DNA from: Acidobacteriota bacterium
GTDB taxonomy: Bacteria; Acidobacteriota; UBA6911; RPQK01; JAJDTT01
Reading direction: 5' to 3'
Length of the DNA: 64,000 nucleotides
NCBI GenBank assembly: GCA_028874215.1
Contig: JAPPLF010000049.1
Coordinates: forward strand, 62,001 to 126,000
Shown here: positions 1-64,000 of the stretch, piece after piece
Layout of the letters: each line of letters opens with the position of its first letter
Numbering within the stretch: position 1 is the first letter of the stretch
Made by a program: the position numbers and the translations under genes
Notes under the pieces: model-generated
The model's database searches: none
The model's input: the letters and a program-made list of their open reading frames with translations, nothing else
Told to the model about the DNA's origin: nothing

Positions 1-2
1 GA

Positions 3-101
3 TGGATGCCCCAGGATTGGAAGGATCGCCTGGAGGTTTCCCCGTGGCTCCGGCTCTTCCAGAACGCCCGGGAATGGTGCGGCCGTTTTCCGGTGCGGTG
101 A
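3..101 (+). CDS. C-terminal end of an upstream gene (partial, unidentified)
   Basis: An open frame enters from the left edge and stops with TGA at 99-101. It reads as about 32 residues, tryptophan-rich, beginning WMPQDWKDRLEV and ending GRFPVR. It lies 27 bases ahead of the phosphatase gene on the same strand, as expected for an operon partner. The fragment is too short to name, and a chance open frame in GC-rich DNA cannot be excluded. Confidence 0.35.
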   Translation, partial: WMPQDWKDRLEVSPWLRLFQNAREWCGRFPVR

Positions 102-128
102 ACGCGCCGTGGTGGCCGGGGAGGTGTC

Positions 129-854
129 GTGCGCTGGGTCGTAGGCGATATTCAAGGTTGCGCCCGGGAGTTCGAAAAACTCCTTTCGGTTATCCGTTTC
201 GATCCGAAACGGGACCAGTTGTGGTGCCTTGGCGACCTGATCAACCGGGGACCCGACTCGCTGGCCGCCCTGAGGATCTGGTCGGACATCGGCGGGCGCT
301 CGCTCCTGGGAAACCACGAGATTCACGCCCTGCTCGCCTTCTCGGGAGTCCGGCCCGAGCCGCCCAAGTCTCTCCGGGCACTGTTTGCCGCACCTGACGT
401 CGACGAACACATGGCCCGGCTGAGAGCCTGTCCGGTGCTGGTGCATCTCCCGTCGCCGGGCGGAGGACCCGGGGCGTGGATCGTGCACGCCGGCCTGAAG
501 CCCACGTGGAACGACCTGCCGGATGTGGCGGGGAGACTCAACGCGGCGCCTCACGACGACGCCTGGCTCCGGAGCGACGGTGTCCGGTTCGCTACGTCGG
601 TCCGCTGCTGCACCGCCGAGGGTCTTCCCCTGAAGTACAGCGGCCCCCCCGCCGGCTGCACGCCGCCTTACCAGCCATGGGACAGCTTCTACCGGGGAAA
701 CGCCCTGGTGGTCCATGGGCACTGGGCGGCGCGGGGGTTCTACCGCGGCGGCCTCACCATGGGCCTCGATTCGGGGTGCGTCTACGGAGGCGAGCTGACG
801 GCGTGGTGCCAGGAGGAGGACCGGCTGGTCCGGGTCCCGGCCATGTCGGGCTAA
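129..854 (+). CDS. ApaH-like symmetrical diadenosine tetraphosphatase / metallophosphatase
   Basis: This is a 241-residue calcineurin-type phosphoesterase. It shows the metal-binding blocks of ApaH in order: GDIQG near residue 6, GDLINRGPDS near 35, GNHE near 60, HAG near 121 and VHGHW near 195. ApaH enzymes hydrolyse Ap4A to two ADP and are cytosolic; this protein has no signal peptide and is close to the usual length of about 270. The start is GTG at 129, chosen because the purine-rich GGGGAGG run sits just upstream. The gene converges on the esterase gene and their ends overlap by four bases. A protein phosphatase of the same fold is possible, but the GDLINRGPDS block favours ApaH. Confidence 0.85.
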   Translation: MRWVVGDIQGCAREFEKLLSVIRFDPKRDQLWCLGDLINRGPDSLAALRIWSDIGGRSLLGNHEIHALLAFSGVRPEPPKSLRALFAAPDVDEHMARLRACPVLVHLPSPGGGPGAWIVHAGLKPTWNDLPDVAGRLNAAPHDDAWLRSDGVRFATSVRCCTAEGLPLKYSGPPAGCTPPYQPWDSFYRGNALVVHGHWAARGFYRGGLTMGLDSGCVYGGELTAWCQEEDRLVRVPAMSG

Positions 855-2155
855 CGGCCCTTGCGCAGGTGCCGGTCGGCAAAATCCAGATACCGGTCCC
901 AGTCGTAGCCGGTCACGTCGTGGCGGCCGCTCCGGACGTGGTAGCCGATGGTGCCCGTGAGGGGTTGGTTCACCCCGGGCATGGAGTCCCCGGGCAGGCC
1001 GGGCAGCCCCAGCAGTGCGTAGACGGGGCTCGCGTGCCGGGCCGACAGGTGCTCGCCTCTCGGATCCGCCCATCGGTCCTCCACCGCGCTGGCCACGTAG
1101 ACCGGACGGGGAGCCATCAGGGCCACCAGCAGGTGCTGGTCTATCGGGAGCCTCTCCTCGTGGTCGCCGTATTGCTTGAAGTTCCCGCAGAACCAGTGGG
1201 GAAAGACGCGGTTGATTCTCTCCACGGTCTCTCCGAAGCGGCGGCGGCTCAGGGCCGCGCCGCCGCAACCGGAATTGTTGGAAATGACCAGGGCGAATCG
1301 CTCGTCCTCGGCGCCGGCCCAGAGGGCGGTCTTTCCCAGGCGGGAATGGCCCAGCACCGCCACCTTGGCCGCGTCGATTCCCGGATCGGTTTCCAGGTAG
1401 TCCAGGGCCCGGCTCAATCCCCAGGCCCAGGCGGCGATGGACCCCCACTCGTCAGTGTCGGGCCGAGTCTGTCCCGGCCGGTAGAAGAGGGGGTGGACCC
1501 CGTTTCGGAACTCGTCGTGGTAGTCGGGATCGATGTCCCCGTAGTAGGCCGTCACCAGGGCGTAGCCGCGGCCCAGAATCTTCTCCACCGGCCAGCGGCG
1601 GGACAACGTTCCGCGGCCCCTCTCCGTGGCCCGGTTCTCCACCACCGCGCCTTCGACCCTGGAAGGGCGCATCCAGGTCTTGGGCAGGGCGATGCCGGGG
1701 TCCGGATGGACGGAATGGTTCCCGCCAAAGTTGAGACCCAGGAACGCCGGGACCGGATCGGAACCGGACGCCGGCAGGTAGATCAGAAGATCCATCCGGG
1801 GGCGGTCCTGCTCCGGGCTGAAGTAAACGGAGACCTCTTTGCGGACGGCGGCGCCGCCCAGTGCGCGAGCATCCACCGAGATGACCCGGGATCTCAGCTC
1901 CGGGGGCGGTCCGGGTCGGCGCCCGTACATCTGGGAGCGGAAGAGCTCCAGGATCTCGGGCCGGCGGACCTCCCGCCAGTCGCTGGCGGTCTTGACCCGG
2001 CGGCCGTCCTCCGTCACCAGGGGATCGGGGAGGACGTAGGCGGGGACCTTCGTTTCGTCGTAATTGGGCTCCCGTTCCTGCGCCGGCAGAAGCAGCGACG
2101 TCGCCGCCGCCAGCATCAAAACGGAGGAGATACGGATACCGCTTCCGGCTTTCAT
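851..2155 (-). CDS. CE15-like glucuronoyl methylesterase / acetyl xylan esterase (exported)
   Basis: This is a 434-residue alpha/beta hydrolase with an N-terminal signal peptide (hydrophobic SSVLMLAAATSLLLPA). The nucleophile motif GHSRLGK places the catalytic serine at residue 271, and a late HDVTGYDW block holds the likely catalytic His412. This pairing is typical of bacterial carbohydrate esterase family 15, which cleaves ester bonds between 4-O-methyl-glucuronic acid and lignin or other alcohols. Its likely place is the periplasm or cell surface. It follows two sulfatase genes on the same strand with a 19-base gap, so the three may form a small operon for sulfated or uronic-acid glycans. 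Other esterase substrates within CE15 are possible. Confidence 0.8.
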   Translation of the reverse strand: MKAGSGIRISSVLMLAAATSLLLPAQEREPNYDETKVPAYVLPDPLVTEDGRRVKTASDWREVRRPEILELFRSQMYGRRPGPPPELRSRVISVDARALGGAAVRKEVSVYFSPEQDRPRMDLLIYLPASGSDPVPAFLGLNFGGNHSVHPDPGIALPKTWMRPSRVEGAVVENRATERGRGTLSRRWPVEKILGRGYALVTAYYGDIDPDYHDEFRNGVHPLFYRPGQTRPDTDEWGSIAAWAWGLSRALDYLETDPGIDAAKVAVLGHSRLGKTALWAGAEDERFALVISNNSGCGGAALSRRRFGETVERINRVFPHWFCGNFKQYGDHEERLPIDQHLLVALMAPRPVYVASAVEDRWADPRGEHLSARHASPVYALLGLPGLPGDSMPGVNQPLTGTIGYHVRSGRHDVTGYDWDRYLDFADRHLRKGR

Positions 2156-2174
2156 GAGATCTCCGGGTCCGGCG

Positions 2175-3635
2175 TCAAAGGAACCGCAAGCCTCTCTGGG
2201 CGCCCAGGCCCCGGTTCGCCTTGCGGACGTACTCCCGGTCCGGCAGCCCCACCAGGCGGCCCTCCCGGACCCACTCCAGGTCCGAGCCGTAGAGATGTTT
2301 CACCAACAGCCCCGCCAGACGGTCCTGAACCTCCCGCAGGGAGTCATGCCCTGCCAGATTCCGCTGTTCCAGGGGGTCCCGGTCCAGGTCGAACAACTGG
2401 AAGACGTTGCCGACCGGATAGTAGATGAGCTTGTAGCGCCGGTCGCGGATCATGCGGGTCGATTCCGGACCCTCCCGGAATTCGCCGTAGAGATGGTCAC
2501 GGTCCGCGTCGCCGGCCAGAGAGATTCCGTCGAGGGAGCCGGGAGGCTCAAGGCCGCAGAGGTCCAGCAGCGTCGGCATCAGGTCTCGGAGTTCCGCCAA
2601 GCGGTGGTCACGGCTGCCCGGCGGGAATCGCTCGTCACCGGCCGCAGGCACGATGATGAGGGGCACCCGGGCCGACTTCTCGTACATGACTCCCTTGGCC
2701 CACATCTGGTGGTCTCCCAGCATGTCGCCATGATCCGCGGTGAAGGCCAGGATGGTGTTCTCTGACAGCCCCTCTTCGCGCAGCGTTCCCAGAACCATCC
2801 GGATCTGGTGATCGATGTGGGTGATGGTGGCGTAGAAAGCCCTTCTCGCCAGGTCGATCTCGCCCGGAGTGGCCAGGCGCGTGCAGAACTGGTCCATGTA
2901 GGGCTTGATGCTGTAGGGCAGGTCCTCGAACGACCGGGACCAGTCGCCCCGGATCGTCGGGTCCAGTTGCAGATTGCGGTAGAGGTCCAGATACGCGGCC
3001 AAAGGCCAGACGGGCGGGTGCGGACCCACGAAGGAGAGATACCAGAAGGCGGGTTTCCTGGGGTCACGGCGCCGGATGGTGCGGCACATCTGCGCCGCCG
3101 CCCAGTTGGTGGGGTGGCAGTGTTCGGGCAGGTGCCAGGAACGGGTGACGTAGTCGTTGTTGCTGAGCCCGCCGGCGTACTCCTGCCCCGCATAGCCCTG
3201 GTCCGCCAGGTAGAGCTCCCAGTCGTCGGCGTATCCGTCATCCAGATGGTGGCGCCCTTCCTCGTTGAGGATCACCTCGTCGAAGCCGATCCGGTCGCGC
3301 TGGGGATAGACATGGAGCTTGCCGACGGCATGAGCTTGATAGCCGGCCTCCCGGAAGAGCCCGGGCAGCGTCGGAACCGTTTCCGGGTCGGGCATCTCCA
3401 GGTATTCGTTGAAGACCCGGTCGCCGTGGCTCCGCGGGGAGAGGCCGGTCATCAGGCTGCGCCGGGCGGGAATGCAGACGGGGCAAGCCGAATAGGCACG
3501 GTCGAAGTGGACGCCGTTACGGGCCATCTGCGCGATGGTGGGAGTCATGACCACCGGATGCCCGGCCGGGCGGGTGAAGAGTCCGGACCAGTGGTCCACG
3601 CAGATGAGCAATACGTTCGGCGCCTTCTCCGGCAT
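2175..3635 (-). CDS. Type I sulfatase (downstream copy of a tandem pair)
   Basis: This 486-residue protein of the alkaline-phosphatase superfamily begins APNVLLICVDHW, with the metal-binding Asp at residue 14. The formylglycine signature CIPARRSLMTG puts the modified cysteine at residue 54, and a later block TADHGDMLGDH gives further metal ligands. Type I sulfatases hydrolyse sulfate esters after an FGE/anSME enzyme converts this Cys to formylglycine; no such maturase is in the window. No signal peptide is visible, so it is either cytosolic or exported by a route not evident here. It matches the upstream sulfatase almost residue for residue, indicating recent duplication. The substrate is probably a monosaccharide or oligosaccharide sulfate. 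Confidence 0.9.
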   Translation of the reverse strand: MPEKAPNVLLICVDHWSGLFTRPAGHPVVMTPTIAQMARNGVHFDRAYSACPVCIPARRSLMTGLSPRSHGDRVFNEYLEMPDPETVPTLPGLFREAGYQAHAVGKLHVYPQRDRIGFDEVILNEEGRHHLDDGYADDWELYLADQGYAGQEYAGGLSNNDYVTRSWHLPEHCHPTNWAAAQMCRTIRRRDPRKPAFWYLSFVGPHPPVWPLAAYLDLYRNLQLDPTIRGDWSRSFEDLPYSIKPYMDQFCTRLATPGEIDLARRAFYATITHIDHQIRMVLGTLREEGLSENTILAFTADHGDMLGDHQMWAKGVMYEKSARVPLIIVPAAGDERFPPGSRDHRLAELRDLMPTLLDLCGLEPPGSLDGISLAGDADRDHLYGEFREGPESTRMIRDRRYKLIYYPVGNVFQLFDLDRDPLEQRNLAGHDSLREVQDRLAGLLVKHLYGSDLEWVREGRLVGLPDREYVRKANRGLGAQRGLRFL

Positions 3636-3719
3636 CGTGCGGTCCCAGTCTACAGCACGCCAAGGGGAAGGGTCCCCGGTTCTCTCATTCGGGTCTTCAA
3701 CGGTCTTTGGAATCCCACG

Positions 3720-5180
3720 TCAAAGGAACCGCCAACCTCTCTGGCCGCTCAGGCCCCGGTTTGCAGACCGGACGTATTCCCGGTCCGGCAGCCCCGTGAG
3801 ACGCCCCCCCCGGACCCACTCCAGGTCCGAGCCGTAGAGATGGTCCACCAGCAGTCCCACCAAGCGGTCCTGAACCTCCCGCAGGGAAGCCTTTCCGGCC
3901 AGATTCGTTTGCTCCAGAGGGTCCCGCTCCAGATCGAAGAGTTGGAAGACGTTGCCGACCGGGTAGTAGATGAGCTTGTGGCGCCGGTCGCGGATCATGC
4001 GGGTGGCCATGGGACCCTCCCGGAATTCGCCGTAGAGATGATCCCGGTCGTCGCCGCCGGCCAGAGAGATCCCGTCCAGGACTGCGGGAGGCTCGAGCCC
4101 GCAGAGGTCCAGCAGCGTCGGCGCCAGGTCCCGAAGCTCCGCCAGGCGATGGTCACGGCTGCCCGGCGGGAATCGCTCGTCACCGGCGGCCGGGACGATG
4201 ATGAGGGGGACCCGCGCGGACTTCTCGTACATGACTCCCAAGGACCACATCTGGTGGTCTCCCAGCATGTCGCCGTGATCCGCCGTGAAGGCCACGATGG
4301 TGTCCTCCGACAGCCCCTCTTCGCGTAGCGTTCCCAGAACCATCCGGATCTGGTGATCGATGTGGGTGAGGGTGGCGTAGAAACCCCGTCTCGCCAGGTC
4401 GATCTCCCCTGGGGTGGCCATTCGCAGACAGAATTGGTCCATGTAGGGCTTGACGCTCCAGGGCAGGTCCTCGAACGACCGGGACCAGTCTCCGTGGACC
4501 GCCGGGTCCAGTTCCAGATTCCGGTAGAGATCGAGATATGCGGCCGGCGGCCAGAGTGGCGGGTGAGGTCCCACGAAGGAGAGATACCAGAAGCCGGGCT
4601 TCCGGGGATCGCGGCGCCGGATGGTGCGGCACATCTGCTCCGCCGCCCAGTTGGTGGGATGACAACGCTCAGGCAGGTGCCAGGAGCGGGTCAGGTAGTC
4701 GTTGTTGCTGAGTCCGCTGGCGTACTCCTGGCCCGGATAGCCCTGGTCGGCCAGATGGAGTTCCCAGTCGTCGGCCTTGCCGTCATCCAGATGGTGGCGC
4801 CCTTCCTCGTTCAGGATCACTTCGTTGAAGCCGATGCGGTCGCGCTGGGGGTAGACATGGAGCTTGCCGACGGCATGAGCCTGGTAGCCGGCCCTCCGGA
4901 AGAGCCCGGGCAGCGTCGGAACCTTTTCCGGGTCCGGCATCTCCATAGTCTCGTTGAAGACCCGGTCCCCGTGGTTTCGCGGCGAAAGGCCCGTCATCAG
5001 GCTGCGCCGGGCGGGAATACAGACGGGGCAAGCCGAATAGGCACGGTCGAACTGGACGCCGTTTCGGGCCAGTTGGTCGACGGTGGGTGTCATCGCCACC
5101 GGATGTCCCGCCGAACGGGTGAAGAGTCCGGACCAGCGGTCGGCGCAAATGAGCAGTACGTTCGGCCTTTTCTCCGGCAT
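3720..5180 (-). CDS. Type I sulfatase (upstream copy of a tandem pair)
   Basis: At 486 residues, this copy has the same length and architecture as the neighbouring sulfatase. ICADRW holds the first metal Asp, CIPARRSLMTG the formylglycine Cys at residue 54, and TADHGDMLGDH lies near the middle. I start it at the ATG at 5180 (MPEKRPNV) because the paralogue begins at the same point; the frame stays open 17 codons further upstream but without similarity. The 84-base gap to the second copy contains no obvious terminator. Differences between the copies are scattered substitutions, some in the segments that follow the active-site loops, so the substrates may have begun to diverge. Confidence 0.9.
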   Translation of the reverse strand: MPEKRPNVLLICADRWSGLFTRSAGHPVAMTPTVDQLARNGVQFDRAYSACPVCIPARRSLMTGLSPRNHGDRVFNETMEMPDPEKVPTLPGLFRRAGYQAHAVGKLHVYPQRDRIGFNEVILNEEGRHHLDDGKADDWELHLADQGYPGQEYASGLSNNDYLTRSWHLPERCHPTNWAAEQMCRTIRRRDPRKPGFWYLSFVGPHPPLWPPAAYLDLYRNLELDPAVHGDWSRSFEDLPWSVKPYMDQFCLRMATPGEIDLARRGFYATLTHIDHQIRMVLGTLREEGLSEDTIVAFTADHGDMLGDHQMWSLGVMYEKSARVPLIIVPAAGDERFPPGSRDHRLAELRDLAPTLLDLCGLEPPAVLDGISLAGGDDRDHLYGEFREGPMATRMIRDRRHKLIYYPVGNVFQLFDLERDPLEQTNLAGKASLREVQDRLVGLLVDHLYGSDLEWVRGGRLTGLPDREYVRSANRGLSGQRGWRFL

Positions 5181-5244
5181 GGTGCGGCCCCAATCTATAG
5201 CACGTGCAGGTGAAGAGTTCCCATATCCCACTAAGCAAAAGGAG

Positions 5245-5263
5245 GGGCGATTTCCAATCGCCC
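5245..5263. repeat. Perfect 8-bp-stem palindrome (REP-like)
   Basis: GGGCGATT, a 3-base TCC loop and AATCGCCC form a perfect stem in the 273-base gap between the sulfatase start and msrP. A second hairpin follows 30 bases later. No long T run follows, so it is not a classical terminator. Confidence 0.6.
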
Positions 5264-5293
5264 GTGCGCCGCATTCCCCGATGTTCCAAGAAT

Positions 5294-5313
5294 CGGCGGT
5301 TAGGAAACCGCCG
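5294..5313. repeat. Second perfect 8-bp-stem palindrome (REP-like)
   Basis: CGGCGGTT, loop AGGA and AACCGCCG form a stem. It shares the GGCG-TT/AA-CGCC style of the first palindrome but is not identical. Nothing else was recognised in the gap 5181-5453; the genes on both sides point away from it, so promoters for both should also lie here. Confidence 0.6.
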
Positions 5314-5453
5314 TTCCCGCTCCTATCCTTTTTCTACCGGGTGTCCGCCGGGCCGGTGGGGGAGCTTCTGTCTGGGACCAAGAAGGGCGCCCACAAGGGG
5401 CGCGCCTGACCGATCATCTTTGATATCTTGAAATGAGCGACTGAGGAGGCTCC

Positions 5454-6464
5454 ATGTACAAGAATTCCATCGCCGGCATCTCTTCCCACCCCGTCACCGA
5501 GCCCCAGGTCTTCTTCTCCAGGCGCCGGTTTCTGGGAGGGCTCTCCATCGGCGCATTGGCTGCCGGCAACCTGCTCTGTGGAAAAGCGGCGGCGCCGAAG
5601 GAAATGCTGGAGGCTCCCTTCAAGCGGCCCGACGTCTTTCCGACGGAGCGCAATTCGGCCTACACGCTCCCGGCGGGAGTCGACCCCCGCATGACTCCCC
5701 GGGCGACCGCCGCCGTGCACAACAATTTTTACGAATTCCTTCCGGGGCGCGGCGGGCCGGTCTGGGAGCATATCGAGGACTTCAAGGTGGATCCGTGGAA
5801 GGTCGTGGTCAGCGGCGAATGCCACGAGCCTCAGACTCTGGATCTGGACGACCTCTTCGGGTTCGAGCACGAGGAGAGGGTCTATCACTTCCGTTGCGTG
5901 GAACGTTGGGCCATGAATGTCCCCTGGAGCGGATTTCCCCTGAGCAAGCTCCTGGACCGCGTGAAACCCAAGGCGTCCGCCCGCTTCGTCCGCTTTCTGA
6001 GCGCCTTGAAGCCCAGTCAGATGCCCGGAGTCCGGCAGGCCCGCCTCTATCCGTGGCCGTACCACGAGGCCCTGCGCATGGACGAGGCCATGAACGAGCT
6101 GACGATGCTGGCGACCGGAGTGTACGGAGAACCGCTCCTGAAGCAGCACGGCGCCCCGGTGAGGCTCGTCGTCCCCTGGAAATACGGCTACAAGAGTCCA
6201 AAGTCCATCGTGAAGATCGAATTGGTCAAGAAGCAGCCCAAGATCTTCTGGCAGATCCAGGAGCATGAATACGGCTTTCTGTCCAACGTCAATCCCTACA
6301 TTCCCCATCCCCGGTGGCCGCAGAACCGTTCGCACTGGCTCGACAGCGGCGACGAGTTCCCCACCCCTTTGTTCAACGGTTACGAAAAATACGTGGCCTC
6401 TCTCTACCCGGACGAGCCCAGGACTCTGCAGCGCGCGTTGCGGCGGGGTCAGACCGCCCGGTGA
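5454..6464 (+). CDS. msrP: Protein-methionine-sulfoxide reductase, molybdopterin subunit MsrP (YedY)
   Basis: This 336-residue member of the sulfite-oxidase fold has a Tat signal, FSRRRFLGG at residues 21-29. The molybdenum-ligand cysteine is Cys148 in YHFRCVERWAM. The typical block WKVVVSGECHEP precedes it, and VPWKYGYKSPKSIVKI lies near residue 240. MsrP repairs oxidised methionines in periplasmic proteins, using electrons from the membrane haem protein MsrQ. No msrQ is adjacent; maf follows 87 bases downstream. Start ATG 5454 is supported by GAGGAGG upstream. The length is normal for the family. Confidence 0.92.
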   Translation: MYKNSIAGISSHPVTEPQVFFSRRRFLGGLSIGALAAGNLLCGKAAAPKEMLEAPFKRPDVFPTERNSAYTLPAGVDPRMTPRATAAVHNNFYEFLPGRGGPVWEHIEDFKVDPWKVVVSGECHEPQTLDLDDLFGFEHEERVYHFRCVERWAMNVPWSGFPLSKLLDRVKPKASARFVRFLSALKPSQMPGVRQARLYPWPYHEALRMDEAMNELTMLATGVYGEPLLKQHGAPVRLVVPWKYGYKSPKSIVKIELVKKQPKIFWQIQEHEYGFLSNVNPYIPHPRWPQNRSHWLDSGDEFPTPLFNGYEKYVASLYPDEPRTLQRALRRGQTAR

Positions 6465-6551
6465 GAAATGCGGACCGGGGGAGCGCCGTTCCGGTCAACT
6501 CACGCGGAGAGGATCACCAGGTCGCTCACGACGATTCGCGGACGGACGGTC

Positions 6552-7211
6552 ATGTCCGGTGAGCCGACTCTGATCCTGGCCTCGGCCTCTCCCCGGCGCC
6601 GGGAGTTGATCGCCCGGCTGGGGTTTCCCTGTGTCTTTTGCGAGAGCGGTCTCGATGAGGATCGGATCGAGGCTCCCGAACCAACGGCGCTGGCTGTCAA
6701 GCTGGCCCGGATGAAGGCGCGAAGTGTTGCTTCCGGCGTGCGCCGGGGCGTCGTCATCGGATGTGACACTCTGGTGTGCCTGGATGACAGGGTCCTGGGC
6801 AAACCGTCCCATCGCGATGACGCACGGCAGATGCTCTTGGCGCTCCGGGGCCGGACCCACGATGTGATGACGGCCGCCGCGGTGCTGGAGGCTCCAACGG
6901 GAAGGGAAGAGTCGGTGGTGGTCACTTCCCGAGTGCGCATGCACCGATTCGGCCAATCCGTCCTGAGTCGCTATCTGGACACAGGCGATTCGCTGGACAA
7001 GGCGGGCGCCTACGGGATTCAGACGGCCGGAGCCGGGTTGGTGGAGTCCTTTTCCGGATGCTATTTCAACATCGTCGGCCTTCCGCTCTGTGAACTGGCC
7101 CGGCTCCTGGGCCGCTTCGGGATGACGCCGGACCCGCCCCACCCTGCATGCATTCTCCCCGGCGGCCGGGTCTGCCCTCGGTGGAAGGATTCCCCAGGTT
7201 TGACAATGTAG
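6552..7211 (+). CDS. maf: Maf family nucleoside triphosphate pyrophosphatase
   Basis: This 219-residue cytosolic protein opens with the Maf signature LILASASPRRRELI and carries VIGCDTLV near residue 75, followed by the DKAGAYGIQTAG block. Maf/YhdE proteins hydrolyse dTTP, UTP or modified NTPs to monophosphates and may restrain septation. I chose ATG 6552 because homology begins there. The C-terminal 25 residues past LARLLGRFG are extra relative to the usual length of about 195 and contain no known motif. The preceding msrP gene is co-directional. Confidence 0.9.
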   Translation: MSGEPTLILASASPRRRELIARLGFPCVFCESGLDEDRIEAPEPTALAVKLARMKARSVASGVRRGVVIGCDTLVCLDDRVLGKPSHRDDARQMLLALRGRTHDVMTAAAVLEAPTGREESVVVTSRVRMHRFGQSVLSRYLDTGDSLDKAGAYGIQTAGAGLVESFSGCYFNIVGLPLCELARLLGRFGMTPDPPHPACILPGGRVCPRWKDSPGLTM

Positions 7212-7305
7212 CGAGTCGAGGGCCGCCAAGCGGGTGGCCCATACGGGGTCCCGGTTCCTTTCCCGCGTGTATACTCTCGGGCGAAACGAAAAACCAGGAG
7301 CAACC

Positions 7306-8472
7306 ATGAAGCAATGGAATCTCTTATTGGCCCTCGCGGTCATGGCGGCAGCCAGCGCCTGGCTGGCCGTGGGTGTCGGCGGCGACGGCGACGCCAGGGC
7401 GCGCCGGCTGCATTTTTCTTCCCTGGTGCTGGACACGCACCTCGACACCCCGTTGCGGATGAAGGACCCGAACTATGACTTCGGCCGGGAAAACGACATG
7501 GGGCACGTGGACCTTCCCCGGCTCAAGCGAGGAGGACTCGACGGGGCCTTCTTCTCCATTTACATGCCCGGGACCGTCACCGGTCCCAAGGCTGTCAGCG
7601 ATTCGCTGAAAACCATTGCCTCGGTTCATCGCCTGGTGGAGATGCACGGGGATTCCCTGGAATTCTGCACCAGCGCCTCCGATGTGCGCCGGGCTCAACG
7701 AACGGGCAGGATCGCGGTGCTGATGGGAATGGAGGGGGGGCATATGATCCACAACAGCCTCCCCATCCTCCGGATGTTTGCCCGGCTGGGGGTCCGCTAT
7801 CTGACGTTGACCCACAACGTGAACACCGACTGGGCCGATTCGGTGGCCGATTCGCGCGTCAACGAAGGGCTGAACGATCTGGGCCGAAACGTGGTGCGGG
7901 AGCTGAACCGCCTGGGTGTGCTCATAGACGTCTCCCATGTCTCGGACGAGACCTACTGGGACGTTCTGGAAGTCACTGAAGCACCCGTCATAGCGAGTCA
8001 CTCCTCCTGCCGGAATCTGTCGAATCATCCCCGGAATATGAACGACGAGATGATCCGGGCCCTGGCCAAGCAGGGCGGTGTGATCCAGATCACCTTCGTG
8101 GACCATTTTCTGGATGTGGAGCATCATGCGGCCCGGGAGGCCTCGATCCAAGAGGCTGCCGCAGAAGGGGAGGCGAAAACGGAACGGAAGCCGATCCCCC
8201 CGGTGAATTGGGAGAGGATCGTGGACCACATCGATCACGCCGTCCAGGTGGCGGGAGTGCGCCACGTGGGTCTCGGCTCCGATTTCGACGGTGCGGACAT
8301 GCCCACGGGAATGGAGGACGTGAGCTTTCTCCCCAAGATCACCCGGGAACTGCTGGAAAGGGGCTACGACGAAAGCCAGATCCGATTGATCCTGGGTGAG
8401 AACACGCTGAGGGTCCTGCAGGAGGCGGAGGAGGCCGCCATCAGGATCCGGTCCCGGGAGGGCGCGCGATGA
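7306..8472 (+). CDS. Membrane dipeptidase, peptidase family M19 (exported)
   Basis: The 388-residue zinc dipeptidase starts at ATG 7306 after the Shine-Dalgarno CCAGGAG. An N-terminal hydrophobic stretch (LLLALAVMAAASAWLAVG) acts as signal peptide or anchor. Zinc ligands appear in family order: LDTHLDTP, MGMEGGH, ISHS/ASHSSCR and VGLGSDFDG. M19 enzymes cleave dipeptides, including those with a D-residue or dehydro-residue at the second position, in the periplasm or at the membrane. An Ala/Glu-rich insertion (EASIQEAAAEGEAK) sits before the final active-site block. The next gene starts 59 bases after the stop. Confidence 0.93.
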   Translation: MKQWNLLLALAVMAAASAWLAVGVGGDGDARARRLHFSSLVLDTHLDTPLRMKDPNYDFGRENDMGHVDLPRLKRGGLDGAFFSIYMPGTVTGPKAVSDSLKTIASVHRLVEMHGDSLEFCTSASDVRRAQRTGRIAVLMGMEGGHMIHNSLPILRMFARLGVRYLTLTHNVNTDWADSVADSRVNEGLNDLGRNVVRELNRLGVLIDVSHVSDETYWDVLEVTEAPVIASHSSCRNLSNHPRNMNDEMIRALAKQGGVIQITFVDHFLDVEHHAAREASIQEAAAEGEAKTERKPIPPVNWERIVDHIDHAVQVAGVRHVGLGSDFDGADMPTGMEDVSFLPKITRELLERGYDESQIRLILGENTLRVLQEAEEAAIRIRSREGAR

Positions 8473-8531
8473 TTCCGGGATCCCATGGGCACTTGCCAGC
8501 CGAACGCCCGATTCATTACCCTGCAACGGTT

Positions 8532-9092
8532 ATGAGAAGACTTCTGCCGTCCCTCATTCTGGTCCCTATCCTGATCAGCGCCGCGGTCGCGCTGCAGGGT
8601 CCCAGCCCCGGAATCACCTCCGTCTCCCCCGACGGGCGGGAGTTCGTGAACGTCTTCAACGCCGCCTCCGATCGGACCCGGCTGGTCACGGTCTTTTCTC
8701 CCACGTGCGGCCACTGTCTCCGGGGAGCGGCCGATATCCAGAACATCTTAAGCAAGGAATCCGGAGCGAGAATCAAGGTCCTGATCCTCTGGGCGCCCAT
8801 CCTGGGAAGGGATTCCAGGAGAGCGGCGCTGCAGGCCGCCGCCTATCTCCGGGACCCGCGCGCGGAACATTTCTGGGACCTTTGGAACTTCGGCCGGCAA
8901 CACTACAACAAGAAGCTCCAGTATCCCGACGACAAGTCGGCTTGGAACATCTACGTCCTCTACAAGCCGCACCTCGCCTGGCACCGGAGCGGTCCGGAAC
9001 CGACGGTCTGGATGCAGGGGCACCATCTGGAATTCGGCCTGGAGTACACGGCGGACCTGCTCCACGAGCACGTCAAGAAGTTGGTCCGCTGA
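8532..9092 (+). CDS. Secreted thioredoxin-fold protein with CGHC motif
   Basis: This is a 186-residue protein with an N-terminal signal segment (LLPSLILVPILISAAVAL). A thioredoxin-like active site, SPTCGHCLRG, lies around residue 60 and is preceded by the strand RLVTVFS. CxxC thioredoxin folds in the periplasm reduce or isomerise disulfides. The C-terminal half (WDLWNFGRQHYNKKLQYP, then WNIYVLY) lacks the usual cis-Pro block in an obvious place, so it is an atypical member. I start it at ATG 8532 because the longer frame overlaps the preceding stop and lacks a signal. The function is tentative. Confidence 0.65.
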   Translation: MRRLLPSLILVPILISAAVALQGPSPGITSVSPDGREFVNVFNAASDRTRLVTVFSPTCGHCLRGAADIQNILSKESGARIKVLILWAPILGRDSRRAALQAAAYLRDPRAEHFWDLWNFGRQHYNKKLQYPDDKSAWNIYVLYKPHLAWHRSGPEPTVWMQGHHLEFGLEYTADLLHEHVKKLVR

Positions 9093-9132
9093 TCGCCGTG
9101 GCTGGCGCCGGAGGCCGAATCCGGCGGGCTGG

Positions 9133-10065
9133 TCAACCGAAGGTATCGGGCTGGGACGCCTGGTCCAAGCGTTCCCTCAACTCCGGGTCCAAGCCTCGCT
9201 CCAGGGTTTCGAAGGCCTGATCCACGTGGGAGATCTTTCTCCCCCCGATGAGAACGCAGGTGATGTCGGGCTGAAAAATGGCCCAGGCCAGCGCCAGGTC
9301 CACCAGTGAGCGTCCCGCCTCCGCGGCGATGGCCTTGATCCGGTCCACACAGGCGAAGTTCCGATTGCTGAAGAAGACGTCCTGGTGGCCGGGAGCCACG
9401 TCGAACCGGGTGCCTGAGGGGATGGGGCCTTCCTTGGAGTACTTGCCGGCCAGGAATCCCGAGGCGATGGGGGCGTAGGAAATGATGGCCACGTCCTGGT
9501 CCTTGCACAGGGGAATCATCTCGGCTTCGATGGTGCGTTCGACCAGGCTGTAGGAAGGCTGCATCGATTCGAAGCGCGCCCATCCGCTCCGGTCCTGGCG
9601 CCAGAGCGCCTTGCAGAATTGCCATGCGCCGCAGTTGCTCAGTCCCAGGTGGCGGACCTTGCCCGCTTGAACGGCCCGGTCCAGGCTCTCCAGGATCTCG
9701 TCCAAGGGGTCCCCGTCGTGGGGAAAGTGGTGGATCTGAAAGAGGTCGATCCAGTCGGTCTGCAGGCATTGGAGACTCTGGTCGATCTTCTCGGTGATGA
9801 TACCTGCGTCCAGCTTCCCGTAGCACTTGGTGGCCAGGACGATCTCCTGGCGGTTCTTCCGTTCGGCGAGCCAGCGGCCGATGATGCGTTCCGATTCGCG
9901 GTTGCTGTACGCCTCGGCCGTGTCAATAAGGTTGATTCCCCGCTCCAGAGCCCGGTCCATGAGGCGCCAGGCGGTGGGCCCATCGATCTCCCGGCCGAAC
10001 GTGGCTCCGCCGAAGGCGATCTGGCTCACTCGAAGTTCAGTGCTGCCGTAGCGTCGGTATTCCAT
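9133..10065 (-). CDS. Aldo/keto reductase
   Basis: This 310-residue protein has an (alpha/beta)8 NADPH-dependent fold. The active site is visible as DTAEAYSN (Asp and Tyr), LATKCYG (Lys) and IHHFPHD (His). The late block ALAWAIFQPDITCVLIGGRK is the cofactor-binding end typical of the family. It is cytosolic and reduces aldehydes or ketones; the subgroup resembles YajO/Tas-like oxidoreductases of AKR12-14. I place the start at ATG 10065 (MEYRRYGS), where homology begins and where GGAGGACC lies just upstream. It is divergent from the iron ADH gene across a 216-base gap that includes a hairpin. Confidence 0.9.
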   Translation of the reverse strand: MEYRRYGSTELRVSQIAFGGATFGREIDGPTAWRLMDRALERGINLIDTAEAYSNRESERIIGRWLAERKNRQEIVLATKCYGKLDAGIITEKIDQSLQCLQTDWIDLFQIHHFPHDGDPLDEILESLDRAVQAGKVRHLGLSNCGAWQFCKALWRQDRSGWARFESMQPSYSLVERTIEAEMIPLCKDQDVAIISYAPIASGFLAGKYSKEGPIPSGTRFDVAPGHQDVFFSNRNFACVDRIKAIAAEAGRSLVDLALAWAIFQPDITCVLIGGRKISHVDQAFETLERGLDPELRERLDQASQPDTFG

Positions 10066-10224
10066 CAGTCGGTCCTCCTGGGAAGCCGGATTGTAGGTTT
10101 GGAGCAGGAGGGTGTCAACAGTCCGTGGTGACTTTTGCCACGGGCTGTCAGGGTTCCCGGAAGTGGGGAATCGGCCCCGAATTTGCGCCTTTTCCGACCC
10201 TTCAAGTACCATACCACCGGTGCG

Positions 10225-10248
10225 ACGAGGCGGTTTCTCCCGCCTCGT
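10225..10248. other. 9-bp-stem hairpin in the divergent intergenic region
   Basis: ACGAGGCGG, a 6-base TTTCTC loop and CCGCCTCGT form a perfect stem, extendable by a G-T and a C-G pair. It lies 34 bases before the ADH start. It could be a transcript leader structure or a regulator site. No T tract follows it. Confidence 0.45.
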
Positions 10249-10281
10249 TGACGGGCTGGAGCGTCTCGAGAGACTGACTTC

Positions 10282-11559
10282 ATGGAGCGGGATTTCGCGT
10301 TCGAGATGTCGGCGTCCAACATCCGCTTCGGGTCCGGGGCCACCCGGGAAGTGGGGATGGATCTGGCCGATCTCGGCGCCCGGCGGGTCATGGTGCTCGC
10401 GGACCCGAACTTGGTGGAGAGTCCTCCCGTCGAGTCGGCCCTGGAATCCCTCTCATGCGAGAACGTGGACTTCTCTCTTTTCGACGCGGTCCGCGTGGAG
10501 CCCACCGACGGGTCGTTTCAACAGGCCATAGAATTCGCCACCGATGGTGGATTCGACGCCTTCGTCGCCGTGGGCGGCGGTTCCACCATGGACACGGCCA
10601 AGGCGGCCAACCTCTACTCCACCTATCCCGCGGACTTTCTGGAATATGTGAACCATCCCATCGGGCGGGGAACGCCGGTTCCGGGTCCGCTCAAGCCCTT
10701 GATCGCCATTCCCACCACGGCCGGGACCGGGAGCGAGACCACCGGAGTGGCCATCTTCGATCTGCATGGCATGAAGGCCAAGACCGGGATCGCGCACCGG
10801 CGGCTGAGGCCCACGCTGGGCATCATCGATCCCGAGAACACCAGGACGCTGCCACCGGTGGTGGCCGCTTCCACGGGTCTGGACGTCCTGAGCCACGCTC
10901 TCGAATCGTTTACCGCCATCCCTTTCGGCCGGCGCCCTCTTCCGCCGCGTCCGGTGGAGAGGCCTGCCTACCAGGGCTCCAATCCCATCAGCGACATCTG
11001 GGCCCGGCAGAGCCTCGAGATCGTTTCCCGCTACCTGGTCCGCGCCGTCGAGGATATCGGGGACGAGGAAGCGCGTTCCCAGATGCTGCTGGCGGCCGCC
11101 TACGCCGGCATCGGATTCGGAAATGCCGGGGTGCATCTGCCCCACGGCATGTCGTACCCGGTTTCGGGAATGGTCAAGAGCTTCCGCCCGGAGGGGTACG
11201 GACCCGGGCATCCCATGGTTCCCCACGGGATGGCCGTGATCCTGAATGCTCCGGCAGTGTTCCGCTTCACCGCCCCCGCCTGTCCCGGACGCCACCTGGA
11301 AGCCGCCCGGATCCTGGGTGCGCGGACTTCCGGCGCCAGGGAGGAGGACGGGGGAGAAATTCTGGCGGATGCCATCATCCGGATGATGCGGCGGCTGAAG
11401 ATGCCCAGCGGTCTCGCCGAAATCGGGTATGATTCAGAGGACATCCCCGGGTTGGTGCAGGGAACGCTGCCTCAACACCGAGTGACGAAACTCTCTCCTC
11501 GCCCCGCCGGCGAGGAGGAACTGGCCCGAATGTATGAAGATGCGATGGCTTACTGGTAA
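10282..11559 (+). CDS. Iron-containing alcohol dehydrogenase, hydroxyacid-oxoacid transhydrogenase (ADHFE1) type
   Basis: This is a 425-residue group III ADH. Its opening FEMSASNIRFGSGATREVG is the signature of the ADHFE1/HOT branch, followed by GGGSTMDTAKAAN (cofactor loop) and IPTTAGTGSETT. The metal ligands lie in DVLSHALESF, HLPHGMSYP and MVPHGMA. HOT oxidises 4-hydroxybutyrate to succinic semialdehyde while reducing 2-oxoglutarate to D-2-hydroxyglutarate, keeping a tightly bound NAD. It is cytosolic. The next gene overlaps its 3' end by 26 bases, so the two are probably co-transcribed. A general short-chain alcohol substrate is possible but less likely given the N-terminal block. Confidence 0.85.
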   Translation: MERDFAFEMSASNIRFGSGATREVGMDLADLGARRVMVLADPNLVESPPVESALESLSCENVDFSLFDAVRVEPTDGSFQQAIEFATDGGFDAFVAVGGGSTMDTAKAANLYSTYPADFLEYVNHPIGRGTPVPGPLKPLIAIPTTAGTGSETTGVAIFDLHGMKAKTGIAHRRLRPTLGIIDPENTRTLPPVVAASTGLDVLSHALESFTAIPFGRRPLPPRPVERPAYQGSNPISDIWARQSLEIVSRYLVRAVEDIGDEEARSQMLLAAAYAGIGFGNAGVHLPHGMSYPVSGMVKSFRPEGYGPGHPMVPHGMAVILNAPAVFRFTAPACPGRHLEAARILGARTSGAREEDGGEILADAIIRMMRRLKMPSGLAEIGYDSEDIPGLVQGTLPQHRVTKLSPRPAGEEELARMYEDAMAYW

Positions 11560-11956
11560 TTTCCGGTGGTGGCAGCTTGCCGCCGGCGCCTGCCTGTGCC
11601 TGGTCTCCTCCGGATCGGAGTGGGTCCTGGCCCAGGATGTGGGTTCGCCGGTCCCTCCGCCCTACCGGGCTGAGCGTCGCTCCGATTTCAATCCCACCCG
11701 CACGGTCAAGGGCATGTTGATCGGGATCAGCCACGAACGGATGAGTCTCACCGTGCTGGACCGCAAGGAGGGCACTTCCTTTGCGCTCTTTTTCCCCGAG
11801 AGCGCCAAGGTGAAGACCTCCAGGAAGGTCCGGAAAGCACTGGGCAAGAAGAAGGCGTCGTGGCAGGACCTGAAGCCGGGCTTCCAGATCGAGGTGAAGT
11901 TCCTGGAACTGAACCGGGAAGTCCTGGAGATCAAGCTCCTGAAGGTCGAGACCTGA
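11534..11956 (+). CDS. Small exported protein of unknown function
   Basis: This 140-residue protein has a signal peptide (WWQLAAGACLCLVSSGSEWVLAQ) and a basic body. It includes the block TVKGMLIGISHERMSLTVLD and ends in two beta-like strands (FQIEVKFLELN, LEIKLLKVE). The pattern suggests a small OB-like or beta-barrel domain resembling DUF5666-type proteins, but I cannot assign a family. It overlaps the ADH stop, and the aminotransferase gene follows within 40 bases. A second in-frame ATG lies at 11540. Confidence 0.6.
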   Translation: MKMRWLTGNFRWWQLAAGACLCLVSSGSEWVLAQDVGSPVPPPYRAERRSDFNPTRTVKGMLIGISHERMSLTVLDRKEGTSFALFFPESAKVKTSRKVRKALGKKKASWQDLKPGFQIEVKFLELNREVLEIKLLKVET

Positions 11957-11994
11957 GCGTCCGAATCGGTTCTTTCCGATCGATGGAGGTGCGA

Positions 11995-13248
11995 GTGGGC
12001 AAGGAACGGGGTTCGGCTCGAACGGGCACCGCCAGCCGCAGACGATTCCTGGAAGGGACGGTGGCGACGCTGGCCGGGAGTTCGGTGCTGGCCGGCGTCG
12101 AACCTCGGAGCGATGCCGAACCGGACTGGTCCCGCGTCCGGAAGCAGTTCCTGTTGAAGCCGGGCGCGATCTACCTGAACTGCGCCAGTATCGGCGTCCC
12201 TCCGGCGCCGGTGGTGGACGCTCTGAGCCGGAACCGGCGGTCCATGGCCACGGACCCGGTGGGCGCCAAGGAACGTCTGAGCCGCCGGATCATCGAACAG
12301 GTCCGTCCCTCTCTGGCCGGGTTTCTCGGGGTGGATTCCCGGGAAGTGGCCATCACCCAGAACGCCAGCCAGGGTCTGCAGAGCATCGCCGCAGGGATTC
12401 CCCTGAAACGGGGAGACGAGGTGGTGACCACGAGCCACGAGCACCCGGCCGGGATCCGGCCCTGGAGGCGCCGGGCCCAACGGGACGGGATCGTGGTGCA
12501 CGAGATCCCCATGCCCAGTCCGCTCCCGCCCAAGGAAGAGATCCTGGAGCGGATCAGTGGCCGCATGACTCCCAGGACCCGGGTTCTCTTCTTCTGTGAG
12601 GTCACGCGCGGCGGTTTGCTCAATCCGGTGAAGGAACTCTGCTCGCTCGCCCGGGAGAGAGGGGTGCTCTCTGCGGTGGACGGGGCCCAAGCGGTGGGAA
12701 TGATGCCGGTCGATCTCCGGGAGCTGGGATGCGATTTCTATGCGGCCAGCCTTCACAAGTGGGTTCTGGCGCCGGCGGGAACCGGCGTGCTCTATGTCCG
12801 GCGGGATGTCCAGGGCGAATTCTCTCCCGGGCTCGCGTTGGAGGAGCCCGCGGACGCCAGCCGCTTTCAGATGCCCGGAACTTTCGGGTATTCGGTCCGC
12901 GCCAGCCTCGGCGACGCCATCGCTTTTCTCCGGAAAATCGGCCTGGAACGGATCGGGGCGCGAAACCGCGGGTTGTCCGACACGTTGAAAGACCGGCTGG
13001 CCAGTCTGTCCCGCGTCCGATTGATCAGTTCCCGGTCGCCCGGTCTGTCCTCACCGGGCATCACCATCTTCGAGGTTCCGGGACATGGCGGAATGAAGCT
13101 GAGGGCTGGACTTCAGGAACGGGGCATCGGTGTGGACGACCATGTCCGGGACGGACACGACGCGGTCCGGATCGCCACCCACTTCTTCAATACTCGAGCC
13201 GAGATCGACCGCACCCTCTCAGTACTTCGGGAGTTGACCCGGGCGTGA
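11995..13248 (+). CDS. Class V aminotransferase / cysteine-desulfurase-like PLP enzyme with Tat signal
   Basis: This is a PLP-dependent fold-type I enzyme of about 417 residues. After a Tat motif (SRRRFLEGTVATLAGS), the catalytic part has AITQNASQGLQ (phosphate-binding region), SAVDGAQAVG (PLP Asp) and ASLHKWVLAP (Schiff-base Lys). Family members include isopenicillin-N epimerase-like and kynureninase-like enzymes. Export by Tat implies PLP is inserted in the cytosol before transport. GTG 11995 is chosen because GGAGGT lies five bases upstream of it; ATG 11983 is the alternative and adds four residues. It may share an operon with the two preceding genes. The substrate is unknown. Confidence 0.8.
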   Translation: MGKERGSARTGTASRRRFLEGTVATLAGSSVLAGVEPRSDAEPDWSRVRKQFLLKPGAIYLNCASIGVPPAPVVDALSRNRRSMATDPVGAKERLSRRIIEQVRPSLAGFLGVDSREVAITQNASQGLQSIAAGIPLKRGDEVVTTSHEHPAGIRPWRRRAQRDGIVVHEIPMPSPLPPKEEILERISGRMTPRTRVLFFCEVTRGGLLNPVKELCSLARERGVLSAVDGAQAVGMMPVDLRELGCDFYAASLHKWVLAPAGTGVLYVRRDVQGEFSPGLALEEPADASRFQMPGTFGYSVRASLGDAIAFLRKIGLERIGARNRGLSDTLKDRLASLSRVRLISSRSPGLSSPGITIFEVPGHGGMKLRAGLQERGIGVDDHVRDGHDAVRIATHFFNTRAEIDRTLSVLRELTRA

Positions 13249-13257
13249 AACCGGAAA

Positions 13258-14310
13258 TCAGGGCAGGGGAAGGCTGACCCGCCGTCCTTCGGCCCAACTG
13301 ACGTGCGCGGCCTGGCTCAGCTCCATGTAGCGGACTCCGGTCGCGAAATCGATGTAACGGACCCGCTCCCGGCCCCTCACCGCGTTGATGAATTCCTCTT
13401 CGGCTCTCCAACCGCCGACCAGATCCGGGTCCACGGGCATCATTGAGTAGCTGCCGCTGTGGCCTTCGCTCCACCAGAGGGTATCCGTCAGGGCATCGTA
13501 TTTCAGAGTGCCCCGGTCGCCGTGCACGAGCAGCATCGACTCGGGCACATTGCCGGTCACGGCGCTGGACAGAATGGTGCCCACGGCCCCGTTCTCGAAT
13601 TCCGCCAGGACGGTGATATGGTCCGGAAGCTGAACCTGCACCGTTTCCCCGGTTTCCGGGTCGTCCTTGGAGGCGACAACGATCCGGCCTGCCGCGTCCA
13701 GCCAGGAAACGGGTCCGACCCATAGAAGCAGCGTCTCCCACCACTGCCCCAGGGTCACGCAGTTGTATCCGGCCAGCTCCAGGCGCTGTCTCCATCTCAA
13801 CGGTGCGTCCGGTTGGAGCAGATCGGAGAAGACGTCCCGGACCTCCACGGCGAGCATTCTCCCCAGCCCTCCGGAGTCGATGAACTCCCGGACGGCCCGG
13901 TGGTAAGGCAGGCCCAGGGGCGTGGGAACCACTTGGGCCACCAGCTCGGGATGCTCACGGGAAGCTTGGAGCATGGCCTGGGCATCGCTCAGGTCCATTG
14001 CCATGCGGGCCTCGCAGAGGACATGCTTTCCCGCCTCCAACGCGGCGCAGGTGACCTCCCGGTGCAGGTAGGGCCAAGTGCCGATGCAGACGGCATCCAC
14101 CTCCGGGTCCCCGACCACTTCCTGCCAGGAATCGCTGGTCCTGGGGATCCCGAAGTCTCGAGCCACGCTTCGGGAGGACTCGAGACTCCGATTGGCTACC
14201 GTCACGACCTCCACGCCGGGGCAGGCCTGGAACCCGGGAATATGTTTTCTGCGTGTGTTGGCGCCGGCCCCGACGAGGCCGACTCGAATCAAGGAATTCT
14301 CGTTGCTCAT
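13258..14310 (-). CDS. Gfo/Idh/MocA family NAD(P)-dependent oxidoreductase
   Basis: The 350-residue cytosolic protein starts with the Rossmann motif VGLVGAGANTRRKHIPG and continues to VDAVCIGTWPYLH and GKHVLCEARMAMD, the usual EKP-like region, here with CEARMA instead of CEKP. The C-terminal beta sheet domain includes AEFENGAVGTI. Family members oxidise sugars, inositols or sugar acids, or cleave glycosides by an NAD-assisted route. The loss of the Lys in the canonical EKP triad is notable, because that Lys is a catalytic residue in most members. It converges on the aminotransferase gene across nine bases. Confidence 0.88.
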   Translation of the reverse strand: MSNENSLIRVGLVGAGANTRRKHIPGFQACPGVEVVTVANRSLESSRSVARDFGIPRTSDSWQEVVGDPEVDAVCIGTWPYLHREVTCAALEAGKHVLCEARMAMDLSDAQAMLQASREHPELVAQVVPTPLGLPYHRAVREFIDSGGLGRMLAVEVRDVFSDLLQPDAPLRWRQRLELAGYNCVTLGQWWETLLLWVGPVSWLDAAGRIVVASKDDPETGETVQVQLPDHITVLAEFENGAVGTILSSAVTGNVPESMLLVHGDRGTLKYDALTDTLWWSEGHSGSYSMMPVDPDLVGGWRAEEEFINAVRGRERVRYIDFATGVRYMELSQAAHVSWAEGRRVSLPLP

Positions 14311-14458
14311 GCTCTCGATCTCTTCCCCAGGGAAATTTCGATTGGCGTTCCTTCGACCACGTTTGAGGGCGCCTATTCTCTCAGAGGAGAAGATTCATTG
14401 GGAAGTGCCGGGGCCGGTCTTGCCGCCGCAGGCCAGGACCGATACCGTTGCAATCGTC

Positions 14459-15676
14459 ATGAGCGGATTCGAGAGTCAGAAACGGGTTTTGAGACGGGTG
14501 GCCGTGCTGGCCCTCCTGGTCTGGCCGCCCGCCGGGTGCGCCGGGCCGGGTCAGGAGCTTCCTTCAGGCGCCAGAGTTCGCGTTCCCGAAGGCATTCCCG
14601 AAGGGTGGTCCTCCCCGGTGGCGGCGGCCTTCGAGAGCCGGGTTCCCCAGGGACGGGTCTTTACCGTAGTGGGGAAAAACCCAAACGGGACGTCGGCTCA
14701 GTCGGATCCCGAGACCGGGATTCTATGGCTGATGGGCGATGTGCCCGCAGCCGGGAGTCACTCGGTCAAGCCGGACCCGGGAGAGGCCGCACCGGCCTTC
14801 CGAATGGTCTCGGATGACCAGGGATACCTGGTCTCCGAAGGAGACCGCCCGGTACTCTTCTACCAGTCGGCGCCCCGCTCGCTGGACGGACGTTATACGC
14901 GGGCCGGCTACGTTCATCCCCTGTACGGCCTCGACGGACAGGTGCTGACCCATGACTTCCCCGACGACCATTTGCATCACCGGGGGATCTTCTGGGCTTG
15001 GCATCAACTCTGGGTCGGAGACGAAAAGGCCGGCGACCCATGGCTGACGAAGGACTTCCTGACCGAAGTGGAACACGTCCGATTCCTCGACGGACCATTG
15101 TTTTCCGTTCTGGAGGCGACCGCACTTTGGACCTCCCCGCTAGTGAGGGACGACGCCGGTGAATTGGTTCCGCTGGTCCGGGAGCGGGTCCGGATCCAGG
15201 TGTTTCGATCCACGCCGGACTCCCAGGTCATCGACTTCCACATTCGATTCCGGGCCCTGGTGGATGGGATCCGTCTCGGCGGTTCGGAGAATCCGCGTGG
15301 ATATTCCGGCTTCACGGTCCGGGTCCACGCCTCGCCGGACGGCCGCATCCATGACCAGTCGGGAATCCAGGAAGGGGACCGGGTCGGCGAGTCCAGCCCC
15401 TGGGCCGATTACAGCGGAACATTCGGGCTGGGCGGCATGATTTCGGGCATCGGCATGTTGACCCATCCCAGCTATCCCGAGTTTCCTCCAAGATGGCTCC
15501 TGCGCAACTACGGGATGCAGAATGTCGCCTTTCCCGGCCGTCATCCCGTGGACCTGCCCCGGGGACAGCCTCTGGATCTGCGCCACCGCCTCGTCATTCA
15601 CCGGGGAGGATTCGAAGAGGCCGAGATCGCCCTGCACCAGAAGGTCTATGAAATGGTCCCGGCCCGGAGTTTCTGA
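14459..15676 (+). CDS. DUF6807 (PmoA-like) lipoprotein
   Basis: This is a 405-residue protein. The N-terminus has a hydrophobic stretch ending in a lipobox-like PAGC at about residue 22, suggesting outer-membrane or periplasmic anchoring. The body carries the DUF6807 hallmark block HPLYGLDGQVLTHDFPDDHLHHRG, then WAWHQL, ENPRGYSGFTVR and LTHPSYPEFPPRW. The family occurs beside sugar oxidoreductases and sulfatases in Planctomycetota and Acidobacteriota; its activity is not established. The start at ATG 14459 avoids overlap with the divergent oxidoreductase gene. The gap before the start is 148 bases. Confidence 0.8.
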   Translation: MSGFESQKRVLRRVAVLALLVWPPAGCAGPGQELPSGARVRVPEGIPEGWSSPVAAAFESRVPQGRVFTVVGKNPNGTSAQSDPETGILWLMGDVPAAGSHSVKPDPGEAAPAFRMVSDDQGYLVSEGDRPVLFYQSAPRSLDGRYTRAGYVHPLYGLDGQVLTHDFPDDHLHHRGIFWAWHQLWVGDEKAGDPWLTKDFLTEVEHVRFLDGPLFSVLEATALWTSPLVRDDAGELVPLVRERVRIQVFRSTPDSQVIDFHIRFRALVDGIRLGGSENPRGYSGFTVRVHASPDGRIHDQSGIQEGDRVGESSPWADYSGTFGLGGMISGIGMLTHPSYPEFPPRWLLRNYGMQNVAFPGRHPVDLPRGQPLDLRHRLVIHRGGFEEAEIALHQKVYEMVPARSF

Positions 15677-15682
15677 CACGTA

Positions 15683-15701
15683 GATTCGGGAGAGCCGAAT
15701 C
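15683..15701. terminator. Hairpin between convergent genes
   Basis: GATTCGG, loop GAGAG and CCGAATC form a 7-bp perfect stem seven bases after the stop of the DUF6807 gene. There is no strong T tract, so termination here is an inference from position between convergent genes. Confidence 0.4.
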
Positions 15702-15760
15702 CATTCCGAGACCAACCTGGAAGTCTCCTGTCAAGACATCGATGGCCGTGCGGCCACGTG

Positions 15761-17392
15761 TCACTTGGCAGGGTCGGATTCACTCGGCTTGGCGTAGGCT
15801 GCCACCCTCTTCATCGCTTCGAGTTCGCGCTGCCAGATCGCTTCCAGTGCCTTGACTCTTCCGGGATCGTCCTGAGCCAGGTTTCGAGCCTCGGCACGGT
15901 CCGTCGACAGGTCGTACAGCTCCCACGGATCTCCCTTCGAGGCGACCAGCTTCCAATCGCCGGCGCGTACCGCGCGATTTCCTTCGTGCAGCCACCAGAG
16001 GAATTCGCGATCGATGGCCTTGTCTTCAGCAAACGTGCCCAGGAGGCTTCGGCCAGGAGCGTCGGGGACGGCCCGGCCGCCCAGACTCGCCGGTTTCCGG
16101 ATGCCGACGGCGTCCAGGATGGTGGGGACGATGTCGATCACGTGACCCGGAGTGTGCCGGAGCTCGCCGCGGGCCCGGATCCCCTCGGGCCAGTGCGCCA
16201 CCAGCGGCGTGCTGATGCCGCCTTCGTGGACCCAGGTCTTGTGGCGCCGGAACGGAGTGTTGGAGGCGCTGGAGAAACCGGGGCCGAGACAGAGATAAGT
16301 GGCCGCGCTCCCGGGAGGGGCCTCCGGATCGTGACCGCCATGACGCACCATGATCTCGGCGCTGGCGCCGTTGTCGGAGGCGAAAAAGATGAGCGTGTTC
16401 CGGAAGGCGCCCATGGCCTTGAGCTGCTCGATCACGCGGCCGATCTCACGATCCATCCGATCCACCATCGCCGCATGGATCGCCATCTTCGTCGCCTGGA
16501 AACGCTGTTGTTCCTCCGTCAACTCATTCCACGGCAGCGGGCGGTTGATCTCGCCGGGCCCCAGCTTCCGGAGGGCTTCCGGAAAGTGATACGGGGGTCC
16601 GACCTCTCTCTCCAGGTCCGACAGGATCGTATTGACCAGTCCCATCTCTCTTTGCCGGGCGAAGCGTTGCTGCCGCATGACGTCCCAGCCGTCCAGGTAC
16701 CGGTCCCGGTACCGCGCGATGTCCTGGGGCAGGGCATGGAGAGGGAAGTGGGGCGCGATGAACGCGATGTAGTGAAAGAAGGGTCGATGAGGGTAGGCGT
16801 CCGCATGCTCCCGGAGACAGTCGAGGGCGTGGTCGACGGTGGCGGTGGTAGCGTAATACCCGGACTCGTCCGCGGCCGGTTCGATCGGTTGATCGTCGAC
16901 GGCGTTCCCGGCGGCGGTGAAGAAGTTGCCGTCGTTTCTCATGTCGAGCGAACGATCAAAGCCGCCGTCCAGCACCTTGCCGTCGATATGCCACTTGCCG
17001 CTGTGGTAGCTGCGATAGCCCGCCGGTTCCAGCAGGTCGGGCAGCAACGGAGCCCACTCCGGACGGACGGTGACGCCTCCTCCGCAGTGACCGGGCAGCA
17101 CGTCGCGCCGGACCTGCTGAGCGTAATATCCGGTCAGCAGAGCCGCCCGGGTCGGCCAGCACCGGGTCGTGTTGTAGAACTGGGTGAAACGCAGTCCCCC
17201 CGCAGCAAGGGCGTTCAGATTCGGCGTCTCGATTTCGCCGCCGTAGCATCCCAGGTCCGAATACCCCATGTCGTCGGCCAGGATGAAGACGATGTTGGGC
17301 GGCCTGGCGGGCGCCTTTGCGGGGCAGCCCTGAGCCGCAATCAGGCCGATCATCAGGAACCCTGCGAGCATGAACCGGTTTCGCAGAATCAT
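15761..17392 (-). CDS. Type I sulfatase, lipoprotein (CWPTR signature)
   Basis: This 543-residue arylsulfatase-like protein starts at ATG 17392, giving a signal peptide with a lipobox-like AAQGC at residues 19-23. PNIVFILADDMGYSDLGCYG gives the metal Asp pair at residues 40-41. The formylglycine motif CWPTRAALLTG places the cysteine at residue 78, with Thr instead of the more usual Ser or Ala. Metal ligands also lie in FFASDNGASAE. Overall it is closest to the classic arylsulfatase/GALNS-like S1 type, which cleaves sulfate esters outside the cytosol. It differs markedly from the two short sulfatases at 2-5 kb. Confidence 0.9.
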   Translation of the reverse strand: MILRNRFMLAGFLMIGLIAAQGCPAKAPARPPNIVFILADDMGYSDLGCYGGEIETPNLNALAAGGLRFTQFYNTTRCWPTRAALLTGYYAQQVRRDVLPGHCGGGVTVRPEWAPLLPDLLEPAGYRSYHSGKWHIDGKVLDGGFDRSLDMRNDGNFFTAAGNAVDDQPIEPAADESGYYATTATVDHALDCLREHADAYPHRPFFHYIAFIAPHFPLHALPQDIARYRDRYLDGWDVMRQQRFARQREMGLVNTILSDLEREVGPPYHFPEALRKLGPGEINRPLPWNELTEEQQRFQATKMAIHAAMVDRMDREIGRVIEQLKAMGAFRNTLIFFASDNGASAEIMVRHGGHDPEAPPGSAATYLCLGPGFSSASNTPFRRHKTWVHEGGISTPLVAHWPEGIRARGELRHTPGHVIDIVPTILDAVGIRKPASLGGRAVPDAPGRSLLGTFAEDKAIDREFLWWLHEGNRAVRAGDWKLVASKGDPWELYDLSTDRAEARNLAQDDPGRVKALEAIWQRELEAMKRVAAYAKPSESDPAK

Positions 17393-17520
17393 GTTCGAAT
17401 TGTAGATCGGACCCTGATCCAGGGACAATGCGGTCATGGATTGAAGCCGGCTCATCGGCTACGCTGACGACGGGGGACCGGCGGATACGGGAAATTCGTA
17501 CTAAAGATCGGGGTCTGAAA

Positions 17521-20043
17521 ATGGGAACTTCTTCGAGCTTTGGAGTTTTGAATCCGGGTTTGGCACTTTTCCTGATGATTGCGGCTCTCGGCCTGTCGAC
17601 CGCCGAAGCCGGCGTACCACTCGATTCCTACCTGGAGGGCGCGGCCCCACCGTCCGAGTTGGTCTCCGGCTTTTCCCTGGCGTTCGAGGGGGATCTGGAC
17701 CACGCGGTGCAATTCCGGTTGGGTCCGTCGCCGGCGCTCCTGGTTCGTGCCGATCTCACCTTTCCCAACGGAGGATCGACTCGCCGGGAGCGGTACGTTG
17801 AAGCCTCAGACGGTCCCCGGCCGGTCAGCTTCGGTCTCGGTCCGCTGCTGGGACACGGTCCCTGGGTGCATCGGCCCAAGCAGTTCTATCCCGGGGAGTA
17901 CACGCTCAGGGTCTCAGGCCGGGATCCGGTTACGGAAGAAACCGTCTTCCAGACCCTGTTTCGCCTTCCGCCCCAGGAATGGATCTGGGCGGACCTGGAT
18001 CGGCTCCTTTACATCGACGACGCCGAAGCGGGACTGGATCTGAAACTGCTCCCGGGCGCCCTGGCCGACGAACTTCCGGCAGTGGTGGACCTGGTGGAGC
18101 CTTCGACCGGTCAACGAGTCGCCGAGCCCGTTCAGGTGTCGCTGACCCAGCTCAATACGCACGTGACGTTTTCCCTGGACGGCCTGCTGCCGGGGGTCTA
18201 CCGGGCTCGTGTCCGGTTCCTTCGGGAGGGGAAGGTGTCGCCGGACGGGGTGGTAAGAACCGTCCAACTGTTTCGAAACGGACCGGCGCCGCGCGTGGAC
18301 GATGCGGCCAGGATCGGCGATGGACCGCAACTCCTGGTGGACGACTACCTGGTGGCCGAGTCGCGCGGTCTCCGGAAAGTGTTTCATCCGGCGCGAAAAG
18401 TAACGGACGGTCCCATCCTCTCACCCGACCGTCCCTACGAAGGCCACTCCATCCTGTTGGACAACTCGGCCCGCTACAATCGCGAGAAGAAGCGCTACGA
18501 ACTGACCTACCGCCACGTCAACTACGACCGGACCCGCTATCACATGCTGGCCGTCTCCCAGGATCTTGTCACCTGGACGAAGCCGGACCTGGGCCGGGTG
18601 GAATTCGACGGCTCGCGAGCCAACAACATCCTGGCCGGGTTGAACGTGACCCAACCGGGGGATCTCTTTCCCGGGTTCTCCGGTGTCTGGGATTACAGGC
18701 GCCGGGGGAACCCGGACCTGCGCGGGGCCCGCCTGTGGCTCTTCACCGGCCAGCAGACCAGTGATCGCTCGGCCCTGCGCCGAGGCTACTACCTGGTGGT
18801 CTGGGACCAGGACGGGAAGAGCTATGTCACCAGCCCCACGCCCGTGTTGGGGCTGGGACAGGGCGGCACCGAAACCATGTCCGTTTCCGGCGACACCACG
18901 GCGGCCATGGGCTACGACGAGGCGACCGGAGAGTTCGTGGCCTATACCTCCCCGGGTCCCCCCAACCGGGGGCGCGGCCGGATCCGGTACGACAACTCCA
19001 CCAAGGCCCGGACCCTGGCCCGTCACGTCACCCGGGACGGCATCAACTGGGAGGCCCGCTACATCTGGGTTCCCGAGGTGTCCGATCCCAATCTCCACAA
19101 CTACGGCTTCCGGGTGCGACGGCTGGGGGACTCGTACGTGGGGTTCTTCCCCCGCTACAACGTCCGCACCCAGCACTTGGATCTGCAGCTCTGGGTGAGC
19201 CGCAACGGCATCCACTGGGAGCAGCCGGGTGGAGAACAGGCATGGCTGGCCAACGGCCCCCCGGGGGCCTTCGACTGGGGTGTCGTCTACCTGCCCACCG
19301 GCTGGCACCGGCAGGGCGAACGAACCCGAATTTTCTATCACGGGGGCAACTATCTCCACTTCCACGCCTGGATTCGCGAAAAGCTCTCCGGCTTGTACAG
19401 CGGCATGGGGGGGAAGGACGCTCAAGATCTGGTTGCCGACGAGACTTTCGTGGAACGTCCGTACCTGGCGCCTCCCTCGACGAAGGGCTTCTCCTGGTCT
19501 CTGATGCCCTCGGCTTGGAGCTGGAGACGGGGAACTCATGGCACGGTTGAAGATGCCAGGAGCCGTTTCTGGGCGGATTTGACCGCCAACACCGGAGAAA
19601 CGCCGGAGTCGTTCCTTGCCAAAAGCCCCGACTACCGGATCTGGCCCGGTCTGGCCGAGTTCCGGACCAACGGATTCGTCTCCCGGAGAGCCAAGCGGGA
19701 CGTGGGGGTCCTGACCACCCACCCCCTGGTCTTCCAGGGCCGGCTCCTCACGGTCAACGCCCAGGTGCCTCAAGGAGATCTGAAGGTGGAGGTGTTGGAT
19801 GCCGAGGGAACTCCCCTTGAGGGGTATACTCAGGCGGACTGCGTTCTCGGCAGATTCGACGGTGTCCAACAGCCGGTCCGTTGGAGGCATCAGGAAGACC
19901 TGGCAGAGTTGGCCGGCCGTCCCGTGCGCTTGCGGTTCTATCTCCGGGAGGGAGACCTTTACGCCTTCCAGATCCACCACGCGGAACCCGCCGCGGACGA
20001 ACTGATCGAGCCGTTTCCCGACTCCCGGTTCATGTCGTTCTGA
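17521..20043 (+). CDS. Large secreted protein with five-bladed propeller-like (GH32/GH43-like) domain
   Basis: The 840-residue protein has a signal peptide (LALFLMIAALGLSTAEA). An N-terminal beta-sandwich-like region (about 40-285) is followed by GDGPQLLVDDYLVAESRGL and a stretch of repeated strands to about residue 700. Those repeats include SILLDNSARYNREKKRYEL, SQDLVTWTKPDLG and DGINWEARYIW, which are blade motifs seen in GH32/GH43-like exported proteins of Planctomycetota. The end (VLTTHPLVFQGRLLTVNA) is a typical accessory beta domain of that group. It probably handles glycans in the periplasm, but the catalytic residues are not certain. It is divergent from the sulfatase gene, sharing a short promoter region. 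Confidence 0.75.
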   Translation: MGTSSSFGVLNPGLALFLMIAALGLSTAEAGVPLDSYLEGAAPPSELVSGFSLAFEGDLDHAVQFRLGPSPALLVRADLTFPNGGSTRRERYVEASDGPRPVSFGLGPLLGHGPWVHRPKQFYPGEYTLRVSGRDPVTEETVFQTLFRLPPQEWIWADLDRLLYIDDAEAGLDLKLLPGALADELPAVVDLVEPSTGQRVAEPVQVSLTQLNTHVTFSLDGLLPGVYRARVRFLREGKVSPDGVVRTVQLFRNGPAPRVDDAARIGDGPQLLVDDYLVAESRGLRKVFHPARKVTDGPILSPDRPYEGHSILLDNSARYNREKKRYELTYRHVNYDRTRYHMLAVSQDLVTWTKPDLGRVEFDGSRANNILAGLNVTQPGDLFPGFSGVWDYRRRGNPDLRGARLWLFTGQQTSDRSALRRGYYLVVWDQDGKSYVTSPTPVLGLGQGGTETMSVSGDTTAAMGYDEATGEFVAYTSPGPPNRGRGRIRYDNSTKARTLARHVTRDGINWEARYIWVPEVSDPNLHNYGFRVRRLGDSYVGFFPRYNVRTQHLDLQLWVSRNGIHWEQPGGEQAWLANGPPGAFDWGVVYLPTGWHRQGERTRIFYHGGNYLHFHAWIREKLSGLYSGMGGKDAQDLVADETFVERPYLAPPSTKGFSWSLMPSAWSWRRGTHGTVEDARSRFWADLTANTGETPESFLAKSPDYRIWPGLAEFRTNGFVSRRAKRDVGVLTTHPLVFQGRLLTVNAQVPQGDLKVEVLDAEGTPLEGYTQADCVLGRFDGVQQPVRWRHQEDLAELAGRPVRLRFYLREGDLYAFQIHHAEPAADELIEPFPDSRFMSF

Positions 20044-20080
20044 ATCGGGTTTCCGGGACCGACCGGCGCCGCAGGGGACC

Positions 20081-21676
20081 CTATCCGCTGCGCAGCACCC
20101 GTCCCGTCCTGGCCCCGGTCAGCCGTCCCGACTCCAGGACCGGCGTTCCGTTGACCAGGACGTGGACCATTCCCCGGCAGACCTGGTTCGGGTGGAATGT
20201 CGTTCCGCAGTCGGTGAAGGCCTCGGGATCGAAGATGGCCAGATCGGCCCAGATGCCCTTCCGGATCGTGCCCCGGTCCGTGACACCCAGGCGCGCGGCG
20301 GGGAATGAAGTCATGCGGCGGACGGCTTCCTGGGGAGTGAGCAGACCCTTGTCCCGGACGAAGGTGCGGTAGAAGTAGCCGGCCCAGGTGTAGGCGCCGT
20401 GAAAGGTCTCGTTCTTCAGGGGGCCGTCCGGCGCCAGCGCGATGGCGTCGGAGCCGGGCATGCAGTGGGGACTGGCGAAGGGCAGGTGGAGGTCCGCCAC
20501 TTCGTAGGCGAAGCAGATGACCATGGTGGCGTGCAGGTCGTCGATCTCGGCCAGCAGGATTTCGCAGACCGCGTCGAAGATCTCCAGGTTCCAGGTCTCG
20601 GCGATCTCGGCCAGGCTTTTCTGGGAGATCTCCGGCAGCGCGCGGCTGTGGAAGACCACGATGCGGTTCCAGTCCCGTTGAGCCAGAGAGACGATGATGC
20701 TGTGGTGCGCGCTCATCTTCTTGCGGATCCGGGGGTCCTTGAGCCGTTCGGCGATGGCCCCGGGTCCTCCCTCCAAGGCCCATTGGGGAAGCATGGTGCT
20801 GAGGTTGGTGGTGCCGAAGATGCGCGTGTGCTGGTCGAAGGTGACGTCCTGGCCGCGCGCGCGGGCGTCCTCCACCTGGTCGAGGGCCTGCTGGACCGCC
20901 CAGTGGCTGTCCGGCGCCAGCCGGGCCACGGTGGCGATGTGCGAGATCTGCAGCGGGATCCGGGCCGCCGCGGCCGTCCGGATCGCCTCGGCGATGGTCT
21001 CCCTGGCCTCGCCCGCCCGGTTCCGGGTGTGGGTGGCGTAGAAGCCGCCCGCCTTCCGGGCCACCCGGCACAGGGCCGCCACCTCCTCTTCACTGGCGCC
21101 CTGCTCGCAGTTGTACTCCAGCCCGGTGGAGTATCCGTACGCCCCTTCCTCCAGGGCCTGGGCAAGCAACTTCTCCATCTGCCTCAACTCCCCCGGGTCG
21201 GCAGGACGGTCCGCCAGGCCCAGCGTGGCCAGGCGCAGGTTGCCGTTGGCGGCCAGGGTGGCGACGTTGAGGGCCGGTTCGAGGGACTCCAGGTGGTCCA
21301 GGTACTGGGCCATGGTCTTCCAGGGGATGCCCAGGGAGGACTGGTAGCCGTAGATGTTGCTGGCCGCCAAGTCCACGCTCTCCACCGGGGCGCAGCCGTG
21401 GCCGCAGTTTCCGATCACCTCAAGGGTCACCCCCTGGCTGACGGCGCTGACCGCCCGCGGGTCCACCACCAGGGAGTAGTCGGAATGGCTGTGGATGTCG
21501 ATGAAACCGGGCGCGACGAAGAGGCCGGAGGCGTCGAGCCGGGGGACGTCGGAGACGGATCCGAGATCTCCGACGTCCGAGATCCTGCCCTGGGAGACTG
21601 CCACGTCGGCGCGTCTTGGCGGGGCGCCGGTCCCGTCCAGCAGGGTTCCGTTGGAGATGACCAGTTGGGGCGGCAT
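20081..21676 (-). CDS. N-acyl-D-amino-acid deacylase (amidohydrolase)
   Basis: This 531-residue amidohydrolase shows the metal-binding HSH block in GFIDIHSHSDYSLVVDP and the family block VIGNCGHGCAPV. YSTGLEYNCEQGASEEEVAALC, TRNRAGEA and ISHIATVAR follow, with the late metal Asp in DLAIFDPE. D-aminoacylases release D-amino acids from N-acyl-D-amino acids; some relatives act on other N-acyl amides. There is no signal peptide, so it is cytosolic. The cysteine in GNCGHG matches the zinc-bridging Cys of D-aminoacylases. No clear Shine-Dalgarno is seen at ATG 21676. Confidence 0.88.
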   Translation of the reverse strand: MPPQLVISNGTLLDGTGAPPRRADVAVSQGRISDVGDLGSVSDVPRLDASGLFVAPGFIDIHSHSDYSLVVDPRAVSAVSQGVTLEVIGNCGHGCAPVESVDLAASNIYGYQSSLGIPWKTMAQYLDHLESLEPALNVATLAANGNLRLATLGLADRPADPGELRQMEKLLAQALEEGAYGYSTGLEYNCEQGASEEEVAALCRVARKAGGFYATHTRNRAGEARETIAEAIRTAAAARIPLQISHIATVARLAPDSHWAVQQALDQVEDARARGQDVTFDQHTRIFGTTNLSTMLPQWALEGGPGAIAERLKDPRIRKKMSAHHSIIVSLAQRDWNRIVVFHSRALPEISQKSLAEIAETWNLEIFDAVCEILLAEIDDLHATMVICFAYEVADLHLPFASPHCMPGSDAIALAPDGPLKNETFHGAYTWAGYFYRTFVRDKGLLTPQEAVRRMTSFPAARLGVTDRGTIRKGIWADLAIFDPEAFTDCGTTFHPNQVCRGMVHVLVNGTPVLESGRLTGARTGRVLRSG

Positions 21677-21760
21677 TGGCGGGTCAGACCAAGGTCAGGA
21701 GTCGGGTTGCATTCGGCACAAGGATAGTTTCGATCTCGTCGCCGGTAAAGCTCCGAGGCA

Positions 21761-21782
21761 CTTGCAGGAGCCGTCCTGCAAG
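21761..21782. other. Perfect 9-bp-stem hairpin
   Basis: CTTGCAGGA, loop GCCG and TCCTGCAAG form a perfect stem 67 bases before the GTG start of the metallo-hydrolase gene. It may be a leader structure or a regulator site. The remainder of the gap 21677-21848 shows nothing else. Confidence 0.5.
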
Positions 21783-21848
21783 GGAAGAATCCAATGGCAA
21801 CCCATTTTCGGGACATGCCTTGATCTGCAGCGTCAGGGAGACAGCCGA

Positions 21849-22726
21849 GTGAGACTGACTCTACTGGGGACCGGGACTCCGACACCTTCAGTCAAGCGGG
21901 CCGGTTCGGGCTACCCGGTGGAAACCGAGTCGGAATGTTTCGTGTTCGACTGCGGTCCCGGTTCCTACCGCCGTTTTCTGGAGACGGGGAAAGAGCCGAC
22001 CGAGATCACACAACTTTTCACAACCCATTGGCATTACGATCATTGCATCGACCTTCCGCACTACGTTCTTCAGCGCTGGGACAAGGGGCGGGGAAAATTC
22101 CCGAGTTGAAGATTTATGGTCCCCGGCCGATCCGGCGAATCGCAAAAGCCCTATTCGAAAAAGACGGGATCTTCGATTCCGATATGGAGGCCAGGACCCG
22201 GAACGAAATGAGCGTGGCGATCTATCGCGCCCGCGGCGGAACCGGGGCGAGAGAACGTCCGCGGCCCGTCATTGCCGAAGCGGAAAGTGGATCCGAGTTC
22301 CGGGGAGACGACTGGATGGTCCGGGCTATCGAAGTTTCCCATGTTCAACCATACTTTGCCTATCGATTGGAATCGGAAGGGCGATCTCTGGTCTACAGTG
22401 GAGACTCCGGGCCCACCGATCGAATGGTCTCCTTTTGCGAACGTGCCGACGTGCTCATTCACATGTGCCACTACCTTTCCGGCACGGAACTCAACGAGGC
22501 CATGGCGAGGGGTTGTGGGAGCCCCGGAATGATCGGCGCTCTGGCCCGGGATGCGGGCGTCAAAATAGTCGTTCTGACCCATTTCACGGGACAGATCGAC
22601 GGACCGGGCGTGCGGGAACAGGTCATCTCGGAGGTTCATGAGATTTTTCAGGGCACCGTCATATTTGGCGAAGATCTGATTGTGGTCTCCCGGGAATCGA
22701 TGGGTCGCGCGGGTATGCTTCTCTGA
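21849..22726 (+). pseudogene. Metallo-beta-lactamase-fold hydrolase, single-base frameshift
   Basis: The gene starts at GTG 21849 after GGGAGAC and reads LTLLGTGTPTPSVKRAG, a RNase Z/arylsulfatase-like MBL opening. It continues to the HxHxDH motif THWHYDHCID and then breaks near 22095. The original frame stops at 22107-22109, while the next frame continues directly with GKIPELKIYGPRPIRRIAKALF and runs through SGDSGPTDRM and VLTHFTGQIDG to the stop at 22726. The total length is one base short of a multiple of three. One A missing from the AAAA run in GGGGAAAATTCCC restores a 292-residue protein. It could be genuine decay or a homopolymer error in the assembly. Confidence 0.8.
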
Positions 22727-22758
22727 CCCGCATTTCTGAATGGAGAACGCGGCAATGA

Positions 22759-22980
22759 TCAGCGGGGGACCGTCCAGGCGGCCATTGGGTCGTCGAGAAC
22801 CGCAACCTCCGCCTCCCGGACACCACAGTCGGCGAAGCTGCGTGTCCGAGGCATACGGGTACCGGGACGCCCAACAATGCGATCGTCACCCAGACGGTGC
22901 TGGAGATTATCTTCCATCGCGGTTTCCCACAGGTTCAAGCCGCAGTCCAACACTTCTCGATGAAACGGAGCAAAGCGATC
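22759..22980 (+). pseudogene. Possible gamma-glutamyltransferase C-terminal remnant
   Basis: A start-less open frame contains GTPNNAIVTQTVLEIIF followed by GFPQVQAAVQ. This lines up with the GGT block seen intact elsewhere in this window (GTPGGDVQPQAMLQVLL with FGMNPQEAVEAPR). There is nothing else recognisable before or after it. The rest of 22981-23270 shows no convincing coding signal. The call is weak because the match is short and both strands are open here. Confidence 0.3.
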
Positions 22981-23278
22981 CGTGCGGTCACCGCATGCGG
23001 CTCAGTTCGCTTCCTGAGCTGTCTCCGATCACAACTCCACCTCCCGCCCCCCGGATCTTGGGATCCTCCGGCTCGGTCCCGACCGTTGTGGCCCCATCCG
23101 GGCCCAAACTGGTTCCTTCCGGCCGGACTGGATCAGAGGTCAATGGCTACCAGCCCCGGATCACTTGGCGACCTCGGCCAAGGATCCTGGGGAACTTATC
23201 TCCCTTCCCCTTCGCGTTGTGGAGGACACTCCACAAATGACAAGCGTGAGATCATCCTGGGGAAAAATCGAAACATAC

Positions 23279-23307
23279 TTGACAGTAGAAAATTTCTAAT
23301 TTAGAAT
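23279..23307 (+). promoter_or_regulatory. Strong sigma-70-type promoter for the TonB receptor gene
   Basis: TTGACA at 23279-23284, a 17-base spacer, then TAGAAT at 23302-23307 is one mismatch from the ideal housekeeping promoter. It lies 111 bases before the receptor start. Acidobacterial promoter preferences are less well known, so activity is inferred. Confidence 0.6.
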
Positions 23308-23333
23308 CTCCCCGAATTTCGGAGCCTACAATA

Positions 23334-23344
23334 TATAATTTATA
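23334..23344. promoter_or_regulatory. Palindromic operator candidate TATAA-T-TTATA
   Basis: An exact inverted repeat of 5 + 1 + 5 bases sits about 27 bases downstream of the -10 box of the receptor promoter, where a bound repressor would block elongation. Similar palindromes lie before the genes at 45981, 50452 and 56118. Confidence 0.5.
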
Positions 23345-23417
23345 AGGTGTCTCTGGTCGACCTTCGGCGAGAGTGCAGGTCATCCGCCAATCCCAGGCTT
23401 TTTCAGGAGGGGTAGAG

Positions 23418-26400
23418 ATGAGAAGCCATTACACAGCTAACCGTGGCATCTGGTGTCTGAACTGGCTGGTCGCAATTTGGGTTGTGGTCGGCGGTTCTGC
23501 TTTGCTCTGGGGACAAAGTAGCCAAAGCTTTGTGGGAACGGTAAAGGATGATTCGGGAGGTGTGATTCCCGGAGTGGAGGTAACTGCCCGCCACACGGCA
23601 ACCGATCAGACACGCACGGTTGTCACCAACGATACCGGGGACTACCTCATCGCCCAGCTGACCAACATCGGTGCCTATGAGATTCGTGCTGAGATGGCCG
23701 GATTCAAAGCTGCTGTCGCTCAGAATGTATTGTTGGAAACAGGCAGCACGGTGCGTGTCGACCTGACCATGGAAGTCGGGGCCGTAGCCGAAGTGGTCAC
23801 CGTAAGTGCAGGGACCCAGCTTGTGCGGTCGGAGACATCCAGCCTGGAAATAATCGTCAAGGACCGTGAAATTACCGAGTTGCCGCTCTTCGGTCGAAAC
23901 TTTTTAGACTTGACCAAGACCACCGCCGGAGTTTCCACTCGGGCACCCGCAGCAATGGGGTATCAGGAAACCAATCTCGTCGTGGGTGCGGCCCGTGCCC
24001 GTGACAACGAGTACAGTATCGACGGCATCCGCTCCATGGATGATCACAACGCGGACATGGCCGTTAAGCCCCCGCTCGACTCGATTGCCGAGTTCGAGCT
24101 GGTTCGCAACCTTTACGCGGCTGAACACGGGAGGGCCATGGGGGCCATTGTCAATGTTCGAACCAAGTCGGGAAGCAATGACTTCCACGGAAGCGTCTAC
24201 TGGTTTTCCCGCCGCGGAGACTGGGCGGCCATTCCCTATTTCGCGGCATCCAAGCCGGTGTACGAGCAGGACGATTATGGAGGCAGTATTGGTGGCCCCG
24301 TTTGGGTACCGGGTTTGTACGACGGAACCGGCAAGACATTTTTCTTTTACAACTTTGAGAAGTTTCGAAGCCCCAGCGAGGACGTCAAGCGAGGTTACAT
24401 GTTGGACGACGCCGAGTTGGCAGGGGACTTCTCCCAGTCCCCGTGGGGTCTGCCGGTGGATCCCTATACCAAGGAACCGTACCCCAACGGAGTGATTCCT
24501 TCATCGCAATTCAGTGCGGCGACGCAGAACATGCTCCAGATCCTGCCTCGTCCCAACCAGGGATTCGATGGTGCCTATAACTACAATGGCAACTTCGACG
24601 CCAGTACGTTTGAGCCGAAACACGTTATCCGAATCGACCACAGTTTCTCTGACGATTTCTCCATCTTCAGCTCAACCTTATGGACGACACGCGCGGGAGT
24701 GGTCGCCCCGGCCATCGATTGTGGCGCTGGTTGCGAACGTGCCAGCGACCTTTCCAATAACACCGACAATGTCAATTCGGTGCTGGGAGGGGCGTGGAGT
24801 ATCACCCCGGAAGTGATCTGGGAGGGTCGTGCGGGCTATGCCTTTCACAAGGGAGGTTATGCCCAGACCAACAGGTCTGAGAATTATGCCAAGAACTTTG
24901 GTATGGCCTTTCATCCGTCCGATGAAGACACGCATCTTCACGGCGTCCCCCGCGTCAATGTGAGGGGCTTCGGCTCCTACTTCGGACTCTGGGCGACGCC
25001 GTTCAATGAACGGATGTCTTATAACTACCAAGTCTCTAACTCGCTCAGCGTCCACCACGGGAATCACTTCATCAAGATAGGGGCAGACCTGCTCCAGGAT
25101 CGTCACCGCGCGATCGGGGCGTGCGGTTCAACCGGGCAGTACTGGCTGGGCTGGGGCACCGACAACGGGACCACGAACCAAGCCGCCGACTTCCTCATCG
25201 GCGACTATAATTTCGCCGGCTTTCAGTTCACTCCCCAGTGGAGAAAGAGCAAGAGGTGGAGAATTTCGTTCTTCATTCAGGACGATTGGAAGGTGAACCC
25301 CAGACTGACCGTCAACATCGGTCTGCGCCATGACTGGTTTGCTCCGTTTGGTCCTATCGGCAATGCCCGGATAGCCCGTTACGACCTCGTCACCGATGAA
25401 GTAATTTATCCGGCCGATGCCCATGACCAGATGACCCCCGATGAGCGGGCAGCATTGCTGTTCCCCCACCGGTTCGACGGCCCCGCGCAGACCTTCTTCG
25501 ACGAGGACAAAGACAGTTTTGGACCTCGACTCGGAATCGCCTATCGTCCCTTCGGAACCGGCAATATGGTCGTCCGCGCCGGATACGGTATCTTTTACGG
25601 AAGCCCTCAGGGCTTTGCCGTCAATCGAAATTCGTCTTCAGTGGCTCCCTGGCAGGCGTGGCTCAATCTTGGAGCCTTTGGCACTACGGGTGGTCGCGTC
25701 TTCCTCTGGGACGAGCTACAGCCAGAGGTGTCAAGGCTGCAATACTTGACCGTCGGCAACATCCGCATGCCGGAAAACGGATTTCATAATCCCTATATGC
25801 AGCACTGGAACCTGACGATCCAAAAGGAACTGCCGGGCAGTCTGGCAGCGGAAGTGGGCTACATCGGCTCCCGCGGAGTTCATCTCGAGTTCGAGCACAG
25901 GGGACAGAAATTCGCATCCCTGTACGGATACGACAATTTCACACTGGGTAACGGACTCCGGATCAGCTCCAGTGGTCACGATAGCAAATATCATGCCATT
26001 CAGATGACGCTGGAGCGGCGCTTTGCGGCGGGACTCTCGTTTCGTACCAACTACACATTGGGTAGTCTGCATAATGATACACCGGAACATTTCGATACCA
26101 CGGTCGGCGCCGCTGTGGAGGTCCGGAAGGAGGAGGAATGGGGTCGAGGCCAAGGCCATATGACACATATCGTCAATCTGTCGGGAATCTACGAGCTGCC
26201 GTTCGGTCGGCAGCGGCTGTGGGGCGGCGATTGGAATCGCATAATTGACGCTGTCCTGGGAGGCTGGAAGGTGAATTTCCTCCTCGACGCCAATTCCGGA
26301 GCACCCGTAAATGTGCTTTGGGGTGGTGTGCTGCGGCCGGATTGGGCACCGAACAAGGGGCCGGACAGACTACCGAAGCCGAGCCGACAGCGATGGGTTG

Positions 26401-26690
26401 ATCCCACCCATTTTACGGCCCGGTCCGGAACAGGTCAGGGAAATGTGGGACGTAACATCATCGACGGACCCAACTTCGTCAACTTGGACTTTGGGATTTC
26501 GAAACTCTTCGCCATTCCGGGTACCGAGACCCATACGGCGGAAGTACGCGTTGAGATGGCCAACGCTACGAATCATCCGAATCTGTTCGTCCCGAGCCAG
26601 CGGATCGATGTCTCACAACCCGGAACCGTTACGCTGCGGAATGCCTATCCCATGCGGCGCATACAATTGGGTATCCGATACGCGTTCTGA
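23418..26690 (+). CDS. TonB-dependent outer-membrane receptor with carboxypeptidase-regulatory domain (Oar-like)
   Basis: This 1090-residue protein begins with a signal peptide (WVVVGGSALLWGQ). A CarboxypepD_reg-like domain follows (FVGTVKDDSGGVIPGVEVTAR, about residues 35-110), then a plug (ELPLFGRNFLDLTKTTAGVS, DGIRSMDDHN). The long beta-barrel ends in RRIQLGIRYAF, with terminal aromatic Phe. Such receptors import large oligomers or glycans across the outer membrane using TonB energy and are multiplied in Acidobacteriota. ATG 23418 follows AGGAGGGG. It is the first gene of the lower-GC island and precedes an inner-membrane symporter, which suggests a two-step uptake route. No SusD partner is present. 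Confidence 0.9.
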   Translation: MRSHYTANRGIWCLNWLVAIWVVVGGSALLWGQSSQSFVGTVKDDSGGVIPGVEVTARHTATDQTRTVVTNDTGDYLIAQLTNIGAYEIRAEMAGFKAAVAQNVLLETGSTVRVDLTMEVGAVAEVVTVSAGTQLVRSETSSLEIIVKDREITELPLFGRNFLDLTKTTAGVSTRAPAAMGYQETNLVVGAARARDNEYSIDGIRSMDDHNADMAVKPPLDSIAEFELVRNLYAAEHGRAMGAIVNVRTKSGSNDFHGSVYWFSRRGDWAAIPYFAASKPVYEQDDYGGSIGGPVWVPGLYDGTGKTFFFYNFEKFRSPSEDVKRGYMLDDAELAGDFSQSPWGLPVDPYTKEPYPNGVIPSSQFSAATQNMLQILPRPNQGFDGAYNYNGNFDASTFEPKHVIRIDHSFSDDFSIFSSTLWTTRAGVVAPAIDCGAGCERASDLSNNTDNVNSVLGGAWSITPEVIWEGRAGYAFHKGGYAQTNRSENYAKNFGMAFHPSDEDTHLHGVPRVNVRGFGSYFGLWATPFNERMSYNYQVSNSLSVHHGNHFIKIGADLLQDRHRAIGACGSTGQYWLGWGTDNGTTNQAADFLIGDYNFAGFQFTPQWRKSKRWRISFFIQDDWKVNPRLTVNIGLRHDWFAPFGPIGNARIARYDLVTDEVIYPADAHDQMTPDERAALLFPHRFDGPAQTFFDEDKDSFGPRLGIAYRPFGTGNMVVRAGYGIFYGSPQGFAVNRNSSSVAPWQAWLNLGAFGTTGGRVFLWDELQPEVSRLQYLTVGNIRMPENGFHNPYMQHWNLTIQKELPGSLAAEVGYIGSRGVHLEFEHRGQKFASLYGYDNFTLGNGLRISSSGHDSKYHAIQMTLERRFAAGLSFRTNYTLGSLHNDTPEHFDTTVGAAVEVRKEEEWGRGQGHMTHIVNLSGIYELPFGRQRLWGGDWNRIIDAVLGGWKVNFLLDANSGAPVNVLWGGVLRPDWAPNKGPDRLPKPSRQRWVDPTHFTARSGTGQGNVGRNIIDGPNFVNLDFGISKLFAIPGTETHTAEVRVEMANATNHPNLFVPSQRIDVSQPGTVTLRNAYPMRRIQLGIRYAF

Positions 26691-26777
26691 TGGGGCCTGC
26701 TGCGCTGCCGCCGGTGAATCTGCAGACTAGATCCCAATTGCAGCGGGCGGGGTGACAGCTTCGCAGAAAAACGAGGT

Positions 26778-29366
26778 GTGAGCGAATCGACAACACCCTG
26801 CCATCACGACATAACTCCAAGATTTCGTATACTCATACCGCCTCGTCTCTCTGATAGGAACGGCGGAAGCTCCACGTCCCACGGCGGAGTGCGCTTCTCC
26901 GCAGGTATCGGCACAGCGTCCGTTTACTTGCTTCTTTGGGTCTGCTGGCTGAGCTTCGTCCTGTCCATGGCGTGGGTTGGTGCCGCGCCCACAGCGTCAA
27001 TCACCCAGCAGGATGAACGTCGGGAACAGGCGGTTTTCATCCTGCGTCAGGCATTGGAAGAAGGCCGCCAGTGGACCAAAGTGCGAGCCGCGGAGGCACT
27101 GCTCTGGAATGGCTACTCCGTGGGAGTCAAGGACGCGCTGGAAAAGGAATTGGCCAGCGCGGGTCCCTTCTATCGCATCGGGTTGTGGAGAGCGCTGGCT
27201 AAAGCGCAAGGCAATGATCAAGCGGCCGCCAAAAGGTATGTCGGAAAGATCCGCGATGCCTTTCTGGATGTCCAAGGTGTTGACCGAGTGCATGCCGTGG
27301 AAGCGCTGGCCAAACTGGGCTACTCCGAGAGGCCGGCGGAACTCCTACAGGTCGCGAGCGAAGAAACAGGCTCTTTTCGCGCCTTCGCCCGGTGGGCCTT
27401 GGCCAACTCAGGGGACGCTGACGATGAAGGGGCTCTGGCTGAGCTTCTGGATTTTTCGGACGGGCGCGCCAACGTCAGTTACGCATTCCGAAACCTGAAA
27501 AAGATCCAGCCCACTACCTTGGCTCGATTAGAAAGAGTCGCGTTCAGCGCATCCTCCGAGGACCGCAGCCGAGTCTATGCCCTGGGCGCCGGTTTCGTCC
27601 ATTCCTCCGGAGAACGGAGGTCGAAGGCTCGGCAGGAGCTGTTGAAATACCTCACAACGGGGAACACGGCGCAGAAAGTCGAAGTGTGCGGCGCCCTTGG
27701 AGCTTCGGGAGATCGGCAAGATGAGGGTGTGCTGGAAGCCCTGTTGAGGAGCGGAGACATCGATGTGCGCGTCGGCGCCGCCAACGCCCTCTTGCGTATC
27801 GAACGCCGGCAACATCGGGGTTTAAGTTGGCTGGATTGGGCCGTGATGCTTTTTTACGGCTCTGCGGTATTGGGGGTCGGATGGTTTCTATCGCGCAAGT
27901 TGAAAAGTACCGAGGAATTTTTTGTCGGCGGACGAAACATGAATTCCTTCGCCATTGGCATATCCCTTTTCGCCACTCTGCTCAGCACGGTTTCCTACCT
28001 GGCTCATCCCGGGGAGATGATCAAACATGGCCCCGTAGTTCTCGCCAGTGTGGCCATGATCCCGCTCATCTATGTCATCGTCGGCTACGGCCTGATTCCG
28101 TATCTGGTGCGTCTGCCCGTCACCAGCGCCTACGAGATCCTGGAAGGCCGGCTCGGAACCCGGATCCGATTGCTGGGGTCGTTCATTTTCATTGTCACCC
28201 GGCTGGTATGGATGGCGCTGATGATTTACCTCACCGGAAGAGTCATGGTCGTGGTGTTAGGTTGGTCTCTGGAAACTCTCCCTTATATCGTGATCGTGGC
28301 TGGATTCGTCACCGTGATCTACACGGCACTGGGCGGCCTGCGTGCCGTGGTGATCACCGACGTGACCCAGTTTTTCATTCTTTTCGGGGGGGCGGTTCTC
28401 ACGATTGCGTTGATCAATCGTGAACTGGGCAGCTTTTATGCTTGGTTTCCAACGTCCTGGGCCCCCAACTGGGACGTTCAGCCCGTTTTCTCCTTGGACC
28501 CGGCAGTACGCGCCACTGTTGTGGGCGCCTTTCTGAACAGCCTGATCTACTGGATCTGTACGGCCGGTTCCGACCAACTGGCGATTCAACGCTATTTGGC
28601 CACCCGGGACGCCACGGCGGCACGACGCGCTTTCCTGGTCAACTCCGTGGCCGGCATCTTCATTACCGTGGTCCTGGCGTTAGTCGGATTTGCGCTGCTT
28701 GGCTTTTTCAGTGTGAATCCGCACCTCATTCCCGACGGTCAAAGTCTGCTTGAAGATGCCGACTATATATTTCCGCACTACGTTGCAAACTATCTCCCTA
28801 TCGGCTTGGCCGGATTGGTCATTGTGGCAATGTTTGCTGCCGTGATGTCCAGTCTTGATTCTGGGATCAACTCTGTTTCTACGGTCATCATGGTCGATTT
28901 CCTCAATCGGTCCAATAGGGGCACGGAAAGACATCACCTGGCGACAGCGCGCTATCTCACTGTGGGCATTGGAGTAGCCGTAGTCTTGATCAGTTCCATC
29001 ATCGACAAGGTGCCCGGTAACATCCAGGAGGTGGCAGTCAAGACCAACTACCTCTTTCTCGTCCCCCTGTTCATTCTCTTTTTTCTGGCCTTGTTCGTAT
29101 CCTTTGCCACCCCTTTTGGGGCGGCGTTTGGAGCCATTTACAGTTTTTTGGCAGGCGCTCTGATCGCGTTCTGGGACGTGTTGACCGGCCAGCCCGGTGT
29201 GAGCTTTCAATGGATTGCCGTCGTTTCCTTACTGGCGGGCCTGATCTTTGGCCCGCTCTTAAGCATGCTTCCGACGCGCGAAAAAGGCTGGAAGACAAAT
29301 CTCATGTGGGGCAGTTTAGCCCTATTGCCCTGGCTGCTGATTTCTTACCTGGTGGCGGGACACTGA
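26778..29366 (+). CDS. HEAT-repeat / sodium:solute symporter fusion protein
   Basis: This is an 862-residue two-part protein. Residues 45-70 form a hydrophobic export segment. Residues about 75-345 are an alpha-helical repeat region of HEAT type (for example RAAEALLWNGYSVGVKDALE, VHAVEALAKLGY, DIDVRVGAANALLRIE). From about 347 a complete SSS-family transporter follows, starting LSWLDWAVMLFYG, with GGRNMNSFAIGISLFATLLS, the core of about 13 helices and AAVMSSLDSGINSVSTV. SSS proteins co-transport sugars, sialic acid or other organic solutes with sodium. The HEAT domain should face the periplasm if the first segment is a signal. GTG 26778 is used; GTG 26889 is another possible start. Confidence 0.85.
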   Translation: MSESTTPCHHDITPRFRILIPPRLSDRNGGSSTSHGGVRFSAGIGTASVYLLLWVCWLSFVLSMAWVGAAPTASITQQDERREQAVFILRQALEEGRQWTKVRAAEALLWNGYSVGVKDALEKELASAGPFYRIGLWRALAKAQGNDQAAAKRYVGKIRDAFLDVQGVDRVHAVEALAKLGYSERPAELLQVASEETGSFRAFARWALANSGDADDEGALAELLDFSDGRANVSYAFRNLKKIQPTTLARLERVAFSASSEDRSRVYALGAGFVHSSGERRSKARQELLKYLTTGNTAQKVEVCGALGASGDRQDEGVLEALLRSGDIDVRVGAANALLRIERRQHRGLSWLDWAVMLFYGSAVLGVGWFLSRKLKSTEEFFVGGRNMNSFAIGISLFATLLSTVSYLAHPGEMIKHGPVVLASVAMIPLIYVIVGYGLIPYLVRLPVTSAYEILEGRLGTRIRLLGSFIFIVTRLVWMALMIYLTGRVMVVVLGWSLETLPYIVIVAGFVTVIYTALGGLRAVVITDVTQFFILFGGAVLTIALINRELGSFYAWFPTSWAPNWDVQPVFSLDPAVRATVVGAFLNSLIYWICTAGSDQLAIQRYLATRDATAARRAFLVNSVAGIFITVVLALVGFALLGFFSVNPHLIPDGQSLLEDADYIFPHYVANYLPIGLAGLVIVAMFAAVMSSLDSGINSVSTVIMVDFLNRSNRGTERHHLATARYLTVGIGVAVVLISSIIDKVPGNIQEVAVKTNYLFLVPLFILFFLALFVSFATPFGAAFGAIYSFLAGALIAFWDVLTGQPGVSFQWIAVVSLLAGLIFGPLLSMLPTREKGWKTNLMWGSLALLPWLLISYLVAGH

Positions 29367-29401
29367 AGAATAGAGGAGTATTCGGGAAAGCAAGCCGCTG
29401 T

Positions 29402-29421
29402 GGTGGTTCGACTGAACCACC
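29402..29421. other. Perfect 8-bp-stem hairpin after the symporter gene
   Basis: GGTGGTTC, loop GACT and GAACCACC form a perfect stem 36 bases after the stop. A GGAACCACCG run recurs at 29471-29480. It may attenuate read-through between the symporter and the propeller gene; there is no T tract. Confidence 0.45.
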
Positions 29422-29537
29422 GCCAAAGGGTCGCAAGAAGCGACTGGGCGAATCCGCGGAGCGCGACGTGAGGAACCACCGCAGATCGTCGGGCAATTTC
29501 CTGACTTTAATTGTCACGTGGTCGTGGAGGGTGATCG

Positions 29538-30644
29538 GTGAAGAGAGTTGAAATATTTTCAGAGGGCTATTTCTTAAGCCAGCCGGACGAAAACGGAGCC
29601 TATCCCAGGCACTGCCAGATCGTCCGCTTGGCGGACGACACTTTGATTGCGTCCGTCGGATTCCACCTCGAAATCGGAACCGGGCGCAGTTATAGCCGGA
29701 TCTTCCGCTCTGACGATCGGGGGAGCAGTTGGCAAGATCAGGGCCCGATGTGGGACTGGCATTCGTCCGGGAAGAGCGGTCGGCTCAATGTGAGCCGGAC
29801 CCGGAACGGGAAGTTGCTGGGATTAGGGATGCTCTGGGACACTCCCGCTGCCGGCGAGACCTACTATGACCGCAAGACTGGGGGAGCTTCCCACACTGAG
29901 CTGATCTTCTCCGTCTCAGATGATCAGGGTGTCAGCTGGAGTCCTGTCAGGTCCATTCCCATGTGTTATCCCGAGCCTCCCGAAGTGGGCGGAGTGATTT
30001 GTGCCACCCGGCAAGGAGACTGGCTGGCTCCTTTCGCGCCCTGGCTGGATCACACCGGCACGAACGCCAATCAGGGAAAAGCGGCCGTCATGATAAGCCA
30101 TGATCAGGGAGAGAGTTGGCCCGATTTTGCCGAATTCATGGAGGATCCTTCCGGGAAAATTGCCTACCAAGAGGTGTGGGTGGAAGAGATGGCCGACGGC
30201 GGACTTCTCGGCATTGCTTATGCTCGTGATATGGAAGCGGGTGAAGACCTGCCTGTTCAATACAGTATTTCCCGGGACGGGGGCAAGAGCTTCTGCTCCA
30301 ATCGATCCACCACGCTGATCGGCCAGACGACCGCTGTTCACGCACTCCCAGATGGCCGGGTAGCCTGTGCTTTCAACCGGCGGTACGGCAATCCTCCCGG
30401 TGTTGGGTTTGCCACCGCCCGTCCCGACGAAAAAGGTTTTCATCTTGAGTTCGAAGAAATCCTCTGGAAGGCAGTCGCCGGTTTCCGGGAGGAGGATCAG
30501 GATACGGAGGCCATGTACTGGGCCGACTTTGCCTTCGGAGAGCCCCGAATTGCGACCTTTTCTGACGGGTCTTTTTTCGTTGGGTTCTGGTGTCACGAGA
30601 AGGACATCCACGGTAGCCGTTACTGCCACTTCCGGCTTCGCTGA
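29538..30644 (+). CDS. Sialidase-like Asp-box beta-propeller protein (no signal peptide)
   Basis: This is a 368-residue protein with several Asp-box-like turns (SDDRGSSWQDQG, SDDQGVSWSPV, SHDQGESWPDF, SRDGGKSFCSN) typical of a six-bladed BNR/sialidase fold. No secretion signal is seen, so it is probably cytosolic. Sialidase-fold enzymes cleave terminal sialic or related acids, but many relatives act on other glycosides or are lyases; the classic N-terminal FRIP motif is absent. GTG 29538 follows GGAGG. The C-terminal FWCHEKDIHGSRYCHFRLR resembles the end of the propeller at 60810, marking them as one subfamily. Confidence 0.8.
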   Translation: MKRVEIFSEGYFLSQPDENGAYPRHCQIVRLADDTLIASVGFHLEIGTGRSYSRIFRSDDRGSSWQDQGPMWDWHSSGKSGRLNVSRTRNGKLLGLGMLWDTPAAGETYYDRKTGGASHTELIFSVSDDQGVSWSPVRSIPMCYPEPPEVGGVICATRQGDWLAPFAPWLDHTGTNANQGKAAVMISHDQGESWPDFAEFMEDPSGKIAYQEVWVEEMADGGLLGIAYARDMEAGEDLPVQYSISRDGGKSFCSNRSTTLIGQTTAVHALPDGRVACAFNRRYGNPPGVGFATARPDEKGFHLEFEEILWKAVAGFREEDQDTEAMYWADFAFGEPRIATFSDGSFFVGFWCHEKDIHGSRYCHFRLR

Positions 30645-30791
30645 CCGGAAGGGACTCCGAGTGAGAGCCTCGGCTGCGGCTGTTTCAGGAGTTGGCCACC
30701 AATTTGGGGCCAAGAATCAGATTCCACGCCAGTTGATTCGAAATGACCAACGAGCTTTCGAATAGTTCGTATTTTCGTAAGGGAGGGAACG

Positions 30792-32057
30792 GTGGACTCT
30801 ACAAGGAAGAACCGGTATCGGAGTAACCTGGAAGAACAGTCCAGCCGGCGCGAATTCATTCAGGTTGGATCGAGGCATCTGGCAGCCGTTGGCGTCGCGG
30901 GGCTGTCTGCGACCTCAACCAGGAGCTTCACCACGGTGCGAGAGGAGATCCAGATGAGAGACTTCCTACTGCGGCTGCGTAAACCTCGGGTAGTGGCCGA
31001 AACAGCGTCCGGACACTGCTGGTATCCGGGCCTGGAGAAGTTTTCGACTGGTGAGTTGATGCTCAATCATTCCTTGAACGCGGATGTCAATACCAATCTC
31101 ACCAACACTCAGGCGGTTTACGTTTCCACCGACGAGGGGCTGAACTTTGATTTTGCTTACGATGTGAATGGATTTCACAACGGCTGCGGCGAGCCCAGGA
31201 TCAGTCTGCCCGATGGCCGGATCATCGGCACTTCGACCTACTTGAAACCGGATCCCGCCGGACAGTCCCGCCGCTTCTCCGCACACCGATGGACATACGA
31301 TCGGGGAGGGAAGCGCTATATGGTGGAGCCGTGGGGAGCTGTGGTGGAAGGACTGCCGCGTGATGTCGAACCCTGGCCCCGGGAGAGCCGCACCTGGTGG
31401 GCCCGAATTAACTGGTTCAGCGATATTCTGGAACTGGACCAATTCGTCGCTACGATCTCCGTGCGGTTCGAGGGTGACGCTCGGTGGGGCACCGTCGCAG
31501 TGGCCTCGAACGATGGAGGGCGTCACTGGCGCTATCTGTCCACAATCGCCGGACCCGACTCCGTACCCGATGCCAAGGAGGGCTTCGATGAGCCCTGCCT
31601 GGTGCAACTGGCAGACGGAGACCTGATGTGTGTGAGCCGAGTCGGTACCGGAGAAGATCAGAAGTTGGCGCGCGCCTACAGCGGTGACGGCGGAAAGAGT
31701 TGGTCTCGGGTGGACCGGCTGCCGGCTTACAGTGTCGCCCCCCAGTTGCTTCGACTGGCCAATGGTGCTTTGACGCTTGTGACGGGTCGGCCGGGACTCT
31801 TTTTATGGATTTCCGGCGATTCCCGTGGCCGGAAGTGGGAATCCGTCGACCTCATGGCTCATCACAATCGAACGGTTCCAAGTTCCTTTCAGATGAATGC
31901 AAAACAGACATCGGCGTACATCGATCTGATCGAGGTCTCTCCGAACCGGGTTTTCCTGGTTTACGACCGGACTCCGTTCGGCTGGGAACCGGTTCCTCCC
32001 AATTCCGGCGAGCGCAGCCGAATCTATCTGTTGGAAGTCAAGATCGATCGGGTCTAG
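30792..32057 (+). CDS. Tat-exported sialidase-like Asp-box propeller
   Basis: This 421-residue protein carries a Tat motif, SSRREFIQVGSRHLAAVGVAG (residues 18-38; written here in part as SRREFI). Repeated turns such as SNDGGRHWRYL and SGDGGKSWSRVD define a BNR propeller. The conserved GEPRISLPDGRIIG block is the first blade, and CLVQLADGDLMCVSRVG a later one. It is probably a periplasmic glycosidase or lyase acting on acidic sugars. It starts at GTG 30792 after a GGAGGG run. It follows the cytosolic-type propeller by 147 bases on the same strand. Confidence 0.8.
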   Translation: MDSTRKNRYRSNLEEQSSRREFIQVGSRHLAAVGVAGLSATSTRSFTTVREEIQMRDFLLRLRKPRVVAETASGHCWYPGLEKFSTGELMLNHSLNADVNTNLTNTQAVYVSTDEGLNFDFAYDVNGFHNGCGEPRISLPDGRIIGTSTYLKPDPAGQSRRFSAHRWTYDRGGKRYMVEPWGAVVEGLPRDVEPWPRESRTWWARINWFSDILELDQFVATISVRFEGDARWGTVAVASNDGGRHWRYLSTIAGPDSVPDAKEGFDEPCLVQLADGDLMCVSRVGTGEDQKLARAYSGDGGKSWSRVDRLPAYSVAPQLLRLANGALTLVTGRPGLFLWISGDSRGRKWESVDLMAHHNRTVPSSFQMNAKQTSAYIDLIEVSPNRVFLVYDRTPFGWEPVPPNSGERSRIYLLEVKIDRV

Positions 32058-32285
32058 TAATCGTTCAGGTTTAGGAATTGTTTTCTGCGTGCCGTCCGTC
32101 AGCAGTCGTGATTCAGACTCGGGTGAGAAGCAGCCATGTGCTGCAAAAAGGAACCTGGAACGCTGCGTTGACGAGCGGAGGACAGGCTTCCGCACTCCAG
32201 GATGCCGCCATTAGATTGTTACCGAGGGTTTGATGCCGGCCGGCGAAGCACGGCTGACAGTAAGGATCTTCAGAGGAGGAACGAA

Positions 32286-34124
32286 TTGGAGAACCGAAGA
32301 GTCTTTTTGAAAGAGTTGGCAACGGTTTCTGCACTGGCTACGGCTTGTAGTCAGGAGAGTGCAGGTCCTGCCGTGAGGTCACGATCGATTCCAAGAGACC
32401 GCCTTGCGGCTCGCCGCCGTAATCGTCGGCTGGTGTGGAACAACGACGGAAGTGACATCCAGAGTACTGCCCGTGGGCGGGGAACGTTCCCGGCACCGGT
32501 TCGGTCGGTGGATCAATACTTGAGTTACACCATGAAATACCTGGAAGGAACTCAGGTGAACTCCATCTTTTACAATGGCCACACGAACGAACCTGATTGG
32601 GAGTTTCCCACCGAGAAGATTGCCGTCCTGGCGCCCAACCCGGTCAAACACGTCGTCGACTTCGCTCGTCGTAACGGGATGGAGTTCTTCTATTCCATTC
32701 GAATGAATGATACGCATGCCGCCTACTTCCCTCCCAATCGAGGGTACTGGGTGCCGTTTCGGCTCCAGCACCCCGAGTTGCTGCTCGGTTACATCTCGCA
32801 GGAACATTGGGAAAAAAAATATCTGCCCTGGGTCATGAAATTCATCCGGTTGGAGGAACAGAGGGCACAGCAGGGAAAAACACCCTCCAATGTACTTCCC
32901 TCAGAGTCCGAGCTGAGACGCCAAGTCGTCGCGGAGAATCCCCTCAAGGACGTGCTGGACCGAAGGGGATTGGCGTCCCGGGATCTCTGGTCGTGGCCTG
33001 CCTACAATTACGCATTGGAGGGAACCCGGGCCCATTTTCTGGAAGTCGTCGAAGGCATCTGCCAGCGCTATGACGTCGACGGAGTCGAACTGGACTGGAT
33101 CCGGATGCCCATGTTTTTCAAGCTGGGCGAGCAGCGGCGAAACATTCCCATCATGAACGATTTCGTTCACCAGGTGCGCCGGCGGCTCGATCATTTCGCT
33201 CAGCAGAAGGGCCGGCCGATTCTCCTTGCCGTGCGTGTTCCGGACAGCATGGAGCTGTGTCTTGCGGTAGGACTGGATCCGGAAACCTGGACGGAGCAGG
33301 GATGGGTCGACTTGTTGATGGCCGGTTCGGGATTGATGCCCTTCTCCATTCCCATGAAGGAATGGGTTGAATTGGGACAACGGCACGAGGTCCCCGTTTA
33401 CGGTTGCCTGGACCGCATTCATCCCTTGTTCCGAACCGGCCGGCCCAAGTTCGATGTCCGGGACCCGGCCATCACCAACGACGACCCTTCCAACTATGAC
33501 GCGGTCCGCGCCGCCGCCCACCGTTTCTGGCAAGAAGGAGTCGATGGCATTTACCTCTATGACTGGCACACTCATCACGGACCCACTGATCCGGAGGATT
33601 TCGGCACAGTGCCGAGGCTGGCAGAGCCCGCCGAGCTGGCTCACGGAAACAAGCTGTACCAGGTTGACCCCGATTTTCCGGTTCGGCCTGGGCAGGGGGC
33701 TCTGGCCGATGCCTGCTATCCTGCTCAAATTCCCCGTGCACTCACCACGGTCAGCGGGGTGGCAGGTGTGGAGTTTACGCTGAATGTCTCGGATGCTCCC
33801 AATTCGATAGACCAAGCCATCCTTCTCATCCAGTGGAAGGGAGATGTGGATCAGCGGCGCGTCAGGTGGACCCTCAACGGTACTGCCGTTTCCGAAGCGT
33901 CTTCCGAACACGGCCGGGAGTGGATGGATCTCCAAAGCGGCTTCCCGCCGGGGGTCGAAAGATCAGGACCTAGTCAGGAGTCGTGGATCGGCCTGCAGTT
34001 GCCCGGGAATCTGATCAGAAAAGGACCGAATTCTCTTGAGTTGAGCGTGGAACCAGCTCAGCAAGGTGACCCATCGGTGCCTGTAGAGTTGCTTCAGGTG
34101 CGGCTTTCGACCTCAAGAGCGTAA
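32286..34124 (+). CDS. Exported TIM-barrel-like glycoside-hydrolase-type lipoprotein
   Basis: This is a 612-residue protein. The start is TTG 32286, supported by a strong GAGGAGG five to seven bases upstream. The N-terminus NRRVFLKEL...ATACSQ combines twin arginine and a lipobox-like ATAC. The body opens with LVWNNDGSDIQ and contains DVDGVELDWIRMP, LLAVRVPDSMELCLAVGLD and GIYLYDWHTHHG. This spacing resembles TIM-barrel hydrolases of the GH10-like/GHL superfamily, with Glu and Asp in GVELDW as candidate catalytic residues. A beta-sandwich follows from about residue 480 to the end. I cannot assign a CAZy family. A decayed paralogue lies at 59841. Confidence 0.65.
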   Translation: MENRRVFLKELATVSALATACSQESAGPAVRSRSIPRDRLAARRRNRRLVWNNDGSDIQSTARGRGTFPAPVRSVDQYLSYTMKYLEGTQVNSIFYNGHTNEPDWEFPTEKIAVLAPNPVKHVVDFARRNGMEFFYSIRMNDTHAAYFPPNRGYWVPFRLQHPELLLGYISQEHWEKKYLPWVMKFIRLEEQRAQQGKTPSNVLPSESELRRQVVAENPLKDVLDRRGLASRDLWSWPAYNYALEGTRAHFLEVVEGICQRYDVDGVELDWIRMPMFFKLGEQRRNIPIMNDFVHQVRRRLDHFAQQKGRPILLAVRVPDSMELCLAVGLDPETWTEQGWVDLLMAGSGLMPFSIPMKEWVELGQRHEVPVYGCLDRIHPLFRTGRPKFDVRDPAITNDDPSNYDAVRAAAHRFWQEGVDGIYLYDWHTHHGPTDPEDFGTVPRLAEPAELAHGNKLYQVDPDFPVRPGQGALADACYPAQIPRALTTVSGVAGVEFTLNVSDAPNSIDQAILLIQWKGDVDQRRVRWTLNGTAVSEASSEHGREWMDLQSGFPPGVERSGPSQESWIGLQLPGNLIRKGPNSLELSVEPAQQGDPSVPVELLQVRLSTSRA

Positions 34125-34216
34125 ATCGGTTGTGAAACCGGATCGATCTTGAGCCGTCCTCTTCCAACCTGCCGGCAAGATCAGACCGAAGTTTCATCCA
34201 CAGAGACAAGATCACT

Positions 34217-35038
34217 TCATGATCGCCAGGGTACTTCGTGAATCGGGGCAGACACCGAACCGTCACTGTGTATGGTCACGACCCGATACTGTGGGGGATG
34301 GATCTCCAGCACCATGCCCTGCTCGTAGTTGTGATGCAAACAGCGCCTGTAGGTCACCGAGCCGGTTCCGAATACCGGGATCCCGTCAATCCGATTCTCC
34401 CACGGATGGTGGGTGTGTCCGTGAAAGATGGCCAGCACCGGGGAACCGGCAATGAGTTCGTGGAGACGGTTCAGATCCGGCGGTGTCATTTCGTCAAACA
34501 TCGGAATGCCTATGGACACGGGAGGGTGATGGGTGAGAATGACAGTAGGGCAGCTCTGATTCAGTTGCTTCTTTAGCCAGTTAAAGGACTGGGAAGTCAA
34601 CGTGTAACGATTGGTCCCGGACGCTCCCCAGTCCAGGCTGAGAAAGCGAATTCCCTGCGCCTTCCACGTGTAGTTGAAAAGTGCCGTTCCGGGATCTGGA
34701 GCAAATAGCCTTTTCCGGCACTCTGGGCGGTTGTCGACATTCCCCGGAACATAATACCAGGGCAGATCCATTCCTTCGGCACGCATCCTGAGAGGTCCGG
34801 GAGCTGGTGACTTTTCTTCTAAACCATAGATCTTTTTGCCTGTTTCATAGGCCGAAGGATGCGACCAGTCCCGAATCATATCCCCAGTATCGACGATTAA
34901 AGAGGCATCATAAGCACCATCGGCTGCGATTTGCTTCAATACCGCCTTCAAGGCCTGTCCGGGAGCGTAAAAATAAACCAGCTCGTCGCAAGTGGTTCCC
35001 AGATGGGTGTCGGTGATGTGAATGAAGGTCAAGGACAT
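34217..35038 (-). CDS. Calcineurin-like phosphoesterase (CpdA-type) with GNVD variant
   Basis: The 273-residue cytosolic phosphoesterase has FIHITDTHLGT, IVDTGDMIRD, YYVPGNVDN, VILTHHPP and IFHGHTHHP in the family order. Class III phosphodiesterases such as CpdA hydrolyse cyclic nucleotides or other phosphodiesters with a dinuclear metal. The usual GNHD motif reads GNVD here, so the histidine thought to protonate the leaving group is missing. Activity may be weak or the substrate different. It converges on the TIM-barrel gene; the CRTAC1-like gene lies 59 bases upstream on the same strand. Confidence 0.82.
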   Translation of the reverse strand: MSLTFIHITDTHLGTTCDELVYFYAPGQALKAVLKQIAADGAYDASLIVDTGDMIRDWSHPSAYETGKKIYGLEEKSPAPGPLRMRAEGMDLPWYYVPGNVDNRPECRKRLFAPDPGTALFNYTWKAQGIRFLSLDWGASGTNRYTLTSQSFNWLKKQLNQSCPTVILTHHPPVSIGIPMFDEMTPPDLNRLHELIAGSPVLAIFHGHTHHPWENRIDGIPVFGTGSVTYRRCLHHNYEQGMVLEIHPPQYRVVTIHSDGSVSAPIHEVPWRS

Positions 35039-35097
35039 GATTTCACCCCCTGTGGCTCTTCCATTTGACGATTCAGACCGTGGCTCCGCGGCTGGTG

Positions 35098-36813
35098 CTA
35101 TTCGCCCTTCTCCCCTTCTCGGATGACAAGAAACTGCCGACTGGAAATCTTTGTCCGCACATCCACGGTTCCCGAAGGCCAGAAGACCTCCAAGCGCCGG
35201 ATGACATCCCGATCCTCCAGGCCAAAGTGCAGCCGATAGTCCGAGGCGGAATAGTAGCTGCCTCCCCCACTGACCTGGGACTCCAATACCAGGTTGTCCA
35301 GTGTCAATCTGACCCGAGCGCCGATCCCATTGGGGTTTGACGCTGTACCGATCAGCCGCAACGAAATCCAGTTGTTTCGATTGCCGCCGTCATTCCGCAA
35401 CAGCATTGGAGAAGCACCAGAATTGGTGACAAGAACATCCAGGTCTCCGTCATTGTCGTAATCACCGAAGCAGGTGCCCCGGCTCACCTGGGGCAGAACC
35501 AGAGCCTTGCCGTGACGGGCGGCAACTTCCGCAAATCTGCCCTGGGAATTTTCAAAAAGAAGTTTCGGCTGTTCGTAACTTGATCCGGGAAAAACCCGAT
35601 GGGCATTGTCGTAGACATGACCGTTGGCCACAAAGAGATCCAGATCCGAATCATTGTCAAAATCCAAAAACCCCAACCCAAAACCGACGTAGGCTGAGCT
35701 GGGAATCTCCACCCCGGCTAGAGAACTGGCATCCTCAAAGAAGCCCCCGGGGAGCTGCCGGTACAAGATCAGATACTCGAAATCGAAGTTGGTGACCGCC
35801 AGGTCTGGCAGGCCGTCTCTGTCAAAATCGCCCGCCGCAACCCCCATCCCGGCTTGCGCATTGCCGTTCACATCGACTGCTGCTCCCCTGGACATCGCTA
35901 CTTCCTTCCAGGTTCCGTCACCTTCGTTCTCAAATAAGAAATTAGGATCCGTGTCGTTAGCCACGTAGATATCTGTCCAACCGTCCTCGTTGTAGTCAAA
36001 CGTGATGACGCCCAGGCCGCTCCCGACGAAACGAGCCAGACCGGAAGCGGCGGTGACGTCGGAAAAAGTCCCATTCCCGTGATTTCGGTACAATAGATCC
36101 GGAACACCTTCGTAGACCTCCGGGGTACAATACGTGTGCAGAGAGTCGTCGACCAGAGAGCCACATCTGAGGTTGTTCTCGAAGGTGTTGTCGATGTAGC
36201 GAGCCACGTACAGATCGAGACGCCCGTCGTTGTCGTAGTCCAGGAAGGCGGCTCCAGCACTCCACCGGCCGTCGGAGGTAAGTCCGGCTTTTTCGGCCAC
36301 TTCCATGAATGTCCCATTTTTCTGGTTTCGGTAGAGCAGGTTCGGTCCGTTGAAATTGGTGAGGAACAGATCGTCGAATCCGTCGTTATCGTAGTCTCCC
36401 ACTGCAATCCCCTGACCGAAGGCACGGTTTCGTTCGATCCCCGACTCCTTTCCGACTTCCACGAAAGTCCCGTCTCCTCGATTTCGGTAGAGAGCGTGAT
36501 CCGGGGGCGCGCCTTTCTCGGCGCCAGGAAGCCGACCCCCATTGACCAGAAAAATATCCAGATAATCATCTCGGTCGTAGTCTAAAAAAGCACACCCGGA
36601 ACCTATCGTTTCGACCACGTACTTGGAAGGAGTCGGTGAATTGTGATGACGGAAGTGAATGCCCGAAGCAGCCGTAACCTCGGTGAAGACAGGCTTGAAC
36701 GAATCACTTTCAGCGCCGGGGGGTCTCTGATGCTCGGATAGGGAAACAGAACCGAAAACCGTGGGAAATAGTCCTACAAGTGATCCGACGACCAACAAGA
36801 CTCGCAGGCTCAT
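35098..36813 (-). CDS. Exported CRTAC1-type FG-GAP/VCBS repeat protein with ASPIC-UnbV domain
   Basis: This 571-residue protein has an N-terminal signal (LLVVGSLVGLFPTVFGS). At least six calcium-binding FG-GAP/VCBS repeats follow, for example DYDNDGFDDLFLTN, DYNEDGWTDIYVAND, DFDRDGLPDLAVTN and DYDNDGDLDVLVTN. The C-terminal ASPIC/UnbV domain (NGIGARVRLTL, LHFGLEDRDVIRRLEVFWPSG) is intact. Such proteins are frequent next to exported TPR proteins in Acidobacteriota and Planctomycetota, and their role, probably in extracellular binding, is unknown. A TPR protein lies 1.1 kb away, and a remnant of a second copy is at 45651. Confidence 0.88.
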   Translation of the reverse strand: MSLRVLLVVGSLVGLFPTVFGSVSLSEHQRPPGAESDSFKPVFTEVTAASGIHFRHHNSPTPSKYVVETIGSGCAFLDYDRDDYLDIFLVNGGRLPGAEKGAPPDHALYRNRGDGTFVEVGKESGIERNRAFGQGIAVGDYDNDGFDDLFLTNFNGPNLLYRNQKNGTFMEVAEKAGLTSDGRWSAGAAFLDYDNDGRLDLYVARYIDNTFENNLRCGSLVDDSLHTYCTPEVYEGVPDLLYRNHGNGTFSDVTAASGLARFVGSGLGVITFDYNEDGWTDIYVANDTDPNFLFENEGDGTWKEVAMSRGAAVDVNGNAQAGMGVAAGDFDRDGLPDLAVTNFDFEYLILYRQLPGGFFEDASSLAGVEIPSSAYVGFGLGFLDFDNDSDLDLFVANGHVYDNAHRVFPGSSYEQPKLLFENSQGRFAEVAARHGKALVLPQVSRGTCFGDYDNDGDLDVLVTNSGASPMLLRNDGGNRNNWISLRLIGTASNPNGIGARVRLTLDNLVLESQVSGGGSYYSASDYRLHFGLEDRDVIRRLEVFWPSGTVDVRTKISSRQFLVIREGEKGE

Positions 36814-36949
36814 GTACGTCCTCGTCTCGTGAGTAGCCTCCGAAGATTGTAGAAGTTCAGCTCGCCCGGTCTGAGGAAGGACACCATCGCCGGCTTCTAC
36901 GTTGTCTGTTTTCCAGAGAGATCATACAATAGGTTCGTCGAGCGTTTAC

Positions 36950-37888
36950 ATGAAACTCAGGCTGAGTCCCCGTATCCTGTGCAGTTGTGCACTTCCCTGG
37001 ACCGATCGATTCGAACTGGATGAATCCCTGTTTCGAGATGTCGTCCGCGGCCAGCTGGCCAAGGACCAGACGAGCATTTACTTGTTCGGTACGGCGGGGG
37101 AAGGCTACGCGCTGACTCTGAATCAGTTTGAAAGCATCTCCCGTGTTTTTGCCGAAGAAACCGAAGGCAAGACCAGCCTCAGACAACTGGGCATTATCGC
37201 CCTTGCTATTCCGCAGATCCAGGAACGGATACAGGTGGGCCGGGCTCTCGGTTTCGCCAGCTTTCAGCTGTCATTTCCTTCTTGGGGAGAACTGAATGAT
37301 CTCGAAAGGGACCTGTTCTTCGAAACAACCTGCGGGCGAAATCCTGACTGTTCCTTTCTTTTCTATAACGTTCCCAGGGGGCTGCGCTGGTTGAGCCCCG
37401 GGGAGTTGTCCGTACTGGCAGAACGTTATTCGAATCTGGTCGCGGTCAAATGGGCCGGACGAGTTGGAATGTCCACGATCCGGTCTGCCGTTGAACGGGC
37501 TCCCCAGCTTTGCCATTTCGTCGGTGACATCGGGTATGCTGAAGCAAGTCTCAAAGGCCTCAAGTGTGGTCAACTGATAGCCATTGCCGCTTCGAATCGC
37601 CTGCTGGCCAGCGAACTTTTCGAGTTAGGACAGACAGGCAGGAATGAAGGGCGTTTAAGGCAGCTCCTCAAGGACCTGCATCATCATTCGAGTATCTTGC
37701 GAGCCCTGCAGATGAATGGAAGCCACATGGACGGCACCTACGATAAGCTGATATTCAAACTCCATCATCCCGGGTTTCCCCTCCGGCTGTTACCACCTTA
37801 TCTGGGGGCTCGTGAGGAAGCCTTTGCAACCTACCGGAACCGGATGCAGAATGAACTGCCGCAGTGGTTGGAACCGTTTCCCGAATGA
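36950..37888 (+). CDS. Dihydrodipicolinate-synthase-family aldolase/lyase
   Basis: This 312-residue class I aldolase has FGTAGEGYALT (pyruvate-binding loop), LFYNVPRGLRW (catalytic Tyr) and VAVKWAGRVG (Schiff-base Lys). The DapA/NanA superfamily splits or forms 2-oxo acids such as N-acetylneuraminate, KDG or dihydrodipicolinate. Given the neighbouring enolase-superfamily dehydratase, a 2-keto-3-deoxy-sugar-acid aldolase or dehydratase is most likely; N-acetylneuraminate lyase is an alternative because several sialidase-fold genes are nearby. It is cytosolic. The start at ATG 36950 fits family length; no strong ribosome site is seen. Confidence 0.82.
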   Translation: MKLRLSPRILCSCALPWTDRFELDESLFRDVVRGQLAKDQTSIYLFGTAGEGYALTLNQFESISRVFAEETEGKTSLRQLGIIALAIPQIQERIQVGRALGFASFQLSFPSWGELNDLERDLFFETTCGRNPDCSFLFYNVPRGLRWLSPGELSVLAERYSNLVAVKWAGRVGMSTIRSAVERAPQLCHFVGDIGYAEASLKGLKCGQLIAIAASNRLLASELFELGQTGRNEGRLRQLLKDLHHHSSILRALQMNGSHMDGTYDKLIFKLHHPGFPLRLLPPYLGAREEAFATYRNRMQNELPQWLEPFPE

Positions 37889-37928
37889 CGAATACAGGAC
37901 ATTATTTCGGTTCACAGGCTAAAACCGA

Positions 37929-39311
37929 TCACTTCTTGCTCTCATATGGCGCCAGTCGGCGCAACGCACTGTCCAGATTCATCCGATAGAATCGGTTGTC
38001 CGGTTCCAGCTCGGACGCTGCTCGGTAAGCATCGGCGGCACAGCTATAGTCACCCGATCTGAAACACAGGTTGCCCAGATAGTTGGAAAGTCGCGCCCTC
38101 GGTGGCGACAAGAGTAGAGCCTTCTGCATCGACTCGATAGCCGATCGGAAATCGCCTCGCTTGTCCAGGCTCTCGGCGAGCAGAATGTGGTAATCGGCGA
38201 TGAGGGGATTCACTGTAATAGCCCTGCGAACCAACTCGATGGCCTGGGCGTGTTTCCGCCGCCGATAGTGGATACTGGCCAGAGCATAATAGGATGCATC
38301 CTTTTCGGGTAGGAACTGAAGCGATTCCCGGAAGCTTCTGGAGGCCTCATCAAGTCTTTTTTCCGAGAGTTGGGTTCGGCCTTCCTGGTAGGCGATCTGG
38401 CCTCTCCTGCGGTTGTTTTCGCGGACCGCCTGATTGTGGGTGAGCTCTTGATAGCGTGCCAGTGCCTGTCCGGCCTCTTCGAGACGGCTCACTCTTTGAT
38501 AGACCTGGGCCATGATATGGAAGGCTTGGGGAAACTCCGGCTGCAGTTGAACGGCTACTCTGAGCTCTGCCAGCGCTTCCTGATACCGGCCGGTGCGATA
38601 GAAAATCAGGCCTAGCTCCTTCTTCAGTTCTGGTGACTTCCGGTCGGATCGGTCTGCAAGCTGAAAGGCCTGAATGGCTTGTTCAAAAGTCGCCGCATCC
38701 CGAGCATAGATCCGGCCCATATAGAAGTGCAGCTCGGCCAGATCCAATCCTGCAACGGCAGCAGCCTGGAAGGTCTGTAGCGCGTTCTCGTGTCGATTGC
38801 GCCGAAAGTATGAAACTCCGGCGAGATAAAGGGCGTAAGGGTTTTGCGGATCGGATTTCAGGACTTCCTGCAACAGTCCGTGCTGTGCCTCCATTTCACC
38901 CGTTTGCTGGAGGATGTAGGCGAGCAGAATACGCCCTTCGGAGGCGAGTTCTTGTCTGGACAGAACCCCTGCCAGGACAGTCCGGGCCAGCTCGTAACGT
39001 TGCATCCTGCAGTAGATACTCGCCAGAAACAACTGGTGGGACGGTTCCGCACCCTGCAATTCCGCAGCACGGCGGGCGTGACGGGCCGCCTCAATCGGAT
39101 GACCCCGGCGGTGGTAATGACGGGCCAGACGGAAATGCCAGCCGGAAACATCGTTTTCCGGTGGTGCTTCTGTCAGTTCGTCAAAAGATGGGGTCGAGTC
39201 CGACGTCAGGGTTTCCAGGGGGATGAACGGATAGATCTCAGCCGGAGCCAGATCAAGGGTACCGGTCGGCTGAGCCCAAACGGCGATGGCAACCATGAGC
39301 AGGAGGATCAT
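37929..39311 (-). CDS. Exported TPR-repeat protein
   Basis: This 460-residue protein starts at ATG 39311 with a signal peptide (MILLLMVAIAVWAQ). Roughly ten tetratricopeptide repeats follow, for example AIQAFQLADRSDRKSPELKK, YQEALAELRVAVQLQP, EEAGQALARYQELT and AIELVRRAITVNP. TPR proteins scaffold protein complexes; here it should be periplasmic. A longer upstream frame overlaps the dehydratase gene and has no signal, so it was not used. It probably functions with the CRTAC1 protein nearby, a pairing that recurs at 44-46 kb. Confidence 0.85.
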   Translation of the reverse strand: MILLLMVAIAVWAQPTGTLDLAPAEIYPFIPLETLTSDSTPSFDELTEAPPENDVSGWHFRLARHYHRRGHPIEAARHARRAAELQGAEPSHQLFLASIYCRMQRYELARTVLAGVLSRQELASEGRILLAYILQQTGEMEAQHGLLQEVLKSDPQNPYALYLAGVSYFRRNRHENALQTFQAAAVAGLDLAELHFYMGRIYARDAATFEQAIQAFQLADRSDRKSPELKKELGLIFYRTGRYQEALAELRVAVQLQPEFPQAFHIMAQVYQRVSRLEEAGQALARYQELTHNQAVRENNRRRGQIAYQEGRTQLSEKRLDEASRSFRESLQFLPEKDASYYALASIHYRRRKHAQAIELVRRAITVNPLIADYHILLAESLDKRGDFRSAIESMQKALLLSPPRARLSNYLGNLCFRSGDYSCAADAYRAASELEPDNRFYRMNLDSALRRLAPYESKK

Positions 39312-39367
39312 GCGGGGTACACTTCGTCTCCAGGATACTGCTTTCTTTACCAGACAATGAAGGGCGG

Positions 39368-40615
39368 CTAAGGCTCGGAGAACAACGTCTCCCCCGGTGC
39401 CAAGTGCTCGCGGCAGACCTCCACATTGAGCTCGACTCCGAAACCGGGGGCATCGGTGAGGGGAAGGTATCCATCTTTGAAGAGGGAAACCCCTTCGCGG
39501 TTCACATATCGGCCCACCCATTGTGCCTCCCAAAAATGGTATTCGAGACCCAGAAAATTGCGGGTGGCCGCTGCCAGGTGCGCGGCGGCTATGGTTGCCA
39601 GGCATCCTCCGTTTCCGTGCATGGCCATGGGGAGGTAGTGCAACTCGGCGTAGTCGGCGATCCGCCTGCCTTCCTGCAGCCCCCCACAGAAAAGGACATC
39701 GGGATGGATGATGTCGCAGGCTTTGGCATCGATGAAGAGCCGGAACTGCTCGGCGATGAACATCTCTCCGATGCAGATGGCAATCGGACTCTTTTCCCGG
39801 ACCGTGGCACAGGCTTGGGGATTGCTTATGGGAGTAGGATCCTCAAGCCACATCAATTTGAGAAATGCCAGTTCCTGCGCCAGCCGCACGGCATCGACGA
39901 CGTTGTATTGCATATGGCAATCGACGCATAGTTCGACGTCCTGCCCGACCGTCTGGCGAACGGACTTCAGTCTTCGGACCATCCCGTTCATTTGTTGAAG
40001 GGGGATGGAGCGGTTCCAGAAGTCTTCGACGAGGTCAGACGCCGTATAGTCGATGTCGAACTTCAGCTGGGTAAAACCATCCCTGACCGAGTCCTCGGCC
40101 ATTTTCTTCCAAGCGTCCAGATCGTCGACCGCTTCCGGAGCGCTCCGATCGAGGTAGATGCGTATCCGATCACGATACCGTCCGCCCAGGAGGTTGTAGA
40201 CTGGAGTATTCAGGATCTTGCCGGCGAGGTCGAGTAAAGCCATCTCTACTCCGCTAAGGGCCCAGATCACGGGCCCGGTCGGCGTCGCCGTCGGAGAGCA
40301 GATCAGGGACGGGCGATAAGTCTTCTCGAAACGGATGGGGTCATAGACCCGAAATCTGGGATGGGGAGGTACGGTCCCATAAAGCATTTCGGAGAAAAAG
40401 GGGCGCACAGCCATTGGATCCCGGCCGATCAGCCATGCCCTTAGATATTCGATGCCCTCTTTTACTCCCATCATGTTTTCGGCCTCTCCCAGGCCGTAAC
40501 TACCCTCGTCGGTATCGATTCTGACCAGGAGCTTGGAAAAGGTGCCGGGCTTCCCACCACCCCCATGGGGTCGCGGGCCCAGCAAGCGCATACAATGAAG
40601 ATCGGTGATTCTCAT
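39368..40615 (-). CDS. Enolase-superfamily (mandelate racemase type) sugar-acid dehydratase
   Basis: This is a 415-residue protein. The capping domain is at the N-terminus, then the TIM barrel with ELCVDCHMQYN (metal Asp), MWLEDPTPI (metal Glu), ICIGEMF (metal Glu), DIIHPDVLFCGG (Asp/His) and MAMHGNGG (catalytic His). D-galactonate- and gluconate-type dehydratases share this arrangement and yield 2-keto-3-deoxy acids. An upstream Shine-Dalgarno GAGGAG fits ATG 40615. It is cytosolic and probably feeds the DHDPS-family enzyme and the HpaI-type aldolase of the locus. The exact sugar acid cannot be set from sequence. Confidence 0.85.
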   Translation of the reverse strand: MRITDLHCMRLLGPRPHGGGGKPGTFSKLLVRIDTDEGSYGLGEAENMMGVKEGIEYLRAWLIGRDPMAVRPFFSEMLYGTVPPHPRFRVYDPIRFEKTYRPSLICSPTATPTGPVIWALSGVEMALLDLAGKILNTPVYNLLGGRYRDRIRIYLDRSAPEAVDDLDAWKKMAEDSVRDGFTQLKFDIDYTASDLVEDFWNRSIPLQQMNGMVRRLKSVRQTVGQDVELCVDCHMQYNVVDAVRLAQELAFLKLMWLEDPTPISNPQACATVREKSPIAICIGEMFIAEQFRLFIDAKACDIIHPDVLFCGGLQEGRRIADYAELHYLPMAMHGNGGCLATIAAAHLAAATRNFLGLEYHFWEAQWVGRYVNREGVSLFKDGYLPLTDAPGFGVELNVEVCREHLAPGETLFSEP

Positions 40616-40704
40616 CGCCTCTACTCCTCTATCCTGGGTGAATGCACATGTTCCGAGCGTGCGTTAAAAAGCAGCGGAGCGGAGAAAAGAGAAAGGCAAC
40701 AGGC

Positions 40705-41856
40705 TCATTCCATCGACGCTCGTTGGCGGGTGTGATCAGGTCCCGTTGGGGTCATTTGTTCCTGGTCAAAGGCCAAGAAGGATGGTCGTCGCTCTTCCTC
40801 ATCAAATCCGACACGCTGGTAAGGCATTTGGGAAGACAGGCCGTCGCTGATCCACATCTCGCGAGTCGTCAGGTCAAGCACAATTGAGCAGAGCGTCTGT
40901 AGAAAGGTTGGGGTCTGGGCTCGCTCCGGATCGGGTGCTCGGCAAATTGAGTTGTATCCGTTTGCGGAGTCTGCCAGCCACCTTCCCAGAAGGGGTACGG
41001 TGACAGGACGCGCGGCATCGATAAGCTCTTCCCAACGGCGGCCCCGAATCAAGCTATCTCCAAACAGACACGGCTCCTCCGTCAAGCGGGAGTGATTCGT
41101 GTGCCAGTCGATTTCGTCCTCAGAAAACTCTCGTTCGACAATCCCGGAGGGGAGAGCCTCCAGATTGAATCCGTGACCTCGACTGTCGGCGGCGAAAAAG
41201 CTGATGGTGGCCTCCGGAGGATATCGATGAACCATTTGCCGGGCTTGGTCCAGGTCCCGGCAAGCCAGCATCTTTCGCATCACAACCACGAACAGGTTGT
41301 CTCCAACGCTCCTCTGGCTGGCGCAGGAAAGACCGGTTTCGGCTACTCCAAGTCCATATTCGTTCAGGCCGTATTTCCCAGGCTGTCCGCATTCGGTCAC
41401 CATGATGTGATCCGGGAGATCGTCGCAGCGGGCGATAATCACGGCTCGAAAAGCCATCACCTCCGGTCTCCACTCCCAATTCTGACCCAGCAGCGTGTGT
41501 CCCTGGGCCATGCACTGAGGGCCTACGAAAACATTCGAGCATTCTCCAAGTCGAATCGATTCATAAGTGATTTCGTAACGGCCGGAGAGTGCGAAAATGT
41601 CTTCCAGTGTCTGGCCCGATCCCTCAGCAATTCCTTCATACTCAGCCAGGAGCTCGGGACTGGTCCGGGCGGTCGGCTCGATGAAGCGCGCGGCCCTCCT
41701 TCGAATTTCCGCTGAATCGATGCTCAGATGTCTGCTGAACAGCTCCCGGTAAAAGTCGATCGCGGTCTGAATGGGCTCACGCAATTGGCGGCCGTGTTGG
41801 AGGCCACGCTGCCTACTACTTCCTGAGAGTCTAATAAAGTATAAGGATCCAGTCAT
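40705..41856 (-). CDS. C45 family autoproteolytic acyltransferase/amidohydrolase
   Basis: This 383-residue Ntn hydrolase resembles penicillin acyltransferase (AAT). The N-terminal nucleophile created by self-cleavage is Cys106 in LGECSNVF; TLLGQNWEW and GLNEYGLGVAETGL follow, as in the family, and WHTNHS is a later conserved block. Such enzymes transfer or remove acyl groups from amide-bonded compounds. There is no signal peptide. Start ATG 41856 lacks a good Shine-Dalgarno. It may handle N-acyl groups of imported amino sugars or conjugates, together with the GGT-type hydrolases; this is speculation. Confidence 0.82.
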   Translation of the reverse strand: MTGSLYFIRLSGSSRQRGLQHGRQLREPIQTAIDFYRELFSRHLSIDSAEIRRRAARFIEPTARTSPELLAEYEGIAEGSGQTLEDIFALSGRYEITYESIRLGECSNVFVGPQCMAQGHTLLGQNWEWRPEVMAFRAVIIARCDDLPDHIMVTECGQPGKYGLNEYGLGVAETGLSCASQRSVGDNLFVVVMRKMLACRDLDQARQMVHRYPPEATISFFAADSRGHGFNLEALPSGIVEREFSEDEIDWHTNHSRLTEEPCLFGDSLIRGRRWEELIDAARPVTVPLLGRWLADSANGYNSICRAPDPERAQTPTFLQTLCSIVLDLTTREMWISDGLSSQMPYQRVGFDEEERRPSFLAFDQEQMTPTGPDHTRQRASME

Positions 41857-42263
41857 TGAGGAGAGAGTCTAGAAAGACCCGGCGAGTATGTCAAAGTGGT
41901 CGCCTGCCGGTGTGTCGTTGGTGCGTGAAGTGTCCGGTCTTTGGGCACGTGATCTGTCCGATCCCGGAAGGGGCCGGGCAGGATCAGTAGTTCCCCCGAC
42001 AGAGAGGAAGCGGGGATGCAGCCAGGTCCTTCGTGAGCCGTGGAGCGGGAGATGACGGTATTACGGCTGTTCCGGGACAAGTATCGGGACTTGGAAGAGA
42101 GTCGGGCGCAGGAACTGCGGCTGCGAGGGGGGCACTGGAGGAGACGTACCTCGCAGTGGGCGCGGACGACACGGTGGTGAACGGGCTGGTATCATGTCTT
42201 GGCTGAAGGAAGAACCTGGTGTTGTGCAGATATTTTTTGGCTTTTATTTAAAAAGGTGAATAG
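41857..42263. other. Gene-free stretch before the GntR gene
   Basis: This is the longest stretch in the middle of the island without a convincing gene. A short frame from 42053 reads VLRLFRDKYRDL, which faintly resembles the start of an ISNCY-type transposase integrase domain but is lost at once. Near its 3' end TTTTA-TT-TAAAA at 42242-42253 is an exact inverted repeat just ahead of the ribosome site, a candidate autoregulatory site. Confidence 0.35.
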
Positions 42264-42914
42264 ATGGGTTACACGACGGTCAGCGAGATTGCTTTCAACG
42301 AGATTCGTCAGGCAATACTTTCCGGAAAGTTCAGGCCGGGTGAGCGTATTAACCAGAAGCAGCTCACCGAGGAATTGGGAATCAGTATCATCCCTTTGCG
42401 TGAAGCGTTTAAGCAATTGCAGTCGGAGGGATTCATCAGTATCATTCCGCATCGTGGCGCCTATGTGAACGAATTGTCTCTTCGGGAAATCGAGGATGTA
42501 TATCTAATTCGCATCGAGTTGGAGGAGCTGGCCGCACAATTGGCATCGAAACGACTGACTCAGAGAGATGTCAAGACGATGGAGACCCTGTTTGCCCGGA
42601 TGAAGTCTGCAACCGAACGGAATGATTTTCGCTCGCTCTTCAACCTCAACCGTAAGTTTCACTTTACGGTCTACCAAGCCTGTCGGCGACCGCTACTATT
42701 GGAACTGCTTAATGAACTGTGGGACCGTAGCACTCGCTATCGCACGATACAGACTCACGACGCCCAACGAGTTAAAGAAGAACTCGGGGAACACAGGGAC
42801 ATTCTGGAGGCCTGCAACCGGGAGAACAAGAGAGGCCTTCCAGAGGCGATCCGGTTTAACGTCCAAAAGTCCTTGGAGAGGAGCCTGAGTAATATGGATC
42901 TATCGGATTCCTGA
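42264..42914 (+). CDS. GntR-family transcriptional regulator, FCD (FadR-type) subgroup
   Basis: This 216-residue DNA-binding protein has an N-terminal winged helix, with IRQAILSGKFRPGERINQKQ, then the recognition helix region SIIPLREAFKQLQSEGFISI and the wing PHRGAYVNEL. The C-terminal all-helical FCD ligand domain follows from about residue 80 (NLNRKFHFTVYQ, and HRDILEAC), with Asp/His residues positioned as metal ligands. FCD regulators usually sense sugar acids or related organic acids and repress catabolic genes. It is the only transcription factor in the window. ATG 42264 follows AAGGTGA. Its likely targets are the palindromes listed in this annotation. Confidence 0.92.
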   Translation: MGYTTVSEIAFNEIRQAILSGKFRPGERINQKQLTEELGISIIPLREAFKQLQSEGFISIIPHRGAYVNELSLREIEDVYLIRIELEELAAQLASKRLTQRDVKTMETLFARMKSATERNDFRSLFNLNRKFHFTVYQACRRPLLLELLNELWDRSTRYRTIQTHDAQRVKEELGEHRDILEACNRENKRGLPEAIRFNVQKSLERSLSNMDLSDS

Positions 42915-43045
42915 GCCTGTTGCTGGAGATCGAGAAACACAGCCGTGTGCGCCAGCGACGGAGAACTCAATACAAGAAACCGCAAACGGATTGAATCAGG
43001 AGTTTGGATCCGCCACCGGATTACCCCACGTCAGAGACTCCGATC

Positions 43046-44035
43046 CTAGTATCCCCGTTGGGGATCAATCAGGTTTAGCAGCGGCGATACGGAAAGATCC
43101 CTGGTCAAATTCTCGATCAGGACTTCGCCAGCCAAGTGACCCTGCTCGCGAGTGAACGAGCCGATATGGGGTAGGATAATCGTATTGGGCAGCCCCCAGA
43201 AGGGGCTACCGGTAGGCAGGGGCTCTTTAGGAAAGACGTCAAGTGCCGCTCCGGCTATGCGGCGCGTTCTCAACACGTCCAACAAGGGTTCTTCCGCGAC
43301 CACCTCACCCCGACCGACGTTAATCAGATAGGCGTTGCGGGGTAGCTTGGCCAGTTCCGACGGTCCGATGACACCCTTGGTTTCCGGGGTCAACGGAAGG
43401 CAGATTACGAGGATATCGCTGATAGACAACATCTCCCCAATATTGCTGAGACCATACCATTCCTCTGGAAAGAGCCCTTCGGGATCCCCTGTATTGGGCA
43501 GATAGAATCCTTTGTCCTTTTTCCGCTCAGGGCAACGCTTGCAGGCGAGCACCCGCATCCCCATGCCCGTGACGATTCGAGCCAGATGACGCCCGATGCT
43601 GCCGTATCCGAGAATAGACAATGTCTTGCCGTAACAATTCTCGCCTTTGAGCGGGGTGAAGTCATCGGGCCAGCGATTCTGAAGCTGTAGAGAATGAGCA
43701 CTCTGGAAACGGCGACTCAGCGCCACGATCGCTCCCACCGCCAACTCTGCCACGGCTACGCTGTAGGCACCCCGAACGTTGGCTATCCGAATACCCGTTG
43801 TTGCCATAGCGCCGGTCAAGATGTGGTCGACGGCCACCGTATTGAGTTGAATCCAACGGAGCCGAGGCACTTGGCGAGGCTCAAAGGGGATGCGCGTCGT
43901 ATAAATGACCTCAGCTACCCTCAGACTCTCCTCCGAAAGCCCATCCAACAAGCGCACTCCCAGGTCTCGAATGCGCTTCCTCTGGTCTTCCTCCAGGGGT
44001 GCGTTGACGAGCAAGGTGAGAGAGGATCTCATCAT
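43046..44035 (-). CDS. D-2-hydroxyacid dehydrogenase family protein
   Basis: This 329-residue cytosolic NAD(P)-dependent protein has the Rossmann motif LGYGSIGRHLARI and the catalytic Arg in INVGRGEVV. A Glu lies in the segment FPKEPLP, and the His in ILPHIGSFT. Family members reduce 2-oxo acids such as glyoxylate, hydroxypyruvate or 2-oxo-sugar acids. It is encoded opposite the GntR gene and converges with it. Starts MM at 44035 or 44032 are equivalent. In context it could process a hydroxypyruvate or tartronate-type product of the aldolase. Confidence 0.9.
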   Translation of the reverse strand: MMRSSLTLLVNAPLEEDQRKRIRDLGVRLLDGLSEESLRVAEVIYTTRIPFEPRQVPRLRWIQLNTVAVDHILTGAMATTGIRIANVRGAYSVAVAELAVGAIVALSRRFQSAHSLQLQNRWPDDFTPLKGENCYGKTLSILGYGSIGRHLARIVTGMGMRVLACKRCPERKKDKGFYLPNTGDPEGLFPEEWYGLSNIGEMLSISDILVICLPLTPETKGVIGPSELAKLPRNAYLINVGRGEVVAEEPLLDVLRTRRIAGAALDVFPKEPLPTGSPFWGLPNTIILPHIGSFTREQGHLAGEVLIENLTRDLSVSPLLNLIDPQRGY

Positions 44036-44179
44036 GGAAGTCTACAATTGAGCGATCGGTTTTGGCCCAAGTTATGGCCAGCCCGATTTCAACGGAATCG
44101 AAGCCTATCGGCTCTTTTGTTGCCTGGGCATCAACTCTCTGTCGACGATTTCACAGCCGACTTTTCCGGGGGAGGGAAA

Positions 44180-45676
44180 TCATGGCTTTTCCTGTGCGGC
44201 GTACAGCTCTCGGAAAATGTTCAATTCCCTCTGGGCGTCCTCAGGGCGGCCCAGATTTCGATAGGTTTCCGACAACCGATAGTGCAACTGAGGGTCATTC
44301 GGGCGCCGCTCCGCGGCTGCCTTCAGATACTTCAGGGACTCCTTGTAGTCACGTTTCAAGCTATAGACGCGTGCCATGGCCAATAGGGCCTCTATCATCT
44401 CCGGATCCAGAACCAGCGCTCGGGACAGATACTCCTCCGCCTGCTCCAACTGGCCTCTGAGCAACAGGATATCCCCGATCTGATAGAGGGAGAGTGGTGT
44501 AGCCGAGTCCTTGTCGATGCCTTCTCGCAACGCTGCCAGCGCTTCGTCGTAGCGTCGAAGCTCCCAGTAGAGATTCCCCATCGAAAGGTGGATGGTTCCC
44601 AGGTTAGGCTTCAGCTTGAGCGCCTTGCGGTATTCTCGAATGGCCTCTTCTGCCTCGCCCAGCTCCTGGTTCAGCTGCGCCCGAAGCAAATGGGCCTGAA
44701 AAGAATGCGGTCCGGATTCCAGCTTGTGAGAGGTCAGAAGCGCCAGGATCTGGTAGGCTTCCGCCAGTAGATAGACCTGCTCATCCGAATGGGGCGCATC
44801 CTCGCCCAATGTTCGTATCCTCTCCTGGTAAAAACGCAGTTCCTGGTCGATTTTACTTGGCTCGGGAAGGGACTGCAGATAGCGGGTAACGCCATCGATG
44901 AGCTCAAAATCAGGATCGTTGGAAAACCAGGTTGGGGCGGCACCCGTCCGGTCGGTGAGCCACTGCAATCTGACCCTAAGTTGCCGGTTGTCGGGGCGTT
45001 GCTTCAGCGCCGCTTCATACTCCTCCCGACCTTTCTCCCAGTCCGCTTGTGTCAGGTGGAAATGAGCCCGGGCCAGGTGTGCGTAAAAGGAACTGGGGAA
45101 TTCCGCTTGCAACCGCGAGTGAAAGTTGGCCGCCAAGCGAGAATAACACCGGCTCAGATAGTAGTGGAGATCGGGTCGGTTCTCAGCCTCGGAGAGTCTT
45201 TCGAAGTAACGCGCGGCAATGCCATGCTTCGATTCAGCAAAATACAGGTAACCCAGCAACAGAAGAACCTGTGGGTGAGTAGGCTCGGCTTTCTCCGCCT
45301 TCTTCAGGTGAGTCGTGGCCTCCCGATAACGCCTTTGCTCAAAAGCAATGGTTCCCAAGTAGAGATCCACGCCCGGCAGTTCGGGCTTGAGCGAAATGGC
45401 CTTCCGGAAGGCGGTTTCCGCTTCTTTCCGTTGTCCCAGGTGAAAATAGATCAGGCCCAGATTGGCCTGCAACTCTGCCAACTCCGGTCGCAGCTGAACG
45501 AGCTGTTGGTATTTCTGAAGTGCGGTCTGGAAATCTCCCTTCCGCTGGGCCTCGTAGGCTTCCTGGTGAAGGGATGACACCGATGCCTGATGGGCAAGGC
45601 TGGCTGAAAAGAACTCAATTCCCAGTAATGCCAGCCATAGAAGCAGGATTTCAGGTTGTCTCCCGGTCGTGGTCAG
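44180..45676 (-). CDS. Exported TPR-repeat protein with probable CTG start
   Basis: This is a TPR protein of 498 residues when started at CTG 45676. That codon has GAGGAGGAG seven bases upstream, and starting there adds a clear signal peptide (ILLLWLALLGIEFFSASLA) that the first GTG (45580) would lack. About ten TPR units follow, for example ALQKYQQLVQLRPELAELQA, KEAETAFRKAISLKPELPG and AEEYLSRALVLDPEMIEAL. It is probably a periplasmic scaffold paralogous in style to the one at 37929. Its start overlaps the end of a decayed CRTAC1 fragment, so the pair was once CRTAC1-TPR. Confidence 0.8.
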   Translation of the reverse strand: MTTTGRQPEILLLWLALLGIEFFSASLAHQASVSSLHQEAYEAQRKGDFQTALQKYQQLVQLRPELAELQANLGLIYFHLGQRKEAETAFRKAISLKPELPGVDLYLGTIAFEQRRYREATTHLKKAEKAEPTHPQVLLLLGYLYFAESKHGIAARYFERLSEAENRPDLHYYLSRCYSRLAANFHSRLQAEFPSSFYAHLARAHFHLTQADWEKGREEYEAALKQRPDNRQLRVRLQWLTDRTGAAPTWFSNDPDFELIDGVTRYLQSLPEPSKIDQELRFYQERIRTLGEDAPHSDEQVYLLAEAYQILALLTSHKLESGPHSFQAHLLRAQLNQELGEAEEAIREYRKALKLKPNLGTIHLSMGNLYWELRRYDEALAALREGIDKDSATPLSLYQIGDILLLRGQLEQAEEYLSRALVLDPEMIEALLAMARVYSLKRDYKESLKYLKAAAERRPNDPQLHYRLSETYRNLGRPEDAQRELNIFRELYAAQEKP

Positions 45677-45840
45677 CGCCTAACTCCTCCTCGATGTCCT
45701 GATCGCCATCGTTGTCAAAATTACCCAATGCGGTCTCTCTGCTGGTCAAGACTTGACCGAAAATTCTTCCGCCGGTTCCACCGGCATTCCCGAACTTCCC
45801 GTCGGCCAGGCTGCAAAGAAGAGGCCGTTGATTCAGCGGT
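45651..45840 (-). pseudogene. CRTAC1/VCBS-repeat gene remnant
   Basis: A start-less frame on the minus strand reads SLADGKFGNAGGTGGRIFG and then ALGNFDNDGDQDIEEE, a typical FG-GAP calcium-loop motif, before stopping at 45653-45651. Only the tail of one repeat remains, with no ASPIC domain. It overlaps the 5' end of the TPR gene. The intact relative at 35098 shows what was lost. Confidence 0.6.
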
Positions 45841-45892
45841 TCGGGAGGAACCCAGATTCATCCTGCCAAAGTGGCCCGGAAGATTCGATGTT

Positions 45893-45914
45893 TTATATGT
45901 TATAAAATTATAAT
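45893..45914. promoter_or_regulatory. Compound AT-rich operator candidate before the propeller at 45981
   Basis: TTATA-TGT-TATAA (45893-45905) is an exact inverted repeat and overlaps a second one, TATAA-AA-TTATA (45901-45912). TATAAT at 45909-45914 could serve as a -10 box. The core TTTTATATGTTATAAA is identical to the site before the paralogous gene at 50452. Confidence 0.55.
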
Positions 45915-45980
45915 CGATTCTGAGAAGTTCTGGTGCCGAGGTCTTCATATTGCAATTCGGCGCAGCGAGGAGGCAAGGAG

Positions 45981-47405
45981 ATGGCTGTCCAATGGACCCG
46001 CCGGAAAGTTCTGTCCACTTCAGCAACCGCTTTGGCAACCACGACGCTCGTCAGACCAGGTAAAACGAAGTCAGCCGCGGCTTCCATTCCACCGGTCGAG
46101 GCTCTGATTACGGGTGATGGGCCTCGAGTGGATTTCGAGAAGTATAGAAAGATCCTCGTCTCCCCCGACGTCAATCCGCCGGAGCCCTTCCGCGGGTTTG
46201 GCGGCTACTGTGGGTGGCCGACGGTGTGCCGGCTGCAGAACGGCGACCTGTTCGTGACCTTCTCAGCCGGTTATTGGCACGCTTCCTGGCCCACCCCCTG
46301 GGACATTCCTCCTGAGGCGATGGAGCGCTGGAAACGGCCGGACCAGTCCTGGCTCTTGGACTGGGATGCGCCCGACGGCGGAAGAATGATGTGGATCCGC
46401 AGCCGGGACGGCGGAAAAACCTGGAGCCGGCCCCGTTCCTTTCCCGTAGTGCGTGGCGCGTATGTGATGAATCACGTGGTGCAATTGAGAAACGGAACGA
46501 TGTTTGCAGGCGCCCGGATGGAAGCCCATTGGGGATACTGGAGACGGATGCCCGCGACACCCCTTGAATTTGCCCGGATTGCGGCCAACAGGCAGTCGGA
46601 AACGCTTATTTTTCGAAGCGATGATAACGGCGACACGTGGACGGAGGTGACCCGCTTCGTGGGACCGTTGTTCATGGACGCTCCCCACAGCATGTTCGAG
46701 GCCAAAGACGGAGCTCTGATGATATTGGCCGCCGGCTCACCCATTCCCGGGGGCGAGGGCTGGCCTAGCGAATTCCCTCGCTGGCTCATGCTCCTCATGC
46801 GCTCTGAGGACAAGGGCCGCACGTGGTCGACCGTGTCGGTGATCGGCAGCAATGACTTCGATGCGAACGAGGGCACGGCCGCCTACTTGCCGGACGGCAG
46901 CCTGGGCTTCCCTTGCAGACCGACCTCGGCCTGGTATCAGTCGTACGACGACGGGCGGACCTGGTCCCCGCCGCGTCTGCTCCTGACCGACTCGATCATC
47001 GAGGACCCCAACTTCGGAATTGAGTATCACGGGCCCAAGCTGTACAGAAAAGGGGCCGTGGTGGTGACGCCGGACGGAGTCTCCGTGGTCGTATTCGGAG
47101 GCCGCCACAAAGTCGGCGGCGGTACCCATCTGGTGGCGAACAACGGGGAGGTGATCTACAGCCGTGACAGCGGGAAAACCTGGGTGAAACCGGCGCCAGG
47201 ACGTGGCTACACGTGTGATCCCAAGTCCTACTACCCCAGCGCCTGTGTTCTGGAAGACGGCTCCATCTTCATGGTGGGTCAGCGCGAAGGCTTCAAGAAC
47301 AGATTCGGTCCCCATGGAGCCGAAGTGACGTCTGTCCGGTTTCGCATTAAGACGCCGGAGGAGGGAGAAGGCGTAGAACTCTTGCCGATAAGAGGTCGGG
47401 CTTGA
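45981..47405 (+). CDS. Tat-signal Asp-box propeller (sialidase-like), copy A
   Basis: This 474-residue protein has a Tat-like start (WTRRKVLSTSATALATTTL). Asp-box turns follow: SRDGGKTWSRPR, SDDNGDTWTEVT, SEDKGRTWSTVS, SYDDGRTWSPPR and SRDSGKTWVKPA. The block PFRGFGGYCGWPTVCRLQNG is the first blade. It is closely similar along its whole length to the protein at 50452. The family is usually annotated exo-alpha-sialidase, but the standard FRIP-Arg triad is not obvious, so another acidic sugar is possible. AAGGAG precedes ATG 45981. A PHP-domain gene follows 42 bases later on the same strand. Confidence 0.85.
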   Translation: MAVQWTRRKVLSTSATALATTTLVRPGKTKSAAASIPPVEALITGDGPRVDFEKYRKILVSPDVNPPEPFRGFGGYCGWPTVCRLQNGDLFVTFSAGYWHASWPTPWDIPPEAMERWKRPDQSWLLDWDAPDGGRMMWIRSRDGGKTWSRPRSFPVVRGAYVMNHVVQLRNGTMFAGARMEAHWGYWRRMPATPLEFARIAANRQSETLIFRSDDNGDTWTEVTRFVGPLFMDAPHSMFEAKDGALMILAAGSPIPGGEGWPSEFPRWLMLLMRSEDKGRTWSTVSVIGSNDFDANEGTAAYLPDGSLGFPCRPTSAWYQSYDDGRTWSPPRLLLTDSIIEDPNFGIEYHGPKLYRKGAVVVTPDGVSVVVFGGRHKVGGGTHLVANNGEVIYSRDSGKTWVKPAPGRGYTCDPKSYYPSACVLEDGSIFMVGQREGFKNRFGPHGAEVTSVRFRIKTPEEGEGVELLPIRGRA

Positions 47406-47447
47406 CCGTGGACGGAAACGGCGCCAATTGATCAAGGAACGTAAGTG

Positions 47448-48461
47448 ATGGTTCCAGGTAACCCATTCGCCGGCTCGGGCCAGTGGTACAGGGGTAATGT
47501 TCACAGCCACACGACGAATTCCGATGGTCAGTTCAGCGTTGCCGAATTGGCTGCCTGCTATGACCGCAATGGCTACGATTTTCTGTTCGTCACTGACCAC
47601 AACGTGGTAACGGATGTGAGCAAGAGCCGCTCACCCGGGATTCTGGTCATGCCCGGCGCCGAGATTCGCGTGGACTGGGAGGAAACCTTCCCGGCGGAGG
47701 TGCTGGCCCTTGGCATAGAACGGGTCAAGAATCACAAGGTCGCCCCACAGCGGGTTATTGGTGACGTTTTGGCACAGGGGGGACTTCCGTTTCTCTCGCA
47801 TCCGTCCCTTAGCGGCGCCAATGCCACCGCCATATCACGACTCAACGGATTGGTCGGAATCGAGATCTTCAACGCTCCCAACTACTGGACCGGGCGCCGC
47901 GGTCTCTCGACCGCGCAATGGGACGAACTGCTCGCCAACGGCCACATGCTCTGGGGTGTGGCCAGTGATGATCGGCACAGTGGCCGGAAGCCGGAGTTGA
48001 CTTTCGCGCCACTCGGAAAGCAGCCATTTCGCGACCAGTACGAAGCTTGGGTGATGGTCCGCGCCGAGTCGTGCACTGCACCGGCTATTCTTGCCGCCAT
48101 GCGCCGGGGGCAGTTCTATTCGACGACGGGGCCACGGATCAAGGACATTGCCGTTGTAGACGGGGAGATCCAGGTTGAGACTTCACCCGTACGGTGGATT
48201 TGGTTCGCTTCTGTTCCCTACCTCGGCGTGCGCCGAGTGGCAGCGCCGGGCGAGAAACTGGCGCAGGCCCGGGCGCCATTGTTTGGGCTGGCCAGTCCTG
48301 ACGGCGTTTCGGCCATGAACCGGAGATTCATCCAGCGCGGCTATTTTAAGAAGGAAAAGACGGTCGGCCACTATGTGCGGGTCGAGTTATGGGACGGGGA
48401 GGATGGCTATGCCTGGTCCAATCCGATTGACTTGAGCCGGCTGAATCAAGGACCGCGCTGA
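47448..48461 (+). CDS. PHP-domain metal-dependent hydrolase (CehA/McbA-like), copy A
   Basis: This 337-residue protein carries WYRGNVHSHTTNSDG (metal HxH at about residues 19-21), LFVTDHNVVTD, VMPGAEI, PFLSHPS and VASDDRHSG, the order seen in PHP phosphoesterases of the CehA/McbA type. A C-terminal beta domain follows from about 220 (GQFYSTTGPRI). No signal is present, so it is cytosolic. PHP enzymes hydrolyse phosphoesters, and some carbamates or amides. It is the likely operon partner of the propeller upstream. The same pair recurs at 60810-62985. Confidence 0.85.
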   Translation: MVPGNPFAGSGQWYRGNVHSHTTNSDGQFSVAELAACYDRNGYDFLFVTDHNVVTDVSKSRSPGILVMPGAEIRVDWEETFPAEVLALGIERVKNHKVAPQRVIGDVLAQGGLPFLSHPSLSGANATAISRLNGLVGIEIFNAPNYWTGRRGLSTAQWDELLANGHMLWGVASDDRHSGRKPELTFAPLGKQPFRDQYEAWVMVRAESCTAPAILAAMRRGQFYSTTGPRIKDIAVVDGEIQVETSPVRWIWFASVPYLGVRRVAAPGEKLAQARAPLFGLASPDGVSAMNRRFIQRGYFKKEKTVGHYVRVELWDGEDGYAWSNPIDLSRLNQGPR

Positions 48462-48478
48462 TGTCATACCTGTAATCA

Positions 48479-50260
48479 CTACCAGCCCACGGCGTATCCC
48501 GGGCGTCTCGGGTCGGCTCCACCCTGCAGAACGCCCCTGGCCTGATCGGCCATGATCGTGCAAACTCCGCCGGCCCGCCAGCTCCAGTCCGGCCACCAAC
48601 TGACCCGGTGACCCAGCTCCTCGAGCTCTACGCCCGTCTCCCGACGTACTCGCGATTCCATTTTCAGCAGCCCTGGAAAACAGGAATGTGGTGCGAAAGA
48701 GCTGGGAAAACTGTAGGAAGCAAAACGGGGCGCTTCGACCGCCTCCTGGGGGTTCATACCGAAGATGAGAACATTGAGGAGGACCTGAAGCATGGCCTGT
48801 GGCTGCACATCCCCGCCCGGAGTACCGAACGGCATGAAAACGCCCCCGTTCCGCAACGCCAGGGCGGGGTTGGGCGTCAGGCGCGGTCTTTTCCCGGGAG
48901 CGAGACAAGCCGGATGACTCGGATCCAGACGCGACTGCGAGCCACGCGAAGAGACCGCCAGGCCGGTTCCCGGAATGATCGGTGTGTCGTAGGACACATC
49001 GCTTGGAGTGGCCGAAAAGGCGTTTCCGTCTCGATCAACGACGCAGACGTAGCTCGTGTCCCAGCCAGGCCGCTTTGGATTTCCAGCTTCGCCGGAAGAG
49101 TTCGCCGGTCCCCGCGACGAATCGGCTGGCGACTCACCGGCTGTGCCCAACCGGCTGGGCGGAGGCATCTCTACCCACGCCTGGTGTGAGCGGATGAGCC
49201 CTATCCGTTGGTTGGCGTTCCGCTCGGAAAGGAGTTCGGCCATAGGCACTTTGACATGGAGGGGGTCACCGTAGAAGTGTTCGCGGTCAGCGAATGCCAA
49301 TTTGAGGGCCTCCGTCAAAATGTGCACATACGGCGCCGAGTTGTGCCCCAAGGATTTCAGGTCATAGGCCTCCAGCAGCTTGAGGGTCTGGAGCAGAGTC
49401 GGACCCTGAGACCATGGTCCACAAGCATAGATCTCAGTGTCCTGGAAGGTGATTTTCTCGGGTGGCTCGATTCTCACGCGAAAGTTGGACAGGTCCTGAG
49501 CGGAGAGGAGTCCACCATTCTCATGGTGGTATTGGACAATTCTTACTGCAATGTCCCCTCTGTAGAATGCATTTCGTGCCGATTGCAATCCTGCCAGACG
49601 TCCACGGCGCGATGCGCTCCGCTCCTCCTCAACCATGTACTGGAGAACGGCTCCTAAATCGTGTTGGAAAAAGATCTCTCCGGGTGTGGGGGGACGACCG
49701 CCAGGGAGAAAGACCTGGGCGCTGCTCTCCCAACGACGGTAGTCCTCCTCCGCCTCGCTAATCCGGGCGCTCATGAACGAGTGCATGGGGAAACCATGGG
49801 AAGCAAACCGGATGGCTGGCCCGGCCACCTGGCCAAAACTCATGCGCCCAAACCTCTCCAGCGCCGTAATCCAAGCGTCTGGGGCGGCTGGCACGACCGT
49901 TCGCAACAGTCCCTCCGGGATTCTTCCTCCGTGCTCCCTCCGGAACAGATCCACGCTGGCTGCCTGGGGCCAAACGCCCAGACCGCTGATGGTCACCACC
50001 TCCTGCTGGTCAGCCAAGAACAGAACAATGGGGGCGACGCCGGCGACGCTTACCAGGTCACTCTGCACGACACCGAGAGCGAGACCTGCTGCCACACCGG
50101 CGTCAACCGCATTGCCTCCCTCCTCCAGGATCTGCATGCCGGCCTGTGCCGCCAGATAGTGCCCGGCTACGACCATGTGTTCGGTCCCCATGACGACCGG
50201 CCTAAGGGAACGAAGCTCGTCTCTTGCTTCAGTCTTTTCAGTCAGACCGTGGATAGACAC
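48479..50260 (-). CDS. Gamma-glutamyltransferase-family Ntn hydrolase, copy A
   Basis: This is a 593-residue GGT/cephalosporin-acylase-type protein. Start GTG 50260 has a strong AGGAGGAGGA upstream. The large-subunit part includes AGMQILEEGGNAVDA and WSQGPTLLQTLKLLEAYDL. The catalytic Thr of the small subunit is Thr402 in GWDTSYVCVVDRDGN, just after a Gly/Ser/Pro-rich linker. FMPFGTPGGDVQPQAMLQV is the late oxyanion-region block. There is no signal peptide, unlike secreted GGTs. The enzyme would self-cleave and hydrolyse gamma-glutamyl or related amides. The motif DTSY replaces the common TTHY. Confidence 0.88.
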   Translation of the reverse strand: MSIHGLTEKTEARDELRSLRPVVMGTEHMVVAGHYLAAQAGMQILEEGGNAVDAGVAAGLALGVVQSDLVSVAGVAPIVLFLADQQEVVTISGLGVWPQAASVDLFRREHGGRIPEGLLRTVVPAAPDAWITALERFGRMSFGQVAGPAIRFASHGFPMHSFMSARISEAEEDYRRWESSAQVFLPGGRPPTPGEIFFQHDLGAVLQYMVEEERSASRRGRLAGLQSARNAFYRGDIAVRIVQYHHENGGLLSAQDLSNFRVRIEPPEKITFQDTEIYACGPWSQGPTLLQTLKLLEAYDLKSLGHNSAPYVHILTEALKLAFADREHFYGDPLHVKVPMAELLSERNANQRIGLIRSHQAWVEMPPPSRLGTAGESPADSSRGPANSSGEAGNPKRPGWDTSYVCVVDRDGNAFSATPSDVSYDTPIIPGTGLAVSSRGSQSRLDPSHPACLAPGKRPRLTPNPALALRNGGVFMPFGTPGGDVQPQAMLQVLLNVLIFGMNPQEAVEAPRFASYSFPSSFAPHSCFPGLLKMESRVRRETGVELEELGHRVSWWPDWSWRAGGVCTIMADQARGVLQGGADPRRPGYAVGW

Positions 50261-50362
50261 TGATCCTCCTCCTGGCTTGCCACCTCGACTGCCTGGAAAT
50301 CGGTCATATATTGCTCCCAAACCTAACCGATCACTCGGGGCGGGATGGCTCCCGGCACGATT

Positions 50363-50375
50363 TTATATGTTATAA
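50363..50375. promoter_or_regulatory. Palindromic operator candidate TTATA-TGT-TATAA
   Basis: This is an exact 5 + 3 + 5 inverted repeat, 77 bases before the propeller gene at 50452 and about 103 bases from the divergent GGT start. It shares 16 consecutive bases with the site at 45893. Confidence 0.55.
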
Positions 50376-50451
50376 AGAGCTTAGGCTTACCCGAAGAATG
50401 AATCGGGCTGGGACCTTCGTTTTCAAATCGGCACAAGGAGGAGGTTCAGTG

Positions 50452-51876
50452 ATGGGTGTTCAATTGACCCGCCGGCAATATCTGTCTGCGTCAGCGACCG
50501 CTTTGGCGGCCACCAGTCTTGTCAGTGCCGGCAAGAAGAAGTCGGCCGCGAGTTCCATTCCACCGGTTGAGGCCCTGATTACGGGTGATGGACCCCGGGT
50601 GGACTTCGAGAAGTATCGACAGATCATCGTCTCCCCCGATGTCAATCCACCGGAGCCGTTCCGCGGGTTTGGCGGTTACTGCGGGTGGCCGACGGTCTGC
50701 CGACTGCAGAATGGCGACCTGTTCATGACCTTCTCAGCCGGTTATTGGCACGCTTCCTGGCCCACCCCTTGGGACATGCCTCCGGAGGCCTGGGAACGCA
50801 TCAAAAGGCCTGATCGGGAATGGCTCCTGGACTGGGATGCGCCCGAGGGCGGAAGGTTGATGTGGGTCCGCAGCCGGGACCAGGGGAAGACCTGGAGCCG
50901 TCCCCGGTCGTTTCCGGTGGTGCCTGGCGCCTACTACGTCGGGGACGTTGTTCAACTGAGTGACGGCACGATGATTGCGGGAGTCCGGCTGAAACCCCAT
51001 TGGGGCTACTGGAACCAGATGCCCACGACGCCCCTTGAATTCGCCCGGATCATGGCCAACCGGCAGTCCAAGACCCTGATCTTTCGAAGCGACGACGACG
51101 GCCACACCTGGAAGGAGGTGACTAGGTTCGTGGGGCCCTTCGATATGGACGCCCCGTACAGCATGTTCGAAAGCAAGGATGGTGCGTTGCTGCTATTCGC
51201 CGCCGGCAGTTGCATTCCCGGGGGCAACGGCTGGCCCACCGAAGATCCCCGCTGGTTCATGGTCCTCATGCGCTCTGAGGACAAGGGCCGCACCTGGTCC
51301 ACCGTATCGGTGATTGGGAGCAATGACTGGGATGCGGACGAGGGCACCGCCGCCTACTTGCCGGACGGGAGTCTGGCCTTCCCCTGCCGGCCGACGTCGG
51401 CTTGGTTTCAGTCCTACGACGACGGGCAGACCTGGTCGCCGCCGCGTCTGCTCCTGACAGACCCCATCATCGAAGACCCTGACTTTGGAAGCGAGTATCG
51501 CGGCCCCAAGTTGTACCGGAGGGGTGAACTGGTGGTGACACCCGACGGCGTATCGGTCGTGGTCTTTGGGGGTCGGCACAAACTCAGCAGCGACGATCCT
51601 CAGGTGCCGAACAACGGAGAAGTGATCTACAGCCGCGACAATGGGAAGACCTGGGTGAAACCGGCGCCGGGCCGCGGCTTCAAGTGTGATCCCAAGTCTT
51701 ACTACCCCAGCGCCTGCGTTCTGGAGGACGGCTCCATCTTCATGGTCGGACAAAGAGAAGGCTTCAAAAACCGATTTGGCCCCCATGGATCGGAAGTGAC
51801 TTCGGTCCGGTTCCGCATCAAAAAACCCGAGGAGGGTGAGGGCGTCGAACTTCTGTCCATTGGCGGACCGACTTGA
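50452..51876 (+). CDS. Tat-signal Asp-box propeller (sialidase-like), copy B
   Basis: This protein is 474 residues, the same length as copy A. The Tat-like start is LTRRQYLSASATALAATSL; blade 1 is PFRGFGGYCGWPTVCRLQNG, and the Asp-box turns are SRDQGKTWSRPR, SDDDGHTWKEVT, SEDKGRTWSTVS, SYDDGQTWSPPR and SRDNGKTWVKPA. Most positions match copy A. Unlike copy A, no PHP gene follows. AAGGAGGAGG precedes ATG 50452. It is divergent from the GGT gene across 191 bases that contain the palindrome. It probably has the same class of substrate with altered specificity. Confidence 0.85.
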   Translation: MGVQLTRRQYLSASATALAATSLVSAGKKKSAASSIPPVEALITGDGPRVDFEKYRQIIVSPDVNPPEPFRGFGGYCGWPTVCRLQNGDLFMTFSAGYWHASWPTPWDMPPEAWERIKRPDREWLLDWDAPEGGRLMWVRSRDQGKTWSRPRSFPVVPGAYYVGDVVQLSDGTMIAGVRLKPHWGYWNQMPTTPLEFARIMANRQSKTLIFRSDDDGHTWKEVTRFVGPFDMDAPYSMFESKDGALLLFAAGSCIPGGNGWPTEDPRWFMVLMRSEDKGRTWSTVSVIGSNDWDADEGTAAYLPDGSLAFPCRPTSAWFQSYDDGQTWSPPRLLLTDPIIEDPDFGSEYRGPKLYRRGELVVTPDGVSVVVFGGRHKLSSDDPQVPNNGEVIYSRDNGKTWVKPAPGRGFKCDPKSYYPSACVLEDGSIFMVGQREGFKNRFGPHGSEVTSVRFRIKKPEEGEGVELLSIGGPT

Positions 51877-52035
51877 TACGGGGCGGGGGAGAGCCGGACG
51901 CTCCCCTGGTCAGGAAAAGACCAGCGAGGGCGCGCCCAGCTCGGTCGGTCCCCAGGAGGCTGCTCCGCAACAATCGCTGTTTCCTCAAAAAATGCGTCTT
52001 CTCCGATCACTCAACGGCGTGGTGAGAATTTCGGA

Positions 52036-53472
52036 CTAGATTGGCATTTCGACGATCACTTCTCTGACCTTGATCGCTTTTCGCTGCCGGCCCTGCTCAT
52101 CTCTGTACTGAAAGTCGGAATACGCAACGATGAACCGGTCGGATCCCGTGACGACCACATCCGTATTGCTGCAGCTGATGACCCTGGTTTGGGCGGAGCC
52201 GTGTCCGGCGTGGCTCAGGGCCATGCGCTCTTCTCTGGACTCGGCCATCAACTGCGCCTCCACGGGGCCCACCAGCGGAAAGGCATTGGTCCAGGTCCTT
52301 CCGCTGTCCGCCGAAGCGCGAACATGCACGCCTGGCCTCCCATACACGACCGCAACGGTGCCGTTGTCCAAGGTGCGCAAGTGGGGCGTGACGCTGAAGG
52401 GCGCAATCGCCTCCGGCCTGCTCCAGGTGTAGCCGTTATCCGAGGAGCGCGCCGCGGCCAGCGAATGCACCACCTTCGTAAAGGGACGCGTTCCCAGCGT
52501 GTTGCCCGCCATCCGGGTACGCATAATGCACAGTAGATCCCCGTCGGGCATCCTCTGCAGTGATTGCTCGCCGCAGCCGTACCCCCAATCGGCCAGCTCC
52601 AGCTGATCGGCGATCGTGCCACGGATTCCCCAAGTCTGTCCCCCGTCGCTGGAAGCGACACATTGGACGCGAAAGAACATACTCTGAATGCGTGGATCCT
52701 GACTGGCGAGTGGCCAGAGGAGCGTGCCGTCGGGCAGCACGACCAACCGGTCCGGCCACAGGACGGAGGCTGCATCCCGCGGCGTCGTTGAGATCATAGG
52801 CGCTATTTCATGCCAATCTCCTTTGGCGTCCGGGGCACCGATCGGGGTACGCAGCAGCAGGTCGGACGAGTCAAAATGAGCATATTCGTCCTGCCAGGGA
52901 GCATTCGGTCCTTTACGGCGCTTAACGGGGATCCGGGTCAGCCTCTCAGGCAGGTCGGCGTAACGATAATGAGCCGCAATCAGGCCAGGTTTCTTGGTTG
53001 TGAAGGCAAGTTTGAGACCAAGCTCATCCAGGCTGTGGAATTCCCGCGGCCGAGGTCCGTAGGTCGAATAATGATAGACATACTTTTCAGTGCCGAAGGC
53101 CACCTGCTCACCACTCGGCAGGGCAATGACATCTGGAGAGAAGTCCACCTGATCTTCCCGTATCGGCTGCCAGGATTCTCCATTATCCCGGGAGACGAAG
53201 AATCGGGTGGGCTCGCGTTCCCCGACGTCGTTGGCGTCCTCACCCACGTTTACTGCCAGGTACAGCTCTCCGCCCGGGGCCCTCCACATGTCCGGAAAAG
53301 CGTAATAACCCCAACGCAGATCGCCTGGGGGACCCAGCATGACTATTACCGGCGGACCCAGCTCGACGCGTGGTGCCCGGGCGGCCGGCTCCTTCTCCGT
53401 GGTTTCTACGCCGGTCTGGCAGTTGCTCAGAACCGAGAGACAGAGCAAGCTGGCGGCAATTGTTCTCTTCAT
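52036..53472 (-). CDS. Lipoprotein sialidase-like propeller, paralogous to 63686
   Basis: This is a 478-residue protein. The signal ends in the lipobox-like LSNC at about residue 18. The opening LGPPVIVMLGPPGDLRWGYYAFPDMW and FFVSRDNGESWQPI are shared with the partial gene at the right edge. Later Asp-box turns include SSDGGQTWGIRG, SSDNGYTWSRPE and SADSGRTWTNAF. It is the last gene of a same-strand run after two members of the unknown secreted family (gaps 55 and 37 bases), so it probably shares their transcript. The substrate is not determined. Confidence 0.82.
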   Translation of the reverse strand: MKRTIAASLLCLSVLSNCQTGVETTEKEPAARAPRVELGPPVIVMLGPPGDLRWGYYAFPDMWRAPGGELYLAVNVGEDANDVGEREPTRFFVSRDNGESWQPIREDQVDFSPDVIALPSGEQVAFGTEKYVYHYSTYGPRPREFHSLDELGLKLAFTTKKPGLIAAHYRYADLPERLTRIPVKRRKGPNAPWQDEYAHFDSSDLLLRTPIGAPDAKGDWHEIAPMISTTPRDAASVLWPDRLVVLPDGTLLWPLASQDPRIQSMFFRVQCVASSDGGQTWGIRGTIADQLELADWGYGCGEQSLQRMPDGDLLCIMRTRMAGNTLGTRPFTKVVHSLAAARSSDNGYTWSRPEAIAPFSVTPHLRTLDNGTVAVVYGRPGVHVRASADSGRTWTNAFPLVGPVEAQLMAESREERMALSHAGHGSAQTRVISCSNTDVVVTGSDRFIVAYSDFQYRDEQGRQRKAIKVREVIVEMPI

Positions 53473-53527
53473 CGTCTTATCCCCTATTGAGAATGCTCGG
53501 TCAGAAAGGACAAAACACGTTTTCTCG

Positions 53528-54421
53528 TCATGGTTTCGGCAGCGGAGGATTGGAAGGAAATGTGGCGATGCTGAATTCGTCCAAATCAATCATGCCCTTC
53601 GGCTGATCCAAAGGATCCACTTCAACCAGAATGAATCCGAAAACGTAAATTTTGCCGTTGCCCAGAACGTATGGAAGTGATCCGTCTCCAAAGCTGAGAC
53701 TTTGTCGAATCTGGATCTTCTTGCGCAGACCTCCGTTTATCAAACCCAAATAGGTCCACTTGCGCTCGTCGGGTTCCAATTGGAACTCCACATCGTGCCA
53801 CTTCCCATCCGTCAAGTGGGCTTCCAGCGGGACCGAGGTCAGTGCCCACCAGCGGTGTCCCTCCCGCCGAAGAGAACTGACGGTGGATCTGGGCCGTTTG
53901 TCTGCCGGAGAGGTGTTGCGAATCGGAGGAGCACTTCCCCCCAGCCAAAAGTACAGTTTGGTTCCCTTCAGCTCCACGTCTCGCCCGCGCAGGGACACCC
54001 TGACGATGGCATTGCGCAGGTCCTGACCCACCACCGGACTTGGTTCTCCCGGTCTTCCCTGCTTCTCAGGCTCCGTGTATCGGTTGGCGATCAAGTGCAG
54101 CCAGCCGAAGTGGCCGTGATTGTCATCGAAGTACCAGGGCGACTCGGAATAGGCGAACCCACCCGAACGGCCTCCTCTCTCACGCCACTTCAGAAAAACC
54201 GGCTCTCCGTAGAAGCCCAGGATATTGCGATGCCAAGTGACGCCACGGGTATGGGTCTTGTCTTTTCCCACGTGCCAGGCTTCCGGTCCCCGGTCAAAGC
54301 CGTGCGCAGCTACGACGTTCCCCAATGCCGGCTTTGCACCTGCCGCTTGGCCGGCCACAGGATGGAACACTGATGTGAAGAAAACCACGAGTCCTATTTT
54401 CTTGGTCAAATTTTGTTTCAT
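53528..54421 (-). CDS. Unrecognised secreted family 'SPWYFDDNHG', member 1
   Basis: This 297-residue protein has a signal peptide (IGLVVFFTSVFHPVAG). Conserved blocks shared with the genes at 54459 and 58960 are GGRSGGFAYSESPWYFDDNHG, LRNAIVRVSLRGRD, HRWWALTSVPLE, GKWHDVEFQLEPDERKW, LGLINGGLRKK and IDLDEFSI (quoted in pieces). The alternation of aromatic and charged strands suggests a beta-jelly-roll such as a lectin, carbohydrate-binding module or polysaccharide lyase. I recognise no named family. It differs from the others by an insertion (SAPPIRNTSPADKRP). ATG 54421 gives the best signal peptide. Confidence 0.75.
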   Translation of the reverse strand: MKQNLTKKIGLVVFFTSVFHPVAGQAAGAKPALGNVVAAHGFDRGPEAWHVGKDKTHTRGVTWHRNILGFYGEPVFLKWRERGGRSGGFAYSESPWYFDDNHGHFGWLHLIANRYTEPEKQGRPGEPSPVVGQDLRNAIVRVSLRGRDVELKGTKLYFWLGGSAPPIRNTSPADKRPRSTVSSLRREGHRWWALTSVPLEAHLTDGKWHDVEFQLEPDERKWTYLGLINGGLRKKIQIRQSLSFGDGSLPYVLGNGKIYVFGFILVEVDPLDQPKGMIDLDEFSIATFPSNPPLPKP

Positions 54422-54458
54422 TAGCCACCTGTCTGACCGGAGCGTGAAATTATGTTCC

Positions 54459-55244
54459 TCACTCCTCGCCGCTGAGGGTGATGCTGAATTGATCGATGTC
54501 GATCTTTCCGGAGGGAGGATCCAGGGGATCCACATCTACGAGAATAAAGCCCCAGTTGTAGAGTTTGCCGTCGCCCAGAACTTCTTCCAATGTCCCCTGC
54601 CCAAAGGAAAGACTTTGAATCACGCGGATCCTCTTTCGCAGCCCACCATTGATCAACCCCATGAAGCTCCATTTGCTTTCATGGGGATCCAGTGTGAAGC
54701 TGACGTCGTGCCAATTTCCATCCGTCAAGTAACCCTCGAGAGGAACGGAGGTCAAAGCCCAGCATCGGTAGACCCAGGGGCCTTTCGCGGGAGGAGCCTG
54801 ATTCCAATAGTAGAACCTGGTTCCCTTCAACTGCATATCTCTCCCCCGCAGCGAGAGTCGAACCGTGGCATTCCGTACGTCTTTCCCGGTCGTCGGCGCC
54901 GCTTCGTCCACCGGGTATGTGGACCAGCCCGTGCGCTTGCCGAAGACCAGGTACAGCCACCCGAATTCTCCGTGGTTATCGTCGAAGTACCAGGGTGATT
55001 CGGCAGTGGCGTATCCTCCGGAGCGTCCGCCGCTTGGGCTCCACTTCAGAAACACAGGCTCGCCGTAATAGCCAAGAATGTTGCGGTGCCAAGTCTCTCC
55101 CTGGGTATGGGTCTTGTTTTTCCCGGTAGTCCATCCTCCCGCTCCCTGATCGAAGCTTTCTCGGAAAATGACCTCGGCCGGCAAACTGAGTGTGATCAGC
55201 AGAAAAACACCCAACCAAACGGAGTATTTGCCCACTCCCCTCAT
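54459..55244 (-). CDS. Unrecognised secreted family 'SPWYFDDNHG', member 2
   Basis: This 261-residue protein has a signal peptide (VWLGVFLLITLSLPA). It shares SPWYFDDNHGEFGWLYL, RNATVRLSLRGRDMQLKG, CWALTSVPLEGYLTDGNWHD, GLINGGLRKRIRVIQSLSFG and KIDIDQFSI with its paralogues. It is first in a three-gene same-strand run ending in the lipoprotein propeller. The conserved Trp, Tyr, Asp and Arg residues would suit a sugar-binding cleft. No catalytic triad could be defined. The 218-base gap upstream shows no operator-like palindrome. Confidence 0.75.
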   Translation of the reverse strand: MRGVGKYSVWLGVFLLITLSLPAEVIFRESFDQGAGGWTTGKNKTHTQGETWHRNILGYYGEPVFLKWSPSGGRSGGYATAESPWYFDDNHGEFGWLYLVFGKRTGWSTYPVDEAAPTTGKDVRNATVRLSLRGRDMQLKGTRFYYWNQAPPAKGPWVYRCWALTSVPLEGYLTDGNWHDVSFTLDPHESKWSFMGLINGGLRKRIRVIQSLSFGQGTLEEVLGDGKLYNWGFILVDVDPLDPPSGKIDIDQFSITLSGEE

Positions 55245-55462
55245 CTTTCCCTCCTATTGGCTCGAAAAAAGTGGTCGCGACCGTTCACGCTCGGGTCCTC
55301 AATGTGCTTCCACCTCCAATAGATGAAGAGTCCCTTTCTCAGCATGATGTAGAAAAGCCGGGTTGAAGCGGCAGTCCGGGCCGCGCGCTCAAGCGACGCA
55401 AGGCGGTCGTAAAGTCAATGCCACCAGTCTTGGCGCCGAGTCCGGCAAATTGAGATAGCGGT

Positions 55463-56062
55463 TCAAGGAGGTAGCTCGATCAAGGTCTCGGCCAGCGCAA
55501 AGACGCAGGAACTGCGAGCTCCCGGCAGGTAAGGCTCCCAGATGTCTCTCAAGAACGGGTTTCCCGGAATCGGCTGACCGTCGACTTCGACTGAGGCCCG
55601 CTCGGTAAAGAATAAAGCTGTGAAATGTTCGGTGCCGGGACGAAAGGTGCCTTGGGCGATAACCGGTGGCTCCGTAACCCACCATCGGGCCACGATTCGG
55701 TGCTCGTGGGTTTCGATGACCCAGGCCGGGTCCCTTCGGATGTCTCCTTCACGAAAGAAACGAGCTTGCACAATGGGAGCCTTCGGATCCTGGAACGTGC
55801 TTCGAATCAGGAAATTGTCTTGGGTAAACCTCCCTACCTCCGGGACATCGACACATATCAGGCTCAGCTGGCGGTCCGCCCGAATGACGATCTGGGCCGT
55901 ATTACCTTCACCGGCCGGACTGTAGCGTGTGTGGTAGAGGCTCACCCAGGCGCTGGGAATCTCGCCTTCCGGAGACTGGAGGCCGTTGATCCAGTGCTCG
56001 CCCGACCACAACAGACGGCCCGGGTTGATTTGTACGGGTTTGGTCTGTTCCGATTCAGCCAC
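55463..56062 (-). CDS. Unknown protein divergent from the HpaI-type aldolase
   Basis: This is a frame of about 199 residues, if GTG 56062 is used; the longer frame overlaps the aldolase gene on the opposite strand and is unlikely. It has the aromatic block RLLWSGEHWINGLQSP and strand-rich segments such as GNTAQIVIRADRQLSLICVD. It ends with SSCVFALAETLIELPP. No signal peptide and no family are recognised. TATAAT read on the minus strand from 56116 to 56111, inside the shared palindrome, could be its -10 box, so it would be regulated together with the aldolase. Confidence 0.5.
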   Translation of the reverse strand: MAESEQTKPVQINPGRLLWSGEHWINGLQSPEGEIPSAWVSLYHTRYSPAGEGNTAQIVIRADRQLSLICVDVPEVGRFTQDNFLIRSTFQDPKAPIVQARFFREGDIRRDPAWVIETHEHRIVARWWVTEPPVIAQGTFRPGTEHFTALFFTERASVEVDGQPIPGNPFLRDIWEPYLPGARSSCVFALAETLIELPP

Positions 56063-56105
56063 GAGAATCTGAGTCCCCGGTTCGTGATAAGCTTCTTCCA
56101 GGGAG

Positions 56106-56116
56106 TATAAATTATA
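56106..56116. promoter_or_regulatory. Palindromic operator candidate TATAA-A-TTATA
   Basis: An exact 5 + 1 + 5 inverted repeat abuts the aldolase ATG at 56118, with GGGAG just before it. A protein bound here would cover the ribosome site region and a putative -10 box for the divergent gene. Confidence 0.5.
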
Positions 56117-56117
56117 A

Positions 56118-56900
56118 ATGTTTGAGAACAAAGTAAAGACGCTTTTGGCCGAGGGGAAGGCTGCCTGGGGAGCAGGACTCCCCGACCGGTCCGATTTCAT
56201 TGCCAAACTGACTGTGGATACGGGCATCGACTTTCTCTGGATCGATACGGAACATCGACCCTATGACGCGACCGATATCCCATGGATTCCGGTGCTTTGC
56301 CGGATGAAGGGGTGTGTTCCCATCGTGCGGGTGGCCGGACTGGATCCGCAACTCATAAAGAAGGCTCTCGACGTCGGTGCTGCGGGGGTGATGTTGCCCC
56401 AGATCAACAATGCCGAAGAGGCCCGCCGGGCTGTTCAATATGCCAAATATCCTCCCGAAGGCTCACGCGGCGTCTCCCCCTGGTGGACTTTCTTCATGGA
56501 CGTTTCCTATGAAGAGTATCTGCCGGCGGCCAATCAGGAGACGTGTGTCATCGTGCAAATTGAGAGCCGCGAAGCGATCGACAACCTGGAGGAAATTGCT
56601 GCCGTCGAGGGAGTCGACGTGCTCTTTGCCGGCCCCTTGGACATTACTGCGGCCCTGGGTCATATCGGCCAATTGGAGCATCCCGAGATTCAAGGCTTCT
56701 TGGAGGAATTTCCCCGCCGGGCCGCGAGTTGCGGAAAAGCCAGCGGCATCACCTTGAGAGGATTCGAGGCCGGCAGAAAGGCCTATGATGCCGGGTACCG
56801 GTTCATTGTGATCGGTGGCCTTATCATTCAGGGCATTGAGGGCTTGAAGGCAGATCTGGAGAGATTGAGAGCATACGCTCGCGAATCGGCGTCCTCGTAG
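56118..56900 (+). CDS. HpcH/HpaI-type class II aldolase
   Basis: This 260-residue TIM-barrel protein opens with KVKTLLAEGKAAWGAG and shows DFLWIDTEHRPYD (metal Glu/Asp and catalytic His region). The blocks PIVRVAGLDPQLIKKALDVG, GVMLPQINNAEEA, VIVQIESREAIDNLEEI and VLFAGPLDITAALG follow. Family members include KDR/2-keto-3-deoxy-L-rhamnonate aldolase and 4-hydroxy-2-oxoheptanedioate aldolase, which give pyruvate plus an aldehyde. It is cytosolic, and most likely splits a 2-keto-3-deoxy-sugar acid made by the dehydratase at 39368. GGGAG serves as the ribosome site, separated by the palindrome. Confidence 0.9.
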   Translation: MFENKVKTLLAEGKAAWGAGLPDRSDFIAKLTVDTGIDFLWIDTEHRPYDATDIPWIPVLCRMKGCVPIVRVAGLDPQLIKKALDVGAAGVMLPQINNAEEARRAVQYAKYPPEGSRGVSPWWTFFMDVSYEEYLPAANQETCVIVQIESREAIDNLEEIAAVEGVDVLFAGPLDITAALGHIGQLEHPEIQGFLEEFPRRAASCGKASGITLRGFEAGRKAYDAGYRFIVIGGLIIQGIEGLKADLERLRAYARESASS

Positions 56901-57134
56901 GGACAGGGTGAATCGTCCCGTGGTGAGAGTCCCGCGTAGCACCGAGACCGGCGGCGCACTCGCCGAACAAGACGCGACGAGGGCGCGAACTCGACCGTTT
57001 ATGACCTGGGAATTACGCCGTCCGCGGTGGCGCGGACCCGGTCGAATGCCGTGTCGACTATTGACCACGGCTGCAAGAGCTGACGCAGCAGAAAGCAGGA
57101 TGCGCGTCAACTTTGCGAGGCAAAGGGAACTGGG

Positions 57135-58871
57135 GTGAAACGCAGTATCTGGCGACCCGTCAAGGACGAGGTTGTATCCGATTTTGGAGCGGTTGTGACC
57201 TCCCATCCCTTGGCTTCCGAGGTGGGGGTCCAAATCCTGTCTGAAGGTGGAAACGCCGTTGACGCCACGGTTGCCATGGGTTTCTGTCTGGCCGTGGTGG
57301 AGCCCTGGGCCTCTTCCATTGCCGGTCACGGGCAGATGCTCATCCACATGGCCGAGCAGCAAGCCAGTCTGGCCCTTGATTTCAGCCATCGTGCTCCGGC
57401 GGCTGCCACTCCCGAGATGTACCGCGTCATCGGTCGAACCCGAGAGGTAATCGGGCTTTTCGAGGTTGAGAATCGGGCCAATGTCTCCGGCTACGAGGCG
57501 ATCGGCGTCCCCGGCGTCACTGCGGGCCTGTGTCGAGCGCACCAGCTCTATGGAAGCCTTCCTCTACAACGACTTCTGGAGCCGGCGATTCATTACGCGG
57601 AGCAGGGGTTTGTCGCCAACTGGCTGACGACGCAGCAGATTGCCGAAGTCATGGGAGATTTCGTGAAATACCGGGTTCCCGCGCGGATCTTTCTGCGGGA
57701 TGGATATCCTCCGGTCAGCGGCGTGGATCGGGTGATACAAGCCGATCTGGGCCAGGTTCTGCGACTGATTGCCCGTCAAGGCGCGAGGGGCCTGTATCGC
57801 GGAGAACTGCCGCACACCGTTGAAGCGGACATGAAGAAGAATGGCGGTCTGCTCAGGGCGGAAGACTTCGGCCGTTACGAAGTCGTGGCGACAGAGCCGG
57901 TGACAATCAGGTGCCGGAACCACGAGATCCTGGGAATGCCCGGACCCAGCGGGTGTACGACGACTCTGCAAGCCCTGAAGATTCTCGAGCATTTTGATTT
58001 AGCTGAACTGGGACACAATTCCGCCGAATACCTTCATCTTGTGATTGAGTCCACTCGCCACGCTTTCGCCGACCGATACCGTTTTCTCGGAGATCCCGAC
58101 TTTGTACCGGTCCCTGAAAAAGCTCTCTTGTCTACTGACTATGCCCGGGACGTCGCCCGGCTGATCGATCCCGCAAGAACGGCTTTTGCGCAGGCTTCGG
58201 ATCAACCCTGGGTCAGGTTTGCCGACAGGGCTCTGCACCGGCCCTGGCGCTATCAGGAAGGCACGCCCATTCTGGAGGATCCTCCTCCTTCCCCTCCGCA
58301 GGACGACCAGTGCACGACTCACTTTTCCGCGATCGACAGACAGCGAAACATGGTTTCCTGCACCCAGACGGCCGTCAGCCGGTTTGGCTCCCGTGTCATC
58401 ACATCCGGGACCGGACTCCTCTTCAGCAGCGGGATGGTGGTCTTCAATCCGGTTCCGGGATCGGCCAACTCAATTGCCGGCTTCAAACGGGGACTCAACA
58501 ACATGGCGCCGCTCCTGCTGCTCAAAGAGAGAAAACCCTTCGCCAGCCTGGGCGCTGTCGGCGGGAGACGGATCATCAGTTGCAACACCCAGATCGTGCT
58601 GAACCTCATGGACCGGCAGATGAGCCTTCAACAAGCCATCGCCGCTCCTCGCGTGGATACTTCGGAAGCCGTCACCCTTGCCGACTTGAGACTGGATCCT
58701 GAGTGCCGGGAAGGATTGGCCAGGATCGGACACGAAGTCGAAGTTGTGGAAGAGTCTCCGTCTCTGGATTCCGGTTTTGCCAGGCCCTTGGGCATAATGG
58801 TTGACCCCATAACGAACCGCATCCGGACGGGCGTGGATGTCTTTCGCATCTCCGAAGCTCGAGGGATATAG
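57135..58871 (+). CDS. Gamma-glutamyltransferase-family Ntn hydrolase, copy B
   Basis: This 578-residue protein starts at GTG 57135 after AAAGGGAA. EVGVQILSEGGNAVDATVAMG, GPSGCTTTLQALKILEHFDL and ECxG-type pocket blocks precede the processing site. The catalytic Thr is Thr394 in DQCTTHFSAIDRQRN, the standard TTH motif. The late block FASLGAVGGRRIISCNTQIVLN completes the family. There is no signal peptide. It is distinct from copy A in sequence, so it is not a recent duplicate. Hydrolysis of gamma-glutamyl amides or acyl groups is expected. The 234-base gap before it has no recognised features. Confidence 0.9.
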   Translation: MKRSIWRPVKDEVVSDFGAVVTSHPLASEVGVQILSEGGNAVDATVAMGFCLAVVEPWASSIAGHGQMLIHMAEQQASLALDFSHRAPAAATPEMYRVIGRTREVIGLFEVENRANVSGYEAIGVPGVTAGLCRAHQLYGSLPLQRLLEPAIHYAEQGFVANWLTTQQIAEVMGDFVKYRVPARIFLRDGYPPVSGVDRVIQADLGQVLRLIARQGARGLYRGELPHTVEADMKKNGGLLRAEDFGRYEVVATEPVTIRCRNHEILGMPGPSGCTTTLQALKILEHFDLAELGHNSAEYLHLVIESTRHAFADRYRFLGDPDFVPVPEKALLSTDYARDVARLIDPARTAFAQASDQPWVRFADRALHRPWRYQEGTPILEDPPPSPPQDDQCTTHFSAIDRQRNMVSCTQTAVSRFGSRVITSGTGLLFSSGMVVFNPVPGSANSIAGFKRGLNNMAPLLLLKERKPFASLGAVGGRRIISCNTQIVLNLMDRQMSLQQAIAAPRVDTSEAVTLADLRLDPECREGLARIGHEVEVVEESPSLDSGFARPLGIMVDPITNRIRTGVDVFRISEARGI

Positions 58872-58959
58872 CGGAAGCATAATTCGCACTCACCGTCGCC
58901 GGAAGCCCAGTTGGTCGACGCGGCCGGTGCCTCAGGCACTACTGCGACTTGGATAGCCT

Positions 58960-59739
58960 TTACTCGGATGCGACGATTCTGAATTCATCAATGTCGATCT
59001 TGCCCTGCGGGAGGTCTCGAGGATCGATACCGCAGAGCAGAAAGCCAAAGTTCCAATGCTTGCCGGCGAGGATCCCTTCGAGAAATCCGTCCGCCATGGT
59101 GCGACTCTGAATCACCCTGATCTTCCTGGCCAGACCTCCGTTGATCAAACCCAGTTGGCTCCATCGAGTTTCGTCGGTCGTGAGCTGAAAGGACACGTCG
59201 TTCCATTGACCATCGCGTAGCGCGTCCTCCAGAGGCTCGGATGTCAGGGCCCAGTTCACCAAGGCGGGTTTTGTATAGTAGCCACTGCGTCCGCCCTCTC
59301 CTTGAATCCAAAAATACAGTTTCAAGTCGTTTACGGCCAAGTCGCGGCCCCTCAGCGAGAGCTCTACCCGGGCGTTACGGAGATCTTTGCCCTGAATGCC
59401 GATATCTTTTGTTTGGCGAACCCGGAGGACGATATGAAACCAAAAGAACTCTCCGTGGTTATCGTCGAAGTACCAGGGTGAAGAGGAGGTAGCATAGCCT
59501 CCTGATCGACCCCCCTGGGGGGTCCATTCCAAGGGAGCTCCCCAACCCATGTACCCCAAAATGTTCTTGTGCCAAGTCTCAGGACCTCGATTGATTTCCG
59601 TATTCTTGCCCACCGTCCAACCTTGCTGAGGTCCCGTGGAGCCGTTCCCTTGGTCAAAGGTTTCGCGGTAGATCACCTCGCCAGCCAGCCAGGTTGCGGT
59701 CATGACGGTGATGAAAAAGATTTGCAAACATCGGGGCAT
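58960..59739 (-). CDS. Unrecognised secreted family 'SPWYFDDNHG', member 3
   Basis: This 259-residue protein has a signal peptide (FFITVMTATWLAG). It shares SSSPWYFDDNHGEFFWFH, DLRNARVELSLRGRD, NWALTSEPLEDALRDGQWND, QLGLINGGLARKIRVIQSR and GKIDIDEFRIV with members 1 and 2. It is divergent from a decayed TIM-barrel gene, with a palindrome-like site between them. The N-terminal half includes its own insertion near GNGSTGPQQGWTVGKN. The function is unknown; a carbohydrate-related jelly-roll is my best guess. Confidence 0.75.
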   Translation of the reverse strand: MPRCLQIFFITVMTATWLAGEVIYRETFDQGNGSTGPQQGWTVGKNTEINRGPETWHKNILGYMGWGAPLEWTPQGGRSGGYATSSSPWYFDDNHGEFFWFHIVLRVRQTKDIGIQGKDLRNARVELSLRGRDLAVNDLKLYFWIQGEGGRSGYYTKPALVNWALTSEPLEDALRDGQWNDVSFQLTTDETRWSQLGLINGGLARKIRVIQSRTMADGFLEGILAGKHWNFGFLLCGIDPRDLPQGKIDIDEFRIVASE

Positions 59740-59762
59740 CGATTTCGTCCTCTGTCCATTTT

Positions 59763-59773
59763 TTTAATTTATA
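59763..59773. promoter_or_regulatory. Near-match to the TATAA-A-TTATA palindrome
   Basis: On the minus strand this reads TATAAATTAAA, one base off the site before the aldolase. It sits between the divergent genes at 58960 and 59841. Evidence is weaker than for the exact sites. Confidence 0.35.
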
Positions 59774-59840
59774 GCAGAATTCAGTTTCCGGTACCGTCCT
59801 CCTGATTTCCCCTTGCTCAAGATCCAAGAAGGGGGGAAGT

Positions 59841-60709
59841 ATGAAAAATCGAAGGGTCTTTCTGCAAGGCATCGGGGGAGTTGGGCTGTGGACCTCTGCG
59901 ACTTTACCGTCCGCACGAGGTAGCCGGTTCTTGCAGCCGGAGATCGTTCGCGAGAGAACGAAGGCAAGATTGCAAAGGCGCCCTATCATCTGGAACAACG
60001 ATGGCAGCGACATTCAGTCGATCGCTTACGCTGGTGGAAAATGGCCGATTCCTCTGGAATCGGTCGAGCAGTTCTGGGACGGAACCTTGCGATTCTTGGA
60101 GGGCACGTCCGTGGAGACCATCCTCTACTGCGCGCGCACCAATGAGCCGGATTGGGAGTTCCCGACAAAATACATTGAAGTGTTGGGGCCGAATCCGGTC
60201 CAGCATGTCGTCGACTTCGCGCGCAAGCACCAGAAGGAGTTTTTTTTATTCCATCCGCATGAACGATGTGCACTGCTCGCGCTACGTTCCGAAAGCCGGA
60301 TACTGGTCCTCCCTCAAGCTGGCCCATCCCGAACTCCTGCTTGGCTATATCTCACGTACCCACTGGGAGGAAATGGTCGTCCCTTGGCTGAATCGATTCA
60401 TGCCCATCGAGGAGCAGCGTTGGAAAACGAAGCTGTATGACCCCGAGAAGGAGAGGGAGCTTCTCAGGCAATCGGAAGCAGCGCACCCCCTGAAGGACAT
60501 GTTTCAAAGGGAGGGCGTGGCTTCGCGCGATCTGTGGTTCTGGGGCGGTTTGGATAGACGACGCGGGCTGGGTTGAATTCAAAATCGATCCGCGGAACTT
60601 GAAAAAAGGCAAGAACACACTTCGGGTAACTGTCGAACCTCCCCCTCGGGGTGACCCCGCCGAGCCCGTACAGATCGTAGATGTTCGCATCCGACTCGGT
60701 TACAGTTGA
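59841..60709 (+). pseudogene. Decayed paralogue of the TIM-barrel lipoprotein, frameshifted and internally deleted
   Basis: The N-terminus (NRRVFLQGIGGVG, IIWNNDGSDIQSIAY, TNEPDWEFPTKYIEVLGPNP) matches the intact gene at 32286. At the T8 run 60241-60248 the frame shifts; the next frame continues SIRMNDVHC, LAHPELLLGYISRTHWEE and ASRDLWFWGG. The text then jumps straight to WIDDAGWVEF and KNTLRVTVEPPPRGDP, the counterpart of the intact protein's last 45 residues, ending at 60709. Roughly 300 codons, including the barrel's GVELDW region, are missing. It therefore cannot be active. Confidence 0.85.
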
Positions 60710-60809
60710 TGCAAAATCCCCTGGCCGCATACTCACAGACCCGGGACGGGCCAGGGAAGGGTTCCCCGCCCAGTACCGGCCAGATCAAGATGAGGTAACC
60801 AAGACCATC

Positions 60810-61955
60810 ATGAATGCTCTCAGAATCTTGGATCAAGGCGTCCTGTACCGCAATCCCCATCCGGGTCATCGGGCCATCATCGCCTACGCTCCTTGCGTGC
60901 AGCCGCTCTCAGGGAAGGAATTGATCTGCGTCTTCCGATATGGCCAGGCCATGTACTCCCGCGACGGGATGATTCACCAGCTCCGGTCCAACGACGGAGG
61001 AGAGACGTGGGAGCACGAGGGTCCCATTCGCGACCGCTTCCGCGACGACAGCCACTACAATTACCGGGGCGCCCAGATCACGATGCTCCATGACGGCAGC
61101 TTGGTGATGAAGGTGAATCGAGCGGAGCATTCCGACCCGGACCATTTCTATTTCAACCAGGAAACTGGCGGCATTAGTCACTGCCAGACCCTCTATCTCC
61201 GCTCCTTCGACGGGGGCAGGACCTGGTCCGACCCGCCGCAGGCCAGCTTGCCGCCCCTGCCTTCCGGACTGGAGCCGGCGGCGGACGGTCCCGCCATCGT
61301 ACTGGAAGACGGAAACTGGATGCAGATCTTCGAGACTTGGAAGTCCTACGATAATGCCGGCCCTCACTTGAACAAGACCTTCGCCCTTTTCTCCAGCGAC
61401 GCCGGCAAGAATTGGGGCGACTGGGTGGACGTGGCCGATGGGACCGCCGAAGACCGCTCCTATTCCCATGGGAGTTTCATCCGCTTGTCCAATGGGCGGC
61501 TGCTGGGCTCTCTCTGGACCGGAAACCTGGCAATGACCCAGTTCTTCGATCTCCACTTCGTGACCTCTCTGGACGCGTCGGGAAGGACCTGGAGCCGTCC
61601 TCGGGCGTCGAAGATCCCGGGGCAGACCAGTGGGCTGGTAGAGATGGGCGCGGGCCGGCTGGTTCTGGTCTATTCCCACCGGGAAAATACGGACCAACCC
61701 GGCATCAAGCTCATCTTCTCCGAGGATGGGGGAGAGACCTGGAGCCAGGATCCGGTGGTGGTCTGGGACGCCTACGGCAAGGAGGCGCTAGGCGTGCCCC
61801 GGACCGACCGATATCCCAGCAGTCATGACGTCATCGCCTACGGGGCTCCCCAGATCATCGGCCTGGCCGCGAATGAGCTGATGGTCAGCTTCTGGTGCAC
61901 GCAGTCGGGCGACACCCATGCGCGTTACTGCAGGTTGAGGCTGGAGGGGGACTGA
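60810..61955 (+). CDS. Sialidase-like Asp-box propeller without signal peptide, paired with PHP
   Basis: This 381-residue protein starts at ATG 60810 (MNALRILDQG). Asp-box turns SNDGGETWEHEG, SFDGGRTWSDPP, SSDAGKNWGDWV, DASGRTWSRPRA and SEDGGETWSQDP mark a six-bladed propeller. The end block MVSFWCTQSGDTHARYCRLRL is the same subfamily as the protein at 29538. There is no export signal. It is followed after 31 bases by a PHP-domain gene, repeating the arrangement at 45981-48461. Its composition is more GC-rich than the propellers of the island. Confidence 0.82.
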   Translation: MNALRILDQGVLYRNPHPGHRAIIAYAPCVQPLSGKELICVFRYGQAMYSRDGMIHQLRSNDGGETWEHEGPIRDRFRDDSHYNYRGAQITMLHDGSLVMKVNRAEHSDPDHFYFNQETGGISHCQTLYLRSFDGGRTWSDPPQASLPPLPSGLEPAADGPAIVLEDGNWMQIFETWKSYDNAGPHLNKTFALFSSDAGKNWGDWVDVADGTAEDRSYSHGSFIRLSNGRLLGSLWTGNLAMTQFFDLHFVTSLDASGRTWSRPRASKIPGQTSGLVEMGAGRLVLVYSHRENTDQPGIKLIFSEDGGETWSQDPVVVWDAYGKEALGVPRTDRYPSSHDVIAYGAPQIIGLAANELMVSFWCTQSGDTHARYCRLRLEGD

Positions 61956-61986
61956 CCTGAAACTTGGAAGCAGGTGGTTTTGAGAA

Positions 61987-62985
61987 ATGCCGATGCATCT
62001 CTTTGAAGGCCCGGGCCAATGGTACCGGGGCAACGTCCACAATCACACCACCAATTCGGACGGTCTCTTTGGCCTGAACGAACTGGCGACGTGGTACACC
62101 CGCCACGAATACGATTTCCTCTTCGTCACCGACCACAACCTGGTCACCGACGTCAGCGGGCACCCATCCCGCGAGATCCTCGTCCTGCCGGGTGCCGAGA
62201 TCGGGGTCAAGTGGCAGGAGACCTTTCCGGCCGAGGTCCTGGCCCTGGGAATTCAGCGGATGGCGAGCCATATGGCAAGTCCACAGCGAGTCATCGATGA
62301 AGTGCTGGAGCAGGGTGGAATCCCCTTTCTCTCCCATCCTTCCCTGAGTGGTATCTCTTCCGCCGCCGTTTCCCGATTGAAGGGTCTGGTGGGAATCGAG
62401 ATCTTCAACGCGCCCAACCACTGGAACGGACGCCGTGGCGATTCCACCGCCCAGTGGGACGAATTGCTGGCCGGGGGGCACAGGCTCTGGGGCGTGGCCA
62501 GCGACGATCGGCACAGCGGAGTCCGTCCCGAGCTGACCTTTGCTCCACTGGGCCGGCAGCCGTTCCGTGATCAGGCCGAAGCCTGGATTATGGTCTGGGC
62601 CCGGACTCGGACTTCCGCCGAAATTTTGGAGGCCATCCGGCAGGGCCGTTTCTACTCCACGACCGGACCGCGAATCGAGGAGATCACGGTAGAGGACGGC
62701 GAGATCCGGGTGAAGACCACGCCCGTTCGTTCGGTCTGGTTCGCCTCGTCACCCTGGCTGGGCGTCCGTCGGGTGGCGCCAGCGGGTGACCGCCTGACGG
62801 AGGCCCGTGCACCGCTTTCGGCCCTGGCCACTCCCGGCAAGATCGCGGAGATGACCGATCGATTTCTGGATCGGGGCTATTGGGAGCGGCCTCGAGTCGT
62901 GGGATGTTACGTCCGGGTCGAGCTGTGGGACGGCGAGGACGGTCGTGCCTGGTCCAATCCAATCGACCTGAGCCGGGAGGGGTAA
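61987..62985 (+). CDS. PHP-domain metal-dependent hydrolase (CehA/McbA-like), copy B
   Basis: This 332-residue protein shows WYRGNVHNHTTNSDG (HxH at residues 18-20), FVTDHNLVTDVSG, VLPGAEIGVKWQETF, GIPFLSHPSLSG and GVASDDRHSG. GRFYSTTGPRI marks the C-terminal beta domain. It is highly similar to copy A along the entire chain. It is cytosolic. The association with a propeller in two places suggests a joint pathway step, for example hydrolysis of an ester or phospho-sugar released by the propeller enzyme. Confidence 0.85.
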   Translation: MPMHLFEGPGQWYRGNVHNHTTNSDGLFGLNELATWYTRHEYDFLFVTDHNLVTDVSGHPSREILVLPGAEIGVKWQETFPAEVLALGIQRMASHMASPQRVIDEVLEQGGIPFLSHPSLSGISSAAVSRLKGLVGIEIFNAPNHWNGRRGDSTAQWDELLAGGHRLWGVASDDRHSGVRPELTFAPLGRQPFRDQAEAWIMVWARTRTSAEILEAIRQGRFYSTTGPRIEEITVEDGEIRVKTTPVRSVWFASSPWLGVRRVAPAGDRLTEARAPLSALATPGKIAEMTDRFLDRGYWERPRVVGCYVRVELWDGEDGRAWSNPIDLSREG

Positions 62986-63107
62986 CCGCCGCCGCTTCCG
63001 AACGACGGTTCACGGTGAGACGGTTCGCGGTGAAATGGACTCCCCACTGAGGTAGGATGTCCACAACTCGATTCCCACATCTCGGATCTTTTCTTGTGGG
63101 AGGAAGA

Positions 63108-63539
63108 ATGGCGACGAGGCCTCTCTCTAACTTCCTGCTGGTTGCTGCCGTGTCCGTCCTCTGGCTGGCCGCCGTCCCGTCCTGGGGACGCACGCTGAGC
63201 CAGGGAGGAGAGGAAGCCGCCCGGCGGGAGGAACGAGAAGATTATTTCCGAAGATGGCTCAGGGAAGACGTGGTCCACATCATCACGGACGAGGAGGAGG
63301 GTGTCTTCCAGCGTCTGACCACCCCCGAGGAGAAGGACGCCCTTCTGCGCACGCCCGGCGCCGGTCTGACGCTGGCCGAGGAGCTGGGACTGACCACCAA
63401 GGCCCAGCGTCCCTTCTTCTCTCCGGGCAACCGCGAGAACTATCCCCGGATGACGCGCCGGGCCAAGGACAGTCCGTTCGCCCACTATGAAACCTATGCC
63501 AGGATCCAGGCTCGACGGGCGCGGATACGGCCGAAGTGA
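63108..63539 (+). CDS. Short secreted GWxTD-like domain protein
   Basis: This 143-residue protein starts at ATG 63108 after GGGAGG. The signal is LLVAAVSVLWLAAVPSWG. The core YFRRWLREDVVHIITDEEEGVFQRLTTPEEKDA matches the front of the GWxTD domain (quoted in part: EDVVHIITDEEEGVFQRL), which is typical of Acidobacteriota and Planctomycetota exported proteins. The second half (FFSPGNRENYPRMTRR) does not continue the domain, so this is a truncated or specialised form. The function is unknown. Confidence 0.6.
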   Translation: MATRPLSNFLLVAAVSVLWLAAVPSWGRTLSQGGEEAARREEREDYFRRWLREDVVHIITDEEEGVFQRLTTPEEKDALLRTPGAGLTLAEELGLTTKAQRPFFSPGNRENYPRMTRRAKDSPFAHYETYARIQARRARIRPK

Positions 63540-63685
63540 CGGCGTGATGCGTCTCACTATTGGCGTGTGACAAGCGGGAAGCTGCTTTGCCGAATTGCCG
63601 GGCTGAGGCTGGGCCTGCCGGCCCTCCGGGAGGACTGAAAAGAAGAGTTGAGCGGACCGTTTCCGGTGTCGGAAACCGAGAACAG

Positions 63686-64000
63686 ATGCGCAAAGACAAA
63701 GAAGTGGCAAGAACGGGTGTCCTGATTCTCCTGTGCGCTTTGGGCAGTTGCACCCATGACGCAGGGGAATCGGAAAGTGTTTCCGCCGTTCCGGAAGTGA
63801 CCCTCGGTGAGCCGGTGATCGTGGCCGTGAGTCCGCCCGGCGAAAAACGCTGGGGATTTTACCAATTCCCCGATATGTGGCGGGGCCGCGGCGGCCAGAT
63901 CTATCTGGCGATGAACGTGGGGGAAGATGCGGAAGTCGGCGTACACCAGCCGACAAAGTTTTTCGTCTCCCGGAATGAGGGCCGGTCCTGGCAGCCGATC
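63686..64000 (+). CDS. Lipoprotein sialidase-like propeller (partial, runs off the right edge)
   Basis: ATG 63686 opens a frame that stays open to the last base: 105 codons. It has a signal with lipobox-like LGSC at about residue 21. LGEPVIVAVSPPGEKRWGFYQFPDMW, YLAMNVGEDAE and FFVSRNEGRSWQPI match the start of the protein at 52036 (quoted in pieces). It therefore encodes a second copy of that lipoprotein in the GC-rich flank. The rest lies outside the window. Confidence 0.8.
   Translation, partial: MRKDKEVARTGVLILLCALGSCTHDAGESESVSAVPEVTLGEPVIVAVSPPGEKRWGFYQFPDMWRGRGGQIYLAMNVGEDAEVGVHQPTKFFVSRNEGRSWQPI

Follow-up and report, generated by a model that had tools for sequence, protein, structure and literature searches.

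What do three related, secreted proteins that belong to no named family do among the sialidase-like propeller genes of an acidobacterial genome? A sequence-only reading of the 64,000-nucleotide stretch of DNA analysed here (the window) had drawn attention to these genes (Table 1) and suggested that they look like a new polysaccharide-binding or polysaccharide-cleaving family. We favour a version of the first suggestion, in which the three paralogues are non-catalytic glycan binders that resemble carbohydrate-binding modules (CBMs) and serve adjacent propeller enzymes, and put its probability at about 0.5.

Three paralogues in a catabolic island

The kinship of the three genes is readily confirmed. 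The open reading frames are present and their products align from end to end with pairwise identities of 49-57% (57% and 49% to the first alignment row, and 54-57% to paralogue 2), and cross-matches between paralogue types in tblastn against the sister genome G003 have E-values of 6e-62 to 6e-92, far above chance. The motifs listed in the earlier reading are all there: SPWYFDDNHG, SLRGRD and WALTS[VE]PLE occur in each protein, as does [LM]GLINGGL..(K/R)I, which begins with L in two proteins and with M in the product of the gene at 54459. Each protein also opens with a typical signal peptide, as that reading had noted, with no lipobox, and each consists of a single domain; no catalytic domain is fused to the clade A domain in the window. 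The start of paralogue 1 has been corrected from 54535 to the ATG at 54421, which is likelier because it yields a signal peptide, whereas the longer frame overlaps the 3' end of paralogue 2.

Table 1. Paralogues and neighbouring genes, with coordinates in the window.
Feature	Coordinates	Strand	Remarks
Paralogue 1 (clade A)	53528..54421	-	Signal peptide MKQNLTKKIGLVVFFTSVFHPVAGQA; dN/dS 0.20 against G003 orthologue
Paralogue 2 (clade A)	54459..55244	-	Signal peptide MRGVGKYSVWLGVFLLITLSLPA and one predicted beta-sandwich domain; mature part ~54462-55175; dN/dS 0.11 against G003 orthologue
Paralogue 3 (clade A)	58960..59739	-	Signal peptide MPRCLQIFFITVMTATWLAG; G003 orthologue 95% identical
BNR/sialidase-like beta-propeller lipoprotein	52036..53472	-	PF13088, E=2e-12; LSNC lipobox; start ~53472; downstream of paralogues 2 and 1
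BNR/sialidase-like propeller	50452..51876	+	Weak PDB sialidase match, E=3e-5; BNR_2 family match
BNR/sialidase-like propeller near paralogue 3	60681..61955	+	PF13088, E=3e-17; PDB sialidase 7af2, E=4e-4
Gamma-glutamyltranspeptidase between paralogues	57135..58871	+	PF01019, E=2e-123
HpcH/HpaI-type aldolase	56118..56900	+	PF03328, E=8e-33; TIGR02311 below cut-off
CehA/McbA-type metallohydrolase	61987..62985	+	NF038032 above cut-off

Paralogues 2 and 1 and the BNR lipoprotein form a same-strand run, in that order, with gaps of only ~37 and ~55 bp, and this arrangement, also remarked on in the earlier reading, is kept in G003 (locus L011). The description of the surroundings as glycan enzymes was accurate in part: the window encodes six BNR propellers together with an outer-membrane beta-barrel protein and a sodium:solute symporter, but it also encodes two gamma-glutamyltranspeptidases, the HpcH/HpaI aldolase, CehA/McbA hydrolases, an enolase-superfamily enzyme and a 2-hydroxyacid dehydrogenase. 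The window is a catabolic island and not purely glycan machinery. Paired genes flank the paralogues, gamma-glutamyltranspeptidase-like at 48479-50320 (-) and 57135-58871 (+) and CehA/McbA-like at 47445-48461 (+) and 61987-62985 (+), a sign of segmental duplication.

Comparison with the sister genome shows each paralogue to be either under purifying selection or closely conserved. Against the G003 orthologues the BNR lipoprotein has a dN/dS of 0.17, which lies between the values for paralogues 2 and 1, and orthologues are 90-95% conserved between species. Three copies of one transposase-like gene (297-1652, 6929-8287 and 14144-15499 of locus L011) surround the orthologous cluster in G003, which suggests a mobile or rearranged island, and of the four genomes in the window's genus two lack the clade A cluster. 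A gene near paralogue 3 (59841-60576, + strand) carries a frameshift at about residue 135, a point that its G003 homologue crosses in one frame. The patchy presence of the cluster, the repeated transposase genes and the frameshifted neighbour are what might be expected if the paralogues were merely decaying, functionless tandem duplicates whose likeness is trivial; this is very improbable, as full-length frames, dN/dS values of 0.11-0.20 and the interspecies conservation contradict it and mark the window paralogues as functional genes.

An uncatalogued family of four clades

Searches with the three paralogues returned nothing from Pfam or NCBIfam at E<=10 and no significant match among PDB sequences. 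A three-row profile recovered six further, more distant members from the bacterium's own genome, and iterative rounds of searching enlarged the set to 57 non-redundant domains, none of which has a meaningful match in Pfam (E<=10) or NCBIfam or any match among PDB sequences. The sequence-only reading was thus right that the family could not be named, and the strong match to an established family that would have spoken against its novelty was found in none of these three collections. This is a real protein family, uncatalogued in Pfam and NCBIfam, of a known structural kind. One PHROG match to an HNH endonuclease family (E=0.006) involved a single member and was taken as chance, and a search of viral contigs, phages and plasmids found no relatives.

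The family is present in all four genomes of the window's genus, and among 396 Acidobacteriota it was otherwise seen in one genome elsewhere in the class, with one further doubtful short match. Seven of 392 evenly drawn Planctomycetota genomes carry it, as do 47 of 170 genomes of one planctomycete order; a single scan of an 84,980-genome collection, sensitive to close relatives only, found three loci.

A maximum-likelihood tree divides the family into four groups, A to D, each split off by branch support of at least 97/96. Clade A contains the three window proteins and a single protein from a planctomycete, in which the domain lies in frame with DUF2064; the frame concerned (9167-10723 of locus L012) is a putative fusion with this nucleotidyltransferase-like domain. 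Clade B comprises proteins of ~230 aa with the motif D.NHAPPG, most of which lack a signal peptide: a clear lipoprotein signal is seen in only two of the 27, and more than 20 open directly with a short M...YxETFD segment. Clade C members are short and carry RWRIDTPE, and three of the four are lipoproteins; clade D consists of secreted proteins of ~600 aa in which an Fn3-like domain, the family domain, an F5/8 type C domain and Fn3-like repeats follow one another. The F5/8 type C domain is divergent, NedA-like (galactose-binding) and CBM32-like, and clade D has no recognised catalytic domain, its only partners being the Fn3-like and F5/8 type C domains. The earlier description of the family as secreted therefore fits clades A, C and D, whereas it fails for most of clade B, whose apparent want of export signals warns against assuming a single secreted role for the whole family.

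Predicted fold and conserved residues

AlphaFold2, given the 57-row family alignment, produced an all-beta model with pLDDT 85 and pTM 0.86, so that a beta-sandwich fold is predicted with good confidence; a model from the three paralogues alone (pLDDT 37) was discarded. The structure-based search proposed in the earlier reading, run as Foldseek against the PDB, placed CBM30 (1wzx) first (E=9e-4) with CBM11 (6r3m) and CBM22 (4xup) close behind at probabilities of 0.99-1.00, with modest TM-scores of 0.35-0.46 normalised to the query and up to ~0.65-0.66 to the target for CBM22 (4xup). A GH181 sialidase and FlaA1 are also near the top, and meprin/MAM domains and viral capsid-like jelly rolls are further fold neighbours.

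The likeness to CBMs, as far as the model goes, is one of fold only and not of sequence. The family is predicted to share the two-sheet beta-sandwich of CBM30, CBM11 and CBM22, and by fold it would qualify as a CBM4/9/22-type module, but hhalign against 18 Acidobacteriota CBM_4_9 domains gave a probability of 1.1%, and with no Pfam match in any of the 57 members we rejected membership of CBM_4_9 (PF02018) by sequence. Furthermore, modules of that type lie within a carbohydrate-active enzyme polypeptide, whereas the window proteins are single-domain, no catalytic domain is recognised in clade D and the family is mostly unfused to glycosidases. At ~230 aa the domain is also larger than the ~130-175 aa of the CBM30, CBM11 and CBM22 modules, and it has motifs of its own (DxNH, W155, W169 and PxG...D).

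Other known domains differ more plainly. The F5/8 type C or NedA-like (CBM32-like) domains of sialidases belong to the same general fold class and share polypeptides with the family domain in clade D, but they form a separate domain there and the family domain has no sequence match to them. GH33 sialidases and BNR propellers are often genetic neighbours but differ in fold; Asp-box repeats and a BNR propeller, sought in the family with profiles and in the model, are absent. The spacing of glycines and aromatic residues gave an impression of superficial likeness to laminin B (domain IV) and other extracellular jelly rolls; laminin B (PF00052) was rejected, as it gave no Pfam match at E<=10 and does not appear in the first 50 structures of the PDB fold search.

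Across the family alignment W15, G111, W155, W169 and G223 are invariant, and E6 and D228 nearly so. By analogy with CBM beta-sandwiches, we presume that E6 and D228 could hold a structural calcium and that the conserved aromatics could hold ligand, both as candidate sites. The D65-x-N67-H68 motif does not vary within clades A and B and is kept in 16 of 19 clade D rows, which exceeds what a pure scaffold needs, and it might instead, with R110 and Q126, mark the active site of a new enzyme (a jelly-roll lyase, an esterase or a hydrolase). The size of the domain, bigger than most CBMs, and the frequency with which family genes stand alone would fit such an enzyme, but clade C has D..PE, with P and E for N67 and H68, and yet keeps the fold motifs; no match to Pfam or NCBIfam families was found, and of the 50 PDB structures that rank highest by fold none was recognised as a lyase or hydrolase catalytic domain or as a jelly-roll polysaccharide lyase. 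We consider an enzyme unlikely, and the earlier suggestion of polysaccharide cleavage gained no positive support.

Propeller neighbours and a proposed role

The 5.7 Mb genome encodes ~66 BNR (sialidase-like) genes and yields up to 112 matches, some of them split, to another type of propeller, akin to GH130, GH32 and GH43. This second type has an N-terminal GSRxELFVDDxLI motif, is barely detected by Pfam (best E 2.5e-4) and was assigned as glycoside hydrolase-like through PDB matches to 1,2-beta-mannobiose phosphorylase (E=4e-8) and beta-fructosidase, with weak GH32N/GH43 matches. Because both types are so abundant, their association with the family was tested against random placement: a BNR propeller lies within 1.5 kb of three of the seven family loci in this genome (P=0.003) and a propeller of either type within 5 kb of six of the seven (P=0.002), in islands that are clustered and with several distances tried. 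The association is accordingly of modest strength, supportive and not decisive. In several planctomycetes a propeller of one or other type adjoins a family gene, and at locus L156 a clade B gene is separated from a clade D gene by a BNR propeller and an MFS transporter; a propeller of either type occurs within ~8 kb at 9 of 33 inspected planctomycete loci, a raw manual count uncorrected for the base rate there.

From the CBM-like model, the F5/8 type C partner in clade D, the propeller neighbours, the signal peptides, the dN/dS values of 0.11-0.20 and the run with the BNR lipoprotein, we infer that the three single-domain beta-sandwich proteins would bind glycans without cutting them. The ligands would be glycans that stem from the host or the symbiosis (in a sponge, sialylated or sulfated glycans of the mesohyl are plausible), and they may then be presented to the sialidase-like propellers encoded alongside, one of them the same-strand downstream lipoprotein; triplication may have led to slightly differing ligand preferences. 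The earlier proposal of polysaccharide binding is thus borne out at the level of fold, by the CBM32-like domain of clade D and by genome context, but not as regards the ligand. A stretch identical to the window occurs in the Acidobacteriota MAG RHO1_bin_34, and the name of this bin suggests the sponge Rhopaloeides odorabile as host. That species is among the sponge hosts of a study that reported both the enrichment and the lateral transfer of GH33 sialidases in symbiont MAGs, as well as sialic-acid residues in the sponge mesohyl (PMC8163846), findings that fit glycan capture.

Several observations count against a glycan-binding role: the modest query TM-scores, the many roles that beta-sandwiches serve, the FlaA1 and meprin/MAM matches, the dissimilar CBM_4_9 profile, the lack of a fused catalytic domain in clade A, the joining of its planctomycete member to DUF2064, and the sheer number of propellers in the genome. 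Glycan capture fits clade B least well, since its proteins mostly lack export signals. Given so generic a fold, the proteins might be structural or adhesive, or might bind a small molecule or a protein partner, as FlaA1, MAM domains and capsid-like jelly rolls among the fold neighbours would allow; the signal-less majority of clade B, encoded beside metabolic genes (MFS transporter, amidohydrolase, DHDPS-type aldolase, PhyH, DUF1501), points the same way. We regard this as possible but doubtful, for CBMs are the best matches among solved structures, clade D has a further domain that is glycan-binding-like, and glycoside hydrolase-like propellers recur close by. A broader form of the glycan-binding reading, rather unlikely as a whole, would make this a new glycan-recognising beta-sandwich family, uncatalogued in Pfam and NCBIfam, that is secreted in three clades and has shifted to the cytoplasm in planctomycetes, where it would handle imported glycan fragments, with DxNH as an undescribed kind of binding or catalytic centre.

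With this analysis the inventory of glycan-degradation islands in sponge symbionts and planctomycetes gains a domain family that neither Pfam nor NCBIfam lists. Should its members bind defined glycans, they would serve as new probes of the glycans of sponges and the sea and help to explain how symbionts that encode well over 100 propeller enzymes partition their substrates. A separate question, raised by the signal-less clade B, is what role such a domain has inside the cell. Clade B and D genes have recurrent surroundings at the planctomycete loci L156, L163, L135, L136 and L140, where an MFS transporter and amidohydrolase-like, BNR, PhyH, DUF1501 and FG-GAP genes are found in varying composition.
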